Source: Posidonia oceanica (taxonomy: Eukaryota; Streptophyta; Magnoliopsida; Alismatales; Posidoniaceae). Taken from it: a stretch of DNA of 64,000 nt. The stretch lies in the NCBI GenBank assembly GCA_037176725.1, contig JAZBRS010000044.1, forward strand, positions 4,650,001 to 4,714,000, read 5' to 3'. Under the pieces are notes generated by a model, which saw nothing but the letters and a program-made list of their open reading frames with translations, was not told the origin of the DNA and ran no database searches. Both the position numbers and the translations under genes were made by a program. Numbering within the stretch: the stretch's first letter is position 1; each line of letters opens with the position of its first letter. Below are positions 1 through 64,000 of this stretch, one piece after another.

Positions 1-104
1 GGCTTCAAGGCGTAATACGCCTCAGTTTAAGGCGTATAACGTTGGATGCGAGATTTCAGGCGTTCAACGTCCCCAGTTATATCCCTCCAACTCTTCCTGT
101 CTTC

Positions 105-245
105 TTTTCTTTCTTTTCAGCCTTTCACTCTCTCTTTTTTTTATTTTTGCTTTTCTTTTTTTTTGATGATTTTTTTCTTTCCCTCTTTTTTTCTTTTTCT
201 GCTTTTTCCCTTTTTTTGCTTTTCTTCTTTTCCCTTTTTTTTTTT
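105..245 (-). repeat. Pyrimidine-rich tract (purine-rich on the element strand)
   Basis: Long T/C-only stretch on the plus strand. Read on the A2 strand it is an A/G-rich tract equivalent to 29632-29770 in A and 14334-14399 in B, all located in the leader ahead of gag. Confidence 0.8.
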
Positions 246-435
246 GTTTTTGAAGGATTACAAGTGCGAGGAAAGCGAAATTACAAGAATTTTAAAATAG
301 GTTCCTAAAAAAAAGGGTAAAAATAAACAGAGTTTCCCCTTACTGATACTGTCACTGTTTTGGGTTTTTCAAAGTTTTCCCTGCCAAACAAATCACGCAA
401 AGGAGCTAAAGATATAACAGCCACACAAAGAATAT

Positions 436-491
436 GTTAGACGCCTAATCTACTGCGTACAACGTTATACGCAGTGATTGATGCGGTTAAC
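436..491. repeat. Type-1 dyad module, two hairpins, 10-nt spacers
   Basis: Arms GTTAGACGC (436-444) and GCGTACAAC (455-463), then GTTATACGC (464-472) and GCGGTTAAC (483-491). Each spacer is 10 nt and the two spacers are unrelated in sequence. Length is 2 x 28 bp. A further degenerate module lies at about 9-70. Confidence 0.8.
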
Positions 492-3400
492 GCCCTGTTT
501 CAGAGAACTGCACAGAAACACTTTTCAAACAGCGATTTAAGATTTTAATTTTAGTTTTCGCTTTGAGATTAGTGTTTTAAACCTGCTGTAGCTCTCTGGG
601 TTCCTTAAGGCTTAGGTATGACTATTTTTTTTTCTTTTTTTTGGGATTTTTTAAGACTCCTCACAAAATGGGTGAATATGATTGGTACTACTGTTGACAC
701 CCCATCTTGGCAGGCTTGGACCATTTGGAGCCCTCCTGGTGATTGCTGGACTCAAACCTAACCCAAAACCAAACTCTAACCCTCTTCTTTACCCTTCAAA
801 ATCAAGCCAACTTGACCTAAGCCTATACCCCTCTTCCCAAGCTCAAAACCTAACCAAAATCCATAGGAAAACCCACCAACACCCACTTAGCAAGCCTACC
901 CAAGAACCTAGAAATTTCCAAACCTAGACCATTCCCAAAAAACCCTAGAAAACCTAGGCAAAACTCCCCTTTTTCTACACCTTGAAACCCCTCCAAAACC
1001 TTTTTAGAATCAAACCAAAACCTCAGAACCAACACCTCAAACCTTAGACTGCCCACTCACCAATTTTCACCTCATTCCAAGACCCTTAAGCCCCCCTTTC
1101 ATCCAAATTATCCTTTTCTCTCTCTCCGGGATTATCATTTTCTCTCTCCTCTCTCTCTCCTGATTATCATCTCTCTTTTCATCCCCTTTTTGCCCTTTTT
1201 CTGGCCTGGCTGTGGGCCCCCTTTGTACTTCTATCCCTTCTCTATCTTATTCCTATTTTTACTTTATTTTTAGCTTTTTTCCTGAATTTTAAAAATCATT
1301 TCTCTCCAACCTATCTCTTTTCCTTTTATTTCCCTCTTTTTCCCTTTTCCTTCTTCCTTCTCTTTTCCTTTGCCTTCTCTTGCAAAAATCCATGAAAACC
1401 CCTAAAAATCTGTAAAACCCCAAAATATAAAAGAAACAAATCAGAACCCTAAGAAAAACAATTAAAAAACATTAAACAAGCAATTAAAAACCTAAACTTA
1501 ACTAAATCAAACTAAAAGGAAAACCAAGCATGTAAGCTAAAAAATGCAAAACAAATCAAAAGAAAACACTGAAAAATCAAGGAAAAAACTAAAATAAAAC
1601 CAAAACCCACCAAAAGTAAGAACCCCATCAAAAGAATTAAAAAACAAACCCTAAAAAGAAGAATTAAAAAACAAACACCAAAACAAGTAATTAAAGAAAC
1701 AAAGAGACTTAACCTAACAAACCTAAGAAAAAAAAAAAACTAAAAACTTAATTAAAAGGAAAAGAAAAACACATCTAAAAGACTTAAAAACACCCTATCA
1801 AACCAGAAAAATCTAACTCCAAGAAAAATCAACAAATAAAAATCAAAGCATAATTTAAAAGACTTAAGAAAGAAAAAACTCTAAGAAGACTAAGACTTAA
1901 AAACCTAAAACCAATCCTGATTAATACAAAAATAAATCCTAAAAAATCCTAATCAATGTCCTGAGTATCTAACAAGAGAAACACAATTTTTAAAACAATT
2001 TAAAAAAGGGTTTAACAAACATTTAATCAAGTGAAAACCAATTAAAAGCAAAACCAAAACCCTAAAACCCTAATCAAGCCCAAAACACATTAATCAACCC
2101 AAAATGGCCATTAAAAAATTTAATTAATATCCTAATCTACATCACAACCTTTCTAATATTTTTATTTATTTTTAGTTCATTTTTACTAATTTTATTTCCC
2201 CATCTACCCTCTCTTCTTTCTTACCTCTCTTTTTCTTTCTTTCCTTTCCTTACTGGGCCCAATCCAGCCTGTTTTTCTTTTTTCCTTTATTTCTTTTTTT
2301 TCTTCGGCCCGCAGCAGTCCGGCCCACGCCCCTCCTTCTTCCTCCTGCTCCTTCTGCAGATTTTCTGCAACTCTCTCCCGCGGCGAGCAACAGCCTTCCC
2401 TCCTCCTTTTTCAAATTCAAAGCCATCCATCCCGTCAATCCACAGCAGCTCGCCGCCTCTCTTCCATCTCAGCACCAATTCTGGAGGCTTTCAATGCCGG
2501 TTGCCTCGCCATCTCTTGTCTGCTGCAGTGGCCGCCGGTGGAATTTGAAATTCAGCAGCGCGCCAGCAGCCACCTCCTCCTCATATAAGCCTCCAGTCAT
2601 CTCCTCCTTCCTTCGGCTTCGAACGATCCAGAGAGAGAGAGAGCGATCAGAAAACCCTGAGAGACTCATCCCTTTGCAACTTCCTCCACCTGAGCGACCT
2701 TCCTCCTTCTTCCTCTCTGCCTCCTCCAATTTCCAGAAAAAGAGAGCAGTAGAGGACGGTGCTTGAGCGTCCTCCTTGGCATCCCGGAGAGAGACCTCCA
2801 ATTCCCCAGCATCCCCCATCCAATTCTTCTCTTTTTCCCCCTGAAATCCACAACCAACCGCCCTCTTCATTTTCCAGTAATTCAGCACCCTTCCCAGCCT
2901 TAGAACTTCTCCAAATTGCTCCCCCAAATCCACCCAGCAACCAGCCTTCATTCCTCCACCATTTCACGGCCATTCCCCCAGTGAAATCACCCCAGAAATC
3001 CACCTGAAAAGTCAACTAAACCCAACCTAACTCTCTTCTCAATTCCCTTCGCTCCAATCCACCACTTCCCATCAAACTCCACCCAGATAATCACCAGACA
3101 TCCACCTTTCCAGAGCACCAGACCTCCAGTCCTCTCCCTCACCACAGGCCGAGAACAACACAACAAACACCTGCACCTCCTTCTGACCAGAAAACCCACC
3201 AGCTTGCAATCTCCACCCACAGCCTCCCAAAATCCAATTCGACCGCCCAGAACCCTTCAACAGACCTCCAGCAATCTTCTAGAAGCCCCCGTCCAGCCTG
3301 AGGAGTAGCAGACACCCCCCCGGCCTCCGGCTGCCACTTTGAACCCACGACCTGCCGAATCTCTCTCCGGTCTGCACAGCTCGTGTCTGATCATCTGGGA

Positions 3401-5576
3401 AGCTCCGGAGGACCGTTCTGAGGTGACTCCAACCCTCGTGAGCAGCGGACAGTGCCCGCAGCGACCGGACGGACCCCACCGGCGACTCCTGAGGCCACCT
3501 ACGTCGGGAGGGCATCTCAGACGCGGACCCAGGTAAAAGTTTCTTCCCCTAGCCCCCTTTCCTTCCCCTGTTGCTTCTCAGCCCCTTAGAAGTAGGTTTC
3601 CAGCCCTCCAGACGCTCCTGCAGCTCACCGGTCTTCCCGTCTTCTCCGGCGCCGGTCCCCTGATCTCTGGACGCTCCGCCCAGCAGAACGGACTCCCGAC
3701 GATTCCCAGAGCTCCGCACGGTCGCCGGCTACGTCCTCCGCCGTCTTGCGCCTCCCCAAGCCCCCTGTGACGGCGGTGGTGAGCGCCGGTGGCTCACTGC
3801 TACAGTGCCAGCCACCGCCGGCAAATCACTGTGCATTTATTTTCTTAGTTATAAGATTTCTGTGCAGATATTGCATGTTTGCCTTAAGTTTTTTAATTTT
3901 TGCGTTTCAGTCCTCTGTCCATTTAATATGCTTAGTTTTTAATTAGAAACCATGCTAAATTGCAGCTTTTATTCATACTTTTCAGTATTTTCTTTCCAGT
4001 CCTTTTACTGTGCTGTGCTGTTGTATCTTTTTGCATTTTAGCCCTTCTGTTTTTTATTTTTGCATATAAGTCCTGTCCTAAATCAGTTCATTTAATTGCA
4101 TGCATTTTACCATATGAAATTGCATTCTGCATCCCTGCATGTTTTTGATTTTGCATATAGGTCCATGCACTGTAGATACTTAGGTTTTATTTTTAATTTT
4201 TGCATATTGCATTGCATATTTTGCCTCCTGTTTTTGCACATTTGCATTTAGGTCCATTTTAAATGGACAGTAACTGTTTTCCATGCATTTTAGCCTATTG
4301 CATTGCATTTTGGCCCCTGTTTTTTCCAGAAATTACACATCAGTCCTTTATCAGTGTTTTCAGAGCATATTTACCATACAAAATTGCATATTTGACCCCT
4401 GCATGATTCAAAAATCACACATAGGTCCTTGCATCTTTTAAAAACCATGTAAAAAGACTGTTTTGCCCCTAAAAATACATCTTAGCTCCTATGCTTACAA
4501 AATTGCATGTAGACCCTCCACTTGCATTCCCAGACTCCCCAGGACCCTGTTTGCTGGAAAATTTGCATTTTAGACCCCAGTTTTTTCAAAATTGCACTCT
4601 AATTTCTTTTTGTTTTCAAAACTTCTTCCAATGCATACCCTCTTTTCAAATTAGCTTTCTGAGCCCAGTCTTTTGCAAAATAACCCTCTGCCCTCTCCTG
4701 TTTTCAAAACCCTCCTTTGTGGACCCCATCTTTTGTGAAAATTTGCATTTTAGCCCCTTTTCTTTTTCAAAAATGCTTTTGAACTCCTGTCTTTTCCAAG
4801 TTTGTTCCCCTTGTTTCTTTTTGCTTGTGCATGCATTCTGTATTCATTTAGTCTTGCATTTTAGCATCCTTTTGCACACACTAAGCACCTTTAGCTCCCC
4901 TTCACTTGGGAGGACCTTTTGCACACCCCTAGGACCTCCTGAACACCTAGATCTGTTCTTCTCCCCTGTTCTGGCCTTCCTGCCTTGAAGCTGTGATATC
5001 TTCCGATCCGACCGTTGGATCTTCACAAGCAAGCTGCCCAGGTGACCGCAGCGAAGCGCTCTTCAGCATGGACCAAGCAGATCTCAGATCAGGCTCCTGG
5101 ATTTCCACGTATGTCCTCCTGAACCCCTGCATTGCATTCATTTGCATGCCATTTGCATAGTTTTCCTCGTTTTCGATTTCTGTCTCTTTAAGCATGTAGA
5201 ATAGGGCCTCTTCTTCTTGTCTATCAACTTAGATCCCCGTTTCGCGTTTCCCTATGTGTTTTGTGTTGAGTTTTCCCTGGATTTACCACTTAATGTGACT
5301 TTCTTCCCCCTTTTCCACGATCCGATCGCATCGCGAGCTTTGGGCAGCATGCGAGACACACCGTGGAACGGTTTAGTGGGAAATGGTCGCAAAAGAGGTG
5401 GTAATCCCCCCATTTGCTCACTCTCCCCTTTGTAGGTCTTCACACCTACTCTGTGTGGCCCCCGAACAGCGCCCGTTCTCACACATGCGCTGTTCTCCTT
5501 CTCCTTTTACTGCTTCTAATCTTTTCTTTGCATTTAGCATTCGCACAGCTTTTCGAGGTTTTATCTCGCTATTTTG

Positions 5577-5812
5577 GCACCGTTTTGCGTGCCCGTCCTC
5601 GTTTTGGCACCGTTTTGCGTGCCTGCTTTGTCTTTCGCGTCGTTTTGCGCGCTCGCCCTGTTTTTGGCACAGTTTTGCGTGCCCGTCACCGTCTTTTGCA
5701 CCGATTTGCGTGCTGCCTTGCTCTCTCGCCCGTTTTGCGTGCCGATCTTGTCTTTTTGCACCGTTTTGCGTGCTTTCTTGTTTTTTGCCTCGTTTTGCGT
5801 GTTTTACGCCGT
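5577..5812. repeat. Tandem hairpin repeat in S1 (GGCAC..GTGCC type)
   Basis: About nine imperfect units of 25-35 bp built around GGCACCGTTTTGCGTGCC, a dyad with 5-bp stem and an 8-nt loop. Unlike the type-1 and type-2 modules, the loop is conserved here. The same array is at about 15520-15745 in S2, and a diverged version is at about 52860-53040 in the D LTR. Confidence 0.75.
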
Positions 5813-6078
5813 TTTCTCTTGCATGTCGATCGAATTGCATGGTTTTGCCGCTGTTTTGCTTTTTCGCTTGCATTTGCATATAGGGCTGTGATGCTTACTG
5901 TCTGGAGTTCTCACGAGCTAGGTTTCGCCTGGTTCGGAACACAGACAGCGTAGCTGAGCATTTAGAAAGCACGTTTACTTTCCTTGCTTTGCCTCTTCCC
6001 ACTTAGAGCACACCTTGAGCATTCATTTAGGCATTCATAGGCACATAGGCATTCAATCCTGCATTTCCCTGCGTATGC

Positions 6079-6165
6079 GAGCGTAAGCCTAGAAAGACCG
6101 ATTCTCGGGCGTGTCGGGGGTGCCTAACACCTTCCCCGCACGTAACAGGAGTCCTTGCCCTGTCT
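6079..6165. other. Conserved LTR block shared by S1, S2 and the D LTR
   Basis: Block containing GTGCCTAACACCTTCCCC and AGGAGTCCTTGCCCTGTC. It recurs in reverse in S2 (about 15143-15230) and in the D 3' LTR (about 52525-52615) even though most of the rest of these LTRs has diverged. I recognise similar wording from long TAT/Ogre LTRs; its role is unknown. Confidence 0.7.
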
Positions 6166-6333
6166 TTTGGCCCGTAATGACCATACTGCCCTTATCCTAG
6201 GCTAGAGTCATCTCATTTGCATGTATTTGCATTTGTTTCCTTTGCATTGCTTTGCTTTGCATTTCTTGCTTGGTTTTGCGTGTTAATTCACGCATTTCCC
6301 CCGGTTTTCCTTGTCTCCCGTTAATAGACATGG

Positions 6334-6349
6334 TGGCGACTCTGATTTG
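6334..6349 (+). other. Primer-binding-site-like motif inside the S1 LTR
   Basis: TGGCGACTCTGATTTG resembles the complement of a plant tRNA-Arg 3' end (from memory), yet it lies 108 bp inside the LTR end. Equivalent motifs are at 14967-14982 in S2 and 52368-52383 in the D LTR. It may be an old primer site absorbed into the LTR. Confidence 0.45.
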
Positions 6350-6457
6350 TCTTATCTTTCTCTTTTCTCCTCGATTTCAAGTGTTTTCGAGTCGAGCCTC
6401 TTCCTCGGATCCAATCGCCGCTAAATAGCGAGCCTGATTCCGATCGGGATCGCTACA

Positions 6458-7337
6458 ACTACCCCCTACCTCAACTCCTTAGGATGCTAAGGGGAGCCTG
6501 ATTACACTTAGGTCCCTACCCCGTGGAGGTAGAGCCCAGCGTACTCGGGATTGATCGGATCACTCACGTATGTATGCACAAGAGAAATAAACAAACCACC
6601 AAAAAGGGGGAGGGAGGAATACAAGTCAAGGCTTGAGGTTCTAATTATCTTTCACTAAAAGGCCAAGGAAGAAGGAGGGCCCCTAGCAAATGACAATGAC
6701 AATACAAGTACCTCTTCTAAGCCCTTTGCAACAGAGGTGCTTGGGACCTAGATGGTTACTTATATAACCCAAGAAATGATACAAGCAATTTAGTTCCCAA
6801 TGAGGGCCATGCAAGTCATAAAAAGAAAGATGTGATTTTTTTTTGTTATTTTTTTGCAAAGCACCCACAGAAACTGAAGTTCCGGTCCCTACGGCAGAGC
6901 CGATCACCTCACAACTCAGTTCTTTGGGCCATTTATAACAAGGAAAACTAAAAGAAATTGTAAAACAGAAGGGTTCTTGTTCAGTAGTCGTTGGACGCAG
7001 ATATTGCAGCGTCCAATGTTAGACGTGCCAGATCATGCGTATAACGTACTGACAGTATTTTTTCAGAAAAATAGTTATTTTTACAGATCACCCCCACGCC
7101 CGAGAATCCAGAGAGAAGGGGGAGGTGATTTCAGTTAATGACACGAGGAAAACAAGTGAAAAGAAAGTCACGACGCCTCAAGACACTACGAGGAATTTCG
7201 TCGCTTTTCTAAATCATACGAAATAGTAAGAAACTAAAATTAAACTAAGAATGTTCATAATGAAGGAGGAAGAAGAAAGAAAGGATTACTTACCTTGCAT
7301 GGGGGCACTTTTAGCCGTCCCACCGTGATCGCCAGAC
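6458..7337 (-). mobile_element. A2 leader next to its 5' LTR
   Basis: Reverse complement of the A leader (about 28112-29140), including the block with the reversed phrase for GGTCCCTACCCC. On the minus strand a consensus splice donor AAG/GTAAGT lies at 7293-7292, just downstream of the primer site, as in A, B and C. A type-1 dyad module with 10-nt spacers lies at about 6990-7045. No coding sequence. Confidence 0.8.
7315..7334 (-). other. Primer-binding site of A2
   Basis: Minus strand reads TGGCGATCACGGTGGGACGG, 3 nt from the LTR end. The same motif follows the 5' LTRs of A, B and C. It is close to the complement of a tRNA-Arg 3' end (from memory). Confidence 0.75.
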
Positions 7338-8099
7338 TGTGGATATGGGGTTTTGGAGGAGAAGAGGCTTGTTTTGGTTCTATTTGCTCTTTCTCGGGGT
7401 CCCCTTTTTGTATCCAACTCCGTCACTCCACAGGTGATGGAATTGGTGTGATCGCCACTCTCGGTTCGCTTTCGCCAGCCCTTGAGACGCATTTGGGGAG
7501 ATGTAATGTAGTTGCGGGTTCAGCTACCTTGGGACAACGTCAGCATTGCCCAAGGGTGCTCGTGCTTGGTAAGTTCTTTCTTCCTTCTTCCTCCTTGTAT
7601 GACAAACGTTAGCAAAGCAAAAGCAAGACAATATAGAAGTGGATTAATATGTGTAGCAATCTATCTAGAATTAGTAAAAAAAAAAGCAAAGGAAACATGG
7701 TGAAATACATACCCGAGGGGTTTGATCCCCTCGGTTGCAAATGAAAGAGATGTATGCCTAGTTAACAGTACATGATCTTGGAATAAAAAAAAAATGCTTG
7801 ACTATGCTATGGAATTAAACTAATAATAACAGAAATAAAGAAAGAAATGTATGAAACAGAGTTCCCTTTGTCTATGCACAAGGTGCAAACCGTGTTAGCA
7901 TGAAGCCAACAATGACAAAAGGATCCTCTAGCTAGCTCTCAGACTCTTTTCTTTCAAAAAAACTTCTCTTTTCGATCTAAGTTCTTGAGGAGCTCACTTC
8001 TCTAAGATTTTTAATCTCAAGAGTATGTGAATTCCAAAAGCTTCTTAGCTCTTTTCCTCTCTCCAAAATCCGGCCTTGAACACTGTAGGGGTACCCATG

Positions 8100-8107
8100 C
8101 TTTTATA
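8100..8107 (-). promoter_or_regulatory. TATA box of A2 LTR
   Basis: CTTTTATA on the plus strand, TATAAAAG on the element strand. It lies at the place matched by TATAAAAG in the two A LTRs. Confidence 0.7.
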
Positions 8108-8171
8108 GAAGCAAGGGAGGAACAAAAAAGGACACGAATGCCAAGTCAGCAGAGTTTCCTGTTTCAGAAGT

Positions 8172-8227
8172 GTTATACGCTGGAAAACCAGCATATAACG
8201 TTATAAGCGAGAGAACTCGTGTATAAC
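8172..8227. repeat. Type-1 dyad module in A2 U3, two hairpins
   Basis: GTTATACGC/GCATATAAC and GTTATAAGC/GTGTATAAC with 10-nt spacers, length 2 x 28 bp. The arm has changed from GTTGGACGC to GTTATACGC and the partner has changed to match. Confidence 0.8.
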
Positions 8228-8400
8228 GACCTCCGAGGCATAACTGCCAGGATTAGAGAAGATTCTCCAATTAAGGAGTCCTTAAGTGCGATTAAACTCG
8301 GCTTTGATGGCTTTGACCGGTCCACAGGTTCTAAAGATGGCAAAAACACAATTTTTGGATTAGGCCAAATATGGAAAGCTTTGGCTGACTGGGTTGCCAC

Positions 8401-8484
8401 GTTATACACTGCAAAGCCAACGGCCAACGTTAGCCACTGGAAAACCAGCGGCCAACGTTGTACGCGGGCAATTCAGCGGACAAC
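8401..8484. repeat. Type-1 dyad module in A2 U3, three hairpins
   Basis: Three consecutive dyads of exactly 28 bp: arms at 8401/8420, 8429/8448 and 8457/8476, each 9 bp, each with a 10-nt spacer. Confidence 0.8.
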
Positions 8485-8750
8485 ACCCTTAATCAGTTTG
8501 CCTTTCAAATTTGGTCAAGACGTGAAGAACACTTAGGTTGCCAACATTTGGGGCTTAAAAGGTATAGCATTTTGAACTTGAGAGGGACATTTAGCTCAAG
8601 CGAGATTCAGAAATGGATGGAGGGCCTCTAAGAGCGATCTAATGCAAGGAACTATCCTAATATGAAGGGAGTGCCAAAACGGGGTATCTACATAGGCCAG
8701 CTAGAGCAACGGCCCAAAGTCCGGCCATCCGACAGACAGAGGCACAGGTC

Positions 8751-8775
8751 AGTCGCCACTTCATGCGGCGCCTAA
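8751..8775. repeat. Type-2 dyad in the H LTR
   Basis: AGTCGCC (8751-8757), 9-nt spacer, GGCGCCTAA (8767-8775). It sits about 1150 bp from the LTR end, where the D LTR carries a type-1 module (54551-54607, about 1138 bp from its end). Confidence 0.75.
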
Positions 8776-9662
8776 CCTGGCAGCCCTCTGGTGCCGGAGA
8801 AGATGGCCAAGAACAGTGGCAAAGCTACGATAAAATCTAACTAATTATTTAAAACGCATGCACGGTATGTAAGGAAGCTAATGGTGGAGTCGCTCACCTA
8901 CGGGGATGCATGGATGTGCCCCCCGACCTAGCTCGTCGGAGCTCGCCGGTGTGGAGGTTGCTGCGGCGGTGGAGGCAACGGCGGGTGCTTGGGTTGATCG
9001 AGCTGTGCTCGTGGCGACCTTGCAGAGGTGTGCACGGAGTTTGGAGAAGTTTGGAGCCACGGGGTGGCTTTTGGAGATGATGGCCGGCGACGGCAAGGAG
9101 GTGGCGCTAGCTCGGTTGCTGCGGCGGTCCGGGATGCGAAGTGGTGGTTTGAATGGCTTAGGATGATGCTGGGATGTGCGAGAGTGTTTCAAGATGGCCT
9201 CTACGCACTCTGGTGCAAGCGGCGAGGGAGAAGATGGAAATTGGGTTGCTGTGTGCGTGAATGGCCAGCGTGATTCTGGCAATGGGTTTCGAATGGGTTC
9301 CTCCACCTATTAGCTCTGGCAACAGCTGAACGTGGCAGAGGGAGGGCAATGAGTGGTTGTGAGGAGGTTTGGCAGTTGAGGAATTAAGTGGCTGCAGGTC
9401 GAGGACAGCGAAGGTCGTCGGTGGCAGGTTGCCAGGCGGTGGTGGCAGTGAGGGTTTGTGTGTGCGGGTTGTCCGCTGGCGAGGAGGTGATGTCGTGCCA
9501 GAGAGTTAGTGGATCTTGGCACGTAGTCGGTGGCGGTAGTGAGGAGTAAGTGCGGAGGGGATGGGTGCGGCAGGAGACGGTTACCGGCAACGGCCGTGGC
9601 GGTGAGGTTTGGGCAGTGGCCTGATTTACAGTCGAGTGGCCGCAACACTTGGTGCCAAACTC

Positions 9663-9716
9663 AGTCGCCACTTAGAGTTGCGACCGAGTCTAGTCGCCTG
9701 TGCATGCGGCGCCTCA
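9663..9716. repeat. Type-2 dyad pair in the H LTR
   Basis: AGTCGCC, 9 nt, TGCGACC; then TAGTCGCC, 9 nt, GGCGCCTCA. It ends 210 bp from the LTR terminus; the D LTR has a type-1 triple hairpin ending 220 bp from its terminus. Confidence 0.75.
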
Positions 9717-9926
9717 ACGTGTAACTCAGTAGGCTTGGCTTTGGCTAGGCTTAGGTTGGGCTAAGGCTTAGGTTGAGTTTGTGAAATGGAAATGGGTGGT
9801 TTTAGGTAGGTTTCGGAGTAGGATTTGGTTTTGGGTCAGTTTGGGTGGAAAGGTTTGAATTCACCACTTCCGAGCTCGTTCCTCCAAGTTTGATCCACTG
9901 CCAGGTGTCAAAATGGGATGTCTATA

Positions 9927-9940
9927 GATGCCCCTCCTTG
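9927..9940 (-). other. Polypurine tract of element H
   Basis: Minus strand reads CAAGGAGGGGCATC directly ahead of the 3' LTR. The same motif precedes the 3' LTRs of A, B and D. Confidence 0.75.
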
Positions 9941-10435
9941 AGCGAGGTCAAGCGTAGCGAGACCATGACTCAGGATTGACAAGACAGCCCTCTTAACACC
10001 GATAAGAGGCCAATTGCTATAGGCGTGAGTCACTTATTCGGTGGATGCACCAAAAATCATGACACGTTGCCGAATGCAGATGAATGCAAACACTAGGATG
10101 CTATGCCAATGCAAAGACTAGTGTACGGTGCTAAAGCAGATGTGATGCCTACGTTAATACTCATTGCGCTGTACTCCTCTGGGGGAAAGCAGGTGATGCA
10201 TGCACGCGGAAAAGGCGAGAAAAAAGGTGAAGGTCGTCGAGCAGTACTTCGGGAAAGCTGGACGACCAGGGGGTGCATGTCAAGCGGTACACAGCTCTAG
10301 CGCGGGGGTGCCATTTGCCAAGCTTTCGTTGTAGGCGTAGGCGGTGCGGGTGCTGAAAGTAAAGAGTTGAAAGAAAGATGCTGTGGATGAGCATGCGATG
10401 GTGGACACATAATGCCAAAGAAGCGATCCTAGACG

Positions 10436-11092
10436 GTGCACTACCGCGGGCGTCATACTGAGCAGGCGAAAACTGTAAAAAGTTTGCGTTGCTGAGGATG
10501 CCACTTTAAGTAATGCGCGATTAGGGGTTCGATTCCTAAGTATCCCATGTCTGGGAAATGGAATGCTGGAGTTGGTGTAATGACTACAGAGGAGTAGCAG
10601 TGCAATAAGAATGCAATGTTATGCAGTGAAATGCAATAAATATACAGTGGGACACCGGGCACGCGAAACTAAGAAAACGATCCGAATTGTGCACTACCGT
10701 GGGTAACATCCAAAACAGGCAAAGCCATAAAAAGTTTTGCGGGTGTAGAGGATGCTACCTTAGGCAATACGTGAACTAGGGGTTCGGATCCTAAGCACAC
10801 GATGTCCGTGTGATGATGAAATGCAATACTAGGATTGACTCTACGGAGGATACAAGGAAGCTATATGATGTTATGCAATGTTATGCAGTGAAATGTAGGG
10901 TATATACAGTGGAACGTGGGGCACGTGAAATCGAGAAAACGATCCCGGCGACGCACTACCGCGGGTATCATCCAAAGCAGGCAGAGCCGTAAAAAGTTTT
11001 GCAGGTGCTGAGGATGCTACCTTAGGCAATACATGGACCAGGGGTTCATATCCTAAGCACGCGATGTCCGTGTGATGATGAAATGCTAATGC
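10436..11092. repeat. Tandem repeat, three copies of about 258 bp
   Basis: Three diverged copies beginning near 10436, 10689 and 10951, each with GCACTACCG, AAAAAGTTTTGC, GAGGATGC and AGGGGTTC followed by TCCTAAG. Part of the H 3' region. Confidence 0.75.
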
Positions 11093-11871
11093 CATGCAAT
11101 AGAATGCTATTATACTACAACGAAAGGGTGATAACTTAACGGACCTATCACTGGATAGTTGGGGATTATCAGTCCTGATGAGGGTGGAGAGGAGCGGGAA
11201 TACCGAACCAGAAGGTGCAACAAAGGTCTGTAGACGCTCCCGCGACTGTTGGGGGTGTCAACCCAAAAGAGGGTGAGACGATACCAAGGGGCTGCCAGGC
11301 ACACTTGGATATCGAAGGCGGTGACAGGCCAGCAAGTCTGTCAGGCAAGAGAGGTGGTGACAAGTGGGATGACTTGTAACCACGAATGCAACGGGAATAC
11401 CATACCCAAAGGTGTGGCAGAGGTTCGTAGACGCTCCCGTAACAGTTAGGGATGCCAGCCCAATGCAGATGGAAATGTGATACCAAAGGACAGCCAAATA
11501 AAGATGCCTCTGGTATTTGTAGATATCCCATTTTCACATTTCCCAAAGTTCATAGAGGACAGGGACTTCTGAGGCACCAAAGATCACATGTCTAAGGTTT
11601 AACAACACATTTTCTAGATCTTCCTTGATTTCTTCAAAGCATCACTTGATCCTACCTTGACTCAGATTGTTAGCTGTGGCAGAGCCAACTCACTCAGACT
11701 CGTGGCAAGTCCAAGTACCCTGAATATCCTTTATTTCTACTCAGATTCGTGGTAGAGTTGAGTTAATAGAGATGCCTTCTTGATTTCATAGACTATCTGT
11801 AGTTTCTCGGCCTTCTATCTTGTTTCTCTGGCCAAAACCTGGAAAATAGGGCTGGAAATGACTTGAGCTTA

Positions 11872-12038
11872 TTAGTTGCCAGCTGAGGAGGCGACCATGA
11901 TAGGCGCCCTTTCAGCAGGCGACTAGGATAGATGTCCTTCTAACAGGCGTGCTCCTTAGTAACCAATTGAGGAGGTGACCCAGCTAGGCACCCCATCAAC
12001 AGGTGACTAAGCTAGGCGTCATTCAAAGGGGCGACTAA
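11872..12038. repeat. Type-2 dyad cluster 1 in B U3
   Basis: Five dyads, all with 9-nt spacers: TTAGTTGCC/GGCGACCAT (11872-11898), TAGGCGCC/GGCGACTAG (11901-11926), TTAGTAACC/GGTGACCCA (11956-11982), TAGGCACC/GGTGACTAA (11985-12010), TAGGCGTC/GGCGACTAA (12013-12038). The spacers share no sequence. The 3' LTR repeats the cluster at about 25645-25810. Confidence 0.85.
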
Positions 12039-12098
12039 CAGTCATAACCGCTCTGACAGTTGCTTTTCTACGGTCAATTCCCACTAACCCCTCAACCT

Positions 12099-12288
12099 TT
12101 AGGCGCCACCTCAATAGGCGACTAGACGGTTACGGAACTGCCTCGGTCTTCCCCATGATCCTTGACAATTAGGCGCCACTCCAACCGACGACTAATGATC
12201 GTGGTTCCCGTCAACCGAATTTCTACGGTTTTCTCCACGTTTGATTGGGCGGTTGCTAGCCTTAGTCGCCTATCCATGCGGCGACTGA
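12099..12288. repeat. Type-2 dyad cluster 2 in B U3, just upstream of TATA
   Basis: TTAGGCGCC/GGCGACTAG (12099-12125), TTAGGCGCC/GACGACTAA (12169-12195), TTAGTCGCC/GGCGACTGA (12262-12288); every spacer is 9 nt. The last dyad ends about 60 bp upstream of the TATA box. Counterparts in the 3' LTR lie at about 25873-26062. Confidence 0.85.
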
Positions 12289-12348
12289 CCATAACTGCCA
12301 AATTTTCTAGAAATTTCTATGTGTTAACCACCCACACCCCTTGGAGTC

Positions 12349-12357
12349 TATAAATAG
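12349..12357 (+). promoter_or_regulatory. TATA box, B 5' LTR
   Basis: TATAAATAG, also present in the 3' LTR (26120-26128), in C (49550-49558) and in reverse in the lone LTR (44202-44210). Confidence 0.8.
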
Positions 12358-13030
12358 ACCCCGTGGGTCAGTGTTTGAACCCTCGGTCATTCTTGGAGAG
12401 AGACCCCCCTTAGTCAGGTCAGAAAGAAATCTTCTGTAGGTTTTAGGTTTCTGAGCTTCCACCTTCAAACAGTTAGAGTTTCCAAACTAGAAACCCTAGT
12501 CTCCACCCTCTATCCAGAGAGAAACCCAACTCAGATCCTAAAGATCACTACATCCCAAGATCCCAGAGATCCTGAGCCAAGGCAGAGCTCCGACCGTGCC
12601 TCCACTTCTACTCCACTGCAAACAGCATGAGGGTGAAGGGAGTATTCTTCCAATCTAATTTCCCATTTCATATTGCATTCCTTAAAATAAGACCCATAGC
12701 ATATGCATGAGGGGAACCACCCCTCGGTTAGTATTAGATTTAATTGCTTATGTTACTTTCTGTCTACTTTTATTAACATTTACTACACTTGAACTAATAT
12801 AGATCTTTTTCATTTTGCTTTGGAAGGGAAGGAAAACGCTTACGTAGCACGAGGAAGCCGCTAGACGACATCCAGCCGTCGATCTAGTGGTCTGAGGACC
12901 CACATCTTCACAATCTCCCCTAGGTGTCTTGTCTACCCAAAGGCAAGTGGCGATCACAACAAAGCTGTCGACGTACGTGGAAGCGTTGACATCTTCATCT
13001 TCAACACCCCAAAAATCCATCGACAGTTTC

Positions 13031-13047
13031 TGGCGATCACGGTGGGA
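13031..13047 (+). other. Primer-binding site of B
   Basis: TGGCGATCACGGTGGGA, 5 nt after the LTR end. It resembles a tRNA-Arg 3' end complement (from memory). Confidence 0.75.
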
Positions 13048-13074
13048 CTCGGCTTTAGCCAACCCCCGTGCTAC

Positions 13075-14179
13075 GTAAGTCAATTCCTTCCTTCCTTTCC
13101 ATTATTGTCATAGATCTAGGAGTAGTTTTTTGGGATCGGGTGATCGTACGCTTAGGTTTCCACGATACCCCAAACCTTTTCTCGTTTTTTTCTGTTTCTA
13201 ACATCAGTAAAATCCCAAGCTCCAACAATTAGGGGCTATTTTACTGAGGTCAGAAGACTGTGCTGTGAGCCGCCTATCCCAGAAGCGCCTGTCCTAGCCG
13301 CATCTCCAGAGGGCAACTGACAAAGGCGCCATTTACACAGGCAACTACACCAGTCCGTTTTTTTTATTGCAGATCTTTGGTTTTTCTTTCTGTATTCTGT
13401 GCTGTATTTTTAGATCTGCAGTAGCATAAAAAAAAAAAATTAAAAACAACTCTCCATGTCCACTGTGTTTTAGTTTTTTTAACAGTTTTTAGATTTGATT
13501 GTGTCCACCCTTAAGGTGGAAACTAATTGTTTAGTATTAAAGTTGAAGTTCCTTGAGGAAGTCTTTCTCTAGCTAGAATAGTTAACCTGAGCGAACCCGG
13601 GCCAGTGCAAGTCGCTCTCCCATACTCAGCGTTAATTGCAATAGTTAGATCAAGATCTCAAGGTGTCCCAAGTGTTATTATTGACTCCTCTCTCTCCCTG
13701 AGTCAATAGTAAAACTTGGTAGATACTTTACACTTTAATATTTCATGTTTATTTTTTTTTTTTTTGTGGTTTGCTAAGTGTCGAGCCTAAGGACAGAATC
13801 CGAGGTGGAGGGTCCCTCTTTAGAGAGACAAGCCCCCCATCTAGGCCCTCTTGGTGGACCCTAAAGAAGGTCAAGGAGGAGTACCTTAAAGCCAACCAAT
13901 CCCAGTTACTTGTGACTCATGCAGGTTTAATTGATCAATCCATTAATTAAACACTTAAACAAGTAAAAACAACGCACTATTTGAAACCTGTTTTTTATTA
14001 TTTTTCCTGACTGTTGCGTGGTCAGTCCAAGACAGACCTGGTTTGCTGACTCAACAAGAGGCATAGCCGCCTGTTCAGAAGGCGCCTCGCCCAACCGCCA
14101 GTGAAAACAACGACTTGTTTGGCCGCCTATATTACAGGCGACTATAGGGGAACCCTTCGTTTCAGTGCATTGCTTGCAG
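13075..14179 (+). other. Possible leader intron of B
   Basis: Donor C/GTAAGT at 13075 lies about 28 nt downstream of the primer site; acceptor TTGCTTGCAG/G ends at 14179, ahead of the gag ATG at 14400. C has the same pair (50215 and 51366), and A and A2 keep the donor. Type-2 dyads lie inside (about 13268-13350 and 14062-14145). Splicing is inferred only. Confidence 0.45.
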
Positions 14180-14333
14180 GGGTTTATATATATTACTGTT
14201 CACAAAGTTGTAGGCACAAACTGTTTTAGTTTCTGTTGATTTTCCTTTATTCCATCGAGTCTGTATTAATTAGTGTTACTTGAGTCTGTAATTTCTTTTT
14301 AATCTCCTATAATAGTTTGTAATAGTCTAGAAA

Positions 14334-14399
14334 AAAAGAAAAAAAGAAAAGAAAGAAAAAGAGAGAAAAAGAAAAAAAGAAAAAAAGAAAAAGAAAACA
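14334..14399 (+). repeat. Purine-only tract directly before gag of B
   Basis: A/G-only run with AAAAAGAAAAAG units ending one base before the ATG. Comparable tracts occur in A and A2 leaders. Confidence 0.85.
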
Positions 14400-14856
14400 A
14401 TGGAGTACACTAGCGCATCATCTACCTCCACCTCTATGGTGCAACCGACTCTAGGCCCAAATGGGTTCTCTTACAGGGACTCAACTCCACAAGCGGAAGG
14501 GTCGGGAACCCCTTGGTTCTTGCATGCAACAGGGCGGCGACAGCTCCCGCACGTCTCTATACCCTTCGATTACAATACCGAAGAAGGAAGAGAGACAAGC
14601 CAATTTCAAACTTGGAACACTCAGCCTGAGCTTACATGTCCGGAGTTGACTTCCCGTGTAGTGCCTCCCGTCGTGACTACCTTTCATCCAACTGAGGAGG
14701 AAATCAACGAGGTCTGGAAGTCCCTGGCTCAACAACACTGTACCTATACAAACCCACAAACTTCAACAATCCAAGAACACCACAACCACTTACTCCATAC
14801 ACCAGTCTATACACATGCCATACCAGACCCTACCTTCCCTAACCAAGGTTCCTACC
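14400..14856 (+). pseudogene. gag: gag of B, N-terminal part, cut by solo LTR S2
   Basis: The frame opens at ATG 14400 right after the purine tract. The first 150 or so residues are Ser/Thr/Pro/Gln-rich and match the start of the C gag (51494-51970), including the phrase GPNGF. It is interrupted at 14856 by S2. The inserted length plus its duplication is 5805 bp, a multiple of three, so the same frame number resumes at 20657. Gag would form the capsid-like particle. As it stands the piece runs into the LTR and stops within it. Confidence 0.85.
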
Positions 14857-17800
14857 TGTAGCGATCCCGATCGGAATCAGGCTCGCTAATCTTAGCGGCG
14901 ATTGGATCCAAGGAAGGGGCTCGACTCGAAAACACTTGAAATCGAGGAGAAAAGAGAAGGATAAGACAAATCAGAGTCGCCACCATGTCTATTAACGGGA
15001 GACAAGGAAAACCGGGGGAAATGCGTGAATTAACATGCAAAACCAAGCAAGAAATGCAAAGCAAAGCAATGCAAAGGAAACAAATGCAAATACATGCAAA
15101 TGAGATGACTCTAGCCTAGGATAAGGGCAGTACGGTCATTACGGGCCAAAAGACAGGGCAAGGACTCCTGTTACGCGCGGGGAAGGTGTTAGGCACCCCC
15201 GACACGCCCGAAAATCGGTCTTTCTAGGCTTACGCTCGCATACGCAGGGAAATGCAGGACTGGATGCCTATGTGCCTATGAATGCCTAAATGAATGCTCA
15301 AGGTGTGCTCTAAGTGGAGAGATGCAGAGCAAGGAAAGTAAACATGCTTTCTAAATGCTCAGTCGCGCTGTCTGTGTTCCGAATCAGGCGAAGCCTAGCT
15401 CGTGAGAACTCCAGACAGTAAGCATCACAGCCCTATATGCAAATGCAGGCGAAAAAGCAAAACAACGGCAAAACCATGCAATGCAATCGACATGCAAGAG
15501 AAAACGGCGTAAAACACGCAAAACGAGGCGAAAAACAAGAAAGCGTGCAAAACGGTGCAAAAAGACAAGGTCGGCACGTAAAACGGGCGAGAAAGCAGGG
15601 CGGCACGCAAATTGGTGCAAAAGACGGTGACGGGCACGCAAAACTGTGCCAAAAACAGGACGAGCGCGCAAAACGACGCGAAAAACAAAGCAGGCATGCA
15701 AAACGGTGCCAAAACGAGAACGGGCATGCAAAACGGTGCCAAAAGCTGCGAGATAAAAACCTCGGAAAAGCAGTGCGAATGCAAATGCAAAGAAAAGATT
15801 GGAAGCAGAAAAAGGAGAGGCAGAACAGCGCATGTGTGAGAACAGGCGCTGTTCAGGGCCACACAGAGTAGGTGTGAAGACCTACAAAGGGGAGGGTGAG
15901 CAAACGGAGGGATTACCACCTCTTTTGCGACCATTTCCCACTAAACCGTTCCACGGTGCGTCTCGCATGCTGCCCAAAGCTCGCGATGCGATCGGATCGT
16001 GGAAAAGGGGGAAGAAAGTCACATTAAGTGGTAAATCCAGGGAAAACTCAACACAAAACACATGGGGGAACGCGAAATGGAGATCCGAGCTGATAGATAA
16101 GAAGAGGAGGCCCTATTTTACATGCTTAAAGAAACAGAAATCGAAAACGAGGAAAACTATGCAAATGGCATGCAAATGAATGCAATGCAGGGGTTTAGGA
16201 GGACATACCTGGAAATTCGGGAGCCTGATCTGAGATCTGCTTGATCCATGCTGAAGAGCGCTTCGCTGCGGTCGCCTGGGCAGCTTGCTTGAGAAGATCC
16301 AACGGCCGGATCGGAAGATATCGCAGCTCCAAGGCAGGGAGGCCAGAACAGGGAAGAAGAACAGATCTAGGTGTTCAGGAGGTCCTAGGGGTGTGCAAAG
16401 GGTCCTCCCAAGTGAAGGGGAGCTAAAAGTGCTTAGTGTGTGCAAAAGGATGCCAAAATGCAAGACTAAATGAATGCAGAATGCATGCACAAGCAAAAAG
16501 AAACAAGGGGAACAAACTTGGAAAAGACAGGAGTTCAAAAGCATTTTTGAAAAAGAAGAGGGGCTAAAATGCAAATTTTCACAAAAGATGGGGTTCACAG
16601 AGGAGGGTTTTGAAAACAGGAGAGGGCAGAGGGTCATTTTGCAAAAAACTAGGCTCAGAAAGCTGATTTGAAAAGAGGGTATGCATTGGAAGAAGTTTTG
16701 AAAACAAAAAGAAATCAGAGTGCAATTTTGGAAAAAACTGGGGTCTAAAGTGCAAATTTTCCAGAAAACATGGTTTTGGGAAGTCTGGGGATGCAAGTGG
16801 AGGGTCTACATGCAATTTTGTAAGCATGGGAGCTAAGATGCATTTTCAGGGGCAAAACAGTCTTTTTACATGATTTTTAAAAGATGCAAGGACCTATGTG
16901 TGATTTTTGAATCATGCAGGGGTCAAATATGCAATTTTGTATGGTAAATATGCTCTGAAAACACTGAAGAGGACTGATGTGCAATTTCTGGAAAAAACAA
17001 GGGCCAAAATGCAATGTAGTAAGCAAAAATGCATAGGAAACAGTTACTATCCATTTAAAATGGACCTAAATGCAAATGCCAGAAAACAGAGGGAAGAAAA
17101 TGCAATACAACAAGCAAAAATAAAAAATAAAACCTAAGTTTCTACAGGACAGAGGATCAGGATGCAAATACTGAAAACAAAAGGGGCCCAGAATGCAATT
17201 TTATATGGCAAACTATATGCATTAAATCTAATTAAACTACTGCAGGACTTAAGTGTAGAAAACAAGAACTGAAGGGCTAAAGTCTAACTTATTAACGAAG
17301 GGAAGCACAGTAAAAGGACCAGAAAGCAAATAAGGAAAAATATAAACATTTCATGCAATTTAATATGGTTTCAGTTCAAAAATCAGCAGATTAAATCAAA
17401 TAAAGGACTGGAATGCAAAATAATAAAAACTTAGACTAGAAATGCAATATTTGCAAGAAAACTTAGATATCAGAAAAATAAGTGAACAGTGCTATGGCCG
17501 ACGGCCATGGACACTGTAGCAGCAAGCTGCCAGCGTCCATGAACGCCGGCACGGGGGTGTTGGAGTGGCGCAGACCGGTGGGGAGGCGCCTCCAGGTCCT
17601 GACGGAGGTCGGACGATGCTCGGCGGGGCTTGACGCAGGCTGGAGCGAGCCGGAGAAGCCACCGGAGGTCTGCAGAGCTTCAGAAATGCATTCCGGGCGA
17701 TCGGCGTGACGGCGCGGGGATCTGAAGACCGGAGCGTGCTCCTGAGGCTCGTGCGGACCGGAGGGTGCTGCTGGAAGGCCGTTCTGCTGACCGGAGCGGA

Positions 17801-20656
17801 GGGACGCGCGGAGAGTCTCGCCGGAGAAGACGACTCTGGCCGGAGCTGATTCGGCGCAGGAGTGAAGGAAGACCTACTCTAAAGGGGGGAAAAGCAAGAG
17901 GGGAAGAGTACGATGCTAAGGGAGTAAGAATATACCTGTTTCCGTGGCTGGGATGTCCTCCCGACGTAGGTGGTTTCAGAGGTCGCCGGTGGAGCTCGTC
18001 CGGTCGCTGTGGACGCTGTCTGCTGCTCGCGAGGATTGGGATCACCTCAGAGCGACCCTCCGGAGCTTCCTGGATGGTTGGACGGCTGCTGCGAAGACTG
18101 AAGGAAGATCCGACTGATCGTGGGTTCACAGAGGCAGCCGGAGGTCGGGGGGACTGTCCGCTGCTCCTCGAACAGGACGGGGGCCTCTGGAAGATTGCTG
18201 GAGGTCTGCGGATTAATTCTGGGCGGTTGAATTGATTTTCTGGAGGCTGTGGAGAAGATTTGGAGGTTGGGTCGGTTTCTGATCAGTGAGTGATGCAGGT
18301 GTTTGTAGTGGAGTCCTCGGCCTGTGGTGGGTTGCTAGGCTGAAGGCTAGGTGTTTCGGGAAGGTGGAGTTCAGGCGATTATCTAGGGAAGGTTTGGGAA
18401 GATGCGGTGGACTGTGGTGAAGGCAATTTTCAGGAGAGGAGGTGTTGGGTTGCAGTTGGTTTCAGCGGTGAATTCAGGTGGATTGGTGGTGGTTCTGGGT
18501 GGTGAAAGGCCGTGGAAGGGTGGAGGAAGATTGCTGGGTTTCTGGGTGATCTTGGGGGATCAATTGGGAGAGGAATGATGGCTGGAACGGGCCTGGTTTC
18601 TAAGGAAAAAGAAGGGGGAAGGCTGCTGAAAATCAGAGGGAGAAGAAGGAGATTTCGGTGGGGAATTCTCTCGATTTCTCTCGCTCTCTCTCTCGGATGG
18701 CAAAAGGGCAATGAAGGGGGTCGAATGCTGAGGCTTTATCAGCTGCTCTCCGGCTTGCTCGCGCGCTCTGGAATTCGAATTCCACCGGTGCGATCCACTG
18801 CTACTGAGGGAGACAAGCAGCCGGCGAGACGACAGGCAATTAAAGCCTCCCGGAATCGGTGCTGAGACAGGAGAGAGCGGCGAGCCGCTGTAGATGAAAG
18901 GATTGGAGAGCTTGAAATTTAAATGGGGGAGGGAACTCTGTTGCTCGCCACGGGAGAGAAAAGCTGAGAAGCTGAAGGAGGAAGAAGAAGGGTGGAGGAA
19001 GGCGGGCCGGACTGTGCTGCGGGCCGAGAAAAAGAAGGAAAAAATGAAGGAAAAAGAGAAATGGGCTGACGGGCCCAATAAGGAAAAGGAAGAAAGAAAA
19101 AAGAGAAGGAAGAAAGAAAGAAAGGGAAAAGAAGAGAAATAAAATAGGAAAAAATAAATTAAAAATAAGTAAAAATATTAGGGTGCTTGTGCTGTGAATT
19201 AGGATCTTAATCAGATTTTTTAATGACTTCTTTTGGTTAATTAGTGTGGTTTAAATGGGTTTTGGGCTTGATTAGGGTTTTAGGGTTTTGGTTTTGCTTT
19301 TAATTAGTTTTCACTTGATTAAATGTTTGTTAAACCTTTTTTAAATTGTTTTAAAAATTGTGTTTCCCTTGTTGGACACTTAGGATATTGATTAGGATTT
19401 TTTAGGATTTATTTTTGTATTAATCAGGGTTGTTTTTGGGTTTTTAAGTCTTAGTCTTCTTAGGGTTTTTTCTTTCTTAAGTCATTTAAATTATGCTTTT
19501 GATTTTTATTTGTTGATTTTTCTTGAAGTTTTTAGTTAGATTTCTCTGATTTGATGGGGTCTTTTTGAGTCTTTTAAATGTGTTTTTCTTTTCCTTTTAA
19601 TTAAGTTTTTAATTTGTTTTTTCCTTAGGTTTGTTAGGTTAAGTCTTTTTGCTTCTTTAATTATTTGTTTTAGTGCTTGATTTTTAATTCTTCTTATTAG
19701 GGTTTGTTTTTTAATTCTTTTGATAGGGTTTTCAGTTTTGGTGGGTTTTGATTTTATTTCAGTTTTTCCTTGATTTTTCCGTATTTTCTTTTTGGTTTGT
19801 TTTGCATTTTTTAGTTTGTATGTTTGATTTTCTTTTTAGCTTGATTTAGTTAAGTTTGGGTTTTTAATTGCTTGTTTAATGTTTTTTAATTGTTTTTCTT
19901 AGGGTTCTGATTTGTTTCTTTTATATTTTGGGGTTTTACAGATTTTTAGGAGTTTTTATGGATTTTAGCAAGGGAGAGAAAGGGGAAAAGAGAAAGAAGA
20001 AGAGAAGGGAAAAAGGAAGAATAAAGGGAAAAGAGATGAGTTGAAGGAGAAGGATTTTTTGAAAATTAGGGAAAGTATTAAAAATAAAGTAAAAATAGGA
20101 ATAAGATAGAAGAGGGATAGGAGTACAAAGGGGGCCCACAGTCAGGCCAGAAAAGGGGCAAGAGGGTGATGAAAAGAGAGATGATAATCAGGAGAGAGAG
20201 AGGAGAGAGAAAATGATAATCCCAGAGAGAGAAAAGGATAATTTGGATGAAAGGGGGTCTTAAGGGTCTTAGAATGGGGTGAAAATTGGTGAGTGGGTAG
20301 TCTAGGGTCTCTAGTGTTGGTCCTGAAGTTTTGGTTTGATTCTAAGAAGGTTTTGGAAGGGTTTTAAGGTGTAGAAAAAGGAGAGTTTTACCTAGGTTTT
20401 CTAGGGTTTTTGGGAATGGTCTAGGTTTGGAAATTTCTGAGTTCTTGGGTAGGCTTGCTAAGTGGATGCTGGTGGGTTTTCCTATGGATTTTGGTTAGGT
20501 TTTGAGCTTGGGAAGAGGGGTAAAGGCTTAGGTCAAGATGAGCTGATTTTGGAGGGTAAAGAAGAGGATTAGGGTTTGGTTTTGGGTTTGAGTTTGAGTC
20601 CAACAATCACCAGGAAGGCTCCAAGGATCCAAGCCTGCCAAGATGGGGTGTCAACA
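14857..20656 (-). mobile_element. S2: solo LTR, same family as S1, reverse (5800 bp)
   Basis: Plus strand reads TGTAGCGATCCCGATCGG... to ...GGGGTGTCAACA, the exact reverse of the S1 ends, flanked by CTACC on both sides (14852-14856 and 20657-20661). It is colinear with S1 throughout: conserved block (15143-15230), GGCAC-type hairpins (about 15520-15745), TGCAAAA-type repeats (16430-17440), GC-rich part (17500-18200), and an AT-rich part with TTAGGG-like words near its end. The reading frames within it (for example near 16113-16796 and 17680-18235) are counterparts of S1 frames in repeat sequence, not genes. Confidence 0.93.
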
Positions 20657-22865
20657 CTACCCACCATACCACACAATGCCCACCTACCCTTACATCCATC
20701 CAACTCCACCATATGCAACCCAATACATGCCACAACCTCCCGCTAAGACCCAATACTACCCCACTCCACTCCCATCATCATTCTTCCAGCCACAACAACC
20801 TCCTATTAACACGCAATACTACCCTACACAACCTCAGTCACCCTTCCTTCCCCCACAACATAACCCATCATTACCACAGACACAAAAACACCCGAGCCAG
20901 GGGCAATATGCCGCACTAGGGACAGATCTCAAAAGGATGATCGCCGAAGCACTAACAGAGGCGGGAGTTATATCCAAAGCACCGATAGGATTTGACACGT
21001 CGAAATTTCCTCATTTTTTTCTTCCACCTGGATTCAAAATGCCAAAAATGAGGAAATACAGTGGAATGGAGGATCCAAGGGGCCATTTAGCCACATTTGC
21101 CATGGACGCTCTACCCTATCAATATGACAATGGGCTTATAATCTACCTCTTCTTTAAAAGCTTGGAAGGAGAAGCACTGGGATGGTTCAACATGCTCACA
21201 GCATATGATCTCAGTGACTTCAAGATGGTCCAGGAGAAATTTCTACGTCGATATGTTCATCGCATCTAGCATGAGCCCACAATGAGCGACCTCCTCGCTG
21301 AAAAGATGAAACCTGTTGAGGAGTTCGCCACTTTTGCAAGTAGATGGAGGGACATGGCTGCAAGGTCTAAATGCTATATTCCTGAAAGTCAAGCTATCAA
21401 GATCATCGCCCGCAACACCACAGGAGCACTCAGAATAGGGCTACTAATGAGTGACCTCCAAACATACCCTCAGCTACACGAACGCACTGCAAGGATCCTC
21501 CGTCACAAAGAGGACCTACCATTCTTAGAGCTCGAGGGAAGGGGCAAAAAGAAGGGCACTAGCTATACACCTGAAGGGATCACTGGTGACATGGCATAGG
21601 TCTCAATCCAACAGAAGCAGAAGGGCCAATACCAGTCTGAGCAATCACTCCTGGCCAAAAGGCAACCGACCCAGTATCAACCAGAGCTGTACCTAAGCCA
21701 ACCAGCATAGTACCAGGGGCAGTTAGTGCAGTCAATGCAGCACCAACAACAACAGCCACATGATTATCCAGTACATCCCCAGCAAAGATACCAGGGGCAA
21801 CAACAGGGGCAGAAGAACTATCACAACGTCCCTCCTCCACGAAACTACAAAGGCTCTCAGAGGCAAAACTAACCTCCGCTTCCTGAATCAATCATCGATA
21901 CATTCAGGAAGCTGGTTGAGAGTGGAGATCTGCAGCTCCCAGAGCCCAGTCCGAGTTATCTAAGCACTAATATGGCCAAGCATTGCCCTTATCATCAGAA
22001 CAATGGGCACACCCTTGAAGAATGCTTCACTGTCAAAGATAAAATACATAATCTTAATGACAAGGGTGAGAACATGTGGTCTGAGCTCAAAGCCAGACTA
22101 AAGGTGGCTCAGGAAGGACAACAGGTGATGCAGATACACCAAGAGCCCTTGTTCAACTATCGAGTAGATCATGCGGATGCGGAGATCATCTTATCAGCTG
22201 CTCGGGCTGAATTTGCATCCATCTAGTGCATACCAGCAGATCCAGAGCAGAGCCCATCCAGTGAAGGGGACCTTGATTCCCAGGTACTCCAGGACTTAAC
22301 AAAGGAAGGCTGCTCACCCATCTATGACGGGTACACTGACCCAAACTGGTACAATGAAAAGGCAGTGGACTCTTAGATGTTCCAAAACTCAACAAAAGAA
22401 GACCAGTTGCCCTTCTACGATGAGTATGCAGATGCAGACTGGTATAAAGCAGAAGCTGCACTCAGTTCACTCTGCCAAGCTCTCCAAGCAGCACAAGCAA
22501 GAGGTGATCCTCCTCCTAAACCGCCCGATCCTACAAGAGGACACACTAGGGGCAGTCATGAGCACTGTGTTCATGAAGGAGAGGTTAATGTACAGCACAT
22601 CGGTAGCCACACTTCAAGAGGAGAAGGAAATCTGATAGCCTCACTCCAAGACAAAGCCACCAGGGGCACACCACCTGGAAAGGGTCAGAACGAGTCCGAC
22701 TCTGACCCTCTGAAAGCAAGGACAGGGCGCAAGCCGAAGGAACGACAAGAACATGCGCCACAAGCACCTGACCACTTAACGCCAGGGGCAGACTTCCGCA
22801 GTCACCCCTCAGATAAGCCCCCTCATCTGGGAAGCGAGGTGCGAAGTTCCACTGAACCAGACTAA
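20657..22865 (+). pseudogene. gag: gag of B, main part with capsid domain and knuckle, six stops
   Basis: One reading frame throughout. A Pro/Gln/Tyr-rich linker is followed by the retrotransposon gag domain (about 20985-21560), with the motifs PPGFKMPK, KYSGMEDP and LEGEALGWF. Downstream is a knuckle CPYHQNNGHTLEEC (about 21984-22025), a C-H-H-C pattern typical of TAT/Ogre gag. An acidic/Pro-rich tail ends at 22865. In-frame stops: TAG at 21267, 21597, about 21706, 22224 and 22374, and one TAA near 21870. There is no frameshift, so decay is by point change. No pol follows. Confidence 0.9.
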
Positions 22866-25276
22866 GGGCAGTGGTTAATTCAATTAAAACATGTAAATAA
22901 GACATTTTTTCTTTCCATACTCTGTTTTCCTTTATTTTTTTCTTTATTTGGTATCTATTGCTAAGTTAGATTATAGAATAAAATAAATAAAAGTGACTGA
23001 TGAGTGTGGACTATACCTAATAACTTAGAGTATTAAGCAGAACTGCCAAAATATTACCTAAGGTTTCCTAAGCAGAGACCGTGACACCCAGGGAAGGTCC
23101 AACCACTGGTTGTAACAACCTAAAGCCATCTTTAGATCCGTGGGAGTTACATACAATACACCCTTAATTTGCATGCCAAAATCTAGAAAGAATCAAAGAC
23201 CAAGTCCTAGCCAAGGAAAGAAAGTTGCATCCTAAATAGAAAAGGAACTGAACAACTAAGGTAACCTCAACCTTGTCCTGTCTGCACATACACTTGCATA
23301 GGGAGGTAAGAGAAAGACAAGCTCGGAGCAGAGGCTTATGGTACGAACCGCTTGCCAATTAACTTAGAAAGCGTCTAGAAAAGATGGTAGTAAAAACTGC
23401 CCAAACAGAGAGGAAAGAAGGTAGCAAAGAAGCTGTCCAAGTGAGGAACAAATGAAAAGAGACGGTAAAAGAAACTGTCCAACTAAAAGAGGTCAGCATA
23501 GAGTTGTCCAAAGAGCGGAAAATGAACATGGCAAAAGCTGTCCATGAATCTAAAGCATAAATCCTAGAAAGATGCATTAAGGGCCGAGGAAAGGCAAGTG
23601 GAATTCAAGACTTGAGCCAAACTCGAGAGCTTACTATGCTTCAAACCTCCTCTACCTATCTCACTCATAGACAACGGGCAGGGAATCCTAGAAGTTCAGG
23701 GACTGATTAAACGAAGGAAACAACAATCAAACCAAGGCTAATATGAGGTTCTGAGTTCTCAAAAGACTAGGCATGTTAGAAGGGAAAGCTCTCTCACCCT
23801 AGATAATACTAGGCAATGCTGCAAAAGCTGTGAGTAGACAGTTGTGACTGCACTCATCAATCCAAAAAATACCAAAAAAAAAAAATAGAAAAATCAAAAA
23901 CACCAAAGAAATTAGAAAATTCAAAATCCAAAAATCAGAAATCCCAAAATACCAAAAAAAAATCAAAAACACCAAAGAATCAAAAAATTAGAAAATCCAA
24001 GAAAACCAACCAAAAAGAAGTACCATCCACCCTACATACAAGTGAAAACTTAGTAAGTAGGAAAATTGGAATTAGTCTGGCCGGTGATGCAACAATCATT
24101 TCACCTCGGATTCAGAGTCAACGTCCTACTCAAGCGTGCCTCACGGCTTGGGTGCGTTTTCTCAACAAAGACATTGCTTTTGCAATAATCTTTAGAGCAT
24201 CTACAGATGACTCACAATTGGCGTCTACTGGGCTCCGATTTTCCATCTCTCAGCTGAGGCCAGGACTAATTCCCTCCACTTAGTTCCCAAGCATGTTGAT
24301 TAAGGGATTACTATATCTCATACACAAGTATAACTTAGTCAAATCGCTCTAGGAACTGGGAAAGGTTCACCTACGATTACTAACTTCTTTTGTTAAGTGT
24401 GCAGGTATAAAGCTTACAACATAAAGAATGAGCTCATGCCTAAGGGGCTCATATAGTGTGCAAAGGCACACCCACTTTGACTAAAAGGCAAACCCCGATT
24501 TGGCAAAGGAAGGGTTCACTCCCTCACCCGGTTCTCTAATCATAGAACTCCTTTATTTGCCAAGTCAAGCTGTGGGACGACAGTCCTTTCCCAAGAGTAC
24601 TGGTCACACTCGAGGACGGAAAACACTTGACCACAACAAATTGCATTCATTCATTTTGCATATGTCCATATGGTTTGGGAACAACCGTACCCCGCCGGCC
24701 TAACCTAGCATATGGACCATTCATTGCATCGTATGTTGCATTTATCATTGTTTGCTTGAATCATGCATCCACACATTTTCTCATATCATTGGAAGTGGAG
24801 CACGGACGGAGCCAAATGTTCTTCAAGAGTGTTAGAAACCCTTAGGACATGTGATTCTCCTAGAGCCAACCTAGTTCCTACCAATCCTTCTATCAATTCC
24901 AATCCAAGTAAAATCTCAAACATGACGCCACAAGAGCACTCCTTTTCGATCGTGTAAAGGTCCTGCCCCACGATTTCCTCCCTACCTTCTATCCTGTTGA
25001 AGTACATCTCTACATGGTTGACCTAGTCTTGACATCGGTTGCGACAAATAGCCCCGACTTGACCCCTCCATGCCTGAGTCTTCAATATGATGGCAATTAA
25101 TCGAACCACCTGACCGTTTGGTAATCTCCCGACACCAAGTCAGTTCACCCCTTCTTCCTTTTTTTATTATCTTCCTTCATCCCTTGTGGAGGATTGTTTG
25201 AGGTGGAGCTCCCTTTTTCAGGAAATGCTCAATGGGACATTCGTTCTAACCTTGAACTTGATTTAGGAAAAACTCC
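22866..25276 (+). other. B post-gag region, non-coding
   Basis: No gene seen. It contains repeated AAGCTGTCC/AAACTGTCC words (23390-23560), also present in A (32440-32520); an A-rich stretch of AAAATCAAAAACACC units (23865-24005); and a GC-balanced tail before the polypurine tract. Reading frames are short and unrelated to known families. Confidence 0.7.
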
Positions 25277-25289
25277 AAGGAGGGGCATC
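25277..25289 (+). other. Polypurine tract of B
   Basis: AAGGAGGGGCATC immediately before the 3' LTR; near-identical to A (40024-40037). Confidence 0.8.
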
Positions 25290-26795
25290 TGTAGATATCC
25301 TATTTTCACATTTCCCAGAGTTCATAGAGGACAGGGACTTCTGAGGCACCAAAGATCACATGTTTAAGGCTTAACAACACATTTTCCAGATCTTCCTTGA
25401 TTTCTTCAAAGTGTCACATGATCCTACCTTGACTCAGGTTGTTAGCTGTGGTAGAGCCAACTCACTCAGACTCGTGGCAAGTCCAAGTACCCTAAATATC
25501 CTTTATTTCTACTCAGATTCGTGGCAGATTTGAGTTAACAGAAATGCCTTCTTGATTTCATAGACTATCTGTAGTTTCCCGGCCTTCTATCTTGTTTCTC
25601 TGGCCAAAACCTGGAAAATAGGACTGGAAATGACCTGAGCTTATTAGTTACCAGCTGAGGAGGCGACCATGATTGGCGCCCTTTCAGCAGGTGACTAGGA
25701 CAGATGTCCTTCCAACAGGCGTGCTCCTTAGTAACCAATTGAGGAGGTGACCCAGCTAGGCACCCCATCAGCAGGCGACTAAGCTTGGCGTCATCCAAAG
25801 GGGCGACTAACAGTCATAACCGCTCTGACAGTTGCTTTTCCACGGTCAATTCCCACTAACCCCTCAACCTTTAGGCGCCACCTCAACAGGCGACTAGACG
25901 ATTGCGGAACTGCCTCGGTCTTCCCCACGATCCTTGACCATTAGGCGCCACTCCAACCGACGACTAATGATTGTGGTTCCCGTCAACCAAATTTCTACGG
26001 TTTTCTCCACGTTTGATTGGCGGTTGCTAGCCTTAGTCGCCTATCCATGCGGCGACTGACTATAACTGCTAATTTTTCTAGAAATTTCTATGTGTTAACC
26101 ACCCACACCCCTTGGAGTCTATAAATAGACTCCGTGGGTCAGTGTTTGAACCTTCGGTCATTCTTGGAGAGAGCCCCCCTTAGTCAGGTCAGAAAGAAAT
26201 CTTCTGTAGGTTTTAGGTTTCTGAGCTTCCACCTTCAAACAGTTAGAGTTTCCAAACCAGAAACCCTAGTCTCCACCCTCTATCCAGAGAGAAACCCAAC
26301 TCAGATCCCAGAGATCACTACATCCCAAGATCCCAGAGATCCTGAGCCAAGGCAGAGCTCCGACCGTGCCTCCACTTCTACTCCATTGCAAACAGCACGA
26401 GGGTGAAGGGAGTATTCTTCCAATCTAATTTCCCATTTCATATTGCATTCCTTAAAATAGGACCCATAGCATATGCATGCGGGGAACCACCCCCTAGTTA
26501 GTATTAGATTTAATTGCTTATGTTACTTTCTGTCTACTTTTATTAACATTTACTACACTTGAACTAATATAGATCTTTTTCATTTTGCTTTGGAAGGGAA
26601 GGAAAACGCTTACGTAGCACGAGGAGGCCGCTAGACGACATCCAGCCGTCGATCTAGTGGTCCGAGGACCCACATCTTCACAATCTCCCCTAGGTGTCTT
26701 GTCTACCCAAAGGCGAGTGGTGATCACAACAAAGCTGTCGACGTACGTGGAAGCGCCGGCATCTTCATCTTCAGCACCCCAAAAATCCATCCACA
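25290..26795 (+). mobile_element. B 3' LTR (1506 bp)
   Basis: Begins TGTAGATATCCTATTTTCAC and ends AAAATCCATCCACA. It is near-identical to the 5' LTR with scattered C/T and A/G differences; TATAAATAG at 26120-26128. Confidence 0.93.
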
Positions 26796-26876
26796 GTATC
26801 GATGAATGATACCAGGGGACAGTTGAAGCGCCCATGGCATCAAAATGTAAGGTGGAGACAAAACTAATGAATTTGT
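26796..26876 (-). mobile_element. Element H interior, 81-bp fragment between B and A
   Basis: Starts with the B target duplication GTATC and continues GATGAATGATACCAGGGGAC, a phrase repeated in H (41497-41515) and D (58736-58755). It ends with TTTGT, the duplication for A, and H continues at 41279. Confidence 0.85.
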
Positions 26877-27036
26877 TGTAGATACCCTGTTTTGGCACTC
26901 CCTTCATGATAGTGTAGTCTGTTGCATTAGGCCACCTCTAGAAGCTCTTTGCCCAACTCAAGTACTCTCAACTAACTTATTGACACTTGTCCCTGTGATT
27001 GAGAGGCCAGAATTAGCAAGTTTTGCATTTGAGTGT

Positions 27037-27094
27037 GTTGGAAGTTGGCTAGTCTAGCGTCCAACGTTGGACGCTGTGAATAATGGCGTCCAAC
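27037..27094. repeat. Type-1 dyad module, A U3
   Basis: GTTGGAAGT (27037), GCGTCCAAC (27057), GTTGGACGC (27066), GCGTCCAAC (27086); both spacers are 11 nt; 58 bp in all. The centre is the perfect palindrome GCGTCCAACGTTGGACGC. Repeated in the 3' LTR at about 40198-40255. Confidence 0.9.
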
Positions 27095-27267
27095 AACCTG
27101 GTTTTCTGTTTCCCCAAACTTGCCATATTTGGCTGAAATCAAATTTCATGTTTTTCCTCTACCAAGGGTCCTTTGACCAGTCAAGGCCTTAATTGGCTTT
27201 AATGGTCATTAATTAGCCACTTATTGAGGAATATTCTTTGATCCTGGCATCTTTGCCTCGGAGGGTC

Positions 27268-27325
27268 GTTAGACGGTGCATACTCCAGCGTCCAACGTTG
27301 GACGCTGTAACGGTCAGCGTCCAAC
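27268..27325. repeat. Type-1 dyad module, A U3, proximal to TATA
   Basis: GTTAGACGG (27268), GCGTCCAAC (27288), GTTGGACGC (27297), GCGTCCAAC (27317), 11-nt spacers. It ends 63 bp upstream of the TATA box. Repeated in the 3' LTR at about 40429-40486. Confidence 0.9.
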
Positions 27326-27388
27326 ACCTCTGAAACAGGAAAGTTGCTGACTTGGCCTTTGTATCCTTATTTGTTCCTCCCCCGCTTC

Positions 27389-27396
27389 TATAAAAG
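27389..27396 (+). promoter_or_regulatory. TATA box, A 5' LTR
   Basis: TATAAAAG in a short GC-containing context; same at 40550-40557. Confidence 0.8.
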
Positions 27397-28114
27397 CAGG
27401 GGTACCCCACTGGGATTGGGGACGGATCTGGGAGGGATTTCGAAGGGATTTTCGAGAGAGAAACACAATTTTGAGAAGAATTAGTGAGAGCAAGTAGAAA
27501 GTGTTTTGAGCTCGAATCTCGAGAGAAGTTATGTGGAGAAAGAGTTTTTTGAGAGAGCTTGAGTCATCCTCTGTCATCAGTGACATCATGTCGACACTTC
27601 TTGCATTCCATGCATAGACAAAAGGGGGCTTTCTTTAGTTTTCCTTTTCTTTTCATATCATATGTTTAATTTTGTAGTATAGTAAAGCATTTCGTTTCAC
27701 ATATTGTTGTAGTTAGGCATTCATACTTAGTTGCAACCGGAGGGATAAAACCCCTCGGGTAAGTATTCCTCCTTTCATTCTATGTTAATTCTCAATTTGC
27801 TTTGAATCATATACTACACTTTATTAATCCGCATCCTTAAAATCTATTTTGGAAGGAAAAGAAGAAAAAGAAGAAACTCACCAAGCACGGGCACCCTTGG
27901 GCAACGCTGGCGTTGTCCCAAGGTAGCTGAACCCGCAACCATATCACATCTCCCTAAGGCGTCTCGAGGGCCGGCGAAAGCGAACCGAGAGCGGCGATCA
28001 CACCAATTCTATCACTTGTGGAGCGACGGAGTTGGATACAAGAAGGGGACCCCGGGAAAGAGCAAATAGAACCAAAACAAGCCTCTTCTCCTCCAAAACC
28101 CCATATCCACAGAT

Positions 28115-28131
28115 TGACGATCACGGTGGGA
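28115..28131 (+). other. Primer-binding site of A
   Basis: TGACGATCACGGTGGGA, 3 nt after the LTR, one change from the motif in A2, B and C. A splice-donor-like G/GTGAGT follows at 28156. Confidence 0.7.
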
Positions 28132-29345
28132 CGGCTAAAAGTGCCCCCGTGCTAGGTGAGTGTTCTCTTCTTCTTCTTTCTTTTCCTTTGCAATCTTTCT
28201 TTTACTTTTGCGGATTTTTTTCGAGGTCGTGGCGAAATTCCTCATAGTGTTTTGAGGCACCACGACCCTCTTAGTATTTGTTCTTTAATTATGCACTAAA
28301 AAGCATGCTTCTATCTCTTATTTAAATAAGTCTGGTCTGTCAGTGCGTTAAAAGCTGTGCTGGGCAGCGTCCAACATAGGACGCAGTCTGTTCCAGCGTC
28401 TTACGCCTCTGGCCAGTTTTCTATTTTTTCTTGCAATTTCTTCTGTTAGGTTTTTATATGTTGAAAAATGTATGCAACCACCCCTTTCTTTTGTTCTAAT
28501 TCTCGGGAATAAAGGGGTGTTTGAGTAAAAAAAAATCTCTTGTTCTAGTTTTATAAAAAAAATATCTCCTGTTTGTGTGTTGGATGCTAGTCGTGATTGC
28601 GTCTTACATAAAACACCACCACTTGTTGTGTCTTACACATCTGGACAGGATTCATTCTGTTTTTAAAATCTTCCTTTGTTTTCTTTTTATAACTGACCCA
28701 AGGAACGAGGTGTGAGGTGATCGGCTTTGCCGTAGGGATCGGAGCCTTAATACTTGGGTGCTTTTCAAAAATCCAAATAAAACTCGAGTTTTTCATGTGA
28801 CTTGTATCGCCCTTGATTGGGAACTAATTTGATTGAGTCTCTTCTTGGATTACACAAAATAACCACTTAAATCCTGAGCACCTTTGTTACAAAGGACTTA
28901 AGAGACGTGTTTGTGTTGTCACTTGCTTTCAGAAGGGGCACTCTTCTTTCCCTTGCTCTATGTGAAATTAAGTTAGAATCCCAAGTCTAGATTTATATTC
29001 CTTCCCCTCCCTTTTGGTGGTTTGTTTATCTTGATTGTTATTATACGCGAGAGACCCGATCAATTCTGAGTACGTTGAGCTCTACCTCTATGGGGTAGGG
29101 ACCTAAGTGTGCTCAGGCTCCCCAAAGATTCTCAGGAGTTGAGATAGGGGCAGTACCAAAGAAGAGAAATATTTTGTCCTGTTTGTGAGGATCCATAGAC
29201 AACCCACGAAGGCAAACCATACCCAAGCCTTAAGGAACCTTGAGAGTCATGCAGGTTTAAAACACTAATAACAAAGCGAAATCCAAAAATCAAAACTTTT
29301 AATCACTGTTTGAAAGTGTTTTTGTGCAGCTCTCTGTTACATGGT

Positions 29346-29403
29346 GTTGGACGCTATAACTATCTGCGTCCTACGTTGGACGCAGAAAATATACGCGCCC
29401 AAC
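29346..29403. repeat. Type-1 dyad module in A leader
   Basis: GTTGGACGC/GCGTCCTAC and GTTGGACGC/GCGCCCAAC with 11-nt AT-rich spacers; exactly 58 bp. Confidence 0.85.
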
Positions 29404-29881
29404 ACATTGTCTGTTTATTCCTTTCATTGCTTGATTATTTGGTGGAATTATTGGATGCTGTAGGATGAATGTTTGATCAGGGGTTATAAACAAGTCATCT
29501 AAACTTTATCTTGAGTCCTTTTCTTTTTTTTAGATACATGTAGTAGGCTATAAAGAACTTTTGTAAGTCTTGTTGCTTTTCTTTCTTTTGTCTATCAAAG
29601 TGTAAGAGTTGTAATATTTTTCCCTTTACTAGCAAAAAAGAAAGAGAAAAATCAGAAAAGGAAAAAAGGAAAAAAGAAGCAAAAGAAAAAAAAAATCAGA
29701 AAGAAAGAAAAAAAAAGAGAAAAAAAAATCGGGAAAAAAAAGAAAAAAAGAGAAAAAGAAAAAGAGAAAGTCCTTGTATGGTCCTGTGATCCTCAAGAGC
29801 ACAGGGATTTTGTTCATTAAGAAATATCTCTCAAAGGAACAATTGGTGGCACAAAGACCAGTTCAGCAGACAACTTAAAGT

Positions 29882-29939
29882 GTTGGACGCTTTTGGGATA
29901 ACCGTCCAACATAGGACGGTATCTCTTCTAGCGTCCTAC
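29882..29939. repeat. Type-1 dyad module in A leader
   Basis: GTTGGACGC/CCGTCCAAC and ATAGGACGG/GCGTCCTAC, 11-nt spacers, 58 bp. Confidence 0.85.
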
Positions 29940-30102
29940 ACTGTCATTTTTACTTCAGAGCCAATTAGCACATTAGCTGCTTGCCATTTGCCAAGATTAT
30001 ATCTAAAAATATAAGGAGTGTGTTCCAGGGAGTTGTGGTAGTCATTTCTGCATAGTCAAGCATTGATTGCATTGGTTAAACCAACCAACAGTAGACAGGG
30101 GT

Positions 30103-30160
30103 GTTGGACGCTATTTGTTCTTGCGTCATACATTGGACGCTACTAGTATCTACGTCCTAC
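30103..30160. repeat. Type-1 dyad module just before A gag
   Basis: GTTGGACGC/GCGTCATAC and ATTGGACGC/ACGTCCTAC, 11-nt spacers, 58 bp; ends 38 bp before the gag ATG. Confidence 0.85.
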
Positions 30161-30198
30161 ACTTACTGTAACTGAACTTAAGCAGAAGCGAAGAAAAG

Positions 30199-31737
30199 TT
30201 GAGCCAAATGTCTGAATCCAAAAGTAGCTACACAGATACAGATAGCATGCCCGAGGAGGAACCCATCATGAGGTTATTCGATCCAACCACTAGAGAGGAA
30301 CTGGATCTCAACTCAGCCCAATATCAAGTATTGTGTCGCTTCCTTTACAATGATAACAATCATCTCGGTTCATTAAATCAAGAGGATCTCCATCAAGGTC
30401 AACACTTCCTTGGTAAAAGACTACGAAGGTCTGTTGCGGGCCACGTCCCTAAAAATTTGTGCCAAAGACAACACGAAGTTGCGCCGTTGGATAACCAACA
30501 CCAGGGGCAGGAAAACTACTCACTAAGAGGATTCCGAGAAAGGTCAAATCCTTTGTTCGTTGAGCAGCCACAGCAGCAGTCACATGGCAAAGGAGCCAAT
30601 CCATTATTCTCCAACCAACTAGAGCAGAGTTACCAGTTTCCTCTTCAGCCGGGTATGAATATACAAGGTGAAAATCGACAGCTGCATGCCAATCAAATAT
30701 CAAATTCTCATACTCATGGCGGGCTCAGCAATTTAGTAGAAATGAGGAAGGTCTTAAATTCCTTAGGGGTTCAGACACAGGCTCCCCCAACTTTTGACAT
30801 GGGCAAATTCCCACCATTTCAACTTCGTCCTGGCTTCAAGTATTCAAAGACGCCTAAGTTTGATGGGACCACCAACCCACAAACCCACATCATCTGGTTT
30901 CAAATGGAGTCAGCTCCGTACTTTCATGACTTGGGGTTCATCATTCACTTTTTCTTCTATTCATTGGAAGGCGAACCCATGGATTAGTTCCTTACCCTCT
31001 CTGGAGCCGACCTTAGCAGCTTCAACAAGATCAAGGAGTGCTTCTTGACCAAATATCAACACAAGATCGAGTTGAAGCCAACCTTTCATAACTTGAGCAG
31101 GGAGACCATTAAGCCGGGTGAAGAATGGGTCACCTTTGCAAATATATGGTGGGAGATGGCTGCCAAATTAGGCCTAGACATCCTGGAAAGACAAGTTATC
31201 CAGACATTGATTGCAAATGCTATTGGTCCAATGAAAAGGGGGTTGGCAAATGCCTATTGCCCTTCTGTAACTGCACTCTACGAGGTAGCTGGTTCTGTAA
31301 AGGAAAATATGCATGAATTTCAGAAGATAGAGGGCGATACTGAGTCCGTTCTTCAAGTTGCGAAGCAACAAGATTCTCCTCTTCAAGATTACCGGCAGAA
31401 TGGCAGCCGCTTTGGAAAAGATGGCAACGCTAGGGGCAACTACCATCATACAGCTCCACAACAGCAGTCCAAGAGACCAAAGCGCACAAGTTATCCTCCT
31501 ATCCCGGTCACGCTGATGGACATGTTTGCAGAAATGATAGAAGCCCGAGCAATCGACCTCCCGCCCCGAAGACCTGAAGGGGCGAACTGTGACAGAAGCA
31601 AATATTGCCAGTACCACAGGAGACGTGGGCACAATTTATAAGACTGCTGGGTCTTTAAAGACATCGTCTATGACCTGGTGGACGTAGACGTCTTCAATTG
31701 GGATGTATTGATAGAGAGGGCTCGGAAGCGCCATTAA
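30199..31737 (+). pseudogene. gag: gag of A, two internal stops
   Basis: A single frame of 513 codons from ATG 30199 to TAA 31735-31737. The first 190 residues are polar and Gln-rich. The gag domain follows (about 30800-31350) with RPGFKYSKTPKFDG and LEGEP, matching the B gag in layout. A C-terminal knuckle YCQYHRRRGH is at about 31603-31632. Stops: TAG at 30985, where the family has Trp, and TAA at 31639 between the knuckle histidine and its last cysteine. Without suppression no full capsid protein is made, so even the youngest element probably lacks its own Gag. No pol frame follows. Confidence 0.9.
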
Positions 31738-34029
31738 GACTAAAGCTTGCTTCTCAAGAGTCTCTACTGATGGAGGCTACACTAGGGGCATTTCCCCAAA
31801 GTGTTGTAAATAGACTTTTCCTTCCTTGTTTCTGTATTTGTTTCTGCTAAAATATACCTAAATAAAATATCTTTTAATAAACAAATGAGAAGAAGATTCA
31901 CCACCCAAGCCTGGGAACTTGAGAACCGAATTGGGACGGACCATACTTAGTGGTTGGGGCATATCCGGGCAATGCCTATTGTTTGGCCAGAGAGGATGGC
32001 ACTAGGCTCGAGTATCCCTGGAATGCGCTGTACCTCAAACAGTACTACCCTTGACATGCACACAGAGCCACTAGATTGCCTGTGCTTGAGGACCTGCTGT
32101 TTCCAAAGCCTAAGAGTCATACCTTAGCTTCACCCCACAAACACTATATGGGAGAAGGAAAGGAAATGATCCAACACTGAGATAGAGGCAAAATCATAAG
32201 GGGCCTCCTCCCAGTTCATGAATAACAAGTCGACACACATCCCTCGAGTCAGACATGTTACCCTAGTACAAATCGGGTAGGTGTCTAAGGCCAAAACCTA
32301 GAAGCGCAGAGAGAGGGGAGTGTACCAAATAAAAGAGTGTCTCGGTTCGTCAAGGAACGAGTATCCATTGACCGAGCATGCAAACGGGGTGAGACTACTT
32401 GCCAGAATACTCAGAAAGAAAACAAAAAAAAGGGGTCAGAAAAGAAGGCAGCAAAGAAGCTGTCTATGTGCAAGAAAAGAAAGAGAGTGGAAAAGAAGGC
32501 AGTAAAGAAGCTGTCCAGGAGTCAAAATAAAAAAAAAACTGGGAAAATACTGAGCGCAATAGGAGTCAACCTTGAACTGGGAGGGGTATAGGCTTCAAAA
32601 TCTTCAACTGACATCTTAGGATAGGACATGGACTTTCCTTCACCCACATCCCGCACCGTACACATTAGAGGCAAGGGGCAGAAGCCTAGGTCTAGGGGCA
32701 GTTAGGTGCCAAAGCAAGCCTGTAGTATCCATGGCTCTGAGATTGCACAAGGGACCAAACTGTCAAGGTTTTCCAAGCATGAGGTCTCCTATTTCCCAAC
32801 TTCTTGGAAGATTCTTCTTCTCCTACAAAAATCCAAAAAAATGATAAAACAAAAAATCCAAAAAAATGATAAAGTCTAAAATCCAAAAAATGATAAAGTC
32901 AAAAATCCAAAATCAAAAATCCAAAAAATGATAAAATCAAAAATCCAAAAAAAATCATAAAAACCAAAAATCCAAAAAATAAGCAAAAGATCAAAAAAGA
33001 AATATAGAGTAAGGGTAAAATATACCCAACCAACACCACCTCATGAAACTGATAGCAAATCTGGCCGATGATAAAAAAATCTAGGGCACTAGCGACTCCG
33101 CATCGCTTTTTGACCACTCCTATTCAGGACGGTCACTTGGTACTTGCTTGCGAGTCAATACCATCTTCATGTAGACAACAAATTTGAGGCCAGATTTATT
33201 ATCTTCCATCTAAGTTTATTTCAAGTAATATAAGTACATATCTATTTATTATTTTTTCCTTGGACTAGGGGCAAGGGGCACCCTAGATGGTCTAATATGA
33301 TTTTGTTTAAGTTCCTCTACAGAAAACTACTGATATATGTTGGACGTCCAACGTAGCAAAAAAAGAAAAAAATAAATAAGAGTTTATTAGATGCAATCTA
33401 TTCTTACGTCATACATTTGACGCAACCTGTTTTGGCATCCAACATAGCAAAAAAAGAGAAAAATAAATAAGAGTTGTTGGACGCTATCTTTTCTAGCATC
33501 CTATGTTAGTCACGTAGACAATTGCGTCCAACGTTTTTCAGCAACTTAAGTTGCTGAACTTTGCTCATGGCCCACCAAATCCGTGGATAAATTGCCAAAC
33601 CAATTTCTACCAGTTCCAGAGGCTTCTACAAGTTGAAATACACGTGTGGGCGTTGGTTTCATATTTTTTAGACCTCTGGGCCATCTAGAATCACCTCTTG
33701 TTGTTTACATTAAGTTATTAACTTGTTAAAGCGCCAACAGTCGCGGAATTCAGAATTAAAGCTCGCAGGTGAAAATTTTCTTCATAACTCTGTCATTTGC
33801 ATATTATTACACGTAATTAAGCTTGTTTCAAGTTAAATTGAATTAAAAGCCATTATTTGGAGGTGCTCCCCCGATTATTGGTTATCTTAGTTCATTTTCA
33901 ACTTAGAGAAAGGTAAAGGAAAAAGAAAACGTTTGACAAGTTTGTTAAGTGTGCAGAAAATCTTTATCATTTATAAATCTAAGTTTTCTACAATATCACC
34001 GCGGCATACCCCTGAGGTACAAGTGCGGT
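31738..34029 (+). other. A post-gag region, non-coding
   Basis: AAGAAGCTGTC repeats (32440-32520) shared with B, an A-rich array of AAAAATCCAAAAAATGATAA units (32826-32990), and a degenerate cluster of type-1 dyads (33338-33545; for example TTAGATGC, 11 nt, ACGTCATAC). No gene seen. Confidence 0.75.
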
Positions 34030-37000
34030 CAAGAAGAAAAGAAAGCAACAAGAGAACAGCAACAACTAAGTGGCACTCTCCCCCTCGCCCTCGGGGGCTG
34101 AAGGAGGAACTGAAGGAGGAACTGAAGAAGGAACCGAAGGAGGAGCCGAAGGAGGAGCTGCAAGGGGCTGTACCGACTGATGCACTGAGCCACTTGAGGA
34201 AGCCTGTGACGCAGCTTGAGACCCCCCAACCGGTGGACGATGGCAAACAACGGAGGAGGACAAACTTGGCGACCAGTGGAAACACTACCAAGCATGGCCT
34301 CTCGTCGGTAATGCATCGCCTTGGTCTCGAACTGAGCTGCCATCGCACGATCCATATCTCATTCCTGCAAGAAAAGACAAAGGAGAAGCAAGCCATTAGC
34401 ATAAGCAAGCATATGAATTTAGAAAAGCAGAAGAGCAAGTTATACCTTTTGAGCCACCTCCAGCTGCCTCCTCAGCTCGACAATCTCTACAGTCGAATCA
34501 GTCACCGGTGGGGGTTGCTGCTGCGCAGCAAGCCAGGCAATCTCAGCAGTCCTCTCCTCAGCAAGCCGACGTACCTCCTCCAGCTGCTCCTCAAGGCGTA
34601 AAGCATGCTCCAAGGCACCTGCCGTAGTTTGCTCCAACTCCTGCTGAAGATCGTCAATCTGCAAAAGCCAGAACCATAGTCAGAATTGAATCAAGAAATA
34701 TAAAGGGAAAGTATACTGCTATACTTACCATACTCTGAAGGTGGGAAATCTCCTCGGCATGACCCAGTGGAGGGGCAGAACTAGTCGAAGGCTGCAAAAG
34801 CAAAGAAGGCATAATTAGCACAATTTTCAAGGCAAACAACTATGCTATAAAAATAAATGCAAACCTGAGAAGTAGAGGCTCACAGATGCTCAACCTCCTC
34901 AGTCAGCTCAGCAACGCGCCTAACCAGGTCACGCTCACGCTGACTATACTCGTCAGTAGTCCTCAGCTGCCAGGGGCAAGGTCCAAACAAGTTAGCTGTC
35001 AAGAAATACAGGCATTACAAATTGAAACATAAAGCTAAATACTCACCGCTATCTCCATCTGAATCCAGTGAGAGCGGACGGACTCCTGCAGCTCGCCTAT
35101 AGCCATCGCTGCCACATCTGGAGCGGTGTCACCCATGGGAAGGTTCGATCGCCCTAGAAAATGGGAGCGATGGAAGACCATGAGCTCGCTAAACTGGTCA
35201 TCCATCCACCTGGCCCAAGCCAGCTCGTCCTCAACAGTCGCATCAACAGGAGTGGTGGAGCCGCCTCGAACCCAGTCTAGCAACTGTGGACCGTAGGTGT
35301 CAACCCAGTGGTGAGCACGTCCACCTCCCCCTGTATCTTGCGCCAAACTCGGAACGGGTGAGCCTGAGGCTGAATCTGCTGGCGCCCCAACTGCCTAAGT
35401 GCCCGGCTGATCTGCTGGAAGTGGCAGTGGTTCCAGCAGTGGAGCCAGATGTCTCGGTAGAAAACTGTCTAGTCTCGAGCTATCCTGGGGACATCCTTGT
35501 GCTCCTCCTTGGCGTAAGGATGCCCGATCACCTAAAAAGCAGACAGGGAATCAGTAAACCAAAAGAAGAATAATATATCAGTAGGGGCATATTACCTGGG
35601 CAGGAACCAGCATCTCAAAGAAGAGATGCCTGACATAGCGATGGCCAGTGGCCACCTCAGGTGCATGAGCGGCCTGACTCCAGTGCAGTCCATGCGGGAA
35701 GGGCATCCCCGCCTCAAGAACTGAAGGTGGGATGGGCCTCATGAAAGTAAAGTGGTACCATACCCACATTTGCAAGTAAAAAGAAAGCAAATCATCAGTC
35801 GAGCATGCAAAGTAAATAATATTTGAAGCTTAAATAAGCAAAGAAAGTTTATATACATGAAAGAATGGCAGGTTCCCGCCAAGCTGATGGGAACTACCAT
35901 CGGAAAACTTGAAGAGCACGGTGTACAAGAACGACAGGCTCGCGGCCCCCCAAGCGTACTCCCCTACTCGATCTAAGTCGGCAAGTAGGGGCAGGAACAC
36001 TGTCGAAACCTGTGAAGTAGCGTGGCTGAATAGCAGGTCCCCAAATAGAACTAAAAGGAAAGGCACGGAGCTGCTGATCCGCGTCCTCTCCAGGCTCTGT
36101 AGCAATCTCCCAGGAGTCCTTGACGCGCTGAACCGCCGAGGTAGTAACATAAAGGCGGAGCCCGTACATGACGACCGGTCTCCCCACCAACTCCGCCATC
36201 ATAGAGGTGTAATCGGAGCGTACTGGGCCAGTCACCGGACGTCCCATCACCCGTAGGCCAGTCAGCCAGGCCATGTCCTCCAGCGAAAGGACGAACTCGC
36301 CAACCTGGGTCACGAAAGAGCTCGTATGAGGGTGGTAGCGCTCTACTGCAGACTCTAGAAGTCCCAACTCAAGCTAAAAAAGAGGAATGGATAGGAAGTG
36401 TCCAAACCCCATCTGCCGAAGCCGCTCGTGCTGGAAAGGCTCCAACATCCGGTAGCACATGAGGACCTGACCCCAGTAACAGCGCACGACGGTGGGAGCC
36501 CGACTCTGCAAGAGAGAGAAGAATTGTCAGACAAAGTTCACAAAAATAATATTTGAAATTAAATGGAAATGTGGTTACTTGTCTCCTAGCTGCCAGTGCA
36601 GCTACCGCAAGCTCGGCCCGGGCTGCATCCCTGTGCGGTGCCGAAGCCTGCAACTCGTCGTGGGGTATGTGAGCCCGCATAAAATCTAGAGGAGCACCAA
36701 CATCGCCCTCTGCCTCCCGTCGAACAAAGTCCTGGATGCTCACATACTAGCCGTCATCCTCAACCATCCCGGCAGCAGCAGCAGGGACCGCCTCGCGAAC
36801 TACCTCCTCTGACCCCGACTCCTCTGAATCCTCGTCCGAAGGAATGAATGACTCCAAGCCTGAACTCCCGGAGCCACAAGTATCCGCAACCGAAGTTGTA
36901 CCCGGAGTCGCCCCCTCAACCGGTAGTGGGCCCTCTGTAGCCATCTCTGGAGCACCACGAACCTCCCCGCCTTCCTGTGCCTTGATCCCAACTACCAGCA

Positions 37001-37181
37001 CCTCCTCCAGCATCCCAACTGCAGCTGCCTCCGTCATCCCAACTGCCAGCGCCTCCTCCGTCATCCTGACTGCCTCCGGCACCCTCATCGGAGTTGGCTC
37101 AGACTAGCTAGACGTCGACGGGCCCTCCCCCCTCCGTGCCAACTTCTTTGGCCTCATGTAAGCTTTACCAAATCTCGGCAT
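34030..37181 (-). pseudogene. Antisense plant-mobile-domain (PMD) gene with introns
   Basis: Minus strand, opposite to gag. The ATG is at 37181, after a possible upstream intron ending CCTTTTCAG. An acidic, Ala/Val-rich N-terminus (37181-36750) leads into the PMD, with motifs ERLRQMGFGHF (about 36430), AVERYHPHTSSFVTQVGEFV and LEDMAWLTGLRVMGRPVTG (36360-36230), then FLPLLADLDRVGEYAWGAA (about 36000) and QMWVWYHF (about 35770). The tail (35350-34440) is coiled-coil-like (LEEQLEEVRRLAEE) and ends Ser/Pro-rich. An intron at 36578-36506 has GT...TTGCAG borders and joins in phase; others are likely at about 35856-35773, about 35595-35530, and between 35050 and 34660. Damage: stops at about 37105, 36747 and 36375, a frame change near 36055, and an acceptor with AA for AG. 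PMD proteins are plant nuclear proteins also carried by transposons. The role here is unknown. Confidence 0.8.
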
Positions 37182-37488
37182 AAACTGAAAAGGACCCAAT
37201 AGAGGTCAAGGCACTGTCTAGAATGATGAGGAAGAGGAGGGGAAGAAAGGAAAGCATGCTCACCGGAACTGAAGGTCGCAGTTTGTTGCTCGCCAGAATA
37301 TGCACTGCTGCTGCAACCGTGCCCTAGTTCCAGCCGTCAGAGCCGTCGAATGGGCGAGCCACCTCACGCCGGAAGAAGCTCAGAAACTCAGAGGGAATCG
37401 CCGCCGTCGCCGGAGAAGAAGAGAAAGGAGAGTAGTGAGCGGGAAAGCGAGGAAGAAAAGCAGACAGGACTGTTAAAGGCCCCGACAC

Positions 37489-37546
37489 GTTGGACGCTAC
37501 AGGTGTTTGCGTCATACGTTGGACGCAGTAAAGAATAGCGTCGTAC
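37489..37546. repeat. Type-1 dyad module upstream of the PMD gene
   Basis: GTTGGACGC/GCGTCATAC and GTTGGACGC/GCGTCGTAC, 11-nt spacers. It sits on the 5' side of the antisense gene. Confidence 0.88.
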
Positions 37547-37566
37547 ACCTAGATGACAGTTTAGAT

Positions 37567-37624
37567 GTTGGACGCAATACATTCTAGCGTCATATGTTGG
37601 ACGCAAAAGGATATAGCGTCCAAT
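37567..37624. repeat. Second type-1 dyad module upstream of the PMD gene
   Basis: GTTGGACGC/GCGTCATAT and GTTGGACGC/GCGTCCAAT, 11-nt spacers; starts 78 bp after the start of the preceding module. Confidence 0.88.
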
Positions 37625-37794
37625 ACTTCAGAGCAACTTAAAATGCTGAATTTTGCCAGAAAGCTTCCAAATCAATTTCTTCCAATACTAGAGGTTTCTA
37701 CAAGCTAGAGTGCACATGGAGATGAGGCCGTCATGATTTTTGAACCCCCGGAGCATCACCGGGTCAACAAAGTGAAGCCAAAGAAGTATCCTTT

Positions 37795-38105
37795 TATTCC
37801 CTTGGGCAACCCCCTCGGTGTGTTTTATTTTAGTTTTCCCTTGGGCAACCCCCTTGGTGTGTTTTATTTCAGTTTTTCCTTGGGCGATCACCTTGGCGTG
37901 TTTTATTTCAATTTTGCCTTGGGCAACCCCCTCGGCGTGTTTTATTTTAGTTTTCCCTTGGGCAACCCCCTCGGCGTGTTTTATTTCAGTTTTTCCTTGG
38001 GCGATCCCCTCGGTGTGTTTTATTTCAGTTTTTCCTTGGGCAACCCCCTCAGTGATGTTTTAGTTCAGTTTTTCCTTGGGCAACCCCCTCAGCAAGTCTT
38101 TTAAG
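37795..38105. repeat. A 3' array 1: CCTTGGGCAACCCC units
   Basis: Seven to eight units of about 40 bp: CCTTGGGCAACCCCCTCGG followed by TGTGTTTTATTTCAGTTTTT. It gives open frames on the plus strand that are repeat translations only. Confidence 0.85.
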
Positions 38106-38127
38106 TTTTAGTTCTATCCCTTTGACC

Positions 38128-38395
38128 AACACCCGAAGGTCAATCCTTGAGTGTTGGATAAATCCAGCTCAATCCTTGAGTGATGGATGTTTGATCTAGC
38201 TCAATCCTTGAGTGATGGATGTTTGATCTAGCTTAATTCTTGAGTGTTGGATAATCCAGCTCAATCCTTGAGTGTTGGATAATCCAGCTCAATCCTTGAG
38301 TGTTGGATAAATCCAGCTCAATCCTTGAGTGTTGGATAATCCAGCTCATTTTCTCTGAGTGTTGGATATTTGATCCAGCTCAAGTCTTTTAAATG
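38128..38395. repeat. A 3' array 2: CTCAATCCTTGAGTG units
   Basis: About eight units of 30-40 bp with the small dyad CTCAA-TCC-TTGAG and GGATAAATCC. Confidence 0.85.
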
Positions 38396-38429
38396 CCAGT
38401 TCGACCCCCTTGGGCAACCCCCTTGGCAA

Positions 38430-39085
38430 GTCTTGTAAAGATTCCTGGAGCATAACTGGGATACCAAAGTAAGGATCCCCGGAGCATAGCTGGGATACCA
38501 AAGCAAAAGACCCCAGAGCACAACCAGATAAACAAAGCAAACCCAGAGCACAATCGGATAAACAAAGCAAATCCCCAGAGCATAACCGGGATACCAAAGC
38601 AAGGATCCTCGGAACATAACCGGGATACCAAAGCAAGGATCCCCGGAGCATAACCGGGATATCAAAGCAAAGATCCCTGGAGCATAATCGGGATACCATA
38701 GCAAGGATCCTCGGAGCATAGCCAAGATACCAAAGCAAAAGACCCCAGAGCACAACCGATAAACAAAGCAAACCCGGAGCACAACCGGATAAACAAAGCA
38801 AATCCCGGAGCATAACCGGATAAACAAAGTAGATCTTGGAGCACAACCGGATAAACAAAGCAACCCCGGAGCACAACCGGACAAACAAAGCAAAACAATC
38901 CAACAGCAGGTACCCTGGAGCACAACCAGATAAACAAAGCAAATCCCGGAGCATAACCAGATAAACAAAGCAGACCCCGGAGCACAACCGGATAAACAAA
39001 GCAAACCCCGGAGCACAACCGGACAAACAAAGCAAAACAATCCAATAGCAGGTACCCCGGAGCACAACCGGCTCAACAAAGCAAA
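38430..39085. repeat. A 3' array 3: CCCGGAGCATAACCGGG units
   Basis: About 18 units of 28-36 bp; the core is a dyad (CCCGG, 7 nt, CCGGG) followed by ATACCAAAGCAA or ATAAACAAAGCAA. Two higher-order copies include AACAATCCAA.AGCAGGTACC. The long minus-strand frames (up to 300 codons) are repeat translations. Confidence 0.85.
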
Positions 39086-39086
39086 G

Positions 39087-39440
39087 CCAATGGTATTAGT
39101 GAACCCACCGCTCACTAACTCCCGGGTCAGAAGATGATGGTCCTCGTCGAGAATGTATGCAACATTCAATGAAAGGACACTTGATTCTGACGAATAAAGC
39201 AACGGTATTAGTGGACTCATCGTTCATTGATTCCGGGTCACGAGACGATGGTCTCTGTCGAGAATGTAGGCAACATTCAAAGAAAGGACACCTAATTGTG
39301 ACAAATAGAGCCAACGCGGCCAGTAGAGAAGAGATCAATCTCCTTTTGCCTGAGAGCATCATAGACCTCTTATTCACTAACCCGCGGGTCATAAAACGAC
39401 GGTCCCCTTGGAGAGTGTAGGCTACGCTCGAGGAAAGGGC
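39087..39440. repeat. A 3' array 4: three copies of about 120 bp
   Basis: Each copy has GGGTCA, ACGATGGTC or similar, GAGAATGTA, CAACATTCAA and GAAAGGACA/GGGCAT. Successive copies are diverged. Confidence 0.75.
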
Positions 39441-39694
39441 ATCCGATTATGACAAATTGCATTCACGCATGTGTCAGTCCGTCTTAAGTGGTGAGAAAAA
39501 TTCCTGAGCCAACCCAGTATACAAATTAAAGCCGACGATGATGGAGGAACCTCATTACCTATGGTCATGCATTGCATATCATGACCCCCTCTTTCGCATT
39601 CCTGTCAGCACGCATCCATGCATAGTGCATTGTATTGCATTCGCATTGTATTGCATTCACATTGAGTGGTCGTCGGAAATATTAGCTATCCATC

Positions 39695-39905
39695 CTTTTA
39701 GTTTGACCTCACGGGCAACCCCCGTGGCAGTGTCTTTAGTTTGACCCCCGTGGGCAATCCCCATGGCAAGACTTTTAGTTTGACCCCCACGGGCAATCCC
39801 CGTGGCAAGTCTTTTAGTTTGACCCCCGCAGGCAATCCCCGCGGCATGTCGTTAGTTTGTTCCCCTTGGGTACTCCCCTTGGCCGTGTTTCTTTAGCCGA
39901 CCCTC
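39695..39905. repeat. A 3' array 5: CCACGGGCAATCCCCGTGG units
   Basis: Five units of about 40 bp joined by TTTTAGTTTGACCCC. The third is a perfect dyad CCACGGG-CAATC-CCCGTGG; neighbours have changed arms. Confidence 0.8.
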
Positions 39906-40023
39906 ATTGTGTCTCGTCCAGGTCTAGTGGCAGCAGGCATTGGATTTCATTTAGGATCTCTAGGTAGTGCCACACGGGGTTATCGTCTCGCCTTGTAGAT
40001 AGCTTCGTGCCGAAGGCATCTTC

Positions 40024-40037
40024 AAGGAGGGGCAATC
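40024..40037 (+). other. Polypurine tract of A
   Basis: AAGGAGGGGCAATC directly before the 3' LTR. Confidence 0.8.
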
Positions 40038-41273
40038 TGTAGATACCCTGTTTTGGCACTCCCTTCATGGTAGTGTAGTATGTTGCATTAGGCCACCTCT
40101 AGAAGCTCTTTGCCCAGCTCAAGTACTCTCATCTAACTTATTGACACCTGTCCCTGTGATTGAGAGGCCAGAATTAGCAAGTTTTGCATTTGAGTGTGTT
40201 GGAAGTTGGCTAGTCTAGCGTCCAACGTTGGACGCTGTGAATAATGGCGTCCAACAACTTGGTTTTTTGTTTCCCCAAACTTACCATATTTGGCTGAAAT
40301 CAAATTTCGTGCTTTGCCTCCACTAAGGGTCCTTTGACTAGTCAAGGCCTTAATTGGCTTTAATGGTCATTAATCAGCCACTTAATGAGGAATATTCTTT
40401 GATCCTGGCATCTTTGCCTCGGAGGGTCGTTAGACGGTGCATACTCTAGCGTCCAACGTTGGACGCTGTAACGGTCAGCGTCCAACACCTCTGAAACAGG
40501 AAAGTTGCTGACTTGGCCTTTGTGTCGTTATTTGTTCCTCCCCTACTTCTATAAAAGCAGGGGTACCTCCACTGGGATTGGGGATGGATCTGGGAGGGAT
40601 TTCGAAGGGATTTTCGAGAGAGAAACACAATTTTGAGAAGAATTAGTGAGAGCAAGTAGAAAGTGTTTTGAGCTCGAATCTCGAGAGAAGTTATGTGGAG
40701 AAAGAGTTTTTTGAGAGAGCTTGAGTCATCCTCTGTCATCAGTGACATCATGTCGACACTTCTTGCATTCCATGCATAGACAAAAGGGGGCTTTCTTTAG
40801 TTTTCCTTTTCTTTTCATATCATATGTTTAATTTTGTAGTATAGTAAAGCATTTCGTTTCACATATTGTTGTAGTTAGGCATTCATACTTAGTTGCAACC
40901 GGAGGGATAAAACCCCTCGGGTAAGTATTCCTCCTTTCATTTTATGTTAATTCTCAATTTGCTTTGAATCATATACTACACTTTATTAATCCGCATCCTT
41001 AAAATCTGTTTTGGAAGGAAAAGAAGAAAAAGAAGAAACTCACTAAGCACGGGCACCCTTGGGCAACGTTGGCGTTGTCCCAAGGTAGCTGAACCCACAA
41101 CCATATCACATCTCCCCAAGGCGTCTCGAGGGTCGGCGAAAGCGAACCGAGAGTGGCGATCACACCAATTCCATCACCTGTGGAGCGATGGAGTTGGATA
41201 CAGAAAGGGGACCCCGAGAAAGAGCAAATAGAACCAAAACAAGCCTCTTCTCCTCCAAAACCCCATATCCACA
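40038..41273 (+). mobile_element. A 3' LTR (1236 bp)
   Basis: Same start and end as the 5' LTR, with only a small number of differences by eye. Followed by the duplication TTTGT (41274-41278). Confidence 0.95.
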
Positions 41274-41278
41274 TTTGT

Positions 41279-43538
41279 ACGTCGAGTAGTTAGGGGTACC
41301 AGCCCGACTACAGTGAGATGGATGTAAGGGATCACCGTGTGAGGTGCAATGCCAGTGGGGAATGAAATGAAATATTGCAGAGAAAATGCTGGGTGATAGG
41401 TTGACAGACCTATTGCCGAGCAGATAGGACTGCCAGCCCAATGAGATGAGGGGGGTGATACCACAGGGTAGCAAAAAAGATGCCCTTAGTATCAGGAATG
41501 ATACCAGGGGACAGTCGAAGCGCCCCTGGCATCAAAATGCGAAGGATGAATGAATGAATAATAAGTTAATGGACCTATCGCCGAATAGTTGGGGCTATCA
41601 GCCCGAATGCATTGCGAATATGCGGGATGACATTTTGATGGGCATCAACCGAGCAGTGAGGGCTGCCAGCCCGATGCAGAGGAATGCAGAATGATACAGA
41701 GAGAAAACGGGAACCCCTCGTGGTGGGTGTGCAATGGTCTCAGCGTGGGCATGCAATGCAACATCATTGAGTAACAAACAATGGACATGCCGGTCATCAC
41801 GGACCTACCCAACACGGTGGGCGACAAAATTTGAAAAACGCGGAGCCTGTGAGCGGGGCAGGTAAAAGTGCTCGTCCTTGGCTCCGATTTTCGAAAACAG
41901 GGAGAAGGAAAGATAATATATTATGCATGCATGTTTTGGTGGCTTTGGACACAAAAGCAGCTGTTGCCAAGGGTGTGCTTCCGCACTTTCTGACTCAGGG
42001 GACTCGATCCTTAAGCAACGCCATGCCGAGTTGTGGTTGGTGGCTCTCTTTCTCACTCTTGGTTCGGGATGAGGCTTTAGCTTTACAAAGTATAGCCTTT
42101 GGCTGCATGTGGGTAGCAGAAGCGTTTGATGTAACTTCATAGCCTCCGTCTTAAATCCTCGGGGACTTGCTACCACTTTTGACGCTCACGGAATGATCTT
42201 TCTTTTCCCCTCATGAGTGACTGGAGTTGCATCTAGCCTACCAGGGGGTAATTGTTGTTGTCTGCACAAGGGATTGGAGCGTGCTGCTGCGCTTGAAGGG
42301 TGGGGCCAGGTCCTCCTGATAATGCTTCCCGTGCAGTTGGCATTGTAGTGCTTGGAGTTGAAAGTTGAGGGGGCTTCGATGCTCATCCGAGTCACTCCTC
42401 TCATGAGCGCCTTCTTTCTTCAACTTCTGTCTTCATTTTTCTTTTGTGCTCAGCATGCATATCATGTTATCATATTTTTTCTCACATGATCTCTATTCTT
42501 TTGGATATGCATGACTTCACCCTCTTGGGGTAGCGGTCCCTGATGAGGCGTTAAGAGTTCAGCTGATCAGCGTACACCTTCAGCCTCTGCAATGTGTACA
42601 GGCAGCCTCTGGCTATGCTCTGCTATGTTTTGGTCCTCTCCATGTTCGGTGGACTCTCTCGATAAGGTGGATCTCGCTTTGGGAGTTTTGAGCTCAGCGA
42701 GATGCTCTATTCTGCTCTAAGTCTTGCACTGTGGCCACATGCAAAGAGATGGCGCTGCTCGGGTGAGACCTGCCTGAGATTGTCGATTCTTGACACCCTC
42801 TAGGCGTTGCTTGCTTGTCAAAAGTCGGGTTTCTGATTATACAAATGTTTGTGGGTTTTGTATTTTTTAGAAGGGGAAGGGACAAACATGTTTTTGAGTT
42901 TTACATTGGTTTTGTATTTTTATGGTTTTTGGTTTAGGAAAACATAAAAAGAGGAAACCAGTAGCAAGGCGAAGAAAATATTTTTGATGTTTTTGATTTT
43001 CTTGATTTTTTTGGTGCTTTTGTATTTTATAGGGTGCAAGAAATGATATGTATATGCAAAAAATGAAAAATGCATGCAGAGAATGATAGATATGTACGGA
43101 GAATGACATGATATGCAAGGTGATAAGTTGACGGACCTATCGCCGAATAGTTAGAGATATCAACCCGATGATGAGTTGACAGACCCATCGCCAAATAGTT
43201 AGGGATATCATCCCAATGATGAGTTGACAGACCCATCGCCGAGCAGTTAGGGCTGCCAGCCCACTGATGATGAATGCATGAAGAAGAAAGGAATGCATGT
43301 TTTTAGGTTTTGCTGATTTTATGTTTTTTTTTTTATGATTTTCTAACAAGGCGAGAAAACACAAAAAACGAAACAAAACGAAATGAAATGGAAAGACAGT
43401 GCAGGAATCAAAAAAGAGGTAAGAGGGACTTACCTGTCAGCAACCTCGGGAGGGAGGTGCTAGGTCCGCTCTTATGTTGCTGATGCTATCAGCGAGGTCC
43501 ACTGTTGGCAGTGCGGGGAGCACTGGGGCTGCTGACGG
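41279..43538 (-). mobile_element. Element H interior, middle part, non-coding
   Basis: Continuation of 26796-26876. It carries dispersed copies of GACCTATCGCC followed by GAATAGTTAGGG and CAGCCCGATG (41390-41440, 41570-41610, 43125-43260), also seen near 11140-11170 and in D (58815-58840). No gene: the reading frames are short. GACGG at 43534-43538 is the duplication of the lone LTR. Confidence 0.7.
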
Positions 43539-44970
43539 TGTGGATGTGGATTTGGGTGGGGTGTCTGAATGAAGATGCCGGTGCTTCCACGACGTCGACA
43601 ACTTGATGTGATCGCCACTTGTCGATGGGCTGACAAGACACCTTGGGGGAGATGATGAGGATGTGGGTACTCGAATCACTAGATCGACGGCTGGATGTCG
43701 TCTAGCGGCTCCCTCGTGTCACGTAAGCATTGTTCCTTTCCTTCAAAACAAAATAAGTAGATCTGGATTAGTTAAGTGTAGTAAACAGTAGTAGAAGTAA
43801 GCAGAAAAATAACATGAACGAACGAAACTAATACTAACCGCGGGTTCTCCGCATGCATATGCTATGGGTCCTATGCTAAGGAATGCAGAAAAATGAAGCA
43901 AAAAAGATAGGAATGAGATACTCCTTTCACCCTCGTGCTGTATGCAGTGGAGTAGAAGTGGAGGCGCAGTCGGAGCTCCGGCTTGGATCAAGATCTCTGG
44001 GATCGAAGATTTCTAGATTAAAGGTGGAAGCTAGGATTCCTCTTTTGAAGGTGGAAGCTAGGGTTTCTGGATTGAAAACTCTAGCTCTCTGAATGTGAAA
44101 GCTCAAAAACCTAAAAATCTATAGGGAATTTCTCTCTCTTGAACTAACAGGGAGTGTTTTTCTCACAATTGGCTGAGGGTTCAAACATTGACCCACGGGG
44201 TCTATTTATATACTCCAGGGGTGTGGGTGGTTGACACATAGAAGTTTCTAGAAGAAAAGTGGCAGTTATAGTCACTCGCCACATATGTAGGCGACTAAGA
44301 CCAGCAACCGCCCAAGCAAACGTAGGGAAAACCGTAGAAATTCGGTTGATGGAAGCCACGATCATTAGTCGCCGGCTTTGTTGGCACCTAGCAGTCGAGG
44401 GGATCATGGGAAATAACCGTTGTAGCTCCACGACCGTTAGTCACCGGTTAGTTTGGCGTCTAGAGGTCGAGGGGATCGTGGGAAATAACCGTAAAAAACA
44501 ACTGCAAGAGGCGATTAATGGAGCCCACGATAGTTAGTCGCCTGCTGTGATGATGCCTGGGTTAGTTGCCTATTGAAAGGGCACCTATCCGTGTCGCCTC
44601 CACAGCTGGCAACTAGCAAGCTCAGATCATTTCTAGCTCTAACTTTTAGGTTTTGCCTAGAGAAAACAAGATAAAAGGCCGGGAAACTTCAGATAGTCCA
44701 TGAAATCATGAAGACATCTTCTCTAACTCAAATCGGTCACTAATCTGAGTAGAATTAAAGGATACCCAAGGTACTCAGACTTGTTGTGAGTCTGAGCGCG
44801 TCAGCTCTGCCACAGCCAACAACCTGAGTCAAGTAGGATCAAGTGATGCTTTGAAGAAATCATGGAAAACCTGGGAAATGTGCTATCAAAACTTAGACAT
44901 GTGATTTGGGGTGCCTCAAGATTTCTATCCTTAAAAGAACTCTCAGAAATGCGAAAATAGGATATCTACA
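43539..44970 (-). mobile_element. Lone B/C-type LTR, reverse (1432 bp)
   Basis: Plus strand runs from TGTGGATGTGGATTTGGG to AGGATATCTACA, the reverse of the C LTR ends. GACGG flanks both sides (43534-43538, 44971-44975) and there is no interior, so it is a solo LTR. Reversed TATA box at 44202-44210 and type-2 dyads at about 44276-44305, 44366-44392, 44427-44455 and 44528-44580, with 9-nt spacers. Confidence 0.92.
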
Positions 44971-45186
44971 GACGGTAGTGCAGGGAGCACTAGGGCTGCT
45001 GAGGGCAGTGCGGGGAGTACTGGAGCTGCTGGAGTTGGAGGAGGAGCTAACCTGGATGGTGCTGCGATCGAGCTTGCTGTCGACATTGCCGCTGCATCTC
45101 CGAGCGTCCCTCGGACGAACTTGTAAAGGAGGAAAAAGGAGATTGCACCGATGGGATCAAAAGGATCCACCGGGGCAGAGCTCGAC

Positions 45187-47388
45187 TCAGAGAAGACTGG
45201 AGTGAGAAAAGGCCCCTGAGGTTCCGGCAGCTTCGAAGCCTGCAGGCTCGGAAGAGAAAGGGTCGGCTACACTAGGGTGTGTGAGTGCAAGTGCATGTGT
45301 AAGAGCGAGTGCCAGGGTAGGTGTAGCCTCCTTCGCGGCAACACTGAAGACCCTGTGGTCGATCAGGCCCAGCACGACATCCCGTAAAGCGACGTAGTCA
45401 TTCGTCGAGTGCCTCGAAGCCCGATGGAAACTGCAGAACTGATCCGTGTTATGCCACCGCGGAGGGGGATTTGGTGACAGACGGACAGCCGGGAGTCGCA
45501 AGAGTGACTCAACCTGAGGGAAGATGACGCTCAGTGGTTCGGGCAGAGGGGTGTAATCACACTCAGCTCGACGAGGTCATCTTTGCCTTGGTTGGAATCC
45601 TTGCCGAGTAGCTGCGACGTGATGCACGGGCTCGACGGTGGCAGTGTGTGCAGTGGGTGCATAATTAGGTGCGTACTCTAGCGGCAAAGGGTCTGGCTGA
45701 CTCGCTGCATAGGCAGGCTCTTCGGGAGGATCGACGTATGCTTTGGTGAGCTGCTCGGAGCAGTCGGGAGCGGAGTTGTTGTTGTTGTTATTACTGTGGC
45801 GATTGTTGGTGGTGTTGACCTGCCTAGCCAATGCAGAAAGTGCGGGGAAATGCCCACTTCGTAGTGAGCTCTCCATGCAGGCGCCAGCCCTAAGCAGTGA
45901 TGCAAAACTAGTGATGTGTTGAATGCAGAGCAGAGTCCCAGTCGCTAGCAGCACCCCCTTTATGATCATCTCGATAGAATCCTCCTAGGAGGGTCTATCT
46001 CTGACTTGGGCGGCTGTGGAGCACCAGCGACCGTCATACTCCCCAAATGGCTCTTGGGGCCTCTACTGGATGGCGACAAGATCCTCCCTCTTAGGGATCA
46101 AGTCAAGGTTGAAAGAATACTGCTTGAGGAAAGCTTGAGAAAGATCAGTCCAAGTCTGAATCGCAGCCATGTCAAGGGAAGTGAACCACTTGAGCGTGGG
46201 GCCGGTTAGACTCTTCTGAAATAGGCGGATAAGGAGCCTTTCATCAGCCTGAAGCTGGGCAAGGTCCCCGCTGTATGCCTTCAGATGCGAGATGGGGCAG
46301 CCTCTACCATTGTATCTTTCGAATTCCGAGATGCGAAATTTTGCTGGGAGTGTGGCCTCTGGAAAGTAGTAGAGGTCTCGGAATTGGTAGGACTGGTGGT
46401 CCGTGCCCTGCACTAGACGTAGTGCTTTCTCCAAAACATCCATCCTATCATTGATGGGGTCTGGATTGGTTGTCAAAGGTGATGGGGAAGCAGGGGCAGG
46501 GACCACATACGCCGTCTGGGTCGCACCGAGGTGCTCCTCCAGATCCACCATCGCATCGACTGGTGATGCGAAGTGATGGCCGACGTATTCGTGTGTGGGT
46601 GCAGTGTATGCAGGAATGTATGCTGGGGTCAGAACCTGATGCAAGGGGGATGGATAGATAATATGCTGTGCAGTGTAAGGTGCAGAGTGCTGGAGCAACA
46701 GTGGCTGAGCAGGCACGGTGCCGGGCAGCGGGCCTATGGGGTACTGTGCTCCAACCAGCAAGAAGGACTGGCCACCAGGTGGCGGAGTTGCATGCAATGC
46801 ATAGTGTTGTGCAGATGCAGGAGGCAGAAGCTGTGCCCCCATCGCCGGAGCAGTGAGTAGCTGGGGCGATGGTCCAAACAGGAGTGCAGTGTAGAAAGCC
46901 TGAAGAGCAAGTGCAGGCAGTAGAAGAACCTCGGGAGCAGCAAGAACCAAAGAAGGGCGAACTGATAGAGCCATGCCCTGAAGTCTTTGGGCAGTCTCCA
47001 TCAGATGCTGATACTACACCTCAAGCGACCCGTCAGTGGGTATATTGAGTTGCAGGACCGGCGGGGGACCAGATTCAAGAGGTTGGGAACCTATGGCAAA
47101 GGTCGCCACAGTAGAAGGGATGTCGATAGAGACATAGCCCTGGGATAGAGGGGTCAGAGGCACCTCCGGAGCGCGAGCAGGGGTCATGAAGATGGGCTCG
47201 GTGACCGGATCTGGAGGGGTGTAGGTCTGCCAATGCCCCAAAGCAAACTAGGGTGCCCCAGGCACCAGAGGGCGAAACCCTGGTGTCACAAGGGGCACAA
47301 AAGGAGTCAAAGCGAAAGTCGGATGGACCGAAGCAGAAATCCCCTCCGGGGCAACAGAAATCAGAGGCTCACCAGCAAACTAGGCCAT
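45187..47388 (-). pseudogene. gag: gag of element H, single frame with at least six stops
   Basis: ATG at 47388 and one frame to 45187, about 734 codons. The N-terminal part is Ala/Pro-rich. The gag domain (about 46410-46063) shows LPAKFRISEFERYNGRG, AYSGDLAQLQ, LFQKSLTGPTLKWF and FLKQYSFNLDLIP, a close match to TAT/Ogre gag as I know it. The knuckle region CSFHRASRHSTNDY (about 45430) has lost its last cysteine (Tyr). Stops: TAG near 47380, 47243, 47010, 46060 and 45988, and TGA near 45575. No TAA is seen, which fits CAG to TAG and CGA to TGA change. H shows no pol, so either it never had one or it was lost. Confidence 0.88.
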
Positions 47389-48522
47389 CACTGACAGAGA
47401 GCAAGTGAGAACAGGGCTGTGACAAAAAGCAAAGACGCGAGACCTAAGGGGGGGCTACTGTCAGAAGCGACGAATAGCTCAGAGACAGAGTGGAGGGACG
47501 CTCAGGTCCTGGTAGCGGATCCCGCACCTACCTGCTAACACAACAAAGGCATCAGAGGTTGGATGCAAAAAAGTTGTTAGGGGTGGCATGAATGGCACAC
47601 GTGCAGATGAATGCCCTAATATGCGCTCTCTTACCATGCATGTCCTGAGTAGATGACCTACTCGGACGCACTCATGGGTAGTGGGTTTATTAACTCTAGG
47701 TCAGAAAAAGCAGGGTCCCTGTCTAAATCCTGGCCAGAGCTCAGGTAGTAACAGAGTGATGCGTTGGTGGCCTCGACCCTGCCAAAGCGTGGGTGGTATC
47801 CTCCATTAGCACCGACACGACCCCTAACAAGGGGGGACAGACCGACTGACTCGGGCCACGCCAAAGCAGTGGAACAAGAGGCTGGGACTGTCCTTCGTAG
47901 ACTGTGGGTGGACTCAGATGAGAAGAATGCATGCTTTCTAGTATGATCAAACATGCGAATATGCTTTAAAGTATTTTACTTGCATTTTATTTAGCCAAAG
48001 GGGAAAATTGCAAGTTTTGGCTCTAGTTGTGCTTAGATGTTATTGCTTGGCTTTATTGTGGCTTTTAGATTAAGCAAAGGGGAGCAAGTATGTTTCTACT
48101 ATCCTAGGCATGACATAAGCATGAATGTGAGAGAAACAGGAAGTCATGGCATGCAAGCAATCACATAGCAAGGCAAAAGGCATGTGCATGGCATGTGCAA
48201 GTGTTGTGGACATGATAGTGAAAGGAAAAGCACTTATCATATCAAAAGGCAAGAATACATGGCATGTGCACGTGTGGTGGCATAGCAATTGTGTGAAACA
48301 AAGCATTCACCAACCAAAAAACATGTATTATAGCGCCAAACAAGTATTTAGACATGTGATGCAAGAAAATAAAGCAATGCAAGCAAACATGGCATCATGC
48401 AAGAGATAAAGCAAGTAAAGCAGATAGACAAGCAAGCAAGCAGGCAAGGCATGCAAAGGTGCAAGGCAAGCAAAGTGCGAAATCCAAGCGGGTGAGAAAG
48501 CCAAAATGAAAGCCGGAGTCTA
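47389..48522 (-). other. H leader, non-coding
   Basis: Between primer site and gag on the minus strand. It contains GCATGTGCAAG/GCATGTGCACG repeats (48180-48290) and a CAAGCAAGCAAGCAGGCAAG run near 48430. No gene. Confidence 0.7.
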
Positions 48523-48543
48523 GAATCTCCAGCAGAGTCACCA
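48523..48543 (-). other. Primer-binding site of H
   Basis: Minus strand TGGTGACTCTGCTGGAGA, 1 nt from the LTR. It differs from the A/B/C site and is closer to the usual TAT/Ogre tRNA-Arg complement (from memory). Confidence 0.75.
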
Positions 48544-48544
48544 C

Positions 48545-48583
48545 TGTAGTAATCCTGAAAATCGGCGCGTCCATGCACGATGT
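48545..48583 (-). mobile_element. H 5' LTR, terminal 39 bp
   Basis: TGTAGTAATCCTGAAAATC on the plus strand, matching the D LTR end at 52223 (both continue to GTCCATGCACGATG). Cut by the insertion of C. Confidence 0.85.
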
Positions 48584-50166
48584 TGTAGATATCCCATTTT
48601 TCGCATTTCTGAGAGTTCGTAGAGGACAGGAACTTCTGAGACACCCAGATCACATAACTAAGGTTTAATAACACATTTTTTCGGAGTTTTCATGATTTGC
48701 ATAAAAACAAGGCTTGATTTTACTTGACTCATGGTTGTTAGCTGTGGCATAACTAACGCACTCAGACTCGTGGCAAGTCCGAGTACTTTGAGCACACTTT
48801 ATTCCACTCAAATCCGTGGTAGATTTGAGTTAAAGAAGATATTTTTATGATTTAATGAGATCTCTGAAGTTTTCAGGCTCTTATCATGTTTCTTTGGATT
48901 AAACTTAAAAGACAGGGTTAAAAATGCAAAAGACTTAGCTAGTTGCCTTCAAGAGCGGCGACACAGCCAGGTGCCTTTCATAGGGGTGACTGGAATGTGT
49001 AGGCGCCTGTGAGACAGATGACTAGCACCATTTCTCTCTCTCCAGCTTAATATCAATATCCTAGGCATTAATATAATATACGGGCTGTGTATAAGCTATT
49101 ATAACATTTTTCCGTAAACTATTGATATTTATATGATTTTCTAGCATTTAATACATGGTATAACACATATATCATATAAAATAAATAATCAAAGAACAAT
49201 CTAGAAAATCCTAGGTGGTTTCAAATAAATATCTTGATTTTTAACACGTTTTAATGTGCTAATCCAATCCCTCAAAATCAGAAACCAATCCCTTAAAATC
49301 CCTTAAAATCAGAAACAAATATTTTAGTTGCCTAGAATAGTACAGCAGTTAGGCGCCACTATATGCGGCGACTAGCTGACGTGGACTCCGCTGACCTGGT
49401 CTCGCGGAGTTTCCCCGGCATTTCCACGATCTTTTCAGGAGATATTTGTGCCAGTTGCCTGCCTAGGCGGCGACTAGCCCTAAATATCAGTTCCCTTCTA
49501 GAAACTTCTAGAACTTTCCTAGCTATGAGCCACCCATGTCCCATGAACCTATAAATAGGCCCCGTGAGTCAGTGCTCGGGAGGAGGCTTTTTAGGTCAAT
49601 TTTAGGGTTTGAGAGGGAAATTCATTAAGTGAGAGATCAAAGAGAGAGAGAGAAACCCTAGCCTCCATTATCAGTCCCAGAGATCACCACATCCCAACCT
49701 AGATCCCTGAGATCTCGAGCCTAGTCGGAGCTCCGATCGTGCCTCCACTTCCTCATTCCACTGCATACAGCACGAGGGTGAAGGGAGTATCTTCTTCCAA
49801 TCTACTTTTTCATTTCATATTGCATTTCTTAAATTAGGACCCATAGCATAAGCATGCGGGGAACAACCCCCAGTTAGTATTAGATCTATTTGTTTCTATT
49901 ATTCTCTGTTTTCTTTTATTATCGTTTACTACAAACGAACTTACCCAGATCTATTTTTATTTGTTTTGAAGGAAAGGAATACGCTTACGTAACACGAGGA
50001 AGCCACTGGATGACATCCTGCTGTCGATCCAGTGAGCCGAGTACCCACATCATCATCATCTCCCCGGGCGCCTTTTCCGCTCATTGATAAGTGGCGATCA
50101 CAATAAGTTGATAACGTTGTGGAAGCATCGCCATCTTCATCTACACCCCCATAATCCACATCCACA
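48584..50166 (+). mobile_element. C 5' LTR (1583 bp)
   Basis: Begins TGTAGATATCCCATTTTTCG and ends ATCCACATCCACA. TATAAATAG at 49550-49558. Type-2 dyads with 9-nt spacers at about 48938-49035, 49351-49377 and 49454-49480. Clearly diverged from the B LTRs. Confidence 0.9.
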
Positions 50167-50170
50167 GAAG

Positions 50171-50187
50171 TGGCGATCACGGTGGGA
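50171..50187 (+). other. Primer-binding site of C
   Basis: TGGCGATCACGGTGGGA, 4 nt after the LTR. Splice-donor-like C/GTGAGT at 50215 and acceptor TTGCTTGCAG ending at 51366 parallel those of B. Confidence 0.75.
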
Positions 50188-50477
50188 CCGGCTTTAGCCA
50201 ACCCTCTGTGCTACGTGAGTTTTTTCCTTCCTTCCTTCATTTCCTTCTTTAGATCTTGTTGTTTTTCTTTGTTGTTTTCGATTTAGGAGGCCGTACACTT
50301 AGGTTTTTCACAACTCCTAAACCCCGTAGTGTTTTCTGACATTAGAACAAGTTTTCTAACCCAACTATCTTGGCTTAAGGCAAGAGGTCTCGTTAGCACT
50401 CCGAGGCAACGGCAACCTCCTGTCTATAGTCGTAGAGGGTCGGGTTACTACTGTTTTGAAAACAGAAAACCCCAGTG

Positions 50478-50564
50478 TCCAGTCGCCCAGTAAACAGGCG
50501 CCTGAGCAAGTCGCAGTCCATTGTGGCGACTACTCCAGGCGCACCCACTACAGGCGACTAACTG
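50478..50564. repeat. Type-2 dyad triplet in C leader
   Basis: AGTCGCC/GGCGCCTGA, AGTCGCA/GGCGACTAC, AGGCGCA/GGCGACTAA; all three spacers are 9 nt. A second cluster is at about 51256-51334. Confidence 0.82.
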
Positions 50565-51493
50565 TTATTTCAGTGTAGATCCTTTTTTTATTTTCAGTAT
50601 CCTATGTTGTTTTTTTCCAGATCTGTAGTAGCTTAAAATTTGATTAAATCCTGTCCACTGTAATTTTTTGGCTTTTATTCGGATTTTAGGTTTACTTGTG
50701 TCCACCCTTAAGGTGGAAACTATTTCTATGATAATAAAGTTAGAGTTCCTTGAGATCTCTTTCTCTAACTAAAACAATTAAACAGAGCGAACCGGGCCCG
50801 TGCAAGTCGCTCACCCATACTTTGTTTGATTGGGATAGTTAGGTTAAGAACTCAAGGTGTCCTAGGATTTTATTTTGACTCCTCCTCTTCCTTGAGTCAA
50901 AATAATCCTTGGTAGATACTTGATACCTTAATATTCCATGTTTATTTATCGCATTATGGTTTGCTAGGATCCGAGCCTAAGGATAGAATCCTAGGTGGTA
51001 GGCTCCTCTTTAGAGAAACAAACCCACCGCCTAGGCCCTCTTGGTGGACCCTAACAAAGGTCAAAGAGTGGTACCCATAAGTCAAAAATCCCATTAATTG
51101 TGAGCATGCAGGTTTAATCAATTAATCAATTAATTAATCACTCGAACAAATAAAAATCTGCGATCTGTCTGGAACCTGCACTGTTTTTTTTTCTTCCTGT
51201 TTGTTGCACAGTCTGTCCAGAACAGACCTTGGTTGCTGGAAGAACTGGGCATAAGCCGCCTGTTCAGAAGGTGCCTCGCATAGCCGCCATTAGAACTGGC
51301 GACTTTTTTGGTCACCTGGATTACAGGCGATTGCAAGGTCAACGCTCTGGTGTGCCTTGCTTGCAGGAATTTAATTTTCTCCATTAACAGGTTACAGAAA
51401 CGCCAAAACAGCAATTGCTTACTGTTTATTGTTTTTTTTTCATTTAATCGAGTTTGTAATTTCACTTCCCAAACTCTTGTAATTATTTTTGCC

Positions 51494-52222
51494 ATGGAGG
51501 CCTATCGACAAAATCAAGAGCGCATCAATATGACATCTGCCTCAACCTCTACCTCTACGGAACAACTAGGCACGGGCCCGAATGGGTTCTTCCTTGAAGC
51601 TTCAACTGCACACACAGAAGAGCCATACGACTCCATGCAAGCAAGGGCTCGCCGAGTATTTCCCCATACATCAATACCGTACAGTTATTCTCTCGGGGAC
51701 CACACTCTTGTAGTACTTGCTCTGAACTACACCATGGGCCAGTCATCTGAAGAAGAAGAGGAAATAAGCCACTCCCAACCATGGAGTACCCTGCATGAAT
51801 GCACGCTTCCTGAGGAAACCTCCCACATAGTGCCGCCTACATCGACTGCTTCCAATCTGTCTGAGGAAGCAGCTAATGAGATCTATCAAATCCTGGCACG
51901 GCACCACCCCTCACTTAGGAGCCCACAAATTCCATTCGTCCACCAACCTTCTTCCCTAAACTACCACTAAAACCCGCTAATCACGCCCACTCACACACAC
52001 ACACCATACCACCAAACCCCACTATAAACTTCCCTACCCAAAGTTCATTCGCACAATACCACACAACGCCAACCCATCCTTCCATACACCAAACCATGCC
52101 ATCACACACGACCAACTACCAACTGTAATATCCAAGAACATCACACAACCTACCACCAACCACAATATCCCGGAACATACCCAGCAACCCACCACCAAAC
52201 ACAATATCCTGGAACATCATAC
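51494..52222 (+). pseudogene. gag: gag of C, N-terminal part, cut by D
   Basis: ATG at 51494; residues resemble the B gag N-terminus (Ser/Thr-rich start, GPNGF, then PHTSIPYSY against PHVSIPF in B). A stop at 51968-51970 is followed by Pro/His/Tyr/Gln-rich sequence like the B linker up to 52222, where D is inserted. The capsid domain is not in the window. Confidence 0.8.
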
Positions 52223-53220
52223 TGTAGTAATCCTGAAATTCTGATCGTCCATGCACGATGCCAAAGCTCGCGTGCACCAATCAAAATAGGTTCACTATAT
52301 GCGGTGGGATCCGAAGGAAGAAATTTGACTCGAAAACGCTGGCAAAAGAAAAAAAGAAATGATAAGACAAATCGGAGTCGCCACCAGGTCTATTAAGTTG
52401 GGAGACAAGGAAAACTGAGGGTAATGCAAGAAAAGACATGCAAAACCAGATGCAAAGAGATGCGATGCAACACAATGCGATGCTATGCTATGCTATGACT
52501 CGTGCCTAGGATGAAGGAAAGGTCATTACGGACCAAGAGAAAGGGCAAGGACTCCTATTACGCATGGGGAAGGTGTTAGGCACCCCCGATACGTCTGAGA
52601 GTCGGTCTTTCTTAGGCAATCTCGCTCGCTAATGCAGGAAGATGCTTGCCTAATGCCTAAATGCAATGAATGTCTGATTGCTATGCATGGAAAATAAATG
52701 TGCTATCTATGTGCTCAGCAGCACTGCTAGTGTTCCGAACTGGGCGAACCCTGGTTCGTGAGAACTCCTAGGCAGTAAGCATTATTGCCCTAATGCAAAT
52801 GCAGGCGATAAAACAAAACTGCGGGGAAAACCAGGCAATGCAAGTGACATGCAAGGGGTGAACCAAAGCAGGCGCAGAAAACGGTGCAAACAGCATGGAA
52901 ACGGTGTGGAAAATGATGCAAAAGTGGTGCAGAAAACGATGCAAGCACGGGAAATGATGCAAAAGTAGGGAAAACGATGCAAGCACGAGAAACGATGCAA
53001 AAGCACGGAAAACGATGCAAGCGAGTGAGATGCAAAAAAGAAGGCGAAAGCAAATCCGGGGCGAAAACCACGAGAAAGCGTGCAAGGCGAGGTACCAAAC
53101 CAAAACAGGGGTCAGGTAGCATGCATGGGGGTAGTAGTATGTACAAGAAGCAATAAAACACGGAAAACGGCGAATGAAACCAAATCAGCGTTTTAAAATC
53201 AGGTTCAACCAACTGCAAGC

Positions 53221-53277
53221 GTTGGACGCAGCAATACCTGCGTCCAATGTTGGACGCTGGCATTGCTGGCGTCCAAC
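53221..53277. repeat. Type-1 dyad module 1, D LTR
   Basis: GTTGGACGC/GCGTCCAAT (10-nt spacer) and GTTGGACGC/GCGTCCAAC (11-nt spacer). Confidence 0.9.
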
Positions 53278-53461
53278 ACCTGCTGGAGGCAAACAACATG
53301 CACTTTTTAAAAAAAATGATGCATTCTAGCTATATGAATGTGATGCAGATGTAGAAATGCAGTAGAATAGGTGCATGACATGCAGGGCAAATAGGACAGC
53401 AAACCAGAAGCAGATTCAGAGCAAGATGCAAGCAAAGATTAGCATTTTAAACAAGCAAGTT

Positions 53462-53519
53462 GTTGGACGCCCGAGAGCATGGCGTCCAACGTTAGATGCT
53501 AGAGGGACTGTCGTCCAAC
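53462..53519. repeat. Type-1 dyad module 2, D LTR
   Basis: GTTGGACGC/GCGTCCAAC and GTTAGATGC/TCGTCCAAC, 11-nt spacers, 58 bp. Confidence 0.9.
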
Positions 53520-53690
53520 ACAGGCCAAAGGACAGCATAGCAAATCAGCATACAGATGATGAACAAAATATGTAAGCATGCATTTAGGCTACTGTAAGTA
53601 GGTATAAGCTAGTCATGCAAGCATAGGATATGAAAAATCCAAGAAAAACAACATCTGTAAAGCATGTAAGGAAGAAAACCCAACCAGAGC

Positions 53691-53748
53691 GTTGGACGCG
53701 AGCTGAGCCAGCGTCCAACGTTGGACGCAAGGAACAGTAGCGTACAAT
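53691..53748. repeat. Type-1 dyad module 3, D LTR
   Basis: GTTGGACGC/GCGTCCAAC and GTTGGACGC/GCGTACAAT, 11-nt spacers, 58 bp. Confidence 0.9.
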
Positions 53749-53920
53749 GCACTGGGAGGCACAAACGAATAAAAACTCTACATAAAACTAGCATATGAAC
53801 TATAAAAGCTGAGGAGCAGTTGCTATGAAGGCTAAGCAAGCATATAAGCATAGAAATCATGCAAACGTGGGGATCAGAGCATCATGCAAACACTTAAAAC
53901 CAGAGTAAATGAGCAGCGAC

Positions 53921-53978
53921 GTAAGACGCCGGTAGCAGCAGCGTCCAACAAAGGACGCTGAAGCCCCCAGCGTCCAAC
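53921..53978. repeat. Type-1 dyad module 4, D LTR
   Basis: GTAAGACGC/GCGTCCAAC and AAAGGACGC/GCGTCCAAC, 11-nt spacers, 58 bp. Confidence 0.9.
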
Positions 53979-54302
53979 ACATGCAGAATGCAAACCTACC
54001 TGCAAAGGGGGAGCTCAGCTCTAAACCCCACTTAAACATGCATGCAAGCTACTGATGACATGCCAGATCAAGAAAAAACACTCATACCAAGCATATAATC
54101 CATGAGAAGCAAGTAAAAAAGAGTATGCAAAGGAACAAAGGGGTAAAAACCCAAGAAAATTAGCATGCAACTTGAGAGGAGATTAGCAAGCCTAAACATG
54201 GTTGTCATAGGGGCTAGGCATCACTAAATATGTATGGATCAAGTATAAATCTCAAAAAGAAGCAAGATACACGCATGGCAGCAGATATAAGCTAGCAGAT
54301 AT

Positions 54303-54360
54303 GTAGGACGCTAGATGAACCAGCGTCCAACGTTGGACGCGGCTCACTCCATCGTCCAAC
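54303..54360. repeat. Type-1 dyad module 5, D LTR
   Basis: GTAGGACGC/GCGTCCAAC and GTTGGACGC/TCGTCCAAC, 11-nt spacers, 58 bp. Confidence 0.9.
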
Positions 54361-54550
54361 ACAGGCAGACAGCAGAATGAACTAAAGCATGCAATATTGA
54401 TCCAAGCAAGGATCAAAACAAGGAAGCAGGCATGGCATAGCATCTGTAAACATGTAAGGAAAGCATGCAGCATAGACTCATAAAAGGCAAGCACAGTAAA
54501 GCATGGCGAGCTTTAAAGCAAAAACAAAGGCAGATATGGTATAACAGGGT

Positions 54551-54607
54551 GTTGGACGCCCGATCTTGTAGCGTCCAACGTTGGATGCACCAGGCTATGC
54601 ATCCAAC
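54551..54607. repeat. Type-1 dyad module 6, D LTR, with paired change
   Basis: GTTGGACGC/GCGTCCAAC (11 nt) and GTTGGATGC/GCATCCAAC (10 nt). In the second dyad both arms changed so that pairing is kept. Confidence 0.9.
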
Positions 54608-55438
54608 AAGGTGAGGATCCTCCTGGCCAAGAATAGCGGCCAAATCGGCCCAAAACTTCAAACAAACTTGCTTGGGAGCAAGTGTGGCCGACGACAAGCA
54701 TGGTGGTATACTTGGTGCCAGAAATAGGTGGGTGGATTGCTCCACCCACCTCCTCCTCCTCGCGGCCGGAAAGCCAAGGCGGGGAGGGGTGTGTGCTGTG
54801 CTAAAAGGCATGGAAATCATCTAGGAACATTCCTACACACATGCACGAGCTATGGGGATTGAGAACCTATCTTGGTGCGGCCTGAAACGGTGGTTTGCGT
54901 TCTTCACTGGCGCTGCGGAAGCTTGCGGCAGGCGAACTCCGGCGAGGTTGCAGAATGTGTAGGACGCACGAGAGAGGGAGCCAGCGGTCTGGGAGTGAAG
55001 GTGGGAGATCGCTCTTTGCTCTGGTGTCGCTCAATTCTCTCTCGGATCGGTGTGGTGAGCTGTGCAATGTCGAGAAGGTTGCTGGTTTTCATGGTTTTGT
55101 TTGTTGGGTTCTGGGGATTGGCAGCGGTTGTGGAGGTCGTGGCAGGGTTGTGGCAGGCTTGGGTGTGAGTGGGAGGCCACGAGGCATGGCAAGCAAAGGG
55201 CATGGGCTTGCCAGAAGGTCGCCGAAGTCGTAGGTGTCAGACAACGGCCGCAGTGAGGGTGGAGTGAGCGGGAAAGGGGCTGGGGCGGAGGAGACGACTA
55301 GTAAGTGGAGTTACTTCGGCTTGGAAGGTAGTGGATGGCTTGGAGTGGATGAGAGGATGGGTAGTAAGTGCGTACGGGCGGCGGAGAGGACGGGAGGTGA
55401 GCTGAAGGTGGCGGAGCAACCATTGCAGCTCTCGGGCC

Positions 55439-55525
55439 GTTGGACACTAGTGCAGAACGCGTCCAACGTTGTACGCTAGCATAGAGCACGTCCAACGTTG
55501 GACGCTGCCTGTGCCAGCGTTCAAC
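55439..55525. repeat. Type-1 triple dyad module 7, D LTR
   Basis: Three dyads in exactly 87 bp (3 x 29): GTTGGACAC/GCGTCCAAC, GTTGTACGC/ACGTCCAAC, GTTGGACGC/GCGTTCAAC, all with 11-nt spacers. Confidence 0.9.
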
Positions 55526-55745
55526 ATGCCCAGAAAGCCAAAGGCTAAAATGGACTTGGGCTTGGCCTTAAAAAAGATTTAAAGAAGTGTAAAAGGCTTG
55601 GATTGAGGTTTTGGGGTTTAGGTGGGGTTTTAGATTTGATTTTGGGTAGAAATGGGTTAGTCTGAAAAAGAGAGCCAACCTAGAGTCCAAGCAAGCCTGC
55701 AGGAGAAACCACCAACTTCCAAGCTGTCAGAATGGGGTGTCTACA

Positions 55746-55759
55746 GATGCCCCTCCCAG
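55746..55759 (-). other. Polypurine tract of D
   Basis: Minus strand CTGGGAGGGGCATC directly before the 3' LTR. Confidence 0.8.
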
Positions 55760-56215
55760 AGCGAGGTCAAGCGTAGCGAGACCGCTACTCAGGGTAGACA
55801 AGACACCCTGCCTGACACCACTAGGAGCGCAAAATTGCTGTAGGCGTGAGTCATTTACCCGGCAGATGCATCGGAAATCATGACTCAGAGCCACAATGCA
55901 GACGCAGATGCGAATGCTGATGCTGATGCTGATGCAATGTGTGCCAGTGCGGATGCAATGCATGCCGATGCAGTTATTTATCATGCAATGCTGTTAGTAA
56001 AAGAATGCGGTGCTGATGTGGAAGGGATGCAAAGAAAGCTGTAGTGCAATGTATGAGTTCGGTGATTAGTCCGAGCTCACAAAAGTGATGCCTGACAAGT
56101 CTGACGGGCTTGGCATCCGAGCAGTTAGAGCTGCTAGCCCAACAAGCAAAGGGGCTAGACAATTTAACGGTTGTCGATTGAGTAGTTAGGGCTGCCAGCC
56201 CGCAAGGGAACAGAA
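55760..56215 (-). other. D interior next to the 3' LTR
   Basis: Shares its first 25 bp with H (9941-9965), then a GATGCTGATGC-type hexamer run (55905-55980). No gene. Confidence 0.7.
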
Positions 56216-57996
56216 GCAGCTTGTCCTCGCTCGAGGAAACTGGCAAGAAAGAGAAAGGGGGAAGGCAAATGTGGGCAACGTCCGCCTGGAGCGAAGCCAC
56301 GCAAGGGCTGATCCTCGAACGAGGATACAGGGAAGGACTCCGAGCATACGGGGTCTGAGAAGAGCTTGTCCTCGCCCAAGGAAGTAAGCAAGAAAGGGAG
56401 AAAGGGGGAGGGCAAGCGTGGGCATCGTCCACCCGGAGCGAAGCCACGCAAGGGCTGATCCTCGCATGAGGATACAGGGAAGGACTCTGAGCATACGAGG
56501 TCTGAGAAGAGCTTGTCCTCGTCCGAGGAAGCAAGCAACAAAAGGAGAAAGGGGGAGGGCAAGCGTGGGCATCATCCGCCCGGAGCGAAGCCACGCAAGA
56601 GCTGATCCTCGCATGAGGATACAGGGAAGGACTCCAAACATACGGGGTCCGAGAAGAGCTTGTCCTCGCCCAAGGAAGCAAGCAATAAAAGGAGAAAGGG
56701 GGAGGGCAAGCGTGAGCATCGTCCGCTGGAGCGAAGCCACGCAAGGGCTGATCCTCGCACGAGGATACAAGAAAGGACTCCAAGCATACGGGGTCTGAGA
56801 AGAGCTTGTCCTCGCCCAAGGAAGCAAACAAGAAAGGGAGAAAGGGGGAGGGCAAGCATGGGCATCATCCACCTAGAGCGAAGCCACGCAAGGGCTGATT
56901 CTCGCATGAGGATACAAGGAAGGACTCCAAGCATACAAGGTTCGAGAAGTGGTTGTCCTCGCCCGAGGAAGCAAGCAAGAAAAGGAGAAAGGGCGAGGGC
57001 AAGCATGGGCATCGTCCACCCGGAGTGAAGCCACGCAAGGGCTGATCCTCGCACGAGAATACAGGGAAAGACTTCGAGCATACGGGGTCCGAGTAGAGCT
57101 TGTCCTCACCCGAGGAAGCAAGCAAGAAAGGGAGAAAGGGGGAGGGCAAGCGTGGGCATCGTCCGCTCAAAGCGAAGCCACGCAAGGGCTGATCCTCACA
57201 TGAGGATACAGGGAAGGACTCCGAGCATACGGGGTCCAAGAAGAGCTTGTCCTCGCCTGAGGAAGCAAGCAAGAAAAGGAGAAAGGGGGAGGGCAAGCGT
57301 GGGCATCGTCCGCCTGGAGCGAAGCCACGCAAGGGCTGATACTCGCACGAGGATACAAGGAAGCACTCCGAGCATACGGGGTTCGAGAAGAGCTTGTCCT
57401 CGCCTGAGGAAGCAAGCAAGAAAGGAGAAAGGGGGAGGGCAAGCGTGGGCATCGTCCGCCCAGAGCGAAGCCACGCAAAGGCTGATCCTCGCACAAGGAT
57501 ACAGGGAAGGACTTCGAGCATACAGGGTCCGAGTAGAGCTTGTCCTCGCCCGAGGAAGCAAGCAAGAAAGGGAGAAAGGGGAGGGCAAGCGTGGGCATCG
57601 TCCGCCCGAAGCGAAGCCACGCAAGGGCTGATCCTCACACGAGGATACAGGGAAGGACTCCGAGCATACGGGGTCCAAGAAGAGCTTGTCCTCGCCTGAG
57701 GAAGCAAGCAAGAAAAGGAGAAAGGGGGAGGGCAAGCGTGGGCATCGTCCGCCTGGAGCGAAGCCACGCAAGGGCTGATACTCGCACGAGGATACAAGGA
57801 AGCACTCCAAGCATACGGGGTTTGAGAAGAGCTTGTCCTCGCCTGAGGAAGCAAGCAAGAAAGGAGAAAGGGAAAGGGCAAGCGTGGGCATCGTCCACCC
57901 AGAGCGAAGCCATGCAAGGGCTAATCCTCACATGAGGATACAGGGAAGGATTCCGAGCATACGGGGTCTGAGAAGAGCTTGTCCTCGCCCGAGGAA
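56216..57996. repeat. Tandem array, about 12 units of about 147 bp
   Basis: Units begin at GCTTGTCCTCGCCC (for example near 56362, 56510, 56657, 57098, 57245, 57391, 57537, 57685, 57831, 57977). Each unit holds dyads: GCTTG.CCTCG..CGAGG..CAAGC, ATCCTCG-CAC-GAGGAT, and a GGACTCCG/CGGGGTCC pair. Unit length near 147 keeps frames open on both strands over hundreds of codons, so these frames are repeat artefacts. Confidence 0.9.
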
Positions 57997-58665
57997 GCAA
58001 GCGTGGCCTCCATGCGGATGGAGACAGAAAAGGCTTGTCCTCACCCAAGGAAGCAAGTGGGGGATTCCACGCGGACGGAATCCAAAGGGGGCTTGTCCTC
58101 ACCCGAGGAGGCAAGCGGCAATCTGATTCTCGCCCGAGGAAACAGACAGGGGACATCGTCCGCACGGAGCAAAGTCACCCGGGGGCTTGTCCCCGGCCGG
58201 GGAAACAAGCGGGTCTGATACTCGCCCGAGGAAACAGGAAGGACTTCGTTCGCACAGAGCGAAGTCGTAGGGGGGCTTGTCCTCGCACGAGGAAGCAAGC
58301 AGGCTTGTCCTCACCCGGGGAAGCAAGCAGCCGGGATCCCGTCTGCACGGAGTGAAGTCACGTGAAAAGAGAAAAGGCTTGTCCTCGCCCGAGGAAGCAA
58401 GTAGAGCGAGCATACGCCTATCCTCACCTGAGGAATAAGCGGGCCTGATTCTCGCCCAAGGAAACAAGGAAACTCCATCCGCACGGAGCTGCACAGGGCT
58501 TGTCCTTGCACGAGGAAACAAGCGAGTCTGATCCTCGCCCGAGGAAACAGACAGGGGCTCTATCCGCATAGAGCCAAGCAGGGCTTGTCCTTGCCCGAGG
58601 AAGCAAGCGAGCCTGACCTCGCACGAGGAAACAGGCGAAGGACTTCGTCCGCATGGAGCGAAGTC
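57997..58665. repeat. Short hairpin array, outer arms vary around a fixed core
   Basis: Core CCTCGCCCGAGG is enclosed by matched arms that differ between copies (GCTTG/CAAGC or GTCTG/CAGAC), alternating with dyads such as GACTTCG/CGAAGTC, GGATTCC/GGAATCC and GGCTCTAT/ATAGAGCC. Confidence 0.85.
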
Positions 58666-59474
58666 GCAGAAGAAGAAGGAAAAGAGGAGAGGGAGTGATA
58701 CCAGAGAGCAGCTAAAAAGATGCCCCTGGTATCAGGGATGATACCAGGGGATAGCCGAAGCGCCCTTAGTATCGAGAAAGAAAGGAAATGCAGACAAAAC
58801 TGACGTGTTTGCCAAACGAGTAGTTAGGGATACCAACCCGGAGCGATCTGGGCAGAAGCGCTTGCGGCGATGCATGGGTCTGCAGAGGTTCTTGCGTGCA
58901 TGTTGATCGCGGGGGGAGCTTTGTTGCAATTCCCTTGCTGAGGCTGCGGGTTGCATGGTGCTTGCGGGGGGGAACTGCTGTAGATCCCTTGCTAAGGCTG
59001 CTTGCATGGGCTAACGCTCTGAGGTGCTTGATGCGGGCCCTGCAACATCCTGGCAGGAACAAATATGCAATAGGCAAGGCATGCAATACAAACAAATGGC
59101 ATGAAATGTCTTTGTATTGAGTGAATCTCTGGTTACACGCCTCTACTTGGCCAAAAGGATACAGCATGATTCAAAAAAGCTAAACAAGCAAGCAACTGCA
59201 CAGATGCCTAGTTGAGTCGAGCCTTCTTTGCTTTCCGGGAGTTAGGAAACTAGGGGGCGCTAGGAGGGATCTCGCTGAGGGGCCAGAGTCCCTGTACCTC
59301 AGCAACATACTCAGGAGTGCATCCTGAGCCCTTCACAGCTGCGATGTCCATAGACTTCACTCCATGCCGCATCAGGTCTGCTAGTTATGCTGTGGCTGGC
59401 GTTGTGCTAAGAGGGTAAGTCTGCATGAGCCTGGGTGCAGTGCTATCAATAAAGGCACCCTGCCGGAAGCCAAA
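58666..59474 (-). other. D interior between hairpin array and DUF7745-like gene
   Basis: Carries GATACCAGGGGATAG and AGTAGTTAGGGATACCAACCC, shared with H. Two CTTGCTAAGGCTG/CTTGCTGAGGCTG repeats near 58935-59010. No convincing gene; a frame after the DUF7745-like stop (59474-59215) may be its decayed tail. Confidence 0.6.
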
Positions 59475-60382
59475 CTAGCGCATGACCCAGATAAGGTGGT
59501 ATTCCACACCCCTGGTGAATCCTGGCAGCACCACGAGTCGCATGTCACGGGCATCGAAGAAGACGGTGAAGGGTTCAGCTGCGGATGGGATGATTCGCCA
59601 AGTCATTGCAACATCCGTCAACTCAGATAGCTTATGGTACTCCTCTAGCACGCTCTTGATGGTCCTTGCATGGCTACTACTGTAGTATGTTTCGATGGCA
59701 TGCTTTTGAGGGCGTAGAAGATCCATCTCCAGGTGTGCAGCTAGCTTGATCTGCACAAGTGCTCCGCAGCCGTGGAAATGGCAGCAGCGGTGTGCGACGC
59801 AGTCCAGTCCGCGGTAAGTCTCTGCAAGGACGACTGGTGCCAGGTCAATCTGTCGGGTCACCACTGTGAGTGCAATTTCAGCAATCTCGATTGCAACTGT
59901 CATCCGGCCATGTGTGAAGATCAGTTCGCCTAGAAAGTGGGTGACGAATCCCCGGAGCCACAGCTCATCTCCGAGTTCAGCATGCTTTTCCATAATTCCA
60001 TCAAAGTATGCTAGGCGAAGCAGGGGCGTGGGCCCACTAGTGCAGATTAGTCTTTGCTGGCAGCTTTTGGTAGAGAGTACCCGTCGCGCCTCATGAAGAC
60101 CATAGGTCCCATGATCCTAGAGAAGCTGCAAATCCGACGCACTTCCTCCAGCGTGGGAGTCAGCTCTGTCCTACCGAAGCGAAAGACATGATGCGCTGGT
60201 TTCCAGAATCTTGTAGCAGTGCACAGGAGATGCCGGCTTACTTCGACGTCAGCTGCCTTCAGAAGCTTGGAAGGGATACCCCAAGTGCGCAGCTTCTCGT
60301 GGTTGGTTTCAGTGAGTTTGCCAATCCACTCTCGCCGGGCATCCGAGCAATGCATGGGAGTGACCAGAGTTGGATAACCCAT
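59475..60382 (-). pseudogene. DUF7745-like gene downstream of integrase, frameshifted
   Basis: Same strand as pol. The upstream piece (60382-60047) contains RREWIGKL, TATRFWKPAHHVFRFGRTEL and TPTLEEVRRI, the pattern I know from DUF7745/plant-mobile-domain-like proteins (wide aromatic pair, then a 'TPTLEE' helix). The second piece (59993-59475), in another frame, has LAETYRGLDCVAHRC and GCGALVQIKLAAHLE, matching the later part of that family, and ends at a TAG. The frame change between 60047 and 59993 and internal stops make it broken. Function in the element is unknown. PMD in A is antisense, this one is sense. The family name is from memory and unverified. Confidence 0.65.
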
Positions 60383-61880
60383 TGCGCGGGAGGGAGAATG
60401 TAGGCTGCCGGTGCAGAAATCTTAGGTACTTGTAAGCAAGGTTGTAGTTCATCAGATCAGATATAAGCATGTAACCACTGGCTGATAAAGATGTAGATTT
60501 CAAAGTTAGCAGTTTAGCATGTTCAACAATTAGCATTCAGAGTGCAGATATTAAGCATGTTCAGACAAAGGCAGTTCTGCTTGCAGGAAAGTGGTTGGTC
60601 GGAGCTCTGGACCAGTGCAACTTGAAGAAGGTCGACGTGTGCTTGACAGAAGTACTGTCTCAGTGTCGAGTCAAGTTTTGTAGAGCAGGAAGATAGAAGG
60701 AGGGGAATGACTGATGCTGTGCATGCATAGATGGTTTATGATTGATATGCATAGACATGTGCCTGATTTACAATAGATGCTGTAGATGTGTGCATGATTT
60801 TTGCTTATATGCTGTAGCCCTCAGGATGTGGAGTGCTTAGCGCCTGCTGTAGAGGAAGAGAGGGGTCCTTGACTCACTGGACTCTACTCAAACTCTTTAC
60901 TTGCTGGTGGCGCTTAGGAAAGGGTTATTTGCAGTGTGAGAGTGGTGGGTAGTGAGGACAGGCTCCAGGCTAAACTCCCAAGGACCTACACCTACTTTTT
61001 TTGCTTCTTTTTGCTCCCTCATAGGCATGTAGGTTTCCCCTACCCCTAACTTGGAGGCAATGGGCACCTGGTTGAAGCTGGGGAGTTGCTTGCTAGGCCT
61101 TGCTAGGTTTATAGGCTCTGTGGGGCTTGTGTATTCCCTAGGCACAAACTTTAGTCCCTCTCTAAGATAGGTAAAGGGAGCGGGATCGCGCTGCTTGCTT
61201 TTTTCTTTCTGGAATTGACTTTTGTCTTTCCTCCTTTTTTCTTGCTTCTTTTTTTTTTCTTTTTCTTTTCTTCTTTTTTCTTTTGTGCAGGCTTCCACTG
61301 TCCCTAGCTTAGAGGTAATGGGCGCCTGGGTTTGAGATGGGTTTGAGGCTCCCAGGTGCGAAATGATGGACCATCTCCGAAGCAGTTCAGAGGAGCGGGG
61401 TTATGCTACACGCCTCTATCTCTAGGGCCTGCTTCTGCCTTCGCCTGCTATTTGCCTTTTCATTTATGCCCATGCTCAAACATATTCTTTTATGGCTCAC
61501 ACTCTTGCTCACACCCTACCATTTTATCTCCCTTGGGAGGTGCAAGTCCTAGGGGTTTGGTTATTTCGCCTGTTCTCATTTGAAGGGTGGCTCCCTCACT
61601 AGCTAAGACGCCTAAGTAGTGTCGGGTGAGGTAGGGTAGACTCCTTCCAGAGCAGGCAAGCACATCCGATTTCATCATCGGGCCAAATGCAATGTATGAT
61701 TTTTTCTGAGAATTTGTAGGTTTTTTGCTTGAGATATGCTGAAAGAGGTGGAAATGCAGGGATATGTGTAGAGAGTGTGAGAATGCAGAGGGACAAGATT
61801 AGGGTGTAGAAGGATGTACAAGGGTAATGAGAATGCAAAGGATGGGTCGAGAAAGAACGCTCTGCAAGGCAAGGGCCGGT
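60383..61880 (-). other. D region between DUF7745-like gene and integrase, non-coding
   Basis: T/C-rich stretch (61195-61290) and two diverged copies of a block with ACTTGGAGGCAATGGGCACCTGG (about 61048-61072 and 61305-61330). No gene seen; a Lys-rich minus-strand frame (61298-60897) is low complexity. Confidence 0.65.
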
Positions 61881-64000
61881 CTATTGATAGTACTTCTTTA
61901 GGTAGCATGTATTGACTAGCTCTAACTGCCCAGTCTGGTCCATGTCCTCAAGAATTGCTGCACCACCTAAGAATGCCTGCTTGACCACAAAGGGGCCGCG
62001 CAGTTGGGTTGGAATTTGCCTCGACCGTCTGGCAGGTGGATGGCTTGCAAGACGAGATCTCCTGGCTAGAAGCTCTTGGGCCACACCTTCTTCAGGTACG
62101 CTCTTGCCATCCGCTTCTGGTAGTAGCCAGCGTTGTGCATTGCTTGCAATCTGTGCTCATCAATCAGGTTGAGCTGGGCGCAGCGGTCCTCGACCCACTC
62201 TGCTTCTTCCAGCTCTGCTTCTCGCAGGATTCGCAACGAAGGGATCTCCACTTCGACAGGCAGCACTGCCTCCATGCCGTATGCCAGCGAGTACGGGGTG
62301 GCTCTTGTCGAGGTCCGCACTGATGTCCTATACACCTAGAGTGCGTACGGGAGCTTGTCATGCCAGTCTTTGTGGGTTTCTGCCACCTTCTTCATGATTT
62401 TCACAATGTTTTTGTTGGCAGACTCCACTGCTCCATTCATCTGCGGCCGATAAGGTGAGGATCTATGATGCTTGATCTGGTACTTCTGCAGGTACTCCTC
62501 GATCCTCTTTGCAATGAAGTTCGAGCCGTTGTCAGAGATGATTGCATGCGGGACCCCATACTGGGTGACAATGTTGTTTCTGATAAACCTCTCTGTCACC
62601 ACGGCCGTGACCGCCTTGTAGGAGGTTGCTTCCACCCACTTAGTGAAGTAGTCTATCGCTACTAGAATGAAGCGATGACCATTCGATGTAGCAGGGTATA
62701 TAGCGCCGATGACATCAATCCCCCAGGTGGACAAGGGCCATGGCGAGGACATGCTATGCAATTCCTGCGGGGGAGCATGCATAAGATTACCATGGATTTG
62801 GCAGTTGTGGCATCTACGCACAAACTGGCAGCAGTCTGCCTCCATGGTTGACCAGAAGTAGCCTTGCAACATGATCTTCTTGGCCAGTAGTACACCATTC
62901 ATATGCGGACCATAAGTCCCTGCATGAACTTGGAGCATTAGCGTGTCAGCCTCTGGCTTGCTCAAGCAGTACAGGAGCATCTGACTGTATGATCTTCTGT
63001 ATAGCTGCCCTGCCCCTAACACATACTTCGACGCCAGACGTGCCAAAGTTCTTCTATCTGCTGCTGAGGTGTCAGGCGGGTCGTTGCCAAACTCCAGGAA
63101 GGCTTTGATGTCACAATACCAAGGCTGCTCTTCTACTGGATCTGCCTCCTCTATGCTCATGCAATGCGTAGGCTGCTCCATGCAAGTAACTGATACATCC
63201 ACTGCTCGGTCTTCAGGTATACTGAGCCAAGATGCCAAGGTTACTAGCACGTCTGTGTATGCGTTCCTTGCTCTGTTCATGTATGAGAAGCGGATGCTTG
63301 TAAATTCTTCTATCAGCTTCAGCAAGTGTTCGTGATATGGCACAAGCTTTGGATCCTTTGTTCTCCAATCGCCATTCACTTGGGAAATCACCAGCATGGC
63401 ATCGCCGTGCACATGCAGCTTCTGCGCTTCATGCTCGAGCGCGACCTTCAATCCCAGAATGCATGCTTCATACTCTGCTTCATTATTAGTGCACTTGAAG
63501 GTCAGCTTCCTTGCGAAGGGGATCATCTGCCCCTGCAGCGTGGTCAGCACTGCGCCTATGCCTCGACCCTTATTGTTGACAGCGCCATCAAAGTACAACC
63601 GCCATTGCTCTGGGTCTTCAGGGTCTTTCTCCTCAGAGTCCTCCATTGCAAAGAGGATGTCCTCATCCGGGAACTATGTCTGGAGAGGCTGGTATTCAGG
63701 CAAGGGAAAGTCTGCGAGGTGATCCACCATGGCTTGGCCCTTCATGGCTCGCTGCGTGACAAAGGTGATGTCATACTGAGACAACAGTACCTGCCACTTG
63801 ACGCATCTGCCTACCATTGCTGTCTTCTGGAAGAGAAACTTGATGGGGTCATGCCTGCAGAGAAGACGAATTGGGTACGCCATCATGTAATGCATTAGTT
63901 TCTGTGCAGCCCAGAAGAGGGATAAGCAGGTCTTCTCCATTGTGCTATACCTAACTTCGCAATCATTGAATTTCTTGCTCAGGTAATAAATTGCATGCTC
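61881..64000 (-). pseudogene. pol: pol of D: RT/RNase H end, second RNase H, integrase (partial, decayed)
   Basis: From the window edge: YYLSKKFNDCEVRYSTMEK and LFWAAQKLMHYMM, the end of reverse transcriptase and first RNase H (64000-63674). A stop follows at 63674. The second RNase H (63620-63220) shows LYFDGAVNNKG, NNEAEYEACILGL, DAMLVISQVNGDW and YTDVLVTLAS with its acidic residues. Integrase has a zinc module (H..H, CHNC, near 62800), then GIDVIG, ISDNGS and NGAVESAN, so the D-D-E triad is intact. A TAG at 62338-62336 replaces a Trp-like position; the same frame continues to 62066 (SLAYGMEAVLPVEVEIPS). The C-terminal end (62084-61881, GPFVVKQAFLGGAAILEDMD) lies in another frame. Two RNase H domains are a known TAT-lineage trait. 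Confidence 0.92.

Follow-up and report, generated by a model that had tools for sequence, protein, structure and literature searches.

A 64-kb stretch of Posidonia oceanica DNA (the window, i.e. the whole stretch that we analyzed) carries LTRs in which two short inverted arms recur in modules, at an almost constant distance from each other and with spacers of varied sequence. The question raised by this locus is what has maintained the distance between the arms while the bases between them changed. An earlier note, made from the sequence alone, had proposed either selection on the geometry of the arms (paired half-sites or a stem-loop) or a process that replaces the spacers.

Abundance and spacing of the dyad unit

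The dyad unit, GTTGGACGC-N10/11-GCGTCCAAC, was found 41 times in the window when up to 3 mismatches over both arms were allowed: 34 units have a gap of 11 nt and 7 a gap of 10 nt, with 1 extra unit at gap 14. Ten dinucleotide shuffles of the window yielded a mean of 0.1 units over all gaps from 5 to 21, and a chance origin of the units was therefore rejected. Exact copies of the arms number 22 (GTTGGACGC) and 18 (GCGTCCAAC), and eight exact pairs are separated by 11 nt.

The search for exact arms was extended to the whole genome (2,962,952,704 bases, 2.96 Gb), where the counts obtained for such repeats may be lower bounds. It revealed 82,515 units with N11, 13,952 with N10 and 67 with N12, as well as 179 for all gaps of 0-9 nt together and 1,677 pairs with gaps of 13-38 nt; the reversed pattern, used as a control, gave 0 matches each time. 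Among the N13-38 places listed, 27 of 50 had a gap of 38 nt, and these were mostly two consecutive N10 units (manual count). The spacer-length histogram suggested in the earlier note thus has its peak at 10-11 nt, with 12 nt nearly absent. The claim that the spacer measures 11 nt in nearly all cases holds in that N11 dominates, but 10 nt is a second permitted length, accounting for about 14% of the N10 and N11 units.

We also analyzed 24 loci of 10 kb, 20 of them picked for containing matches and four at arbitrary places. The 20 match-centred loci contained 41 exact N11 units and 3 exact N10 units, the remaining exact pairs lying at gaps of 38-40 nt, as doublets give. Three of the four arbitrary loci lacked units and the fourth had two. 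Arrays in the window and the 24 loci together comprise 117 doublets, 6 triplets and 33 units standing alone. Most of them are 58-bp doublets, and they occupy the U3 part of LTRs as well as non-coding sequence elsewhere in Ty3/gypsy-type elements. The motif occurs in non-homologous surroundings, since 142 modules fall into 12 context clusters, some of which belong to one element.

Elements carrying the modules

Two elements of the window, D and A, carry the modules discussed below. The features of D are as follows (the modules, given without strand, come from the arm search, and the ORFs from profile matches).

52222..55745, minus strand: D LTR, 3′ LTR of a Ty3/gypsy-type element (TGTAGACACCCC at 55734-55745 on the minus strand, and copy comparison)
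53221..53277: D module 1, doublet, spacers of 10 and 11 nt
53462..53519: D module 2, doublet
53691..53748: D module 3, doublet
53921..53978: D module 4, doublet
54303..54360: D module 5, doublet
54551..54607: D module 6, doublet, spacers of 11 and 10 nt
55439..55525: D module 7, triplet
59478..60421, minus strand: two overlapping ORFs, sense in D, with weak PMD (plant-mobile-domain) and DUF7745 matches
62336..63673, minus strand: ORF with RNase H-like (RVT_3), zinc-binding and integrase core matches

On the minus strand, the D LTR begins with TGTAGACACCCC next to a purine tract, and its end on the 52221 side matches the end of a copy in locus L008, where the abutting sequence is one that we take to be primer-binding-site-like. 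No such sequence follows the end of the D LTR in the window, and the integrase (62336-63673) is placed on the upstream side; D is therefore a 3′ LTR. All seven of its modules described earlier were recovered (six doublets and one triplet, 15 units in total). They are rich in CpG, with an observed/expected ratio of 1.18 within the modules versus 0.50 between them. A TATA box was not located in the D LTR.

The Tat lineage of Ty3/gypsy elements is distinguished by an extra RNase H domain directly before the integrase. An additional RNase H in this position was found in the D element only, in the ORF 62336..63673 (E-values of 1.1e-20 for RVT_3, 1.4e-6 for Integrase_H2C2 and 2.5e-14 for rve), and the predicted domain order fits the Tat lineage. 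In protein searches, the best matches listed for the integrase reached 48-55% identity, its named relatives being from plants, and those listed for gag were environmental pieces; neither search showed a close named relative. The PMD (3.4e-4) and DUF7745 (4.2e-5) matches of the ORFs at 59478..60421 are both under the curated cut-off. The D 3′ LTR adjoins a tandem array with a period of approx. 147 bp (56212-58002; 12.2 copies, 89% matches), which has a palindrome of its own, TCCTCG-N2-CGAGGA, present at 10 places within 56224-58532.

The features of A and of its sister LTR family, A0, are listed below (modules again without strand).

26877..28111, plus strand: A 5′ LTR, 97% identical to 40038-41273
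27037..27094: A U3 module, distal doublet
27268..27325: A U3 module, promoter-proximal doublet
27389..27396, plus strand: TATAAAAG, putative LTR promoter (TATA box) of A, from reading of the sequence
28347..28404: A leader module, doublet
28579..28607: A leader module, single unit
29346..29403: A leader module, doublet
29882..29939: A leader module, doublet
30103..30160: A leader module, doublet
33415..33532: A internal modules, a single unit (33415) and a degenerate doublet (33476)
35833..36373, minus strand: two ORF pieces with PMD profile matches, antisense in A
37489..37546: A internal 3′ module, doublet
37567..37624: A internal 3′ module, doublet
40038..41273, plus strand: A 3′ LTR, with modules at 40198-40255 and 40429-40486 (LTR pair comparison)
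8172..8227: A0 module with GTTATACGC-type arms, N10
8401..8484: second A0 module, triplet with GTTGGCCGC-like arms, N10

The modules named for A in the earlier note were likewise present. The LTRs of this element are 1.24 kb long, and the promoter-proximal U3 doublet ends 64 bp ahead of the start of TATAAAAG. The two antisense PMD matches (2.3e-11 and 1.7e-11) are over the curated cut-off. A search using 120 relatives of the D protein gave no RNase H or integrase match in A, so this element may be non-autonomous; it is provisionally placed among the Ty3/gypsy-type elements from its LTR type alone. The internal 3′ part of A also contains four adjacent tandem arrays (37800-39036), with periods of 39, 28, 34 and 31 bp.

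Divergence of arms, spacers and flanks

Among the 211 N11 spacers of the window and the 24 loci (arms with up to 3 mismatches), 169 are distinct, and the existence of only a few spacer types, which the earlier note had named as a finding that would speak against its view, was rejected. The spacers are not fully random at their ends (0.30-0.41 bits at positions 1, 2, 10 and 11) and, at the same module position in related copies, they are recognizably one sequence differing by substitutions. The description of the spacers as having nothing in common between copies thus needs correction for corresponding positions. Size changes inside units, compared in six pairs of D-type LTRs, amounted to 1 nt or 29 nt, the latter being the gain or loss of a unit. 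With substitutions and such steps, a special process replacing the spacers is not needed. Their random look reflects the age of the modules, in which little besides the arms and the spacing has been retained.

In D-type LTRs (6 copies) the divergence of arms, spacers and flanks was.117,.303 and.255, respectively, which corresponds to an arm/flank ratio of 0.47 (0.37-0.57), the spacers keeping pace with the flanks. Since labelling of arms by a consensus favours conserved arms, the units were also defined on one clade and their divergence taken from the other; the ratio was then 0.69 (0.54-0.85), and 0.77 (0.42-1.16) in the reverse comparison. The arms of D-type LTRs thus look constrained. The corresponding values for A-type LTRs (11 rows) were.087,.235 and.089; here the flanks are as conserved as the arms, with a ratio of 0.95 (0.64-1.42), and it is the spacers that are unusually fast, diverging about 2.6 times faster than the flanks (26877-27325 and copies). 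Selection on paired half-sites, as put forward in the earlier note, is accordingly borne out by the limit of 10-11 nt and by the slow arms of the D type, whereas the A type does not agree with it.

These data also bear on the view that the modules have no current function and are leftovers of unit amplification (of a 29-bp and perhaps a ~230-bp tandem repeat) in successful elements, the spacing being kept because few founder units were copied. The gain and loss of units in 29-nt steps, the A-type arms that are no slower than their flanks, and a weak similarity between some inter-module stretches (3 comparisons, z above 3) would all be expected from such a history. It does not readily account for modules in non-homologous contexts, with spacers that are almost all different and still 10-11 nt long, for the slow D-type arms, or for CpG kept within the modules and not between them, and we regard it as unlikely.

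A regular distance is found between modules as well. Of 91 pairs of neighbouring arrays less than 600 bp apart, many of them counted repeatedly through related copies, 60 are separated by 160-191 bp (32 of these by 171-174 bp), 15 by 20-35 bp and 6 by 321-326 bp. The modules might act as barriers that position nucleosomes between them, a role compatible with protein binding, and the 60 pairs with 160-191 bp agree with this; however, many of the 91 pairs are related copies, and a decayed ~230-bp tandem repeat would yield identical spacing. We regard nucleosome phasing as a very improbable explanation.

Alternative arm versions

Besides the consensus, the arms occur in alternative versions, GTTATACGC and GTTGGCCGC. 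The promoter-proximal modules of A and A0 (4 and 6 copies, respectively) have alignable flanks; all four arms read GGA in A and ATA in A0, and both spacers are 11 nt long in A but 10 nt in A0. A third version, GTTGAAAGC with GCGTTCTAC, was observed in head-to-tail repeats with N10 spacers at another locus (L010:2640-2760).

In the genome, matched ATA arms were found 4,168 times, with TGGTTTTCCA-like spacers among the places listed; in A0 units such spacers lengthen the potential stem. Mixed, i.e. unmatched, arms were found 1,454 and 1,410 times on the two strands (2,864 in total), and many of the mixed-arm places listed share one inherited unmatched unit. If the arms were independent, about 10,600 mixed units would be expected by our own arithmetic, although the comparison of mixed with matched arms is confounded by family amplification. 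Given the matched units on the one hand and the amplified mixed units on the other, the arms are thus associated, yet their complementarity is not obligatory.

Stem-loop or DNA site

Inverted arms in non-coding transcribed parts of an element could also form an RNA or single-strand DNA stem-loop (9-bp stem, 10-11-nt loop), which would act in the transcript, in packaging, stability or translation, or serve as a source of small RNAs. Palindromes of maize Sireviruses coincide with small RNAs, according to the available part of the report (PMC10760457), and the stem-extending TGGTTTTCCA-like spacers of A0 point in the same direction.

Covariation of the arms gave divided results. In the window set, from which 9 of 54 units had been dropped (four 3′ LTR duplicates and five weak matches judged to be due to chance or to the array), we counted 11 double-sided pair changes against 5.2 expected (P 0.007). 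After removal of similar spacers, consensus-arm N11 units (n=58) showed no excess, with 5 compensated changes versus 4.6 expected (P 0.49), N10 units (n=20) had 7 versus 3.8 (P 0.06), and the pooled set, reduced from 312 units to 78 by spacer similarity, had 12 versus 7.3 (P 0.04). A relaxed set of doublets gave 28 versus 12.3 for all 91 units and 12 versus 5.6 for the 53 N11 units; this set includes register shifts, its N9 and N12 units being shifted N10 and N11 units, which weakens its value for the stem-loop. When doublets were restricted to N10 and N11 (n=22), the arms agreed across the units of a module about as well as within a unit, which speaks against pairing within the unit (at least 3 rows are spurious or shifted and the z-scores are only indicative).

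Other properties of a stem are weak or lacking. On the sense strand G-U wobbles were not preferred to A-C mismatches (96 versus 115; 49 versus 82 in the A type and 47 versus 33 in the D type), in a comparison from which 64 units without orientation were dropped and in which identical units were counted once. In a set reduced from 292 units to 64 (N11) and 25 (N10), the N11 spacers were weakly self-complementary (113 pairs versus 97.2 expected, P 0.03) and the N10 spacers were not (34 versus 35.0). A loop would also hardly be able to distinguish 11 from 12 nt. The stem-loop, also raised in the earlier note, retains the covariation seen in the window, pooled and relaxed sets, but the sharp length limit, the lack of a G-U preference and the uncompensated consensus-arm N11 units weaken the hairpin as the main explanation, and we consider it rather unlikely.

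We give slightly better than even credence to the alternative in which the modules serve as cis-regulatory half-sites in the DNA, recognized by a dimeric protein that acts on the LTR promoter. Each arm would be one half-site of a candidate protein site, and two inverted half-sites, one helical turn (10-11 bp) apart, would face the same side of the helix; a dimer could then grip both while ignoring the bases of the spacer. A dimer on DNA is suggested by the strict one-turn spacing combined with free spacer letters. Gal4-type binuclear-cluster factors bind as dimers to a dyad of this kind (CGG-N11-CCG), with inverted half-sites and a free spacer of fixed length; the likeness to the units described here would be a mechanical analogy only.

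The modules, mostly doublets, are placed in U3, ahead of the LTR promoter, and elsewhere in non-coding sequence of the elements, where a sequence-specific protein, element-borne or host-borne, may bind them. A specific trans factor is suggested by this location before the promoter and by the concerted switch of arms that separates the sister families A and A0. Once bound, this protein might switch on the LTR promoter or prevent its silencing, as VANC proteins do for VANDAL DNA transposons; the available text of PMC5735166 and PMC10398659 provides a precedent for factors borne by transposable elements that have arrays of motifs.

The half-site reading is favoured by the almost exclusive use of 10- and 11-nt spacers, by D-type arms that diverge less than both spacers and flanks, by the promoter-proximal U3 doublet of A and the CpG content of the D modules, by the joint change of four arms and two spacers between aligned flanks, by the amplification of units with unmatched arms, and by the absence of a G-U preference. 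Against it stand the A-type arms, which diverge like their flanks, the covariation of arms in several sets, as a stem would predict, and the matched ATA arms, commoner relative to mixed ones than independence gives; moreover, VANC motifs, as far as the available text describes them, are arrayed in one orientation, whereas the arms of the dyad are inverted.

The PMD-like ORFs of A (antisense) and of D (sense, below the cut-off) are candidate sources of such a factor. Scanning of ORFs yielded no matches other than PMD and DUF7745, with no VANC-like protein among them, and the D element continues beyond the window. The DOWN motif CATGCAGTTT, linked to the PMD proteins MAIN and MAIL1, as given in the part of the literature available, does not resemble the arms; the same literature on these Arabidopsis proteins calls their contact with chromatin unknown. 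A more specific form of the half-site reading, which we advance as a speculation and judge distinctly unlikely, is a family-specific code of half-sites at a distance of one helical turn, recognized by a protein that the retroelements themselves carry (e.g. a PMD-like product) and that protects or activates LTRs. It would be an LTR counterpart of VANC/VANDAL, with free spacers and with modules phased at ~230 bp; a change in the specificity of the protein would be followed by a joint switch of every half-site in a module.

Comparison with known systems

The dyad is a real, very abundant and highly ordered cis-element, whose function we infer. In the literature searched we found no description of the motif; the letters of the arms occur in 381 papers, and none of the 15 listed is, judging by its title, about plant retrotransposons. 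Viral contigs contained it at one place in all, approximately the chance expectation that we estimate for 18 fixed bases. The earlier statement that no described element has this layout is nevertheless too strong, since palindromic boxes form arrays ahead of the TATA box in LTRs of Sireviruses (Ty1/copia; Bousios et al. 2010, PMC2829016, in the part available).

Those boxes, as presented there, resemble the modules in being family-specific palindromic motifs, repeated many times within the upper half of the LTR, before the TATA box, and rich in CpG, with extra copies in non-coding internal parts. The A-type LTRs (module end 64 bp before TATAAAAG) and the CpG ratios of the D modules agree with this description. 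The carriers differ: Sireviruses are Ty1/copia elements, whereas the dyads are found in Ty3/gypsy-type elements, the end of pol in D being ordered RVT_3, zinc-binding, integrase core. The Sirevirus boxes described have a CGG-CCG core, which one box in the accessible table of PMC2829016 also lacks, whereas the consensus arm contains neither CGG nor CCG; they have few or no intervening bases, in contrast to the free 10-11-bp spacer; and the dyads form tandem doublets with a 28-29-bp period. The dyad thus belongs with the palindromic repeated motifs of plant LTRs and differs from them in element class, half-site, split one-turn architecture and paired units.

The VANC-target arrays of VANDAL (PMC5735166, PMC10398659, available sections) are likewise short, family-specific repeats of non-coding motifs, with units that are gained and lost and that diverge together; they differ in element class and in the single orientation of their motifs, which here are inverted at a fixed distance. 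VANDAL elements themselves encode VANC, an anti-silencing protein that brings about DNA demethylation. Retand/Tat elements resemble the elements of the window in the long region that separates pol from the 3′ LTR and contains tandem arrays as well as antisense ORFs, but their extra domain is TRP28 instead of a PMD-like one, and LTR dyads are not mentioned in the accessible part of PMC11963269.

With close to 100,000 exact copies and a sharp 10-11-bp spacing, the dyad would be comparable to a mutational scan of a dimer site carried out by nature. Should a protein recognize it, the half-site, the tolerated spacing and the change between sister families can already be read from the copies. It would then become testable how plant retrotransposons keep their promoters available despite silencing, and whether LTR elements, too, take part in arms races of the VANC-VANDAL type.

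Other repeats in the window

A direct repeat pair (11512-13027 and 25284-26797; 95.8% identical, 13.77 kb apart) probably represents the LTRs of a further element beside A. Two long inverted stretches (692-6457 and 14857-20656), with pieces 75-91% identical, resemble LTRs of 5-6 kb, and one of them contains a ~30-bp tandem repeat (5572-5801) with GGCAC/GTGCC-like dyads.
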